Assembly: GCF_000337535.1 (NCBI RefSeq)
Contig: NZ_AOIP01000065.1
Coordinates: forward strand, 136,583-173,167
DNA: 36,585 nucleotides
Source of the DNA: Natrialba aegyptia DSM 13077
GTDB taxonomy: Archaea; Halobacteriota; Halobacteria; Halobacteriales; Natrialbaceae
Direction of reading: 5' to 3'
Part shown: positions 1 to 36,585 of the stretch, piece after piece
Position numbering within the stretch: position 1 is the first letter of the stretch
Layout: each line of letters starts with the position of its first letter
Program-made: the position numbers and the translations under genes
The notes under the pieces: model-generated
Databases searched by the model: none
The model's input: the letters and a program-made list of their open reading frames with translations, nothing else
What the model was told of the DNA's origin: nothing

Positions 1-1551
1 GAGGTGTACCCGTTGATCGCAACCGACTGGGAGATGGTCGACGACACGACGCTCGAGTTCACCTTCAGCGACGAGTGGACCTGGCACGATGGGGATCAGG
101 TCGTCGCCGACGACTGGGTGATGCAACTCCAGATGGCGCTGGAGATTCTGGACTACCAGGCGGAAGACGGCGAGCGGCCCCACCAGTTCCTCGAATCAGC
201 GGAAGCGGTCGACGAACGGACGGCCCAGGTTACGTTCCACGATCCGCTGTCGACGACGGCTGCAGTCCAGAACGTCGTCGCCGACCTCGTGGGTGATGAG
301 AGTCGCGGGATATTCACCAAACACACCGACGATCAGTGGATCGACTGGCACGAACAACTCCGGAATAGCGAGGACGGGGAGATGGAGGGAGTCTTAGAGG
401 AGATGACGACGACATCGTATCCGTCGCTCGAGGATGCGGTTGGGAACGGGCCGTTTCAGGTCGCCGATATCGGGGACAACGTCATGATCTTCGAACGGTA
501 CGATGACCATCCGAACGCCGGCGAACTTAATTTCAGCGAGTACTCGGTACACCTCTATAATAACAACAACCCGGCACAGCCGTATTCGAACGGCGAGATC
601 GACGCCGCCCATACGCAGTTCCCGGTCAAAGACGACGTCAAGCAACAGTTACCGGAAGAGCACACGCTCATCAAGGAGGGCTTCTCGACGAACAAACTCT
701 TCACGTTCAACTGCGGGTACGACGTCAGCTACGACACTCCCCTGGAGAGCGCGAACGTCCGCAAGGCAATCTGTCACGTCTTCGACCGTCAACAGGTCGT
801 CCAACTCCTCGAAGGCGTCAACCGCATGTTCGAGTGGCCCCCCTGTCGCGTTCCGGGGAACGTCCTCGATAACGGCTCGCACGACGCCGCCGACTGGGTC
901 GAGGACTTCACCCTGTACGGCCAGAACGATACCGACCGCGCCACCGAACTCCTCGAAGCGGAGGGGTACCAACGCGACGACGGCGAATGGTTCACGCCCG
1001 ATGGAGACCGGTTCGAAGTCGACATCATGAACGGGACCAAGCGGAAGGATATCGGCGTCCTCAAAGAGAACCTGGAGAACTTCGGCATCGGGACGAACCA
1101 GGAACAGGTCGACGACGCGACGTTCGACGAACGTCGGCAGGCGGGCGAGTACGACATCATGCCCGATGGCTCATCCGCGAACGGGATCAGGGCGCTCTGG
1201 GCGCTCGATCTCGTCCCGACCTGGGTCCAGTCGATCTCGCACTTCAATCCCGACGCGGAAATCCCAATGCCGATTGGCGACCCCGACGGCGCGGACGGGA
1301 CGAAGTCGATCAACGTCGAGGAGCACATCCGTCAGTGGCAGGTCACCGGCGACGACCAGTACCACCAAGAACTGATGTGGTGGTGGAACCAGACGGTCCC
1401 CCAGATGGAGGCGATGTTCCAGCCCGACGCCGGCGCGTACAACGCAGCCAATTGGACGCTCGACGCGCCCGAGGGCGTCATCGATGGCACCGAGGACGCG
1501 CTGTATCTCATTCCGAAGATGGAGGGAGCGACGATTGAGTACAACGGGTGA
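1..1551 (+). CDS. ABC transporter substrate-binding protein, peptide/oligopeptide type (5' truncated)
   Basis: The reading frame is open from the first base, so the gene starts upstream; about 516 residues are visible and the signal peptide is not in the window. The sequence resembles family 5 (SBP_bac_5) extracellular binding proteins: a segment with FSDEWTWHDGD near the visible N-terminus, the domain region around LESANVRKAICHVFDRQQV (residues about 242-260), and a closing region where such proteins end. It would capture a ligand outside the cell and deliver it to the permeases encoded just downstream. Family members bind peptides, but also oligosaccharides; some chitooligosaccharide importers in bacteria are of this Opp type, which matters here because the window also carries chitinases. 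The ligand cannot be read from sequence. The GTG at position 4 is an internal codon, not a likely start. Confidence 0.88.
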   Translation, partial: EVYPLIATDWEMVDDTTLEFTFSDEWTWHDGDQVVADDWVMQLQMALEILDYQAEDGERPHQFLESAEAVDERTAQVTFHDPLSTTAAVQNVVADLVGDESRGIFTKHTDDQWIDWHEQLRNSEDGEMEGVLEEMTTTSYPSLEDAVGNGPFQVADIGDNVMIFERYDDHPNAGELNFSEYSVHLYNNNNPAQPYSNGEIDAAHTQFPVKDDVKQQLPEEHTLIKEGFSTNKLFTFNCGYDVSYDTPLESANVRKAICHVFDRQQVVQLLEGVNRMFEWPPCRVPGNVLDNGSHDAADWVEDFTLYGQNDTDRATELLEAEGYQRDDGEWFTPDGDRFEVDIMNGTKRKDIGVLKENLENFGIGTNQEQVDDATFDERRQAGEYDIMPDGSSANGIRALWALDLVPTWVQSISHFNPDAEIPMPIGDPDGADGTKSINVEEHIRQWQVTGDDQYHQELMWWWNQTVPQMEAMFQPDAGAYNAANWTLDAPEGVIDGTEDALYLIPKMEGATIEYNG

Positions 1552-1610
1552 CGACGGCGACGGTCGAACGCTGCCGCCGGTTTCGAGTTCAGTCTCGACT
1601 TGGACGAACG

Positions 1611-1617
1611 TTTATTA
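1611..1617 (+). promoter_or_regulatory. TATA box of the small membrane protein gene
   Basis: TTTATTA is centred about 26 bases before the ATG at 1640. This is the normal distance for a haloarchaeal leaderless transcript and suggests that the small gene has its own promoter rather than depending on the upstream binding-protein gene. Confidence 0.5.
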
Positions 1618-1639
1618 GCATCGATGCAAACGGTTTCGC

Positions 1640-1834
1640 ATGGGATTCCTGCAGGCTATTTCACAGATCGTCCTCGGCGTCAACTTCGTATTCCTCCTTC
1701 TCCTGGGATTCTCCCTCGCCTTCGTCGACCCGGGAACGGGACCGTACGTCGTCGCACAACTCGCTCTCATCCCAGTTATCCTCTCGCTCGCGGGAAGCAT
1801 CGCCGTGCTCTATACCGGCTGGGAGCCGTTCTAA
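1640..1834 (+). CDS. small two-helix membrane protein, unknown function
   Basis: This 64-residue protein has two clear hydrophobic segments, residues about 6-28 and 36-57, separated by a short DPGTGPY turn. It has almost no charged residues and ends in WEPF. I do not recognise a family. It lies between the binding protein (88 bases upstream) and the first permease, on the same strand. A TATA-like TTTATTA sits at the leaderless-promoter distance from the ATG, and the hydrophobic pattern is unlikely in a chance frame of GC-rich DNA. It could be an accessory subunit of the transporter or an unrelated small membrane protein. Confidence 0.6.
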   Translation: MGFLQAISQIVLGVNFVFLLLLGFSLAFVDPGTGPYVVAQLALIPVILSLAGSIAVLYTGWEPF

Positions 1835-1901
1835 CGCCGGACGATAGCTCCCGACCTCGAGACGGTTCGTCTCCGACCCCCCGCCGAATTCGGCCGAAAT
1901 A

Positions 1902-1915
1902 ATAATATATATTAT
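1902..1915 (+). promoter_or_regulatory. AT-only palindrome, probable promoter of the permease/ATPase genes
   Basis: ATAATATATATTAT is a perfect 14-base palindrome inside an AT-rich tract, in otherwise GC-rich DNA, about 50 bases before the ATG at 1963. It contains TATA-box-like sequence and is the best promoter candidate for the genes ending at 6399. A start site about 25 bases downstream would leave a short leader. Confidence 0.45.
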
Positions 1916-1962
1916 ACGATTGCAAACCTTCATTACGAATTGTTTTGAACAGCTATACAGCC

Positions 1963-2955
1963 ATGGTAACAGTGGACTGGCGTGTCAGACGATTAGGGCA
2001 AGCAGCCTTCACCGTGTGGGCAGTTCTCACACTATCGTTCGTGTTGATCCGGATGATGCCCGGAAACATTATGGGCGCGATGATTACGCGGATGACCCAA
2101 CAGGGAATCAATCCGGGCCGCGCGCGTGAACTCGTTGAGCTTCGCATGACGATCGATCCGGACGAGCCGCTCCTCACGGCCTACGGGAGCTATGTTGTGG
2201 ACACGCTGCAGGGAGATCTTGGACAGTCCGTCTACTACGGCGAGCCGGTGACGGATGTGCTCGCGGGAGCACTGCCGTGGACGTTGTTCGTCCTAAGCTG
2301 GGCGGTCTTCATCAGTTTCTTCATCGGTATCAGCGTCGGCGCGCTGATGGCCTACTGGGAAGGTGGAAAATTGGACGTTGGACTCACCTCGTATGCCGTC
2401 TTGATGGGATCGATCCCGTTCTACGTACTTGCAATCCTCCTGCTGATCTTCCTGTCGTACCGGTACGGACTGTTTCCAAACGGCGGCCGCCAACCGATCG
2501 GAGCCGACCCGGGATTCAATCTGGTATACATCAGCGGGATCATCCACCACGCAGCCTTACCGATCATCTCGATGTTAGTCGCCTCCGGCGTCGCCTCCCT
2601 CGGCATGCGCGGAAACAGCATCCGCGTGCTCGGCGAGGACTACCTTCGCGTCGCCCGCCTCCGCGGTCTCTCCGATATCACTATCTCGACCCAGTACGTC
2701 GCTCGCAACGCCGTGTTGCCGATGTACACGACGCTGCTGATCAGCATCGGCGAAATGTTCGGCGGTTCGATCGTTCTCGAACAGGTGTTCCAGTATCACG
2801 GCCTCGGCTGGTACATGCTATCAGCCACCCACCAGCGCGACTACCCGCTCATGATGGGGGGCTTTATGGTCATCACGCTGGCAATCGTTACCGCACTGCT
2901 GCTGGCCGACCTGACCTACGGCTACGTCGATCCGCGTGCACGGAGGGCCCAATGA
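1963..2955 (+). CDS. dppB: DppB/OppB-type ABC transporter permease
   Basis: This inner-membrane subunit of a peptide-type ABC importer has 330 residues when started at the ATG at 1963. An upstream in-frame TTG at 1945 adds six residues of no family character (MNSYTA), so I prefer the ATG. An N-terminal helix (around AAFTVWAVLTLSFVLIRMMP) is followed by a periplasmic-type loop and a run of helices. The coupling segment near RVARLRGLSDITISTQYVAR, which contacts the ATPase, and the VLEQVF region typical of DppB/OppB are visible. The stop overlaps the next start (ATGA at 2952-2955), indicating translational coupling with the second permease. Confidence 0.9.
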   Translation: MVTVDWRVRRLGQAAFTVWAVLTLSFVLIRMMPGNIMGAMITRMTQQGINPGRARELVELRMTIDPDEPLLTAYGSYVVDTLQGDLGQSVYYGEPVTDVLAGALPWTLFVLSWAVFISFFIGISVGALMAYWEGGKLDVGLTSYAVLMGSIPFYVLAILLLIFLSYRYGLFPNGGRQPIGADPGFNLVYISGIIHHAALPIISMLVASGVASLGMRGNSIRVLGEDYLRVARLRGLSDITISTQYVARNAVLPMYTTLLISIGEMFGGSIVLEQVFQYHGLGWYMLSATHQRDYPLMMGGFMVITLAIVTALLLADLTYGYVDPRARRAQ

Positions 2956-4094
2956 CACGAGAATCACCCAGTCCAACCGACCCGAGAGACGAACACGAAC
3001 TCGGTACCGATATCAAATCGACGCCCGAAACCGAACGCAACGGGGCAGCCGACAGGCCCGTCGAAACCGACGGCGGAAACGTGAACTCGCCGTTCGAAGT
3101 CGTCTCGGAGTTCGAGGAAACGCGCCGTGATCGCTATCGAAAGCTGTACGATGCCTACGTCTACGCGCCGGTTTCGATCATCTGGCGCGACTGGCGGGCG
3201 CGGATCGGATTGACGATCGTCGTCCTGTACCTGTTGATGGGAACCGTCGGAACGGTGCTCGTCGAACCGACGAACGTCGCTGAAGGATCCGCGCTCATCA
3301 ATCCGTTCGAGAACGCAGAGTACATCCTCGGAACGGACGGACACGGTCGCGACCTGCTCTCGCAGACGGTTCACTCGACAGCAACGATCCTCAAGATGGT
3401 CGTCTCGGGGGCAGTCTGTACCGTCGGCATCGGGACCACCGTTGGCGCTATCGCCGGGTACAAAGGTGGCATGGTCGATACGGTCCTGAGTTCGATTACG
3501 GACGTCTTCATCAACATCCCCGGCTTCCCGCTCGTGATGGTCCTCGGTCTCATGTTCGACGACATCATCCTCGGCAATCCGTACGCAGTCGGCGTACTGC
3601 TGAGTGTCGCGGCGTGGGGCGGACTCGCTCGCGCCATCAGATCCCAGATGCTCACGCTCCGAGAAGAATCGTTCGTCGAAGCATCACAGGCGATGGGAAT
3701 GCGCACCCACACGATCGTCTTCAAGGAGATTATCCCCCACCTGATGCCCTACGTCGTGATCAACCTCACCAACGCCGGTCGACGGGTTATCTTCGAGGCC
3801 GTCGCCCTGTACTACCTGGGCATCCTGCCGTTCGAGAACCTGAACTGGGGGAGCACCCTGAACCTCGCCTATCAAGAAAACGCCCACGCACGGCCCGGCG
3901 CACTGCACTGGTTCCTCGTTCCCATGGTCGCAATCGTCTTCATTTCGGTCGGGCTGACCCTCCTCGGGCAGTCACTCGACCGCGTGTTCAACCCCCGCGT
4001 TCGAGCCCGCCACGAAAAGACGACTTCCCCGGCCGACCCCGAGGGCGAACCCGACGACACAACGAACGCGAACGACATGATGGGAGGTATCTAA
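2952..4094 (+). CDS. dppC: DppC/OppC-type ABC transporter permease
   Basis: This is the second permease, 380 residues from the ATG at 2952, which overlaps the upstream stop. The same frame stays open for about 225 codons further upstream, but that part is the shadow of the preceding gene. Residues 1-60 are a polar, acidic haloarchaeal extension. The first helix follows (around IGLTIVVLYLLMGTVGTVLV), then the DppC landmark LGTDGHGRDLLS. The coupling loop is near ESFVEASQAMGMRTHTIVFK. The C-terminus ends in a charged tail after LLGQSLDRVFNPR. It should pair with the upstream permease and the fused ATPase that begins one base after its stop. Confidence 0.9.
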   Translation: MTRESPSPTDPRDEHELGTDIKSTPETERNGAADRPVETDGGNVNSPFEVVSEFEETRRDRYRKLYDAYVYAPVSIIWRDWRARIGLTIVVLYLLMGTVGTVLVEPTNVAEGSALINPFENAEYILGTDGHGRDLLSQTVHSTATILKMVVSGAVCTVGIGTTVGAIAGYKGGMVDTVLSSITDVFINIPGFPLVMVLGLMFDDIILGNPYAVGVLLSVAAWGGLARAIRSQMLTLREESFVEASQAMGMRTHTIVFKEIIPHLMPYVVINLTNAGRRVIFEAVALYYLGILPFENLNWGSTLNLAYQENAHARPGALHWFLVPMVAIVFISVGLTLLGQSLDRVFNPRVRARHEKTTSPADPEGEPDDTTNANDMMGGI

Positions 4095-4095
4095 C

Positions 4096-6399
4096 ATGAC
4101 CGTCTCAGAAACTGCACACCACGACCTGGACCAAACCGATTCGATCCTGGAGATCCGGAACGCGTCAGTCACCTTCGACATGGACCGCGGAGAATCCCGC
4201 GTCCTCGACGACGTCGACCTGGACATCCAGCGAAACGAAATCCTCGGCGTCGTCGGCGAGAGCGGCAGCGGCAAATCGATGCTCGCCTCCGCGCTCCTCG
4301 ACGCCATCGTCGATCCCGGCGTCCTCTACGGAGACATCACGTACTACCCCGCCGACGGGGGCCCGATCAACATCCTCGACCTCGATAAACAGGGACTCAA
4401 GGAACTCCGCTGGGAGGAGATTTCGATGGTGTTCCAGGGCGCAATGAGCTCGTTCAACCCCGTCCGCAAGCTTCGCACCCACTTCGTCGAGACGCTCGAC
4501 GCCCACGACTACGACATCGACGAAGGCATGGACCGAACGTGGACGATTCTCGAAGACCTCTATCTCGACCCCGAGCGCGTCCTCGATTCCTATCCACACG
4601 AACTCTCCGGCGGCATGAAACAACGCGCGCTGATCGCGCTCAGTCTGGTCCTCGAACCGGAGGTCCTGGTGATGGACGAACCCACCGCCGCGCTCGACTT
4701 GCTGATGCAGCGCTCGATCATCTCGCTCATCCAGGAGATCAAGACGGAGTACGATCTGACGATCGTCTTCATCACCCACGACCTGCCGCTTGTCGCCGAC
4801 ATCGCGGACCGTATCGGCGTGTTGTACGCCTTCGAGTTCGTCGAACTCGGGCCGACCGACGAAATCCTCGAAGACGCGGCCCATCCGTACACGCGGTTGC
4901 TCTTGAAATCGACACCGAATCTCAACGCGCCGATCGAGACGATGCAACCGGTCGAAGGCAGCGCGCCGGACCCGGTAAACGTCCCCACCGGCTGCTCGTT
5001 CCACACCCGCTGTCCGCTCGCCGATCAGCACTGCCGCGCCGAGGACCCCGTGGCGTACGAGGTCCATTCGAGCCATCACGTCCACTGTCACCACTGGGAA
5101 GACGCGCGGGAAGACATCCCGATGAGTTACGAGATCGACGACGCAGAACTCGACGATGAGCAAACAGCGACGGGGACGCCCGAGACGATCGCCCGGACTG
5201 CCTCAACAACGTCACCGTCGACCGGTACTCCCGCATCAACGGCGGCTGAACCGGTCGTCTCGCTCGACAACGTCGAAGTTCACTTCGAGAAAGAGCAGGG
5301 CTTTCTCGACATTTTCTCCGAACCCGACGTGGTCGAGGCCGTCGATGGCGTCTCGCTGGATATCTACGAACAGGATGTCGTCGTCCTCGTCGGCGAGTCG
5401 GGCTGTGGCAAAACGACGCTCGGCAAAACGACGGTCGGCCTGCAAGAGCCTACCGGCGGAACAATCACGTACCGGGGCCACGACATCTGGGATGTCAAGG
5501 CAGGCAACGGGAACGGCATCTCCTGGGGCGAAATCCGCCAATCGCTCCAGATCGTCCATCAGGATCCCGGCAGCGCGTTGAACCCCCACCGACGCGTCAA
5601 GGCGAGCCTCGAAGCCCCCCTCAAACGGTGGAACGACGACCTCGACGGCAACGACCGCAAACAGCGGATTCTGAGCCTACTCGAACACGTGGGCATGACG
5701 CCCCCCGAGGACTACATCGAGCGCTATCCCCACCAACTCAGCGGCGGCGAACAACAGCGCGTCGCGCTCATTCGAGCGATGCTGATGAATCCCGACCTCA
5801 TCATGGCCGACGAACCGGTCAGCGCACTCGACGTCTCGCTGCGCGTCGAAATGATGGACCTCATGATCCAGCTCCAGCAAACGTTCGACACGTCGTACCT
5901 GTTCGTCTCGCACGACCTCTCGAACGCCCGGTACATCGCCGAGAAAACCGGCGGCCGAATCGGCGTCGTCTACCTCGGTGAACTCGTCGAAATCGGCCCG
6001 CCGGAACAGATTATCCACAACCCACAACACCCCTACACGCAAGCCCTTTGCTGGGCCACACCCGAACTCGGCGTCGACACGGATGCGGCCGACTCGCCGA
6101 TTCGAAAGATCGACATTCCGGATCCCACCGATCCACCGAGCGGCTGCCGCTATCACACCCGGTGTGCAAACGCCCGCGAAGTCTGTAAAACACAGCAACC
6201 GGAGTCGTTCAGCGTCCCGGACGAAGAGGTCCACAACGCCGCGTGTTTCCGGGTTACGGACGACCACGAATACTGGTCCAGTGCGTCGATCACCGACGAC
6301 GAAAGCGACGCGAAAGCGACGGCCGAAGAACCGGCAGCGACGGACGGCGGTGGCGACACGAACGATGGCGCGTCTAAGCCGCTTACGCAGGACGAGTGA
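4096..6399 (+). CDS. fused DppD-DppF ABC transporter ATPase (two nucleotide-binding domains)
   Basis: This 767-residue protein contains both ATPases of a peptide-type importer in one chain. Domain 1 has Walker A GESGSGKS (54-61), Q-loop MVFQGAMSS, signature LSGGMKQR (170-177), Walker B LVMDEPTAALD (191-201) and H-loop THDL. It ends with the cysteine-bearing oligopeptide tail GCSFHTRCP. A Thr/Ser/Ala-rich linker of roughly 40 residues leads to domain 2: Walker A GESGCGKT (433-440), signature LSGGEQQR (548-555), Walker B MADEPVSALD, and a second tail GCRYHTRC. The protein closes with a polar, acidic tail. DppD and DppF are usually separate genes. All ATPase motifs look intact, so both sites should work. 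It begins one base after the second permease's stop. Confidence 0.93.
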   Translation: MTVSETAHHDLDQTDSILEIRNASVTFDMDRGESRVLDDVDLDIQRNEILGVVGESGSGKSMLASALLDAIVDPGVLYGDITYYPADGGPINILDLDKQGLKELRWEEISMVFQGAMSSFNPVRKLRTHFVETLDAHDYDIDEGMDRTWTILEDLYLDPERVLDSYPHELSGGMKQRALIALSLVLEPEVLVMDEPTAALDLLMQRSIISLIQEIKTEYDLTIVFITHDLPLVADIADRIGVLYAFEFVELGPTDEILEDAAHPYTRLLLKSTPNLNAPIETMQPVEGSAPDPVNVPTGCSFHTRCPLADQHCRAEDPVAYEVHSSHHVHCHHWEDAREDIPMSYEIDDAELDDEQTATGTPETIARTASTTSPSTGTPASTAAEPVVSLDNVEVHFEKEQGFLDIFSEPDVVEAVDGVSLDIYEQDVVVLVGESGCGKTTLGKTTVGLQEPTGGTITYRGHDIWDVKAGNGNGISWGEIRQSLQIVHQDPGSALNPHRRVKASLEAPLKRWNDDLDGNDRKQRILSLLEHVGMTPPEDYIERYPHQLSGGEQQRVALIRAMLMNPDLIMADEPVSALDVSLRVEMMDLMIQLQQTFDTSYLFVSHDLSNARYIAEKTGGRIGVVYLGELVEIGPPEQIIHNPQHPYTQALCWATPELGVDTDAADSPIRKIDIPDPTDPPSGCRYHTRCANAREVCKTQQPESFSVPDEEVHNAACFRVTDDHEYWSSASITDDESDAKATAEEPAATDGGGDTNDGASKPLTQDE

Positions 6400-6437
6400 C
6401 GGCTGATCGGTAGGCGACCGAATCCGGAGAAGAGATG

Positions 6438-6723
6438 CTACCGGATCGACGATCCAACGCGCGTGATCGCGAAGGTCGTCACACCGCTGTTTTCAGCGCA
6501 CGTTTGCTCCCCGTTGAGAGCGTCCTGAGCGTCGCCAGCAGTGCTTCCAGTGTCGTCCTCTTCAGCGAGAGATGATATTGTCCGACAGCGTCTCGACCGG
6601 TGTCTCGCCAGCTGCGATGTCGTCCGCGACCGCACTCGTTGCGACTGATGTCGGCAGGACGACGATACAATTGCGGACGCCGATTTGTCTATCGTCACGC
6701 CCGTATCCGGCAAACGTCTGCAT
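6438..6723 (-). pseudogene. UxaA-type (altronate dehydratase family) remnant with internal deletion and frameshift
   Basis: Reading the minus strand from the ATG at 6723, the first ~35 residues (MQTFAGYGRDD, then IGVRNCIVVLPTSVATSAVAD) match the characteristic opening of the UxaA large domain, GY.R.DGR.GVRN..VVLPT. After about 50 codons the frame shifts by one. The other frame then ends with NGEQTCAE, TTFAITRVGSSIR and a stop at 6438, resembling the C-terminus of the same family. The family is several hundred residues long and only about 95 codons remain, so the middle has been lost. The intact enzyme would dehydrate a sugar acid such as altronate. The identification rests on remembered family motifs and not on a search. 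Confidence 0.72.
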
Positions 6724-6813
6724 AGGCGGTCGTACAACAGGGCGTGGAATCACCGTTCCGGTTTGCCGGAACACATAATCGAAACGACCGTCTCGTGGCG
6801 GCCGGGCGATGGA

Positions 6814-6819
6814 TTTATA
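6814..6819 (+). promoter_or_regulatory. TATA box of the DapA-superfamily gene
   Basis: TTTATA is centred about 27 bases before the ATG at 6844. This fits a leaderless haloarchaeal transcript and supports 6844 rather than any upstream in-frame ATG as the start. Confidence 0.6.
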
Positions 6820-6843
6820 CTATCCGCGATACATCGACACGCT

Positions 6844-7782
6844 ATGTCATTGTCAGCGCAGCAGGTGCGGAGCCACCTCCGTGGCGTTGCCGTTGGACTC
6901 CTGACGCCGTTCGACGACGATCTCGAAATTGAACACGAAAAGCTCGCGGAGAACGCCCAAGATCTCTATCAGAAGGGGATTCGGACGTTTCTCTCAGTTG
7001 CGAACATCAGCGAGTACCATTCGCTCTCGGAGAGCGAACGCGTCTCGGTCGCCGAGACGAGCGTCGACGCGCTCCCGTCCGATGCCTGTGTGCTCGCCGG
7101 CGTCGGCGGCAGCACGGCGGCGGCACAGGACCTGATCCGGGCCTACGACGCGGTCGATGTCGACGCGTTGATGGTTATGCCGCCGGATCACACGTATCTT
7201 CACGAACAGGGGCTGCTCGAGTACTACCGCGACCTCGCGTCGGTCACGGAAACGCCGCTCGTCCCGTACGTCCGCGGCTTCGACCCCTCGGTCGAATACC
7301 TCGCCGCCCTCACTCGCGTCGAGGGCGTCATCGGCATCAAGTACGCCCTCGAAGATCCCGTCAAACTCGGCGCGGGCGTCGCCGCCGGTGCCGACGATGT
7401 GGTCTGGGTCGACGGCCTCGCGGAGCCGTTTGCGGTCTCCTTCTGGGCGGAGGGCGCAGAGGGCTTTTCCGCCGGCGTCAGTAACTTCCGCCCGGAAATC
7501 GGACTCGAACTCTTCGAAGCGCTCTCCGACGGCGACTGGGAACGAGCCTGCCAGCTGCGAAACATCTGCCTTCCCTACCAGAACTTCCGGAGCGAAACGG
7601 GACAGCAAAACACCATCCCCGGCGCAATCAGCGTCTCCGCGGTCAAAAAGGGACTCGACCTCGCCGGCCTCCACGGCGGCACCGTTCGCGAACCGATCCG
7701 GCCGCTCGCCCCCGAGGAAGCGGACAAAGCCGAGCAACTGTACGCCCAACTTGAGGACGACATCGAATCGCTCGTTCAGTGA
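6844..7782 (+). CDS. DapA-superfamily aldolase/dehydratase (likely sugar-acid enzyme)
   Basis: This is a 312-residue TIM-barrel protein of the dihydrodipicolinate synthase/N-acetylneuraminate lyase superfamily, started at 6844 because of the TATA box and family-like start. It opens with GVAVGLLTPFDDDLEI, the usual first strand. The expected Schiff-base lysine is K166 in GVIGIKYALED, and the partner tyrosine is probably Y142 in LVPYVRG. The carboxylate-binding GTTGE segment of true DapA reads ANISE (residues 54-58), so lysine biosynthesis is unlikely. Members with an altered motif include 2-keto-3-deoxygluconate aldolases and 5-dehydro-4-deoxyglucarate dehydratase. Its neighbour is a ruined sugar-acid dehydratase, and other sugar-acid genes follow in the window. 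I infer a pyruvate-releasing or dehydrating step on a keto-deoxy sugar acid. Confidence 0.85.
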   Translation: MSLSAQQVRSHLRGVAVGLLTPFDDDLEIEHEKLAENAQDLYQKGIRTFLSVANISEYHSLSESERVSVAETSVDALPSDACVLAGVGGSTAAAQDLIRAYDAVDVDALMVMPPDHTYLHEQGLLEYYRDLASVTETPLVPYVRGFDPSVEYLAALTRVEGVIGIKYALEDPVKLGAGVAAGADDVVWVDGLAEPFAVSFWAEGAEGFSAGVSNFRPEIGLELFEALSDGDWERACQLRNICLPYQNFRSETGQQNTIPGAISVSAVKKGLDLAGLHGGTVREPIRPLAPEEADKAEQLYAQLEDDIESLVQ

Positions 7783-8663
7783 GCAGCCAGCCGCGACCGG
7801 ATAGCGCCGCAAAACGGTGCAACAGCTCCAGCACAGCTACGGTTCTGGGACGGAGACTCAACCGAGTCAGTGGAAGCGGTTGGGCCGCCTGCGATGCCGC
7901 GAGAACGAAACGACCTCGTGAGTCGCTCAGCTACGACGGCCCCACCGACGAGTTCAAGAATACTGATTGGTCGTTCCCGGACGGGGAACAGCGACCGATC
8001 TGCGATTCCAGCCGATACGGCGAGCTGAGAGGCTGTCGTGTTCGGTCGCTCGCGCGTTGCTGGCCATCGATAACCCCGATTTGTGACTCGGATCGCGGAT
8101 CGAGGCTCCGAGGGCAGAAGAAGAGCGATTCGGTCGTCGGGAACGATCAGGATCAGAGCGACTCCCTCGAAGCGCCGAGCCGAGTCGAAACGGCGGATTT
8201 GGCAACGCTGAACTCGAGCGGAGAAGGAGATGTTCGGAGGAGCCGCGAGTCGCGGTTGCCAACGGCCACGTAGCCGCGCTGTTCTCGGTACGGGAACAGT
8301 CGAGAGGCGCGACGAGTTCGGGTTGCGCGGCGAATGGCGAGGGGACGAGCGGTGCGATCGACGGGCCGGCTCGAAAAGCGCACAATGAGGGGCTGACGGG
8401 GCGGTTTCCCGGATGACAATCAGTGGAGACGGACGGCACACGGTACGGGAAGCACATCGATACGGGCGTTCTCGTCGGCCGAGCGATCTGAACTCACGCA
8501 GAGCACCATTAGCGTTCCCGAGAAGGGAATAGCTCTTTCGTACCCAACAGTCCAATTACATACATACGGGTGTAAAACGAGTCGCGCTACCGAGCAGTAT
8601 GGCCGGAGCAGAGCACGGAAAAGGGACCGCCCGAAATGCTATGGGACGACGGGCGGCGCGTTC
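7783..8663. other. long gap between convergent genes; no recognisable gene
   Basis: About 880 bases separate the convergent 3' ends of the aldolase and iucC. Long frames exist on both strands (for example 7776-8555 minus), but their translations are rich in Ser, Arg and Pro and lack the acidic composition of the real proteins here. I see no motif, so they look like chance frames or decayed sequence. A terminator-like hairpin for iucC lies at the right end. Confidence 0.55.
8619..8656 (-). terminator. hairpin plus T-run after iucC
   Basis: CCGCCCG (8627-8633) and CGGGCGG (8650-8656) form a 7-bp stem with a 16-base loop. Read on the minus strand, the stem is followed by CCCTTTT. It starts eight bases after the iucC stop and may end the siderophore transcript. 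Confidence 0.4.
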
Positions 8664-10496
8664 TCAGTCGTCGGACTTGGCGACGGCGCGCATGGAATCG
8701 TCCGCAGCCACCTCGTAAAGCGCGTTCGTGACGGTTCCGTGCTCGGAGGCGTGGGGACGACCGGGTGCGTCGTCGTAGCCGTAGTCGAAGATGCGATTCC
8801 GGTTGAGGGTGAGTTTCGTGAACTCCGGCTGCAGCAGGTCGAACAGCTCGAATCGGTCCTCGAGTTCGGGAAACTGCGCCTGGTAGTCGAGGATGGCCGT
8901 TCTCGCGTGCGTCCAGAACGCTTCCTCGGGGTAGTCCTCGTGGGTTTCGAGGATGTCGGCGACGTACCGGAGGACGCAGACGAACAGGCCGGAGAAGATG
9001 AACTGGCAGAGTCCCTCCGGCGGTTCCTTCCGGAGGACCTCGTGCATCTCGTCCGGGAGCGCCTCCAGTTCCGGCAGCGGCTGGTCGCTCACGTTCACGT
9101 CGTCGACGAAGTCCTTGACCGCCAGCCGGGTCGGAACGCCGTCCTTGACGACGAGGATAGTGTTCTGACCGTGCGGGGAGAACACCGTCCCGTAGCGATA
9201 GAGGAAATGCAACAGCGGCGGGAGGACGGTGTCGAAGAACGTCCCGAGCCACTCGTCCGTCGTGAGCCCGGACTGCTCGACGAGACGGGCGATGTAGGGT
9301 TCGCCGTCGCCGTCGACGTGCATCAGCGCCGAGAGCGTGATTGCACGCTCATCGTCCTCGAGGAAGGTGTAGATAGACTCGCGCCAGACGGCACCCAGCA
9401 GTTCGTGGTACTGGTACGGCGAGTTCTCGATGTCGGTAAAGTCGCCGTGGTCGTAGTTGATGCCGGCGATCTCGCCCGGCAGGATGAGTCCCTGTTCCTG
9501 AAGGAACGCGTCGTCCTCGTAGATCCCCTTGATGTACTCGGTGACCGTCGGCGCGAGTTCGGTTCGCTCGCCGGGGAGGCCGCGCCAGACGAGCGTGTTG
9601 AGGATGCGCATCGGGACCTTGACGTGGTGTTTCTCGGCGTCGTCGATGTTGACGAAGGTCCGGACGGACTGTTGGGGGAGGTACGCGTCGGGCCCCTCGC
9701 CGAGCGGCACGATATCGTCGGCGGCGATGTCGTCGGGGAACAGCGGCACGATGCTGTTGTCCCACTGCCAGTCGTGAACCGGCAGGAAGTAGTAGGCGTC
9801 CGGATCGAGCCCCTGCGCGGCGAGTCGATCGCGGAACTCGTCGTAGTGAGCGCCGAGTTCAGCGCGGATGAGCGAGTCGTGATCGATCGCGTCGGTGGCG
9901 ACGAAGGTCGCTTTCTCCCGGCGGACGGCGACCCACGAGAGCGTGACCGGGGTCTGGCGCTCGGGCGCGTACTGGCGGTAGTCATCGTACCCCCAGCCGA
10001 GGCGGCCCTTGTTGTAGGTGATCCAGGGGTGGCCGTCCATCTCCCCTTCGAGGTGAGCGTAGTCGAGTTCGAGGGGATCGAACTCGTCTCGCTCCCGGCG
10101 TCGCGCCTCGACGTGGGCGTCGGCGAGCAGCGTCCGCTTGTACTCGCGAACGAGGTTCCCCTCCGTCAGCCCGTCCAGCGACGTCGTCTCACCGAGGTCG
10201 CGAAGCAATCGAAGCGGGTCCGAAAGAGGTGTCCACTCGTCGTCCGCACGTCGTTCGACGGTCTCGCCGTCGACGTGAAGGCTATCCATCAGGCGTTCGG
10301 TTCCCTCGAAGCGATACGCCGCGTCGCCGAGGTCGAAGCGGTAGGTATTGCGGTCGTCGCCGCTCGCCACCACCCGCGGCGCGATGATCTCCTCGTACGC
10401 GAACTCCGCGAGCATCTTCGTCAGCAGCCGCCGTTCGGCGGTTTCCCAGACATCCTGCTCGAGTGCGTGCTGTAGCGTCGGATCGTTCGGATTCAT
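8664..10496 (-). CDS. iucC: IucA/IucC-family siderophore synthetase, IucC type
   Basis: This is a 610-residue NRPS-independent siderophore synthetase. The family joins citrate (or a citrate monoamide) to hydroxamate amines using ATP. Recognisable segments are HPWITYNKGRLGWGYDDYRQYAPE in two adjoining parts (about residues 155-178), LPVHDWQWDN (about 241-250), the centre LPQQSVRTFVN, and the catalytic-core segment HGQNTILVVKDG near residue 445. A FhuF-like C-terminal region follows. It is the last gene of the six-gene minus-strand operon, 20 bases after iucD. With IucA it should finish a schizokinen-like dihydroxamate by adding the second hydroxamate amine, by analogy with the aerobactin and schizokinen pathways. 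Confidence 0.93.
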   Translation of the reverse strand: MNPNDPTLQHALEQDVWETAERRLLTKMLAEFAYEEIIAPRVVASGDDRNTYRFDLGDAAYRFEGTERLMDSLHVDGETVERRADDEWTPLSDPLRLLRDLGETTSLDGLTEGNLVREYKRTLLADAHVEARRRERDEFDPLELDYAHLEGEMDGHPWITYNKGRLGWGYDDYRQYAPERQTPVTLSWVAVRREKATFVATDAIDHDSLIRAELGAHYDEFRDRLAAQGLDPDAYYFLPVHDWQWDNSIVPLFPDDIAADDIVPLGEGPDAYLPQQSVRTFVNIDDAEKHHVKVPMRILNTLVWRGLPGERTELAPTVTEYIKGIYEDDAFLQEQGLILPGEIAGINYDHGDFTDIENSPYQYHELLGAVWRESIYTFLEDDERAITLSALMHVDGDGEPYIARLVEQSGLTTDEWLGTFFDTVLPPLLHFLYRYGTVFSPHGQNTILVVKDGVPTRLAVKDFVDDVNVSDQPLPELEALPDEMHEVLRKEPPEGLCQFIFSGLFVCVLRYVADILETHEDYPEEAFWTHARTAILDYQAQFPELEDRFELFDLLQPEFTKLTLNRNRIFDYGYDDAPGRPHASEHGTVTNALYEVAADDSMRAVAKSDD

Positions 10497-10516
10497 GATT
10501 GGGTCAATATCTCGTG

Positions 10517-11929
10517 TTAGTCGTTCTGCGTCGGCGGAGACGGACGACTCGGGTCCGCTCCTGAACTCGATTCGCTCCCGTTTCCGTGCCGGCGGGAGGC
10601 ATTCGGTGCGCGTTCGACGAACTGCTCGACGGCGAAATCCTGGTAGACGGTGTCCCTATCCTCGGGGTAGGCCTCGCGACCGACCAGCCGATTGACGAAC
10701 CGCGTGTTTCGATAGCAGCCGAGGCCGAGGTCCGGCACGCCGACCCCGTGCGTGTGCATCTCGGCGTTCTGGAGGAAAACATCCCCCGGCACGTCGATTT
10801 CGAGACGGTGATCCGCCGTCACCTCGAATCGGCCCTGCTCATCCCAGCCGATGGCGTCCGTGAGCGGATCGAGGAAATCCGGAATCGGCCGTTCGTAGCC
10901 CGTACCGAGGACGACCACCTCGCTCTCGTGAACGAACGACTCTTCGGCCTGCCACTGACGGCAGTCGAGCGCGTACTCGGATCCGCCTCCGACGGGCTCG
11001 ATATCCCGAACCTCGGTCATCGCGAAGAGACCGATGTCGGGGTCCCGATCGCCGATCGACCGCCGGTAAAGCAGGTCGTATATCTCGGCGCTCGTCCCCG
11101 GATCGATCCCCTTGTATAGCAGTTCCTGCTCCGGGATGAACTCGTCTTTGATATCCTGGGGAAGTTCGTAGACGTAGCGGTCGTACTCGGGTGTGAAGTG
11201 TTGCAATCCGAGCTTCGAGTACTCCATCGGGAAAAAGCCATCCGACCGGGTCAGCCAGTCGAGCCGATAGTCGTTGTCGGGATCCGCCTGGCGCTCCAGC
11301 AGATCCTGGAACACCTCGGCGGCGCTCTGCCCGGAGCCGACGACGGTGACCGAGTCGGCCTCCAAGACCCGCTCTCGGTTGCCGCGATAGGTCGCCGTGT
11401 GGAACACGTCGCGCTCGGGATGGCCCTGCAAGTGGTCCGGAATCTGCGGTCGCGACCCGACGCCGAGCGCGAGGTTCTCCCCCCGGTACTCGAAGCGCTC
11501 GCCCGTCTCCGGATGCGTCGCCGTAACGACGTAGTGCCCGTGATCGTCGTCCCACCGGACCGCCGTCACCTCGCGTCCGAACCGACAGCTCTCGAGTTCA
11601 GCGACGACCCAGCGCAGGTACTCGTTGTACTCCCGACGGGGCACCTGGAACGTCTCGTAGAAGTAGAACTCGTAGAGTCGGCCCGTCTCTCGCAGGTAGT
11701 TGAGGTAACTGTAGGGGCTCGTCGGGTCCGCGAGCGTGACGAGGTCCGCGAGGAACGGCACCTCGAGGGTCGCCCCCTCGAGCAACATCCCTTCGTGCCA
11801 GTTGAACTCGGCCTCGCGCTCGAGAAAGACGGCGTCGACGTCCTCCTCGATGCCGTCGAGCATGGCCGCGAGGCCGAGGTTGAACGGGCCGATACCGACG
11901 CCGACGACATCGTGGACGGCCTCGCTCAT
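10517..11929 (-). CDS. iucD: IucD-type amine N-monooxygenase (L-lysine/L-ornithine N6/N5-monooxygenase family)
   Basis: This 470-residue flavoenzyme N-hydroxylates a primary amine with O2 and NADPH to start hydroxamate formation. The FAD-binding glycine motif GVGIGPFNLGLAAM sits at residues 10-23, followed by the family landmark FNWHEGMLLEGATLEVPFL (about 42-60). The NADPH fold carries VTVVGSGQSAAEVF. The C-terminal region VVLGTGYERP contains the ATGY-like motif of this family. The start overlaps the iucB stop (ATGA at 11926-11929). Because dat and bdb are in the same operon, the likely substrate is 1,3-diaminopropane and not lysine, giving a schizokinen precursor; this is inferred from gene content. 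Confidence 0.93.
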   Translation of the reverse strand: MSEAVHDVVGVGIGPFNLGLAAMLDGIEEDVDAVFLEREAEFNWHEGMLLEGATLEVPFLADLVTLADPTSPYSYLNYLRETGRLYEFYFYETFQVPRREYNEYLRWVVAELESCRFGREVTAVRWDDDHGHYVVTATHPETGERFEYRGENLALGVGSRPQIPDHLQGHPERDVFHTATYRGNRERVLEADSVTVVGSGQSAAEVFQDLLERQADPDNDYRLDWLTRSDGFFPMEYSKLGLQHFTPEYDRYVYELPQDIKDEFIPEQELLYKGIDPGTSAEIYDLLYRRSIGDRDPDIGLFAMTEVRDIEPVGGGSEYALDCRQWQAEESFVHESEVVVLGTGYERPIPDFLDPLTDAIGWDEQGRFEVTADHRLEIDVPGDVFLQNAEMHTHGVGVPDLGLGCYRNTRFVNRLVGREAYPEDRDTVYQDFAVEQFVERAPNASRRHGNGSESSSGADPSRPSPPTQND

Positions 11930-12579
11930 CGGTGCTCACCTCCCGGAGTGGCGTGGTCAGCCGTCTCCTCCGCATCGCGAGAGTCGGCGAGCACCAACGA
12001 CTCGAACCGCTCGCGGTCACAGACGAGCAACACGGCATCCTTCTCGGCTTCGTCGAAGTAGAACTCCGATCGCGGCTCGAAGCCACACCGTTCGAAGACG
12101 CGGATGACCCGCTCGTTGCGGGCGTCGGGTTCCGCGACGACGCGGTCGGTCTCCGCGTGGCGAAACTGCATGGCAACGACCGCTCGCAGCAACGGTGCCG
12201 CGTAGCCGTGCCCGAGGTATTCCTCGGGGCCGATGAGGAGGTGAACGCCCTGATCCTCCGGATCGGCGTCGTAGTGGTGAGCAACGTCGTCCTCGGCCGC
12301 CCAGTAACACTCCCAGTAGCTCATCGGAACGTGGTCGAGACAGCCGACGTAGGGCGTGAGGTGCTCGTCCGCCAGTTTCGAGGCGAGACGATCGCGAAAC
12401 GTCGGGAGCGGTAGGTCGAGCTGCCAGTACGGTTTCACGTGCTCGCTCCCGAGCCAGGCGTGAAGCCGGCCCAGATCGCGCTCCAGCGACGCCTGCCGGA
12501 GCGAGATCGTCCGGTCGATGCGCTCGTCGTACGTCTGGTGGTCGTAGTCGGTCGCGATGGTGGCGTCCGGTCCTGTCAT
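11926..12579 (-). CDS. iucB: IucB-type GNAT acetyltransferase (hydroxylamine acetylation)
   Basis: This 217-residue GNAT protein should transfer an acyl group, probably acetyl from acetyl-CoA, to the N-hydroxylated diamine made by IucD. The IucB-specific segment MSYWECYWAAEDDVAHHYD (about residues 86-104) is clear. The acetyl-CoA loop is GPEEYLGHGYAAPLLRA (about 117-133), and the family-typical NERVIRVFERCGF follows near residue 155. The first ~35 residues and last ~25 residues are polar extensions. The gene is coupled on both sides: its start overlaps the iucA stop and its stop overlaps the iucD start, each by ATGA. Confidence 0.92.
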   Translation of the reverse strand: MTGPDATIATDYDHQTYDERIDRTISLRQASLERDLGRLHAWLGSEHVKPYWQLDLPLPTFRDRLASKLADEHLTPYVGCLDHVPMSYWECYWAAEDDVAHHYDADPEDQGVHLLIGPEEYLGHGYAAPLLRAVVAMQFRHAETDRVVAEPDARNERVIRVFERCGFEPRSEFYFDEAEKDAVLLVCDRERFESLVLADSRDAEETADHATPGGEHR

Positions 12580-14468
12580 GGGTCGAGTTCACCGTCGGAT
12601 TCGAGGGCGAGCGCGGGATCGGGATCGTGTTCGTGTTCCCGTCCGGCGTCGCGATCCAGTTCGGTGACGATCGGATTCCGCACGTCCGTGTAGACGGACT
12701 GGTTCTCGAGGTCGTTTTCCAGTTCGTCGAGCCCCCTGAAGCGGGTAAGCAGGTTCGCCTTGCAGGGGACGGTCGGCGATTCCAGGAGCGGGTCGAGGAA
12801 GGCTGACGACGGCCGATCGTAGCGCTCGCGGGCGAACTCGAGTTCGTCGCGAAGGAGCGCCAGGAGCCGACGCTCCGCGACGAGATCGGCGCTGCCGAAG
12901 GCGTTGATCACGTCGAAGGCGTTGTTGCAGATCACGTAGTATCGGAGCCGTTCGTCGGCGATGGCGTCCGGGCAGACGGTTCCCGCCCGCTCGCCGACGC
13001 CGGGAAGATACCGCTCGACGTCGTCGACGAGCGCCTCGGGGAAGTAAAAGCCCTGGTTGTCCCGGTAGCGGAACCCGTCGGGATACCCGTCCTCATCGAG
13101 TAGCAAAACGGAGTTTTGCTGGTGCGCCTCGACGCCGACGCCCTGAACGAGGTAGAGCCAGAGGACGGGGCGAACGGAGAGCCGAAGGTAGCGGCGGAAC
13201 CAGTCAGTGCTCACGTCGGCGGTCGAGCGACCCTCGCGGTCGGCGATGGACTCGATAAGCCGGCCGAGCCGCGAGTGGCCGGTGATCGCGTCCTGGCAGA
13301 GCGAAACCAGCGGCGTGGCGTTCGCCCCGGCATCGCCGCGGAACGGGTTCGCTCGGAGGACCGTCTCTAACCCCGACTCGCGCCCCTCGCCGGCGTCCAG
13401 CGCGAGGTAGGCCGGATCGCGAACGATGTCGAACTCCGGGAACGCGGCCGCGAGTTCGTCGCCGAACTCGGTCGCGAGGAGGTCGGCGACGGCGACGCCG
13501 CGCTCGAGTTCCGGTCGCTTGTTGGTCCGCACGGAGTTGGTGATCGTCACGTTCAGCGACGACTTGACCATGAACGGGGCGGCCTCGCTGTACAGCGTCC
13601 GGACCGAGGTCGTCGGGATGAACTCGCGGCCGACGGGACCGAGGTATTCGAGGCCGTCGCCGAGCAGGGAGCGGACGTGTGACTGATCGCGGAGGTAGTC
13701 CGCCTGCCACGGATGGACCGGCAGGAGGACGTCGTCGCTCTCGACGTGCTCGGCGACGAAGGACGCAGAGACGGCGGGATCCTCGCGGAGGGCGTCTTTC
13801 ACCCACGTCGCGGCGCTGCGGTCGAGCGCCGAGTCGGCGGAGACGAGCGTCGGGTTCGCCCGGAAGTAGTGCAGCGGGAACGATCCGCGCAGTTCCGGCG
13901 CGTACCGCTCGCGGTTGCGTGCGGCGATGCCCTGCCTGCTCTTCGGCGTCGGGTGTCGGTGGTGGCCGAAGACGAGCGCCTGCTCGGCGTCGCGAAACGA
14001 CAGCGTTTCGGCGTACAGGCGGTCCTCGTCGCCCGCACGCGCCGCGACGAACTCTTCGGTGGCTCGCTTGCTCCGGAGCACGCGCTCTAATAGTTCGTCG
14101 GGAACGGCCTCGCCATCCTGCGCGAGGCTGAGATCCTTGATCACGAGCGCGGCGAGGGTCGCCGCATCGAGCGGGCGGCCGCCATCGTCGCCGAGCCGGT
14201 ACCGGACCGGCGTCTCGAAGCGGTGTCGCTCCGTCGGAGAGCGGTGTGCGAGCGGAGCCAGGAGGTCGATCTCCTGTGCCGGCAACGTCGCGCGAAGCAG
14301 CCCGTCTGGACCGGGATCAACGCCGGCGACGGCGTCGTCGCGAATCTCGTAGTCGCCCGTCTCGCGCAGGTAGCAGTTGAGAAACGCGTGAACGGTGGCG
14401 TCGTCGGCTCGCATCGCCGGATCGACGCTGCGATCGCGGTCGGCGTTGCGCTCGGTGCCGGTGCTCAT
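12576..14468 (-). CDS. iucA: IucA/IucC-family siderophore synthetase, IucA type
   Basis: This 630-residue protein is the second NRPS-independent synthetase of the operon and only distantly similar to the downstream one. Family landmarks are GHHRHPTPKSRQG (about 169-181), LPVHPWQADYLRDQ (about 249-262), TSVRTLYSEAAPFMVKSSLN (about 288-307), and EAHQQNSVLLLDEDG near residue 447. These correspond to the citrate- and ATP-binding core. It probably catalyses the first condensation of citrate with N-acetyl-N-hydroxy-diaminopropane, with IucC doing the second. The start overlaps the bdb stop (14465-14468), so translation is coupled. A ~40-residue N-terminal segment precedes the conserved domain. Confidence 0.93.
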   Translation of the reverse strand: MSTGTERNADRDRSVDPAMRADDATVHAFLNCYLRETGDYEIRDDAVAGVDPGPDGLLRATLPAQEIDLLAPLAHRSPTERHRFETPVRYRLGDDGGRPLDAATLAALVIKDLSLAQDGEAVPDELLERVLRSKRATEEFVAARAGDEDRLYAETLSFRDAEQALVFGHHRHPTPKSRQGIAARNRERYAPELRGSFPLHYFRANPTLVSADSALDRSAATWVKDALREDPAVSASFVAEHVESDDVLLPVHPWQADYLRDQSHVRSLLGDGLEYLGPVGREFIPTTSVRTLYSEAAPFMVKSSLNVTITNSVRTNKRPELERGVAVADLLATEFGDELAAAFPEFDIVRDPAYLALDAGEGRESGLETVLRANPFRGDAGANATPLVSLCQDAITGHSRLGRLIESIADREGRSTADVSTDWFRRYLRLSVRPVLWLYLVQGVGVEAHQQNSVLLLDEDGYPDGFRYRDNQGFYFPEALVDDVERYLPGVGERAGTVCPDAIADERLRYYVICNNAFDVINAFGSADLVAERRLLALLRDELEFARERYDRPSSAFLDPLLESPTVPCKANLLTRFRGLDELENDLENQSVYTDVRNPIVTELDRDAGREHEHDPDPALALESDGELDP

Positions 14469-15958
14469 ACCGTCACCTCCCGGGTGTCGGCGACCCTGTC
14501 GCCACAGTCCCGGACCGCCTCGAGCATCGCCGCTACGTCCTCGAGCGTCGCCGTCGGGTTCAAGAGCGTCACCTTCAGGCTGGTCACGCCGTCGACGGTG
14601 GTTCGGGCGACGAGCGCCCGCCCGTCGTTCAAGAGTTCACGTCGGACGGCCGCGTTCAGGTTGCTCACGGTCTCGTCGTTCATCCCCTGACGGGGTCGAT
14701 AGCGAAAGACCACGGCGTTCAGCGTCGGCTCTCCCAGCAGCTCGAAGTCGTCGGCCTCGCGAACGAGTGCAGCCGCGTCGTCGGCCAGTTCGAGCGTGTG
14801 CTCGACGAGTTCGGCCAGACCAGTTCGGCCGAGCGTCCGGAACGCGACGTAGGGCTTGAGCGCGTCGAACCGGCGCGTCGTCTGAACCGACTTCGAGACG
14901 AGGTTCGGAATCCCGCCCTCGTCGTGGGCTTCCGGGTTGAGGTAGGCCGCGTTGCGGGCCATCAACCGGAAGTCCGCGCCGTCGCGGAGCAAGAGTGCCC
15001 CGCAACTGATCGGCTGGTAGAACAGCTTGTGGAAGTCGACGGCGATCGAATCGGCCCGCTCGATCCCGTCGAGCAGCGTGCTGAACTCGTCGCTCACCGC
15101 GAGCGCGCCGCCGTAGGCCGCGTCGACGTGGAACCAGAGGTCGCGGTCGGCGGCCCGGTCGGCAAGGGCGGGCAGCGGGTCGATGCTGCCGAAGTCGGTG
15201 GTGCCGGCGGTCCCGACGAGCGCGAAGGGGAGTTCGTCTCTCCGATCCAGGTCATCGAGGGCCGCGTCGAGTTCGTCGAGGTCCATGCGGCCGTCGGCGT
15301 CCGTCGGAACGGTGTAGACGGCTCGTTCGCCGAGCCCGAGGTGGTGTGCGGCCTGTTTGCCGGTGAAGTGGGCCGCTTCGGAACAGAGGATGCGAAGCGA
15401 CGGGGCCGCCGCGGGTAGGCCGTCGGTCTGTACGTTTCGGTCGAACTGCTGGTCGCAGTAGCGGTCGCGGGCGAGCAATAGCGCCTGGAAGTTCGACTGC
15501 GTCCCGCCGCTGGTGAAGACGCCGTCGGCGTCCGCGGGCAGGTCGAACAGCTCACAGAGGGCGGTCACGACTCGTTCTTCGAGGACCGTCGCAGCGGGTG
15601 CCTGGTCGAACGAGTCGAGCGACTGGTTCGTCGCGGTGAGCAGCGTCTCGGCGGCCAGGCCCGGAATCATCGGCGGACACTGGAGATGGGCCGCACAGCG
15701 GGGGTTCGACGGATCGACGGAGTGGCGAAGAACGCGCTCGGCAACCTCGTCGATCGTCATCTCGAGGCGTTGGCCCTCCTCGGGAACGACGGGGTCGTCG
15801 AACTGGGCGGCGAGTTCCTCCGGCGACGCTCCCGAGTGAGGCCGCTCGCGGTTCGCGACCGTCTCGATCACCGTCTCGACCGCCCGGTTCATCGCGTCCC
15901 GATAGCTCGTCTCGCCACGCCCGGTTCCAAGGAAGCACTCGTCGGCGCTCATGTTCAT
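14465..15958 (-). CDS. bdb: L-2,4-diaminobutyrate decarboxylase
   Basis: This 497-residue PLP-dependent group II decarboxylase should convert L-2,4-diaminobutyrate to 1,3-diaminopropane. I use the ATG at 15958, which overlaps the dat stop as ATGA; a second ATG two codons later is possible, and the long open extension to 16135 is only the shadow of dat. Visible motifs are the fold marker TSGGTQSNFQALLLARDR, the substrate/PLP segment WFHVDAAYGGALAVSD, and the PLP lysine in AVDFHKLFYQP at about K311. The C-terminal half continues with PEAHDEGGIPNLVSKSVQTTR, common in diaminobutyrate decarboxylases. It follows the aminotransferase that makes its substrate, a pairing known from haloarchaeal and bacterial diaminopropane-based siderophore clusters. 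Confidence 0.92.
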   Translation of the reverse strand: MNMSADECFLGTGRGETSYRDAMNRAVETVIETVANRERPHSGASPEELAAQFDDPVVPEEGQRLEMTIDEVAERVLRHSVDPSNPRCAAHLQCPPMIPGLAAETLLTATNQSLDSFDQAPAATVLEERVVTALCELFDLPADADGVFTSGGTQSNFQALLLARDRYCDQQFDRNVQTDGLPAAAPSLRILCSEAAHFTGKQAAHHLGLGERAVYTVPTDADGRMDLDELDAALDDLDRRDELPFALVGTAGTTDFGSIDPLPALADRAADRDLWFHVDAAYGGALAVSDEFSTLLDGIERADSIAVDFHKLFYQPISCGALLLRDGADFRLMARNAAYLNPEAHDEGGIPNLVSKSVQTTRRFDALKPYVAFRTLGRTGLAELVEHTLELADDAAALVREADDFELLGEPTLNAVVFRYRPRQGMNDETVSNLNAAVRRELLNDGRALVARTTVDGVTSLKVTLLNPTATLEDVAAMLEAVRDCGDRVADTREVTV

Positions 15959-17334
15959 GTGGATGCAGCCCCCGCTCGTTGCGTGGCTGAGCCGTCGACG
16001 GCCGCCGTAACGGCTTCGTCGAAGCGCGCTGCGATATCGTCCACCTGCGAGGCCGAGACGATCAACGGCGGCAGGAACCGCGCCGTTGCACTCTCCCGGC
16101 CGCCGAGTTCGATCACCAGCCCGCGATCGAAACACGCCGCCTGGACGGCTTCGGCGAGGTCTCCATCCGGCGCGGCCGGACCCGCACCCTGCCAGTCGGC
16201 ACTCTCGTCGACGAACTCGACGCCGAGCATCAGCCCGCGGCCGCGAACGTCGCCGATCGCGTCGAATCGTTCGGCGGTAGACTCGAGGTGATCGCGCAGC
16301 CGTGCTCCGACATCGGCCACGTGGTCGTCGAGATCGTTCTCGAGGATATAGTCGATCGTCGCCTCACCGGCCGCCATCGCGAGCTGATTCCCGCGGAAGG
16401 TACCGGCGTGGGCCCCCGGCTCCCAGGCGTCGAGGGACTCGTCGTAGACGACGACGGCGAGCGGGAGCCCGCCACCGATCGCCTTGGAGAGCGTCACGAC
16501 ATCGGGGACGATATCGGCGTGTTCGAACGCGTATAGTTCGCCCGTGCGACCGAGCCCCGCCTGGATCTCGTCGACGATTAACGGCACGTCGTGCTCCCGG
16601 GTGATTCGGCGAATGTCTTGCAGCCATTCTGCGGGCGCGGGCACGGCACCGCCCTCACCCTGGACCGGCTCGAGTATCATGCCGGCCGGGTCCGTGATCC
16701 CGCTTTCGGAGTCCGTGAGGAGATGCTCGACGTACCGGCTGGCGGTTCGGTGACCCTCCTCGCCGCCGATCCCGAACGGACAGCGGTAGTCAGCGGGATA
16801 CGGCAGGTGGTGGACCTCGCTGACCGTGCCCGAAACCGGCTCCTTAGCGGCCGTATCGCCCATCAGACTGAGCGCCCCGCTCGTCATCCCGTGATAGGCA
16901 CCCTGGAACCCGAGGACGCTTCGGTTCCCCGTCGCCGTCTTCACCAACTTCAGTGCCGCTTCGACGGCATCCGTTCCGGCAGGACTACAGAACTGTACGC
17001 GGGCAGAACGGGCGAACTCCGAGGGGAGACTCTCGAAGAGCGAATCCACGAACCGCTCTTTCGCCGGCGTCGAAATGTCCAGGGTGTGAAGCGGCCGATC
17101 CGCCTCGAGAACGCGCTCCATCGCCTCGCGAACTCGGGGGGGGTTGTGTCCGAGCGCGAGCGTCCCCGCACCCGCGAGGCAATCGTAGAACTCGTTGCCG
17201 TCCATATCCGTTACCGTCACGCCCTGAGCTTCGCGGATGGCGAACGGAAGATGGCGCGGGTACGTTCGCGCACTCGACTCGCGCGCCGTCTGTTGGGATA
17301 GAATCTTCTCGTTTCCGGCGGATAGATAGCTCAC
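15955..17334 (-). CDS. dat: diaminobutyrate--2-oxoglutarate aminotransferase
   Basis: This 459-residue class III PLP aminotransferase should make L-2,4-diaminobutyrate from aspartate semialdehyde and glutamate, the first dedicated step to 1,3-diaminopropane. It has the family signature SARTYPRHLPFAIREAQG near the start and CLAGAGTLALGHNPP (52-66). The phosphate-binding SPAGTDAVEAALKLVKTATG (117-136), the VDEIQAGLGRTG segment (254-265) and the PLP lysine K284 in TLSKAIGGG follow. The start is GTG, giving MSYLSAGNEKIL. An ATG ten bases upstream is in another frame. It is the first gene of the siderophore operon and lies directly behind two palindromes resembling iron-repressor sites. Confidence 0.93.
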   Translation of the reverse strand: MSYLSAGNEKILSQQTARESSARTYPRHLPFAIREAQGVTVTDMDGNEFYDCLAGAGTLALGHNPPRVREAMERVLEADRPLHTLDISTPAKERFVDSLFESLPSEFARSARVQFCSPAGTDAVEAALKLVKTATGNRSVLGFQGAYHGMTSGALSLMGDTAAKEPVSGTVSEVHHLPYPADYRCPFGIGGEEGHRTASRYVEHLLTDSESGITDPAGMILEPVQGEGGAVPAPAEWLQDIRRITREHDVPLIVDEIQAGLGRTGELYAFEHADIVPDVVTLSKAIGGGLPLAVVVYDESLDAWEPGAHAGTFRGNQLAMAAGEATIDYILENDLDDHVADVGARLRDHLESTAERFDAIGDVRGRGLMLGVEFVDESADWQGAGPAAPDGDLAEAVQAACFDRGLVIELGGRESATARFLPPLIVSASQVDDIAARFDEAVTAAVDGSATQRAGAAST

Positions 17335-17408
17335 AACGCATCACCGCCAGAATCGGCGTTCGATTGCGTACAACGACAATATCGGTGCAACCGTTCTCGC
17401 ATACAGTT

Positions 17409-17426
17409 CTTTAGGCCAACCTAAAA
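17409..17426. promoter_or_regulatory. iron-box-like palindrome 1 upstream of dat
   Basis: CTTTAGGCCAACCTAAAA contains perfect arms TTTAGG and CCTAAA around CCAA. The shape resembles DtxR/IdeR/SirR-type iron-dependent repressor sites, whose sequences centre on TTAGG...CCTAA. It lies 75 bases upstream of the dat start in the siderophore promoter region. Confidence 0.68.
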
Positions 17427-17443
17427 CATTGTAAAGGCACCGG

Positions 17444-17461
17444 TTTTAGCCCAGCCTAAAA
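17444..17461. promoter_or_regulatory. iron-box-like palindrome 2 upstream of dat
   Basis: TTTTAGCCCAGCCTAAAA has arms TTTTAG and CTAAAA and shares 15 of 18 bases with palindrome 1, which starts 35 bases away. The repeat of the same site in tandem ahead of a siderophore operon supports repression by a DtxR-family regulator when iron is plentiful. A minus-strand TTTACAAT between the two sites (17425-17432) could be the TATA region. Confidence 0.65.
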
Positions 17462-18098
17462 GACGATTCAAATAAGATTCTTGATGGAACGAGTTCACTC
17501 AAACCGGCCTAGCGGCCGGTAGATGTGCGTAGTAAATACAATTCTTTTCGGTGAGAATAAACCCATCTATCTATAATTTACGCAGGAGATACCGATTCTC
17601 ATTGTCGAGCAGCCCCGGCCAATGCCGGTCTCTGTTCCAGGTAGATGGAAATAAAGACGGGTTCATTGTCTTATACCGACGATAGTTGGAAGAAGAAAAC
17701 GGTGCGGCAGAGAACGAATTAGATAGAGAGACTACTCAATCAATACTAGTAGGTAGTATATGATTCTCAGATGGATATTCATAGAAGCAGCACGATTGAT
17801 GGTGAAGAGCGACGTAGCATCAGATGTCTAATGAAAATTCGATCTGTAAACACCATCATGTGAGTAGAGAGTGACGTTCGGGGCAGCAACGAACGCAACC
17901 ACCATCTTCGCAGTTACGGTAAACTGCGAGTCCAACGAGTTCACCGAGCGCTTTCACGGCACGACCGTGCCAAGGAGACGCCAACCTGCCGCGTCCAACT
18001 ACGTCGGCCTCCGGTATCGTCTCGTCAAGCTACCCTGGCGGGTGGATTCAGAGACCAGGATCTGGTGCAGACGGAAGCAGGGCCACTGACTTCCTGGC

Positions 18099-19154
18099 TC
18101 AGGTGAAATCGATCACTTGCTTAATACAGTCGGTGGAATCGTCGAACGCATCCTCGAGTTCGGTCGGCGAGTACACATCGGTGATGATCCGGTCGAGGAA
18201 CCAGTCGGGAAGCGTTTCGAGCGACTCCTTCGCAGACTCGAAATGACGGATGTGCGAGTTCACGCTGCCGAGCAGCGCCTTGTTACCGAGTACCAGCTCC
18301 CGGTGGAGACGCCCGCCGTCGATATCGAACGTCCACTCGTTCGGGATGCCGAGCAAGACGCCGACGCCGTTCGGTGCCAGGACGTCGATTGTATCGTAGG
18401 CGTGTTTAGCGTGGCCGGTCGCCTCGTAGACGAGATCCATCGGTTCGTGGACGTCCGCGATATCCGAAACGGGCGTCGTTCGCGAATCGACGTACGTCGC
18501 ACCGAACTCCTCGATGATATCGATCGTCGGATCGGGTCGGTCGCGCCGCCCGAGACAGTACGAGCGCTCGACCGTCGGTTGCAACATCGCAAGCGTGAGT
18601 AGTCCCAGCGGGCCGTTGCCGAGAACGAGCGCCCGCTTCGGATCCCACTCGAACAGCGACCGCGACGCGAACGCGAGTTCGAGCGCCTTGACCGTATTGC
18701 TCATCGGTTCGATCAACACGCCCGTCTCGGCGAACGCGTCGGGAATCGGAACCAGAAACTCGGCCGGCGTCGTCACGAACTCCGCCATGAACCCGTGTGC
18801 GCCCTCGATACCGCGCTCGCGGTAGGTCCCCGGGGGAGCCATATCCGGTTCGCCCCGCTCGAAGAACTCGTGGGAGCCCTCGGCCGGCCGTCTCACGGTC
18901 GGAACGACGAGTTCACCTTCCGTCAAATCCGTTCCGTTCGGATCGGCGACGGCACAGACGGCTTCGTGACCGAGTATCTGGTACTCGTCTCCCGCGGGAA
19001 AGCCGCCGTGATTTCCGTCAAGCACCTCGAAATCGGTGCCGTCGATGCCGACTCGAAGCGTTCGAAGCAGCACTTCACCGTCGGCGGGCGTCGGTTCGGG
19101 AACGTCGAGCAGCGACGGCTCGGTCTCGCCGCGCTCGACGGCGATCGCGTTCAT
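18099..19154 (-). CDS. gdh: glucose 1-dehydrogenase family protein (medium-chain dehydrogenase, haloarchaeal type)
   Basis: This 351-residue protein closely follows the pattern of the haloarchaeal NADP-dependent glucose dehydrogenase. It has RTLRVGIDGTDFEVLDGNHGG in the first domain, zinc ligands D38, H63 and E64 (in LGHEAV) and probably E149 in LIEPMSN. The nucleotide-binding motif is LVLGNGPLGLLTLAM, with YCLGRRDRPDP behind it, where the arginines should accept the NADP 2'-phosphate. The family oxidises aldoses at C1 to aldonolactones. Its start overlaps the ridA stop (ATGA at 19151-19154), putting it in an operon with RidA and a SelA-like PLP enzyme. That context makes an amino sugar such as glucosamine a plausible alternative substrate to glucose or galactose; this is inference. 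Confidence 0.9.
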   Translation of the reverse strand: MNAIAVERGETEPSLLDVPEPTPADGEVLLRTLRVGIDGTDFEVLDGNHGGFPAGDEYQILGHEAVCAVADPNGTDLTEGELVVPTVRRPAEGSHEFFERGEPDMAPPGTYRERGIEGAHGFMAEFVTTPAEFLVPIPDAFAETGVLIEPMSNTVKALELAFASRSLFEWDPKRALVLGNGPLGLLTLAMLQPTVERSYCLGRRDRPDPTIDIIEEFGATYVDSRTTPVSDIADVHEPMDLVYEATGHAKHAYDTIDVLAPNGVGVLLGIPNEWTFDIDGGRLHRELVLGNKALLGSVNSHIRHFESAKESLETLPDWFLDRIITDVYSPTELEDAFDDSTDCIKQVIDFT

Positions 19155-19537
19155 CGGCTCACCCGTGCAACGACTTCGATTTCGACGCCGATGTCGACGG
19201 GGAGTGCCGCGACCTCGACGGCGCTGCGTGCGGGATAGGGATCGCTCAGGTACGTTTCGTACACCTCGTTGATCGCCTCGTAATCGTCCATGTCCCTGAC
19301 GAAGACCGTCGATTTCACGATGTCGTCGAGCGAACTGTTCGCCGCCGTCAGGACGGCATCGATGTTTTCCATCGTCCGTCGCGTCTGGGCCTCGATACTC
19401 TCGCCGACGATCTCGTCCGTTTCAGGGTCGATCGGCCCCTGACCCGAGACGTAAACCGTTCCGTCGTCGATTACGCCCTGTGAAAACGGGCCGATACTGG
19501 CCGGTGCACTGACTGTAGATACCTCTTTCATAGCCAT
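19151..19537 (-). CDS. ridA: RidA family reactive imine/enamine deaminase
   Basis: This 128-residue YjgF/YER057c/UK114-family protein hydrolyses enamine/imine intermediates released by PLP enzymes to keto acids and ammonia. Typical segments are SAPASIGPFSQGV (residues 10-22), VYVSGQGPIDPETDEIVG, QTRRTMENIDAVLTAANSSLDDIVK, and DPYPARSAVEVAALPVDIGVEIE in two adjoining parts. The arginine of PARSAVEV is the expected carboxylate-binding residue. A second ATG two codons downstream could also be the start. It sits 57 bases after the SelA-like gene and overlaps the dehydrogenase gene. This suggests that the PLP enzyme upstream releases an enamine-type product, as an ammonia-lyase would. Confidence 0.92.
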   Translation of the reverse strand: MAMKEVSTVSAPASIGPFSQGVIDDGTVYVSGQGPIDPETDEIVGESIEAQTRRTMENIDAVLTAANSSLDDIVKSTVFVRDMDDYEAINEVYETYLSDPYPARSAVEVAALPVDIGVEIEVVARVSR

Positions 19538-19594
19538 TCGATCAGTCTCCAGCGAGGATGATGTAGGTTTCGGTACACATATATCATCTGTCGT

Positions 19595-20836
19595 CTATGG
19601 ATTTGATCCCGATTCTGCGCCCATATGCGCCCGAATTCGCTCGAGGACGTACGACACCTCGTCGTCGTCGAGGCACATCGGGTTGATCGTCACGATACCC
19701 TCGTCGAGCCGATCAGCCCCGACGAACACGCGAGGGTTCTCGGCGCGGAGCGAGCGGACGAGTTCGGTCGCGGAGCAAGCCGCGTCGGTCGGATCGACCT
19801 GGACGACGACCGTCGGGGAGACCGAGACGTCGGTGTCTGCGGTGACGGTCGCGTCGATTCCCGAACTACCGGCGAGCGACTCGGCGATGCGGGTCGCCGT
19901 CCGGTTCCAGGCCTCCGACTGGGCCGCGCGGTCGGTGTCGCGGAACGAGTCGAGCGCGACGAGGAGGCCGACGAGTTCTTCTTTGCCGACTTTCAGCGAG
20001 CGCCCGATCCCCTGTCGCGGGACGCCCTCGAGTCGGTCGGTGTCGATGAGTTCGGACGGCGGGTCCCAGACGGCATCTGCGGCGTGCATGTCGAGGTGTT
20101 GCAGTGCGATAGACTCGATGAGGTCCTCGCGACCGGCGACGATCCCGGTCGTCTGCGGGCCACGGATCGCCTTGCCGCCGCTGAAGACGACGAGATCAGC
20201 GCCGGCGTCCGTGAACCGCGACAGGTTCTCCGCGGGCGGTAACTCGGCTGCGGCGTCGACGATGACGGGCACGTCGTGTTCGTGTGCAACCGTCGTAACG
20301 GCCTCGAGTGGCGGCTCGGTGAACGGTTTCTGGACGTAGCCGATCGCGGCCGTGTTCTCGGTGATTCCCGCCTCGATTTCCCAGGGCTCGACGTTCGTCG
20401 ACCCGGTTCCGAGGGTGCGGTCGTTCGTCCCCACGTCGACGATCGTCGCCCCCGCGGCGCGAAACGCGTGATCGTACCCGGTGCGGTGGGTTCGCGGCAT
20501 GACGATTTCATCGGGGATGCCATCCGTCTCGGGGAGTCGCTCCATCCGGTCGACGTTGCGCCCCGCGAGCGCGGCGGCGGCGCTCAAGAGGAGCCCGGCG
20601 GCAGCGCCGCTGGTCACGTAGCCGGCCTCCGCCCCGGTCGCGTCGGCGATCCGTCTGCTGGCCGCGGCCTGCAAGTCGGACAGTCTGACGAACGACTCGC
20701 CGGCGCGCGCCATCGCGTCGAGCGCGTCGGTTCGAATGCGACTCCCCCCGATACGCGTCTTCGTCCCGGTCGCGTTGATGACCGCGGGGACGCCGAACTC
20801 GTCGTAGATAGAGTCGTCTTTCACAGCTCGGTCCAT
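19595..20836 (-). CDS. SelA/DgaE-like PLP-dependent enzyme (candidate amino-sugar-acid ammonia-lyase)
   Basis: This 413-residue fold-type I PLP enzyme of the SelA-like group starts at the ATG at 20836, which has a TATA box at the leaderless distance. The longer open frame to 21073 is shadow. It opens with YDEFGVPAVINATGTKTRIGG, the usual N-terminus of SelA-like enzymes. The PLP-phosphate region is AGYVTSGAAAGLLLSAAAAL, the aspartate to the ring is in VIVDAAAELPP (D194), and the PLP lysine is K222 in FSGGKAIRGPQTTG. This SGGKAI.GP motif is closer to DgaE, D-glucosaminate-6-phosphate ammonia-lyase, than to a selenocysteine synthase. It heads the operon with RidA and a glucose dehydrogenase. I infer deamination of an amino-sugar acid, possibly D-glucosaminate; the substrate is unproven. 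Confidence 0.85.
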   Translation of the reverse strand: MDRAVKDDSIYDEFGVPAVINATGTKTRIGGSRIRTDALDAMARAGESFVRLSDLQAAASRRIADATGAEAGYVTSGAAAGLLLSAAAALAGRNVDRMERLPETDGIPDEIVMPRTHRTGYDHAFRAAGATIVDVGTNDRTLGTGSTNVEPWEIEAGITENTAAIGYVQKPFTEPPLEAVTTVAHEHDVPVIVDAAAELPPAENLSRFTDAGADLVVFSGGKAIRGPQTTGIVAGREDLIESIALQHLDMHAADAVWDPPSELIDTDRLEGVPRQGIGRSLKVGKEELVGLLVALDSFRDTDRAAQSEAWNRTATRIAESLAGSSGIDATVTADTDVSVSPTVVVQVDPTDAACSATELVRSLRAENPRVFVGADRLDEGIVTINPMCLDDDEVSYVLERIRAHMGAESGSNP

Positions 20837-20857
20837 ACCGACAGTGCGGAGATGTGA

Positions 20858-20866
20858 GATAAAAAA
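20858..20866 (-). promoter_or_regulatory. TATA box of the SelA-like/ridA/gdh operon
   Basis: On the minus strand TTTTTTATC is centred 26 bases before the ATG at 20836, the normal position for a leaderless archaeal transcript. The palindrome at 20882-20900 lies just upstream of it. Confidence 0.6.
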
Positions 20867-20881
20867 GTTCGGTTTCAACGG

Positions 20882-20900
20882 TGTTTCGGTGCGGGAAACA
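20882..20900. promoter_or_regulatory. palindrome TGTTTC-N7-GAAACA, candidate IclR operator
   Basis: TGTTTCGGTGCGGGAAACA has perfect 6-base arms. It lies in the short divergent region between the SelA-like operon and the IclR gene, where it could control both. The same pattern recurs at 22731, 22837, 22960 and 35942. Confidence 0.6.
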
Positions 20901-20930
20901 CTAATGACATCCCGCCGGAATACACGGTGT

Positions 20931-21668
20931 ATGAACGCGGACGGCCACGGAGAGACCATCGATGCGACGGCTCGCTCACTGTCGGTGCTGAACGTTCTCA
21001 TCGACACCCCCGAACCGGTCGGCGTCACGGAAATCGCCTCGCAGACGGCGATGACGAAGAGCACCGTCCACAAACACGTGAGTACACTCGCGAACTTGGG
21101 CTACGTCACCAAAGTCGGTCGCCAGTACGAGCCTTCGATCCGGTTTCTCGACTGTGCGAGACGAGTGCAGTGGGATACCGATCTCGTCGACACGGCGCGC
21201 GAACCGGTCGACGAACTCGCGGCGATGGCAAACGAAGTCGCAGGATTCGTCGTCGAACAGAACGGCGTCGCGGTCGACGTCTACTGCGCCGATCAGTACG
21301 CAAGCGGAACGTTCCCGGCGTACAACACTCGTCACCTCCACTGCAGTGCCGCCGGGAAAGCTATCCTCGCGGCGCTCCCGGACGAGCGTCTCGAGTCCGA
21401 GCTGCCGGCCCTGACCCCCCACACGATCACCGACGGCGAAGAACTGCAGTCCGAACTCGATCGCATCCGCGAACGCGGCTTCTCCCTCGATCGACAGGAA
21501 CAGTTTGCCGCGGTCAACAGCGTCGCCGTCAGCGTCGAAACCGACTCGCTGACCGGTGCCGTCTACGTCTCCGGACGAGCCGATGAACTCTCCGGAAAAC
21601 GCTTCGAGGAGAACATTCCCGGCCTGCTTCTCAGCGCGAGTCGACTGTTGACCGATGCGCTCGAATAA
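20931..21668 (+). CDS. IclR family transcriptional regulator
   Basis: This 245-residue protein carries an N-terminal winged helix-turn-helix (about residues 8-72: SVLNVLIDTPEPVGVTEIA, then MTKSTVHKHVSTLANLGYV) and a C-terminal IclR effector-binding domain with HLHCSAAGKAILAALPD and RGFSLDRQEQFAAVNSVAV. The ATG at 20931 gives a start like other haloarchaeal IclR proteins; an in-frame ATG at 20904 would add nine residues. It is divergent from the SelA-like/ridA/gdh operon, with a TGTTTC-N7-GAAACA palindrome between them. IclR proteins in archaea often control sugar and sugar-acid catabolism. It is the natural candidate regulator of this region and of itself, sensing a pathway metabolite. Confidence 0.92.
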   Translation: MNADGHGETIDATARSLSVLNVLIDTPEPVGVTEIASQTAMTKSTVHKHVSTLANLGYVTKVGRQYEPSIRFLDCARRVQWDTDLVDTAREPVDELAAMANEVAGFVVEQNGVAVDVYCADQYASGTFPAYNTRHLHCSAAGKAILAALPDERLESELPALTPHTITDGEELQSELDRIRERGFSLDRQEQFAAVNSVAVSVETDSLTGAVYVSGRADELSGKRFEENIPGLLLSASRLLTDALE

Positions 21669-21738
21669 CCGCACCCGCGACCGCAGACCGGCCGGGAGTA
21701 ACAATTAACACGGATTACTATCAACATGGCGGGTGCAC

Positions 21739-22440
21739 ATGAAGTTATTAGCAATCGTTGCCCATCCCGACGACGCGGATATCTTCTGCGGCGGGACGCT
21801 CGCAAAACACGCCGACCGCGGCGATTCGGTCACCATCGCCCACATGACCAAAGGCGAGTACGGCGGCTTCGAGACGACGGAAGCGGACATCGCGGCGACG
21901 CGGGAAGCGGAGGCGCGTCGGTCGGGCGAGCACCTCGGCGCGAGCGACGTAACTTTCCTCGGCTTCCCCGACGGCCGCATCGAGTACTCGCTCGAAAATC
22001 GTCTCTCCATCGTCGAAACCATCCGCGCCGCCGACCCGGACCTGATCCTCACGCACTACCGAGACGACATGCATCCGGACCACCGGATCACCGCCCGCCT
22101 CGTGACCGACGCCTACTACATGGCATCCCTCCCGCTCGTCGAAAGCGACTTCGAACCGTGTGACCCGGACAACGTGTACTTCTTCGGCAAACCGACCTCC
22201 TCGTTCGAACCGACCGTCCACATCGACATTTCGGGCTACGAAGACCGGAAAGCCGCCGCCATCGGCGAACACGAATCACAGGTGGCCTTCCTCGAAGAAC
22301 ACGGCGGGATCGACGCCGAGTTCGACAACCTCATCGACGGCGTCGCCGCGGAAGACGCCACCCGCGGCAAACGAACCGGCGTCGCCAGCGCGGAGGGCTA
22401 CGTTCCGCTTCACGACCGGGCCGACGCGTTCCTCGGCTGA
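21739..22440 (+). CDS. LmbE/PIG-L family deacetylase
   Basis: This 233-residue zinc-dependent N-deacetylase belongs to the family of GlcNAc-PI deacetylase, MshB and archaeal diacetylchitobiose deacetylase (Dac). It begins MKLLAIVAHPDDADIFCGG, with zinc ligands H9 and D12 in AHPDD. The third ligand is H115 in MHPDHRITAR. D11 is the probable catalytic base. The ATG at 21739 gives the usual start immediately before the first strand; a GTG two codons earlier is in frame. It stands alone between the IclR gene (70 bases upstream) and a gene-free stretch. In a locus with chitinases and a sugar importer, removal of acetyl groups from GlcNAc or chitooligosaccharides is the most sensible role, as for Dac in Thermococcales. 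Confidence 0.9.
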   Translation: MKLLAIVAHPDDADIFCGGTLAKHADRGDSVTIAHMTKGEYGGFETTEADIAATREAEARRSGEHLGASDVTFLGFPDGRIEYSLENRLSIVETIRAADPDLILTHYRDDMHPDHRITARLVTDAYYMASLPLVESDFEPCDPDNVYFFGKPTSSFEPTVHIDISGYEDRKAAAIGEHESQVAFLEEHGGIDAEFDNLIDGVAAEDATRGKRTGVASAEGYVPLHDRADAFLG

Positions 22441-22531
22441 ACTCGATCCCGTGACAGTGAACGAGTGAAAGACCACGGCGGAGACGAGCGCGACAAGCCG
22501 ACGAAAGACTGGCGACCGAACGCCGTAACTC

Positions 22532-22549
22532 GAGAGAGAGAGAGAGAGA
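22532..22549. repeat. (GA)9 dinucleotide tract
   Basis: Nine uninterrupted GA units lie in the gene-free stretch after the deacetylase gene. This is a simple repeat that can vary in length by slippage. Confidence 0.9.
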
Positions 22550-22730
22550 ACGCAAAAGCGGCGGGACGATGATCGAACCATCGGTTCCTTTCTCCGCCGC
22601 TGTCGAAACGATAACTGAGCCGAGAAGCCGACCTCCGTCACCGGAATAGTGGCGAATTAAGCCCACTGTTGTCGGAACGAGCCATTACGTCGAGCCGGAA
22701 CGGCTACTTGTCAGGCTCGATGTGCCCGAT

Positions 22731-22749
22731 TGTTTCGGTGAGCGAAATT
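22731..22749. promoter_or_regulatory. near-copy of the TGTTTC-N7-GAAACA palindrome
   Basis: TGTTTCGGTGAGCGAAATT keeps the left arm in full and GAAA of the right arm. Its first eight bases after the arm, GGTG, match the copy beside the IclR gene. Confidence 0.45.
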
Positions 22750-22766
22750 TAGTGCAGCGACGCCAG

Positions 22767-22794
22767 TAGATTACAATTGTATGTTTGTAATCTA
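22767..22794. other. perfect inverted repeat in gene-free DNA
   Basis: TAGATTACAA and TTGTAATCTA are exact complements separated by eight bases. It is AT-rich and has no T-run, so an operator or RNA stem is as likely as a terminator. Confidence 0.7.
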
Positions 22795-22836
22795 TTGTAA
22801 GACATCCCCACCCAAGACGCTATTTTCCCCCACTTT

Positions 22837-22855
22837 TGTTTCGGCCAGCGAAACA
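22837..22855. promoter_or_regulatory. palindrome TGTTTC-N7-GAAACA, candidate IclR operator
   Basis: TGTTTCGGCCAGCGAAACA has perfect 6-base arms, extended to TGTTTCG/CGAAACA. It is the best copy in the window. No promoter or gene start is obvious beside it. Confidence 0.55.
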
Positions 22856-22959
22856 CGGATCGCGAACACAGCCTCGGAAACACGGCACGAAGGGCTGCCG
22901 GCACTGCCGCTCGAGTTCACCGTCGTCGCGGCACTGGTGCCCCGCCCCTCGAACGCGAG

Positions 22960-22978
22960 TGTTTCGACTGTCGAAACC
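22960..22978. promoter_or_regulatory. palindrome TGTTTC-N7-GAAAC, candidate IclR operator
   Basis: TGTTTCGACTGTCGAAACC has arms GTTTCGA/TCGAAAC. It lies 39 bases from the 3' end of the enolase-superfamily gene. Confidence 0.5.
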
Positions 22979-23016
22979 CGCCGGGGTTCAGCACTAGTCT
23001 GCGGCGTCGGCGAGCG

Positions 23017-24168
23017 TTACCACTCGGCGATACTGCCGTCCTCGTGCCGCCAGATCGGATTCGACCAGTCGAGATCCTGCCGGGACCGGTTCCGGACCGC
23101 CGACTCGTCGATGTCAACCCCGAGTCCCGGCCCGTCGAGCGGGGACAGATAGCCGTCGGTGAACTCGAAGACGGAGGCATCGTGGAGGTAGTGATCCGCT
23201 GCGCTCTTCGGTGCCGGATAGATATCGAAGCCGTGATCTTGAATCAACAGGTTGGGAATGTACGTGCTCACCTGGAGCGAGGCCGCGAGTGCGATCGGAC
23301 CGAGCGGACAGTTCGGCGCGACGGCGATATCGTGGGTTTCGGCCATGGCGGCGAGACGGACGAGTTCGGAGATGCCACCGGCGTGTGAGACGTCGGGTTG
23401 GATGACGTCGATGCCGCCCCGTTTGAAGAGAGGTTTGAAGTCCCAGCGGGAGTAGAGACGTTCACCGGTCGCCAGTGGGACGTCGGTCCGACCCGCGAGT
23501 TCGGGAATGTATTCGAGGTTTTCGGGAAGGACTGGTTCTTCGACGAATAACGGGTCGAACGGTTCGAGGGCGGGGATAACGCGCTTTGCGAGTGACTTGG
23601 AGATACGGCCGCGGAAATCGACGACGATGTCCATTTCGTCGCCGACGACGCTGCGAACGTGTCGAACGCGGTCGACGATGTCGGTGATTGCGCGCGGCGG
23701 TTCGAGGTGGCGTAGCTGGTTCGACGCATCCATCTTCAATGCGGTATAGCCGGCTTCTAACAGCTGTTTCGCTTCCGTCCCGATTTCGCTGACGCGGTCG
23801 CCGCCGATCCACTGGTAGACGCGAATGCGATCACGAGTTCGCCCGCCGAGCAGTTCGTAGACCGGGATATCGAAGTGCTTGCCCTTGATGTCCCAGAGGG
23901 CTTGATCGATCCCGGCAATTGCACTCATCAATACGGGACCGCCTCTGTAGAAACACCCGCGGTACATCGCCTGCCAGTGATCTTCAATGTTGTGGGGATC
24001 CTTGCCGAGTAGGTAGCTCGTCAGAATTTCCTCGACGGCGGTGCGAACGGTCTGGGCTCGTCCTTCGACGATCGGCTCTCCCCAGCCGACGAGCCCGGTA
24101 TCCGTCTCGAGTTTCAGAAAGAGCCAACGCGGGGGGACTTCGAACAGTTCGTACCCGGTGATTTCCAT
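23017..24168 (-). CDS. D-galactonate-dehydratase-like enolase superfamily protein with both catalytic histidines replaced
   Basis: This 383-residue protein aligns end to end with DgoD: PPRWLFLKLETDTGLVGWGEP near the start, FYRGGPVLMSAIAGIDQALW (73-92), and the closing WSNPIWRHEDGSIAEW. The metal ligands are kept: D184, E210 (in FVEEPVLPE) and E236 (in ATGERLYSR). The two histidines used by E. coli DgoD as acid and base (H185, H285) are not: DFHGR reads DFRGR (R186), and APHCPLGP reads APNCPLGP (N286). The position of DgoD E310 is D311. I checked both substitutions on the DNA. It is probably not a working D-galactonate dehydratase by the known mechanism. It is divergent from the sugar ABC importer, which points to sugar-acid or amino-sugar-acid chemistry that is still open. 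Confidence 0.88.
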   Translation of the reverse strand: MEITGYELFEVPPRWLFLKLETDTGLVGWGEPIVEGRAQTVRTAVEEILTSYLLGKDPHNIEDHWQAMYRGCFYRGGPVLMSAIAGIDQALWDIKGKHFDIPVYELLGGRTRDRIRVYQWIGGDRVSEIGTEAKQLLEAGYTALKMDASNQLRHLEPPRAITDIVDRVRHVRSVVGDEMDIVVDFRGRISKSLAKRVIPALEPFDPLFVEEPVLPENLEYIPELAGRTDVPLATGERLYSRWDFKPLFKRGGIDVIQPDVSHAGGISELVRLAAMAETHDIAVAPNCPLGPIALAASLQVSTYIPNLLIQDHGFDIYPAPKSAADHYLHDASVFEFTDGYLSPLDGPGLGVDIDESAVRNRSRQDLDWSNPIWRHEDGSIAEW

Positions 24169-24319
24169 AGTGGCACAAGTAGATGAACCACCAAATAGCT
24201 ACGCGATAGCAGCGGCCACCGCGGTGTTCACCGGTGTCCATCAGTGACTGGGTTCGGTGACCGACGGACAGAGAGATCGGCTCAGCAGCCAAGCGGAGAG
24301 CGTTCAGCCGAGGGAAACA

Positions 24320-24341
24320 ATTATGTATAATGTATCATAAT
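24320..24341. promoter_or_regulatory. inverted repeat over the promoter of the sugar importer
   Basis: ATTATG and CATAAT flank TATAATGTAT, about 20-40 bases before the ATG at 24361. The TATA-like core lies between the arms. A GGAAACA half-site (24313-24319), like the right arm of the IclR-type palindrome, adjoins it. Confidence 0.45.
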
Positions 24342-24360
24342 ACGGAGTCGAGGTCTAGCT

Positions 24361-25638
24361 ATGAGAAACCATACCCGTCGGAAGATACTGGCGACGACAG
24401 GTGTAGCGACCGCGTTCGGCGTTGCAGGGTGTCTCGGTGGCACTAGCGGTGGGACGACACTCGAGACTCGGTATATGGATGCACCGGGCTTAGAGGAATT
24501 TTTCGAGGAGCACACCGCACAGTTCGAGGACGAAACCGGAATCGAAGTCGAGTACGAGTTCGTCGGCTGGGGAGAAGCGCAGGAGACGATGCTCAGCGAT
24601 ATTATGAGCCGAAGTGGACCGGACGTCCACGAAATCGCCTCGACGTGGATTCCGGAGCAGTACGACGCGGGCGGATGGATGGATCTGGACTCCGGCAGCG
24701 TCGCCGATGAACTGCCATCGTCGGACCTGTTCACGGACGGCGCATTGGATGTCGCCACGTTCCAGGACACGCTCGTCGGAATTCCGTGGTTCTGGGGCCC
24801 ACGGGCGTACCAGCAGGTCGACGAACGGATCGAAGCCGGTGGAGTCGAGGGGACGCCGTCGGACTGGGATGGCCTGATCGAGCAGGCACAAGCGTACGAT
24901 GCAGAGAACAATTACTTCGCCATCATGGGTTCGGATTTCGAGCCGATTCGGAACTTCGCGATGTTCCTCTGGCAAAACGGCGGGCAGTTGCTCACCGACG
25001 ACAACGGCGCCCCGGCGTTTCACGACGACAGCGGGGTCGAAGCCCTCGAGTTCTACGCGGACCTGTACGCCGAGTACGACGTCTTGCCGTCCGAAACCAT
25101 CGAGTGGGGAGCAGCCGACATTCAGGGCGCGTTCACCGGCGGGCAGATGGCCAGTACGTGGGGCGCGCTCGGAACGGTCTCCGCCTACGAGGAGGCGGAC
25201 GGCAACGCGCTCGACGACCTGTCGGTCGCGGCTCCGCCTGCGGGCCCCGACGGCGACCGGGGGACGTTCTTCGGGATGGAACTGCTCGGGATTCACCCGT
25301 GGACCGACGAACCCGAGGCCGCCGCGCAGTGGATCGACTATCTCCTGCAGGCAGAGCCAAACGCCGCCGTCTCGAACACGGTCGGATTCCTGCCGACGAA
25401 TCCCGACGGACTGGAGACCGACTACTTCGACAACGAACTCTATCGGACCTTCGACGAGGAGGTGTTCCCCCACGCCCGAACGTATCCGCAGGTCCTCGGC
25501 TGGGGCGAGATCGAAAGCGAACTCAACAGCACGGTCTTCGAGGTGCTACAGAGTGCCGTTACGGGCGGGCTAGCGGCCGGTGACGCCGAAGCGGCACTCG
25601 AACGGGCTGCCTCCGTGGCCGAACAAACGTTAGAATGA
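24361..25638 (+). CDS. carbohydrate ABC transporter substrate-binding lipoprotein (Tat)
   Basis: This 425-residue family 1 binding protein (maltose/sn-glycerol-3-phosphate/multiple-sugar type) starts with a twin-arginine signal, TRRKILATTG. A hydrophobic stretch and lipobox VAGC follow, with C24 as the lipid anchor, the normal export route for haloarchaeal binding proteins. The mature part opens with FEEHTAQFEDETGIEVEYEF, then VHEIASTWIPEQYDAGGWMDL. It carries GAFTGGQMASTWGALGTV and the late segment HARTYPQVLGWGEIESELN, typical of the family. It would capture an extracellular sugar and hand it to the two permeases downstream. Chitinase genes three genes away suggest GlcNAc or chitooligosaccharide, but the ligand cannot be read from sequence. 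Confidence 0.93.
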   Translation: MRNHTRRKILATTGVATAFGVAGCLGGTSGGTTLETRYMDAPGLEEFFEEHTAQFEDETGIEVEYEFVGWGEAQETMLSDIMSRSGPDVHEIASTWIPEQYDAGGWMDLDSGSVADELPSSDLFTDGALDVATFQDTLVGIPWFWGPRAYQQVDERIEAGGVEGTPSDWDGLIEQAQAYDAENNYFAIMGSDFEPIRNFAMFLWQNGGQLLTDDNGAPAFHDDSGVEALEFYADLYAEYDVLPSETIEWGAADIQGAFTGGQMASTWGALGTVSAYEEADGNALDDLSVAAPPAGPDGDRGTFFGMELLGIHPWTDEPEAAAQWIDYLLQAEPNAAVSNTVGFLPTNPDGLETDYFDNELYRTFDEEVFPHARTYPQVLGWGEIESELNSTVFEVLQSAVTGGLAAGDAEAALERAASVAEQTLE

Positions 25639-25688
25639 AATTATGAACGATAGAACTAGAGTAATGAACGGCTCACCTGTACGTCGCT

Positions 25689-26675
25689 ATGACACGGACG
25701 AGTAGTCGGGTCCGGAGCAGCGTCGCCGAAATCGAAATCGGGCGCTATCTCCCGCTGTACAATCGGCTATCGGACGAACAGCAGTACGCGTACAAACTGT
25801 TGCTACCGGGGCTGCTGATGATGCTGCTGATTCACTTTATCCCGATCGTCTGGGGTGTCCTGATCAGCGTTCTCGGCGTCGACTCGGGCTACGTTTCCCA
25901 GTGGTACGAAGCCCCGTTCGTGTGGGCGGAGAACTATCGGTTCGTGCTCGACCCGCGCACCGTCGTCGGGGAACGGTTCTGGTACTCGCTGCGCCAGACG
26001 GTCATCTTCTCAGTGGGGACCCTCCTGTTGACGTATGTGCTGGGGCTAACGGCCGCACTGCTGCTCAACCAGCGGTTCAAGGGGCGGTTCGCGGCTCGAA
26101 CGCTCCTGTTGCTACCGTGGGTCGCGCCGTCCGTCGTCACGCTCCTCATCTGGCGGATGATGCTCCAGCAACAGAGCGGGATCATCAATTCGCTGTTGCT
26201 GTCGCTGGGCGTGATCTCGGAACCGATCTACTGGCTGATCGGTGACAACACGATCTGGACGCTCGTCCTCGTCCACTCCTGGACGCAGTTTCCGCTCGTC
26301 ATGATCATGCTCTACGCCGGGCTCCAGTCGATCCCCGAGCAGTTGTACGAGGCCGCATCGATCGACGGCGCGGGCCGGTGGGAACAGTTCCGATATATCA
26401 CGTTCCCGCAGTTGAAGCCGGTATCCGCGGTCGTCGTCCTGTTGATGATGCTGTGGACGATGATCAACTTCACCTCGCCGTACATCCTGCTCGGCGCACA
26501 GCCGCCCCAGTCCGGACAGGTATCGATCCTGTACATCTACAACTTCGCGTTCTCGAACTACCAGTTCGGCCGCGGGGCCGCGATGAGCGTCGTCCTCTTT
26601 GCGATCGCGATGGCGATGGCGATGCTCTACTACAAGTACCTCTTCGATCAGGACTTCACGGAGGGCGACCGATGA
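25689..26675 (+). CDS. carbohydrate ABC transporter permease (MalF/UgpA type)
   Basis: This 328-residue permease begins 50 bases after the binding-protein gene. An amphipathic N-terminal part precedes a first helix (KLLLPGLLMMLLIHFIPIVW). Further helices follow, and the coupling motif LYEAASIDGAGRWEQFRYIT (about 220-239) matches the EAA loop of sugar permeases. The C-terminus has another helix (AMSVVLFAIAMAMAMLYYKY) and a short charged tail. It pairs with the second permease, whose ATG overlaps its stop (26672-26675). Confidence 0.92.
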   Translation: MTRTSSRVRSSVAEIEIGRYLPLYNRLSDEQQYAYKLLLPGLLMMLLIHFIPIVWGVLISVLGVDSGYVSQWYEAPFVWAENYRFVLDPRTVVGERFWYSLRQTVIFSVGTLLLTYVLGLTAALLLNQRFKGRFAARTLLLLPWVAPSVVTLLIWRMMLQQQSGIINSLLLSLGVISEPIYWLIGDNTIWTLVLVHSWTQFPLVMIMLYAGLQSIPEQLYEAASIDGAGRWEQFRYITFPQLKPVSAVVVLLMMLWTMINFTSPYILLGAQPPQSGQVSILYIYNFAFSNYQFGRGAAMSVVLFAIAMAMAMLYYKYLFDQDFTEGDR

Positions 26676-27598
26676 TTCCCGACGAGTTCCGACTCACCGA
26701 ATCGGGACGAGAGACGCTGTTCAACCTCCTCTCGAAGGGCGCCCTGGGCTGTCTCCTCCTCTATGCCCTGTTTCCGATCTACTGGATGATCCTCTCGAGT
26801 TTCCGAACGCGAGCCGAGATTACGGCCGCAGAGCCATCCGTACTCCCGTTCACCCTCGACGAAGCAGCAGATGCCATCCAGGACCCGAGCGTTCTCCTGA
26901 CGCTCCTCGAATACGAGAACTACCTGACGATGTGGGACCGGTTTCCGGTGTTCGATTACTTCGTCAACAGCCTCATCATCGCGAGCGTGACGACCGTGTT
27001 TGCACTCGCCGTCGGCTGTCTGGGAGGCTACGCGTTCTCACGCTACCGGTTCCCCGGCAAGATCGGCGTCGGCGGCGCACTCCTCGGAACGCAGATGATC
27101 CCCGGAATCCTCATCCTGCTGCCGATGTTCCTGCTGTTCGTCTGGATTCAGGAAACGCTCGCGATTCCGCTGATCGACACCTATCACGGGATCATCTTCG
27201 TCTACACGACGTTTACCGTTCCCGTCGCGATCTGGATGCTTCGAGGGTTCTTCGACTCCATCCCGAACGCCATCGAGGAGGCTGCCCGAGTCGACGGCTG
27301 TTCCCGGTTTCAGGCGCTCGTCCGCGTCGTCCTCCCGATGGCCGCACCGGGTATCGCCGCGACCGGCATGTTCGTCTTCCTCACCGCGTTCAACGAAGTC
27401 CTGTTCGCCTCGGTACTCGCTCGCGGCGACGTAACTCCGTTCGCGATCGGTATCCAAAGCTTCGAAACGCAGACGACGGCGTACTGGGGCGAGATGATGG
27501 CCGCATCGACGGTCGCGACGGCGCCCATCCTGATCCTGTTTATCCTGTTCCAGAAACCGATCGTCGAAGGACTCACGGAGGGCAGTGTCAAGCAGTGA
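26672..27598 (+). CDS. carbohydrate ABC transporter permease (MalG/UgpE type)
   Basis: This 308-residue permease starts at the ATG at 26672, which overlaps the previous stop. Upstream open frame is only shadow. The first helix is around GCLLLYALFPIYWMILSSFR. YAFSRYRFPGK is typical of MalG-type proteins, and the EAA coupling loop is IEEAARVDGCSRFQALVRVV. Late helices end in FILFQKPIVEGLTEGSVKQ, the normal closing sequence of this family. With the first permease it forms the membrane channel. The ATPase gene follows after about 270 bases and its own promoter. Confidence 0.92.
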   Translation: MIPDEFRLTESGRETLFNLLSKGALGCLLLYALFPIYWMILSSFRTRAEITAAEPSVLPFTLDEAADAIQDPSVLLTLLEYENYLTMWDRFPVFDYFVNSLIIASVTTVFALAVGCLGGYAFSRYRFPGKIGVGGALLGTQMIPGILILLPMFLLFVWIQETLAIPLIDTYHGIIFVYTTFTVPVAIWMLRGFFDSIPNAIEEAARVDGCSRFQALVRVVLPMAAPGIAATGMFVFLTAFNEVLFASVLARGDVTPFAIGIQSFETQTTAYWGEMMAASTVATAPILILFILFQKPIVEGLTEGSVKQ

Positions 27599-27827
27599 GC
27601 TACAGCCGACTCCGCGTACCCACACGAGTTCAGTGAGCCACGCACTATGACCACAACAATCATTATGGTTCGATCTGAACGTCACGATGATGAGTGGACT
27701 CGAGTGCAGCACCAGCGATGGCGAGCCAGTTCGTCCGGGGGCGCCGGTCGCCCGCGACTACTCGCTGAAACTGAACTCGAAGTGCCGGCGCGGTCGCCAT
27801 CGTCTCGGCGGGGCCGTGGAATGGGCA

Positions 27828-27844
27828 GATAAATAACTATACAT
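27828..27844 (+). promoter_or_regulatory. probable TATA region of the ABC ATPase gene
   Basis: GATAAATAACTATACA lies 25-40 bases before the ATG at 27869 in an AT-rich patch, at the right distance for a short-leader or leaderless transcript. It suggests that the ATPase can be expressed apart from the permeases. Confidence 0.45.
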
Positions 27845-27868
27845 ACCGACACCACACAATCACATACA

Positions 27869-29035
27869 ATGAGCCGTGTTACCATAGATGAACTCACGAA
27901 AGTGTACGACTCACCCAGTGGATCGATCGAAGCCGTCGACGACCTCACGCTCGCCATCGACGACGGCGAGTTCGTCGTCTTCGTCGGTCCGTCCGGGTGT
28001 GGTAAATCGACGACGTTGCGCTGTATCGCCGGACTCGAGACCGTAACTGACGGGACGATCGAGTTCGGTTCGGAGGACGTGACGGACCAGAAACCGAAGG
28101 AGCGAGATATCGCGATGGTGTTCCAGAACTACGCGCTGTATCCGCATATGACCGCCCGAAAGAACATGGCCTTCGGACTGAAGATGTCGACCGACCTTTC
28201 AGAGGACGAGATCGAAGACCGGGTCGAGGAGACGGCACAAATGATGGGGATCGAAGAGTTGCTGGCCGACAAACCGAAAGCGCTCTCGGGCGGCCAGCAA
28301 CAGCGGGTCGCGCTCGGCCGTGCCATCGTCCGCGATCCGTCGGTGTTTCTCATGGACGAGCCGCTGTCGAACCTCGACGCGAAGCTCCGCGCCCAGATGC
28401 GGACGGAACTCCAGCAGTTACAGCACGATCTGGACGTAACGACGGTGTACGTCACGCACGACCAGACGGAAGCGATGACGATGGGGGATCGGATCGTCGT
28501 CCTCAACGACGGTGAACTCCAGCAAGTCGGCACGCCGCTCGAGTGCTATCACCGGCCGGCGAATCGGTTCGTCGCCGGGTTCCTCGGCTCGCCGCCGATG
28601 AACTTCCTGCCGGTCGAGGCTGATCGCGACGCTGGCGAGCTTTCACATCCTCGCTTTTCGCTCTCGCTATCGGACTCGGTCGTCGCCGATCTCGACGGTA
28701 CTGAACTCGTCATGGGGCTCAGACCGGAACACGGGTCGCTGACGACGACGCCGGACGCACACCCGGAGCCCGATCGGTTGGTCGAGGCGACCGTCACGGT
28801 GACGGAACCGATGGGAGACGTGACGAACGTCTATCTCGATGTCGGCGGCGAATCAGTCACGGTGACGGCCGGCGGTCATCTGGGGCTGACGGACGGAGAG
28901 TCAGTCTGGCTGTACGTCCCGGAAGCGAAGTTGCATCTGTTCGATGCCGAGACTGGGACGGCGATCAAACACAGCGACGAGCCGATCGAATCAACGCGAG
29001 TTTCCGAGGCGAGTCGGCACGCTGAGACGGTGTAG
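27869..29035 (+). CDS. carbohydrate ABC transporter ATPase (MalK/UgpC type)
   Basis: This 388-residue ATPase powers sugar import. Walker A is GPSGCGKST (40-48), the Q-loop is [13 protein letters not shown], the signature LSGGQQQR starts near residue 138, Walker B is [15 protein letters not shown], and the H-loop is [13 protein letters not shown]. After about residue 235 comes the MalK-type regulatory region with [13 protein letters not shown] and VMGLRPEH, the OB-fold TOBE segment. Such ATPases often serve several importers. The 5' part [25 protein letters not shown] in two pieces is normal, so the ATG at 27869 is secure. Confidence 0.95.
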
Positions 29036-29219
29036 ACAGCACGGATATCCCGAATCCCTGCAGACTGGTGCCACGATAGCACTTCCAAGGCAGACAGAAT
29101 CAGACCCGACTCGGTATCGCGTTCCGCGTTCTCCTCGATGAAACACACGTAGAGAATAGGGGTAGCAAGGATTGTCTCATACTGTTTCTCACTAGTTCAA
29201 TATCGTATATCATATATTA

Positions 29220-29252
29220 CAATACTATTTTATACTCCGGAATGTAGTATTG
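29220..29252. promoter_or_regulatory. inverted repeat around the TATA box of the chitinase genes
   Basis: CAATACTA and TAGTATTG are exact complements with 17 bases between, which include TTTTATA (29228-29234). The arms flank the presumed TATA box of the chitinase transcript, so a protein bound here could block or assist the promoter. The inner TACT-N9-AGTA (29233-29249) recalls TrmB-type sites in haloarchaea, though the usual G before AGTA is missing. Confidence 0.5.
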
Positions 29253-29312
29253 GAGTGGCTGTAGACGAGCAGCCATCGACAGCGATGACGCCAACAGCGA
29301 GGGCTAGCAACT

Positions 29313-31121
29313 ATGAAACGAACACGGCGACACGTACTACGGAACGCAACGACACTCTCGACCGTCCTTGCCGGACTCGGGACGAGCACGCTGACAGCAG
29401 CACAGGAACAGGACTATCCCACCTGGGATCCAGAGGCGATTTATACTGACGGCGACCGCGTTATCCACGCCGGCTACGTCTGGGAAGCGCAGTGGTGGAC
29501 TCAGGGCGACGAACCCGGTACAAACGAGTTCGGTCCCTGGGAGGAAATCGAAGAGCACGACGATGACGACGGCGATGGCGGCGACGACGGCGTCGTCGCC
29601 CGCCTCTCGGCCAGCACGCAGTTCCCCGACCCCGGCGAAACGATCGAGTTCGACGCCAGCGATTCGACGGGCGACATCGAAAGCTACGAATGGGACTTTG
29701 GCGACGGAACGACCGCAACCGGCGAGACCGTTACCCACGCGTTCGATGAAGGAGAGTACGACGTGACGTTGACCGTCGAAAGCGGTGCCGGCGAAACCGC
29801 CAGCACGTCGATCCAGATTACTGCCGGTCATCCCTCATCGGACGAGAAACGCGTCGTCGCCTACTACCGCCAGTGGGCGCAGTACGACCGTGATTTCGTC
29901 CCCGGAGATATCCCGTTCGAGCAGGTCACGCACGTCCAGTACGCCTTCGCTCGTCCGGAAGAAGACGGCTCCGTCGAACTCGTCGGCGACAGTCACGGCC
30001 AACAAGTATTCTACGCCGAAGAAGACTGGCAAGGGCCGGACCGCGGCAAGACGTTCGCGGAATACGCCGCCGAACGGGACGATACGAAGTTCGTCCTCTC
30101 GATCGGTGGCTGGGGCGACTCGGAGTACTTCTCCGACGCCGCGTTGACGCAGGCGAACCGAGAGCGCTTCGCCAGCGACTGCGTCGATCTCGTCGAGATG
30201 GCGAACCTCGACGGGATCGATATCGACTGGGAGTTCCCCGGTGGCGGCGGCTGTACGGGAGACGACCCCGTCTGCGATATGGACAACGTCGTTCGCGACG
30301 GCGACCAGGAGCGCTTTACGCTCCTCTGCCAGGAGGTTCGCGACCAGCTCGATACCGCCGCGACGAACGACCCGGAAAGAGACGAACCGTACGAACTCAC
30401 CGCGGCCGTGAGCGCAAACCCCGAGATCGTCGAGGGAACCGCCGACGGGAACGACGGCCTCGAGCACGACGAACTCTCGGATATCCTCGATTTCGTCCAG
30501 GTGATGACGTTCGATTATCGGGGTATCTGGAGCGAGACGACGGGCCACCACGCGCCGTTGATGGAGAACTCGGACGACACGTTCGAGGACGCACACGTCT
30601 GGAACGCCGAGTACGCGCTCCAGTACTGGGCGGATCAGGGTTGGGACCCCGACCAACTCAATATGGCCGTGCCGTTCTACGGACGGAGCTGGACGGACGT
30701 ACAGCCGCCCGCGGACGGCATCGGGACCGGCGAGGACGACGGCCTGTTCCAACCGTACGAGGGGACCGGCCGAGATGCGAGCGGTGAGGGCTCCTATCCG
30801 AGCTGGGACCCGGCACAGGGAACTAGCTATGCGGGCGTCTGGGAGTGGTTCGACCTCGAAAGCGACGGTCGCGAGGGGAGTAACCCGGTCGATCTCGACG
30901 GTCCCGGCTGGGAGACGTACTTCGACGAGGACGCGGTCACGGCCTGGAGTTTCAATGCCGACGAACGGCTCATGATCTCCCACGATACCGAGCAGTCGAT
31001 GGCGGCGAAGATGGACTGGCTTCGCGACTCACCCTACGGCGGAACCATGCTGTGGGCAATCGGTGGAGACACGTACGATGGAGACCTTATCGGAACGCTC
31101 TGGCAGTCGCTCAACGGCTAA
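29313..31121 (+). CDS. secreted GH18 chitinase with chitin-binding and PKD domains
   Basis: This 602-residue enzyme should cut chitin outside the cell. A Tat signal (TRRHVLRNATTLS, ending near TAA-QEQ) leads to a CBM5/12-type chitin-binding module (about 34-80) with aromatic residues YPTWDP, VWEAQWW and GPWEEI. An Asp-rich linker (82-93) and a PKD domain (about 96-171, with YEWDFGDGT) follow. The GH18 catalytic barrel starts near residue 178 with VVAYYRQWAQYD. SIGGW lies at 263-267, and the catalytic motif is DGIDIDWE with D300, D303, D305 and acid/base E307. The end of the barrel has GGTMLWAIGGD. A GAGGG ribosome-site-like sequence precedes the ATG. It is the first of three chitinase genes in a row. 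Confidence 0.95.
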   Translation: MKRTRRHVLRNATTLSTVLAGLGTSTLTAAQEQDYPTWDPEAIYTDGDRVIHAGYVWEAQWWTQGDEPGTNEFGPWEEIEEHDDDDGDGGDDGVVARLSASTQFPDPGETIEFDASDSTGDIESYEWDFGDGTTATGETVTHAFDEGEYDVTLTVESGAGETASTSIQITAGHPSSDEKRVVAYYRQWAQYDRDFVPGDIPFEQVTHVQYAFARPEEDGSVELVGDSHGQQVFYAEEDWQGPDRGKTFAEYAAERDDTKFVLSIGGWGDSEYFSDAALTQANRERFASDCVDLVEMANLDGIDIDWEFPGGGGCTGDDPVCDMDNVVRDGDQERFTLLCQEVRDQLDTAATNDPERDEPYELTAAVSANPEIVEGTADGNDGLEHDELSDILDFVQVMTFDYRGIWSETTGHHAPLMENSDDTFEDAHVWNAEYALQYWADQGWDPDQLNMAVPFYGRSWTDVQPPADGIGTGEDDGLFQPYEGTGRDASGEGSYPSWDPAQGTSYAGVWEWFDLESDGREGSNPVDLDGPGWETYFDEDAVTAWSFNADERLMISHDTEQSMAAKMDWLRDSPYGGTMLWAIGGDTYDGDLIGTLWQSLNG

Positions 31122-31317
31122 TGGCTAACGGCCAAACCGCGATGCCGACAACGGCGGATAACGGACAACACACAACGGACCGATGACCGCATAACGAGTT
31201 CAGCACGCATACGCAGACCACAGTGCAGACGCAACACGGACGACAACAGTGCGTAGAACAGACGGAAGGACACACATCGATGTCAACCCACAATTACAAC
31301 CAAACGATTGCACACGC

Positions 31318-33060
31318 ATGAAACGAAACCGATCGCGACGCGACATCTTACGAAACGCATCGACAGCGCCAGTCCTGTTTGCCGGGCTGGCCGCGAGTTC
31401 AGTAGCGGCACAGGACGGGGACTATCCAGCCTGGGATCCCGACGCAGTCTATACGGACGGTGACCGCGTCGTTCACGATGGTACCATCTGGGAGGCGAAC
31501 TGGTGGACCCGTGGCGACGAACCCGGAACGGGCGAATGGGGACCCTGGGAGCAGGTCGAACCCGGCGAGGAACCCGAACCAGGGTTGAACGCCAGAATTA
31601 ACGTGAGCGCGACCCGCATCGAAGTCGGCGACGACGTCGAGTTCGACGGCAGCGACTCCACCGGCGAGATCGCCACCTACGACTGGGATCTCGGCGATGG
31701 AACCGAAGACACCGGCCAGGTTGTCACCCACACGTACGAAGAGCCGGGCGAGTACACCGTCGAGCTCACCGTCACCGGTGCTGACGGGGAAACCGACACG
31801 GCGCTCGTCGAACTCACCGCCGAAGATGAGATCGAGGGTCCGGGCGACGAGTTCAAAGTCATCGGCTATTATCCCGGCTGGAAGGCGAACGACGAACAGG
31901 ACTACTATCCAAGCGACATCCCCTTCGAGAAGGTGACGGACGTGCTGTACGCGTTCATCGCACTCGACGAGGAGGGCAACGTCTTCCCGCCCGAAGACGA
32001 CGAAACCGAGTTCGATATTCCCCGCCAGTCACACGAGGAGAACTTAGCGGCGTTTGCGGACCTGGCGGGCGACATCGACTGTCGACTCCACCTCTCGGTC
32101 GGCGGCTGGACGCTCTCGGACAACTTCCACGTCGTCGCCGCCGATCCGGACCTCCGACAGACGTTCGCCGAAAACTGCGTCGCACTGCTACGTGAGTACA
32201 ACTTCGACGGGATCGACATCGACTGGGAGCACCCCGGCCCCGAACAGGGGCAGTGTCAATGTGGCAACGCCGACGACTACGACAACCACGTCCTGTTACT
32301 CGAAGCCCTTCGAGCTGAACTCGACATCGCAGGCGACGAGGACGGCCAACACTACTACCTCTCGGTCGCCAACGGCGGCTCCGACTGGAACGCCGGCGGC
32401 CTTCGACACGGCGAGATCGGCGAGGTCTGTGACCACGCGATGATCATGGCCTACGACTTCACCGGTTCCTGGCACGACACAGCCGGGCTGAACGCGCCGA
32501 TCTACGGCGACGACCACCCCCTCGGGACGAGCGACTACGGCGAGGACCACCACGACCAGTACTTCGTCGAGTACGCCGTCGACGAACTCTGGGCGGGCAC
32601 CCACAGCGAGGAGGGCTACTGGCCCGGCCAGTGGGAGTATCCGCCCGCCGAACCCGCCGCGTACGATGAACTCGTCCTCGGACTCCCCTTCTACGGGCGC
32701 GGATTCAACAACGCCACCGAGCCGTACGACGGAATCGGGTTCGGGCCCGATGCGCTCCCGGAAGGGACCTGGCATCACCTGCTTGCGGATGGAGCGGACC
32801 CGACCGGCGCGTTCGACTTCGGTGATCTCGAAACTAACTACGAGGGAGCCGACGGCTGGGAAAAGTATCGTCACGACCCCGGCGCAGTACCGTACCTCGT
32901 CAACGAAGACGAGGAAACGCTCATCGGCTACGACGACGAGCAGTCGATCGCCGAAAAAGTCGAGTTCGCCAAGGAACGCGGCATGCAGGGCGTGATGTTC
33001 TGGGAACTCTCACAGGACTGGAACGAATCGCTACTGGATACGATTCTCGAGACGATCTAA
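31318..33060 (+). CDS. secreted GH18 chitinase with chitin-binding and PKD domains (second)
   Basis: This is a 580-residue chitinase. The ATG at 31318 is chosen because it starts directly at the Tat signal (KRNRSRRDILRNASTAP); an upstream in-frame start at 31249 adds residues unlike a signal. The order of domains is the same as in the first chitinase: CBM5/12 module about 36-82 (DYPAWDP, WEANWW, GPWEQV), short Glu/Pro linker, PKD about 92-170 (YDWDLGDGT), and GH18 barrel from 179 (FKVIGYYPGWKA). SVGGW is at 260-264 and the catalytic motif DGIDIDWE has D297, D300, D302 and E304. The end includes QGVMFWELSQD. It follows a 196-base spacer after the first chitinase and is 11 bases from the third. 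Confidence 0.95.
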   Translation: MKRNRSRRDILRNASTAPVLFAGLAASSVAAQDGDYPAWDPDAVYTDGDRVVHDGTIWEANWWTRGDEPGTGEWGPWEQVEPGEEPEPGLNARINVSATRIEVGDDVEFDGSDSTGEIATYDWDLGDGTEDTGQVVTHTYEEPGEYTVELTVTGADGETDTALVELTAEDEIEGPGDEFKVIGYYPGWKANDEQDYYPSDIPFEKVTDVLYAFIALDEEGNVFPPEDDETEFDIPRQSHEENLAAFADLAGDIDCRLHLSVGGWTLSDNFHVVAADPDLRQTFAENCVALLREYNFDGIDIDWEHPGPEQGQCQCGNADDYDNHVLLLEALRAELDIAGDEDGQHYYLSVANGGSDWNAGGLRHGEIGEVCDHAMIMAYDFTGSWHDTAGLNAPIYGDDHPLGTSDYGEDHHDQYFVEYAVDELWAGTHSEEGYWPGQWEYPPAEPAAYDELVLGLPFYGRGFNNATEPYDGIGFGPDALPEGTWHHLLADGADPTGAFDFGDLETNYEGADGWEKYRHDPGAVPYLVNEDEETLIGYDDEQSIAEKVEFAKERGMQGVMFWELSQDWNESLLDTILETI

Positions 33061-33071
33061 GAGACAAACCA

Positions 33072-34430
33072 ATGAAACGAACACGACGAGACGTACTACG
33101 GAACGCATCGACACTGTCAGCACTCGCCGCCGGCGTTGGACTGGGTACTTCCGTCTCAGCACAGGAGTATCCTGCATGGAATCCCGAAACCGCCTATACA
33201 GAGGGCGATCGGGTGCGCCACGATGGCGCCGTCTGGGAAGCGAAGTGGTGGACCCGCGGCGACGAGCCAGGCGAAGGCGGTGAGTGGGGGCCGTGGAACG
33301 AAATCGGTCCTGCCGACCCTGGTCCGAGCGCCTCGATTACCCCGAGTACGACGAACCCCGAACCAGGGCAGGAAATCGAATTCGACGGCACTAGCTCCAC
33401 CGGCGAAATCGTTACCTACGACTGGAGTTTCGGCGACGGAACCGGAGCCACAGGCTCGGTTGTCACCCACACGTACGGCGAGAGCGGCAGATACGACGTC
33501 GAACTAACCGTCACCGACGCCGACGGTGAAAGCGATACTGCCAGAACGATTATGTCCGTTGGCGACACCGCACCGCCAGCAGCCGACCGATGGTTCGCCC
33601 CGTATCAGGGTACCTGGCAAGATATCGTCGGCGAGACGTTGAACGCGAATACGAATCGGGTCGTCCTGTCGTTCGTCGGCGACGGAACCGACGACGGCGA
33701 CGTAACGCCAGGCTGGTTAGCCGGCTGTAATCAGCCACCCTGTGACGACGAACCGCTCGAGACGTATCTCGATGAAATCCAGACGCTCCAGGACGAAGGC
33801 ATCGAGGTCGGCGTCGCAATCGGCGGCTGGCAGGGCCGCGTCGTTGCCCGCGACGCCGAGAGCGCAACTGAACTCAAGGATGCCTATGCAGAGATCCTCG
33901 ACACCCTCGGCGTAACACACCTCGATATCGACGACGAGAACGCCCACCGTCGTGACCGAACGATCTACGAACTGCGAAACGAAGCGCTCGCGATGTTACA
34001 AGCCGAGCGGCCGAACGTTACGGTCGGCTACACAGTCCCGGCTACCGAAAACGGAATCGCAAACTCCGAACACGCCCAGGCCAGAACCTGGGTCGAAGAC
34101 GCCGCAACGAAAGGCGTCAACCTCGCATACGTGAACATCATGACGATGGGTATGAACCCGACGACCACCGACAAGATCGTCTCCGCGTGTGAGGGCACCG
34201 TCGACTTCCTCGGGGACGTGTATCCGGACAAATCCGAACCGGAACGCTGGGCGCTGCTCGGAAACACGCCAGACATCGCAGAAAACTCGATTACAACCGA
34301 GGTTGCCGCCGATATCGTCGCCTTCGCCGACGAACAGGGTATGGGACACCTGTCCTACTGGGCACTCTACAACGATCCCGAGGGAGAATTCTCGGAGATC
34401 TACGCTGACTTCGAGGACGGGCCGACCTGA
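33072..34430 (+). CDS. secreted GH18-type chitinase of a different subfamily, with chitin-binding and PKD domains (third)
   Basis: This 452-residue protein has a Tat signal (KRTRRDVLRNASTLS), CBM5/12 module about 32-79 (EYPAWNP, WEAKWW, GPWNEI), PKD domain about 86-164 (YDWSFGDGT) and a short barrel from about 173 (RWFAPYQGTW). Its catalytic strand reads VTHLDIDDEN (D285, D287, E289), which keeps the DxDxE core but not the DGIDIDWE form of its neighbours. VAIGGWQGR (248-256), a VGYTVPAT strand and VNIMTMGM fit the ChiC-like GH18 group found in bacteria and Thermococcus ChiA. It likely attacks chitin in another mode than the other two. The first ~50 bases of the gene are nearly identical to those of the first chitinase, so the N-terminal part was shuffled. 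Confidence 0.9.
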   Translation: MKRTRRDVLRNASTLSALAAGVGLGTSVSAQEYPAWNPETAYTEGDRVRHDGAVWEAKWWTRGDEPGEGGEWGPWNEIGPADPGPSASITPSTTNPEPGQEIEFDGTSSTGEIVTYDWSFGDGTGATGSVVTHTYGESGRYDVELTVTDADGESDTARTIMSVGDTAPPAADRWFAPYQGTWQDIVGETLNANTNRVVLSFVGDGTDDGDVTPGWLAGCNQPPCDDEPLETYLDEIQTLQDEGIEVGVAIGGWQGRVVARDAESATELKDAYAEILDTLGVTHLDIDDENAHRRDRTIYELRNEALAMLQAERPNVTVGYTVPATENGIANSEHAQARTWVEDAATKGVNLAYVNIMTMGMNPTTTDKIVSACEGTVDFLGDVYPDKSEPERWALLGNTPDIAENSITTEVAADIVAFADEQGMGHLSYWALYNDPEGEFSEIYADFEDGPT

Positions 34431-34651
34431 CACTCGATACCCTTCTCTTGGCTAGCACCAGCTAGCTCGGTCCGGAAGTGCCGTACGGAAACGGCTCAAC
34501 GAACGCCTCTCCACGAATTTTGGCCGCGAAACACCGCATAGTACCGTCTGATATCCGATTCCCCGGAACAAAACGTCTGAGACAGATACAGACGGTAACT
34601 CAGTACTCTCGAACACTCGAACTTATATCGATAACGAGGAGTCGTACCATA

Positions 34652-35653
34652 CTACACCACCGGTAACTCATCGAGATACGCGTTCCACACTGCCTCCGGT
34701 TCGTCACAGGCAATGCTCGAAATCGAACGACAGCCGTCGTATCCCCACATGAAGACGCTATCCACACCACCGTCAACCGCTGCCCGCGTCGCTTCTCTCA
34801 CCTCCCGAACTGTCTTCTCGCCCCCACTGAGGCGGAACCCCTGAATCCAGATCTGACTCTCGAGGTCGTACTCCGCTGCTAACGAGACGACAGTACCGGT
34901 GAACGACGAGACGAACGCCTCGCTCTCCTTGCCGTGTACACCCCAGTATGGGTCAGTAGCAAGTATATCGAGGCACTCGGACGACGCGAGGTCCTCCCAG
35001 TCACTGAGCCCGTGTTCGGCATCCTTGCTCGGTAACAAACAGACCGCGTTCTGACACCCACGATCCGCCGTGTGGCCCATCATCTCCTCGAGAAACGACA
35101 GTAACGATCGTTCACGGAACTCGTCAATCCGGTCCGTCCTGACCGCCGGCATTTCCTCACCATAGTCGTCTTCATACAATTCTTGGCAAGTCTCACACCG
35201 ACAGGTCCAGGCACCTTCGGGAAGTTCGTCGTCAAACCATTCCGGAATGTACCAGTGCGGTTCATCCCAAAAGAGCACATCGGCCCCGATCTCGGCCGCA
35301 TCCGTCGCCCACTCGCGCATATACGTCCGAAACCTCGCGTCGTTAAAACACGCCGCCGGGATCCGCTCACCCGTCGAAAGGACCTGACAACTCTCCGGAT
35401 GTCGTCCGATGAACTCGGAGAGCGCCTCACCACCGAAGACACGCCCAACAGCCCAGGGATTGACGTATACCCGCATATTTCGGGCGTGACTCGCCGACAC
35501 TATGTCGGCCATCGTTTCCATATAATACTCGCGATCACGCTCGCTAAAAGTGTGCAATACAGCGTTTAACCCGCGTTCGTGGAATCGGTCGAGATCGGAC
35601 TCAACGTGTTCGATATCACGGACACCGAAGTAGCTTGTCCCTTGTTCACGCAT
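34652..35653 (-). CDS. predicted TIM-barrel protein, possible glycosidase, unknown function
   Basis: This 333-residue soluble protein has no signal peptide and I do not recognise its family with certainty. Its strand pattern suggests a TIM barrel: GLNAVLHTFS (28-37), MRVYVNPWAVGRVFG (60-74), GADVLFWDEPHWY (123-135), NAVCLLPS, CLDILATDPYWG, QIWIQGFRLSGG and SVFMWGYDGCRSI. D130-E131 after the fourth strand is where many barrel glycosidases place a catalytic acid. A CRCETC segment (C151, C153, C156) could bind metal. It converges on the third chitinase gene. In this context an intracellular hydrolase for chitin fragments is conceivable, since no other cytoplasmic glycosidase is visible in the window, but that is speculation. 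Confidence 0.75.
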   Translation of the reverse strand: MREQGTSYFGVRDIEHVESDLDRFHERGLNAVLHTFSERDREYYMETMADIVSASHARNMRVYVNPWAVGRVFGGEALSEFIGRHPESCQVLSTGERIPAACFNDARFRTYMREWATDAAEIGADVLFWDEPHWYIPEWFDDELPEGAWTCRCETCQELYEDDYGEEMPAVRTDRIDEFRERSLLSFLEEMMGHTADRGCQNAVCLLPSKDAEHGLSDWEDLASSECLDILATDPYWGVHGKESEAFVSSFTGTVVSLAAEYDLESQIWIQGFRLSGGEKTVREVREATRAAVDGGVDSVFMWGYDGCRSISSIACDEPEAVWNAYLDELPVV

Positions 35654-35941
35654 CTAGCTCACAAAATAACTCGTCGTATGTTACTCTTTGGATATACGCG
35701 ATGTATCGCCGCTTAATGCACTCGAATCGTCACAGACACACAGCTTAGCAGTATTCGGAAGAACTTACACCACGACGCGATACTCACAGATCACTGCGAA
35801 AACCCAAATCATCCGCAACGGACACCTCCCATAACACAGTCATTGGTACGTCTTGCTACAACGGTTTTAATATGTATTACTAGTCTACTCAAAAACAACG
35901 AATATCACACCTGCATATTCAGAATCCTGGTTTCGTGTCCG

Positions 35942-35960
35942 CGTTTCTCAGTTCGAAACA
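35942..35960. promoter_or_regulatory. palindrome GTTTC-N7-GAAACA, candidate IclR operator
   Basis: CGTTTCTCAGTTCGAAACA has exact GTTTC and GAAAC arms with the same 7-base spacing as the copies near the IclR gene. It lies about 290 bases upstream of the TIM-barrel gene, in AT-rich DNA. Confidence 0.35.
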
Positions 35961-35961
35961 T

Positions 35962-36162
35962 TCAGTGTTCCCAGTCATAGATTACAGTTGTACACCCGTA
36001 AGCATAGTCGCCTTTGTTCCACTCCCTACTGCCGTTCTTCTAATATATGGTTGAATTATTTCCCAGGTCGAAACGTTCCTCTGAACTACACCCAATAGGA
36101 TCTCTCAGACCCAGATAGACCGAGTCCTGTAGTCCGAGGCAATTTTTGAACTCGACCACGCA
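35962..36162 (-). pseudogene. possible coding remnant with in-frame stop
   Basis: One minus-strand frame reads VEFKNCLGLQDSVYLGL, RDPIGCSSEERFDLGNNSTIY, a TAG stop at 36040-36042, and then KNGSREWNKGDYAYGCTTVIYDWEH before a TGA. The residue mix looks protein-like on both sides of the stop, but I know no family for it and there is no clear start codon. Confidence 0.25.
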
Positions 36163-36281
36163 CTAGCAAACGGCACATAGAATATAGAATAAACTAAATA
36201 TATATTTATTTTATAGTAATATTGTTGTTCTTACAGCGAGCAGACAACACCACAGATAGGGTGAAGATATGAGTTCAAGTT

Positions 36282-36482
36282 ATGAAATATTATACACCGC
36301 TAGTCAGTTCCCAGGATGCTCTGAATAGGAAGTTACAGAAATACGTTGAGAAGCAATTTACTCATCTAACCAGTCATCAAAATATAGTCGTAATCGCCAA
36401 TAGACAATCTTTGGAACGTTTTAGGAGTTTATATCGGATCATGTCTGTGAAGGTCTTCAAAAGTGTTTACGACGCTGCATAA
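36282..36482 (+). CDS. small hypothetical protein in AT-rich DNA
   Basis: This is a 66-codon frame from ATG 36282. The product is basic and hydrophobic in places (NIVVIANRQSLERF, then SLYRIMSVKVFKSVYDA), unlike the acidic proteins of the rest of the window. The codon use is AT-rich. A perfect 13-bp hairpin begins 16 bases after the stop. It could be a real small gene of foreign origin or part of a decayed element; no family is recognised. Confidence 0.4.
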   Translation: MKYYTPLVSSQDALNRKLQKYVEKQFTHLTSHQNIVVIANRQSLERFRSLYRIMSVKVFKSVYDAA

Positions 36483-36497
36483 CTACGAAATATAAGA

Positions 36498-36527
36498 TGC
36501 CCCACACAGCCGCTGCTGTGTGGGGCA
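36498..36527. terminator. perfect 13-bp hairpin with 4-base loop
   Basis: TGCCCCACACAGC and GCTGTGTGGGGCA are exact complements around CGCT. It is the strongest hairpin I found in the window. It could be a terminator for the small ORF just upstream, although no T-run follows, or the structured end of a mobile element. Confidence 0.5.
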
Positions 36528-36534
36528 ACTACGT

Positions 36535-36585
36535 ATGAGTATCAGTATGAGTGGAGGCGGCGAATCGAATTTCCCAGAGGATCTC
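36535..36585 (+). CDS. possible start of a gene running out of the window
   Basis: An ATG at 36535 opens a frame that stays open to the window end, reading MSISMSGGGESNFPEDL. A second in-frame ATG at 36547 would give MSGGGESNFPEDL, a composition normal for a haloarchaeal N-terminus. Only 17 codons are visible, so nothing can be said of its role. Confidence 0.35.
   Translation, partial: MSISMSGGGESNFPEDL

Follow-up and report, generated by a model that had tools for sequence, protein, structure and literature searches.

What does an enolase-superfamily protein do when it resembles D-galactonate dehydratase (DgoD) over its whole length and yet has lost both catalytic histidines of that enzyme? 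This question is raised by a gene lying in a 36,585-nucleotide stretch of a haloarchaeal genome of 4.6 Mb (C64:136583-173167), referred to here as the window. Enolase-superfamily enzymes bind the carboxylate of their substrate on Mg2+ and take the adjacent proton. In DgoD, H285 with D258 acts as the base, H185 is the acid for departure of the 3-OH, and E310 supports the enolate. The gene and its active-site codons are as follows, the residues being located from the alignment with DgoD described below.

23017-24168, minus strand: DgoD-like enolase-superfamily protein, 383 amino acids, D147/R186/N286/D311 type, ATG start
23728-23736, minus strand: K145-M146-D147 in the second barrel strand (DgoD K144-x-N146), from codon positions and alignment columns
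23611-23619, minus strand: D184 (metal ligand)-F185-R186 (DgoD H185 position)
23539-23541, minus strand: E210, metal ligand
23461-23463, minus strand: E236, metal ligand
23392-23394, minus strand: D259 (DgoD D258, the dyad partner); of the 40 clade members, 34 have D, four V, one A and one N
23311-23313, minus strand: N286 (DgoD H285 position)
23236-23238, minus strand: D311 (DgoD E310 position)

The reference sequence, DgoD of E. coli K-12 (b4478, taken from NC_000913.3), aligns with the window protein from end to end, with 49% identity over 382 residues and a single gap. The metal ligands D183/E209/E235 are all retained as D184/E210/E236, and the dyad partner D258 is retained as D259; the general acid His185 is replaced by R186, the general base His285 by N286 and Glu310 by D311. 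A preliminary description of the locus had claimed a close DgoD match with an intact metal site and these three exchanges, and the alignment reproduces them exactly to the residue number: the histidines do not sit elsewhere. Two points were absent from that description, namely the location of the gene on the minus strand and a fourth swap in the second strand, two residues past the conserved lysine, where DgoD N146 becomes D147 and K-x-N thus becomes K-x-D. The seventh-strand histidine base of the mandelate racemase subgroup is also absent, its position being that of N286. The predicted structure (AF2; pLDDT 88.8, pTM 0.90) displays the two-domain architecture of the superfamily, a capping domain and a (beta/alpha)8 barrel with three acidic metal ligands. 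It matches superfamily members with Z scores of 44-52, the nearest solved fold being Ralstonia pickettii DgoD (3RR1/3RRA; Z 52, rmsd 2.0 over 363 residues).

Homologues were sampled from named genomes and from 391 haloarchaeal genomes. At columns 147/186/286/311, 40 distinct sequences have D/R/N/D and 118 have N/H/H/E; this set contains no intermediates. The D/R/N/D sequences, referred to below as the altered enolases, are 61-99% identical to the window protein (99% for its closest named relatives, from Natrialba taiwanensis and N. asiatica) and are carried by 40 of the 391 haloarchaeal genomes; a DNA pattern scan of these genomes for DFRGR followed about 97 codons on by NCP retrieves 37, and the alignment adds three. 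Among haloarchaeal homologues, the arginine and the asparagine are confined to one clade of 40 sequences having this set, most homologues being N/H/H/E, so that D/R/N/D is ruled out as a general haloarchaeal trait. In a tree built without the catalytic columns, the D/R/N/D sequences form a single branch (SH-aLRT 98), consistent with one change. Pairwise dN/dS values inside the clade range from 0.02 to 0.15, i.e. the clade is under strong purifying selection. No variation is seen among the 39 clade sequences of the residue comparison at the four replaced positions, the metal ligands or K145 (R186, N286 and D311 each being present in 40 of 40 members), and Y141, Q151, V260, G313 and F314 are also clade-specific in this 39-sequence set; second-shell residues are mostly shared with DgoD. 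Position 259 has changed to V, A or N in six of the 40 members versus D in all 118 canonical sequences, and drift at this one position of an otherwise invariant site is expected if the His-Asp dyad is unused while the rest is selected.

Decay or sequencing error is ruled out as the cause of the exchanges, the D/R/N/D set being fixed in 40 species. The earlier view of a coordinated change is upheld by the single clade, the invariant replacements, the purifying selection and the strict genomic linkage reported below, and a new reaction or substrate is suggested. An unlikely alternative is that of a pseudoenzyme, folded and metal-binding but inactive, that serves as a regulator, a ligand binder or a subunit: both acid/base histidines are gone and a gene for an IclR regulator adjoins the enolase gene in many clade loci, but the replacements vary no more than the metal ligands do, whereas drift like that of D259 would be expected at a dead site. 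The best reading is that the altered enolase is a neofunctionalised DgoD paralog. A canonical H/H/E copy co-occurs with it in eight genomes (G059, G083, G360, G183, G378, G272, G277 and G073).

Automatic annotation was expected to name the protein D-galactonate dehydratase, and it does: the NCBIfam equivalog model for this enzyme, NF010624 (cut-off 311), accepts it at 571.9 bits, and the cluster figure of a 2025 paper labels the corresponding gene GAD (PMC12343721). The residues and the genomic context both suggest that the name is probably wrong. Three genes of the Natrialba genome pass NF010624, and in two of these the acid/base site is altered. Note that a same-genome paralog, 57% identical to the window protein (L137:12223-13374; C60:24222-25370), has the set A147/R186/H286/S311; its gene lies beside an IclR gene, a kinase gene of FGGY type judging from its sequence, and a PIG-L gene that shares 65% identity with that of the window. 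The third match to the model, a V/H/H/E paralog (L135:17459-18628; C64:129458-130627), is located about 6 kb before the window in a stretch that holds further enolase-superfamily paralogs. A Halomicrobium-type genome encodes a divergent DgoD-like paralog with the set L/H/S/P (L228:390-1511), a second altered active site.

The genes that surround the altered enolase gene in the window are the following.

18099-19154, minus strand: Zn-type glucose-dehydrogenase family protein (PF16912)
19151-19537, minus strand: RidA-family enamine/imine hydrolase
19595-20830, minus strand: DgaE-family PLP-dependent lyase, homologous part (mechanical ORF to 21073)
20844-21668, plus strand: IclR-family regulator
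21733-22440, plus strand: PIG-L (CE14-type) deacetylase
24361-25638, plus strand: binding protein of a sugar ABC transporter
25689-26675, plus strand: ABC permease 1 (MalF-like), from sequence and conserved linkage
26672-27598, plus strand: ABC permease 2 (MalG-like; start inferred), from sequence and conserved linkage
27869-29035, plus strand: ABC ATPase (UgpC/MalK type)
29313-31121, plus strand: GH18 chitinase with CBM5/12 and PKD domains
31249-33060, plus strand: second GH18-type chitinase, by similarity to the first
33072-34430, plus strand: third, weak GH18 protein with CBM5/12, its GH18 match lying just under the cut-off
34652-35653, minus strand: 333-residue protein that matches neither Pfam nor NCBIfam

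Several other features of the window can be mentioned. The 333-residue protein recurs beside DgaE-like genes in about ten loci. An inverted repeat, TTATGTATAATGTATCATAA, lies at 24321-24340, upstream of the transporter gene, and is largely kept in intergenic regions of related Natrialba and Natrarchaeobius; it occurs as a single copy in the window and hence provides no evidence of co-regulation through a shared operator. Positions 8664-17334 contain a siderophore operon-like set (IucA/IucC-like, lysine/ornithine-monooxygenase-like, diaminobutyrate decarboxylase and aminotransferase genes), whose decarboxylase matches RhbB below the cut-off (456 of 900 bits). Positions 4-7782 carry the genes for a Dpp-type peptide/oligosaccharide ABC transporter, after which comes a DapA/KdgD-family aldolase-like gene.

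The linkage between the altered enolase and the DgaE-like lyase is strict. A DgaE-like gene is present in all 40 genomes that carry the altered enolase, versus 88 of 391 overall, and it lies at most 10 kb from the enolase gene in 33 of the 34 checkable clade loci (32 within the fetched stretch, plus G106, where it lies about 9 kb off, just past that stretch). In the Halomicrobium locus, the DgaE-like, altered enolase and IclR genes are consecutive. Genomes are not independent, and we therefore also counted genera: 14 of 14 genera with the altered enolase have a DgaE-like gene, compared with 32 of 86, an outcome with a chance probability of about 1e-7. Within genera, both proteins are gained and lost jointly: four genomes have both and three have neither in one genus (g1), six and 15, respectively, in a second (g2), and in a third (g33) nine have both, two have the lyase only and 13 have neither. 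No DgaE-like gene was found near any of the 16 haloarchaeal canonical H/H/E loci, which constitute the fair comparison because the haloarchaeal query would miss distant bacterial DgaE proteins; with bacteria included, the count is 0 of 76. Other genes found near the altered enolase in the 34 clade loci encode GDH (28 loci), PIG-L (27), a sugar transporter (27), RidA (20) and chitinase (20), and the Haloarcula cluster contains an extra GH3 glycosidase and a SIS-domain protein. The genomic context thus points away from galactose and toward the use of glucosamine and chitin. In our view, the altered enolase in all likelihood works in the GlcN/GlcNAc pathway.

The converse association is looser, the altered enolase being absent from 48 of the 88 genomes that have a DgaE-like gene. 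That all DgaE loci require an enzyme of the enolase superfamily is only partly true: most loci without the D/R/N/D type have none. In six of these loci, another member of the superfamily, with K-x-K, D-x-N and a strand-7 His by motif, lies near the DgaE-like gene (L196:3682-5223, L197:12051-13235, L202:12030-13265, L205:3756-4871, L219:1268-2425 and L188:16854-17213).

The lyase itself bears on the nature of the pathway. In the bacterial enzyme DGL, His163 protonates C3, which avoids release of an enamine, and the phosphate of the substrate was modelled bound by Arg301, Arg332 and Arg346 (PMC9529869). The His162/His163 pair is absent from all the haloarchaeal DgaE-like proteins compared. The window's protein keeps the PLP lysine (SGGK) and the carboxylate-binding Arg226 (AGR), and a HMMER alignment places T, G and M at the three phosphate-site arginines. 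Lacking both the histidine pair and these arginines, the window's lyase probably acts on unphosphorylated glucosaminate, in which case the kinase postulated in the literature may not exist and KDG would be phosphorylated instead. Haloarchaea use a semi-phosphorylative Entner-Doudoroff route in which KDG is phosphorylated; the Natrialba genome encodes PfkB-type sugar kinases, which are at most candidates for this step.

A lyase without the C3-protonating histidine may release a reactive 2-amino-2-ene acid, and the altered enolase could handle this product, binding it on Mg2+ and protonating or hydrolysing it to KDG beside RidA. A site without a C2 base is consistent with a reaction in which the proton has already been abstracted, and the lyase and enolase genes are adjacent in Halomicrobium; however, DgaE-like proteins that lack a nearby altered enolase miss the same histidines, so that there is no complementarity, and RidA already supplies this function. 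We consider such a role improbable. Compensation by the altered enolase for the lost histidine is rejected, the histidine being missing with or without the enolase.

How, then, would the neofunctionalised paralog work? D184, E210 and E236 would hold Mg2+, on which the carboxylate of an acyclic sugar acid would bind and the enolate be stabilised. Neither the base dyad H285-D258 nor the acid H185 would be used, and R186 and D311 may replace H185 and E310 as electrostatic or acid partners. As N286 and a drifting D259 leave no base on that face, proton transfer, if it occurs at C2, would be carried out by K145/D147 from the second-strand side, i.e. the place of K164/K166, which lie on the second-strand face in mandelate racemase. 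The likeliest reaction would be the dehydration of D-glucosaminate, of its N-acetyl form or of its C2 epimer towards 2-keto-3-deoxygluconate. Assignment to this reaction class and substrate family, a beta-elimination on an amino-sugar acid of the pathway, is possible but doubtful. One fact that counts against it is that the pathway consisting of PIG-L, GDH, the DgaE-like lyase and KDG looks complete without the altered enolase. D-glucosaminate, like D-galactonate, is 2R, and its alpha-proton would face the seventh-strand side, where there is only N286; D147 as the base would suit a 2S acid or another binding mode. A simple glucosaminate dehydratase reading is weakest at this base-face mismatch, which is what raises the rival hypotheses considered here.

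One of these is a C2 epimerase or racemase that would provide the lyase with the right epimer of an amino-sugar acid by 1,1-proton transfer. Racemases are known in the superfamily and D147 is a candidate base on the side of mandelate racemase K166, but a two-base epimerase needs both faces, and the other one offers only N286 and a drifting D259, making this quite improbable. Equally improbable is that the protein still dehydrates D-galactonate (or D-gluconate) by means of a rewired acid/base set, since the 49% identity to E. coli DgoD, the 572-bit NF010624 match and the conserved second shell are opposed by the joint swap of both histidines, E310 and the second-strand N, by the canonical paralogs kept in several of the same genomes and by neighbours that are aminosugar genes and not galactose genes.

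Altogether, the altered enolase is very probably not a galactonate dehydratase. It probably performs an accessory or branch step, because more than half of the genomes with the lyase (see above) do without it, and its connection is probably closer with chitin and GlcNAc oligomers than with the central lyase reaction. The explanation as a whole, namely a neofunctionalised, non-galactonate paralog acting with the DgaE-like lyase in the catabolism of GlcNAc/glucosamine from chitin, has in our judgment about the same chance of being right as of being wrong. A bolder proposition, a minority possibility that we put forward tentatively, is that Lys-x-Asp, Arg, Asn and Asp (strands 2, 3, 7 and 8, respectively) make up a novel catalytic set for an amino-sugar-acid reaction new to the superfamily, on an archaeal route for chitin carbon; candidate reactions would be the dehydration or deamination of glucosaminate or N-acetylglucosaminate, or the processing of an enamine left by the lyase.

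Chitin is a food for haloarchaea in salt lakes, and the haloarchaeal use of GlcNAc after uptake is only partly predicted in the 2025 literature. The D/R/N/D clade supplies this pathway with a conserved enzyme of unassigned role, and suggests that proteins from about 40 sampled species are given a wrong name by a curated equivalog model. It also offers a natural example of the replacement of a whole acid/base set on a retained enolase-superfamily scaffold, and some of the genomes concerned also hold canonical paralogs that allow comparison.

Several known systems can be set against this one. The pathway predicted for Natrarchaeobius in 2025 begins with a deacetylation, followed by an oxidation that gives D-glucosaminate, which an unknown kinase phosphorylates and an ammonia-lyase converts to KDPG; its gene cluster matches ours and, in the available part of the paper, the enolase gene is drawn as GAD with no step given and the altered active site goes unmentioned (PMC12343721). 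An earlier survey, from 2011, placed the haloarchaeal galactonate dehydratases in one group and called for experiments on chitin/GlcNAc use (PMC3102087). Marine bacteria convert N-acetylglucosaminate to KDG via a deacetylase, a PLP enzyme, RidA and KdgK (PMC9537276). The bacterial PLP-lyase routes likely share with the haloarchaeal one the same end (glucosaminate to KDG or KDPG), a PLP lyase and RidA, and differ from it in that the haloarchaeal DgaE-like proteins are devoid of the His pair and the window's lyase of the phosphate-site arginines. No enolase-superfamily step is described for these bacterial routes in the available parts of the literature, and our search of openly accessible papers found no report of an enolase-superfamily glucosaminate dehydratase or of another amino-sugar catabolic step in the superfamily. 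ManD/RspA belongs to the same subgroup as the window protein and has the same fold (Z about 45), but the identity is only about 31% and the ManD model NF043051 gives 253.2 bits against a cut-off of 550; moreover, ManD, whose base is not on the seventh-strand His, still has histidine at the D-x-H position, and K145 is the counterpart of its Arg147. Finally, DgoD (E. coli b4478 and Ralstonia 3RR1/3RRA) shares with the window protein full-length homology (49-50%), the fold (Z 52), the metal ligands, the second-strand lysine (K144 = K145) and most second-shell residues; it differs at H185, H285, E310 and N146, where the window protein has R, N, D and D, respectively, and in its genomic setting, the altered enolase lying among GlcNAc and chitin genes instead of those for a galactonate kinase and aldolase.
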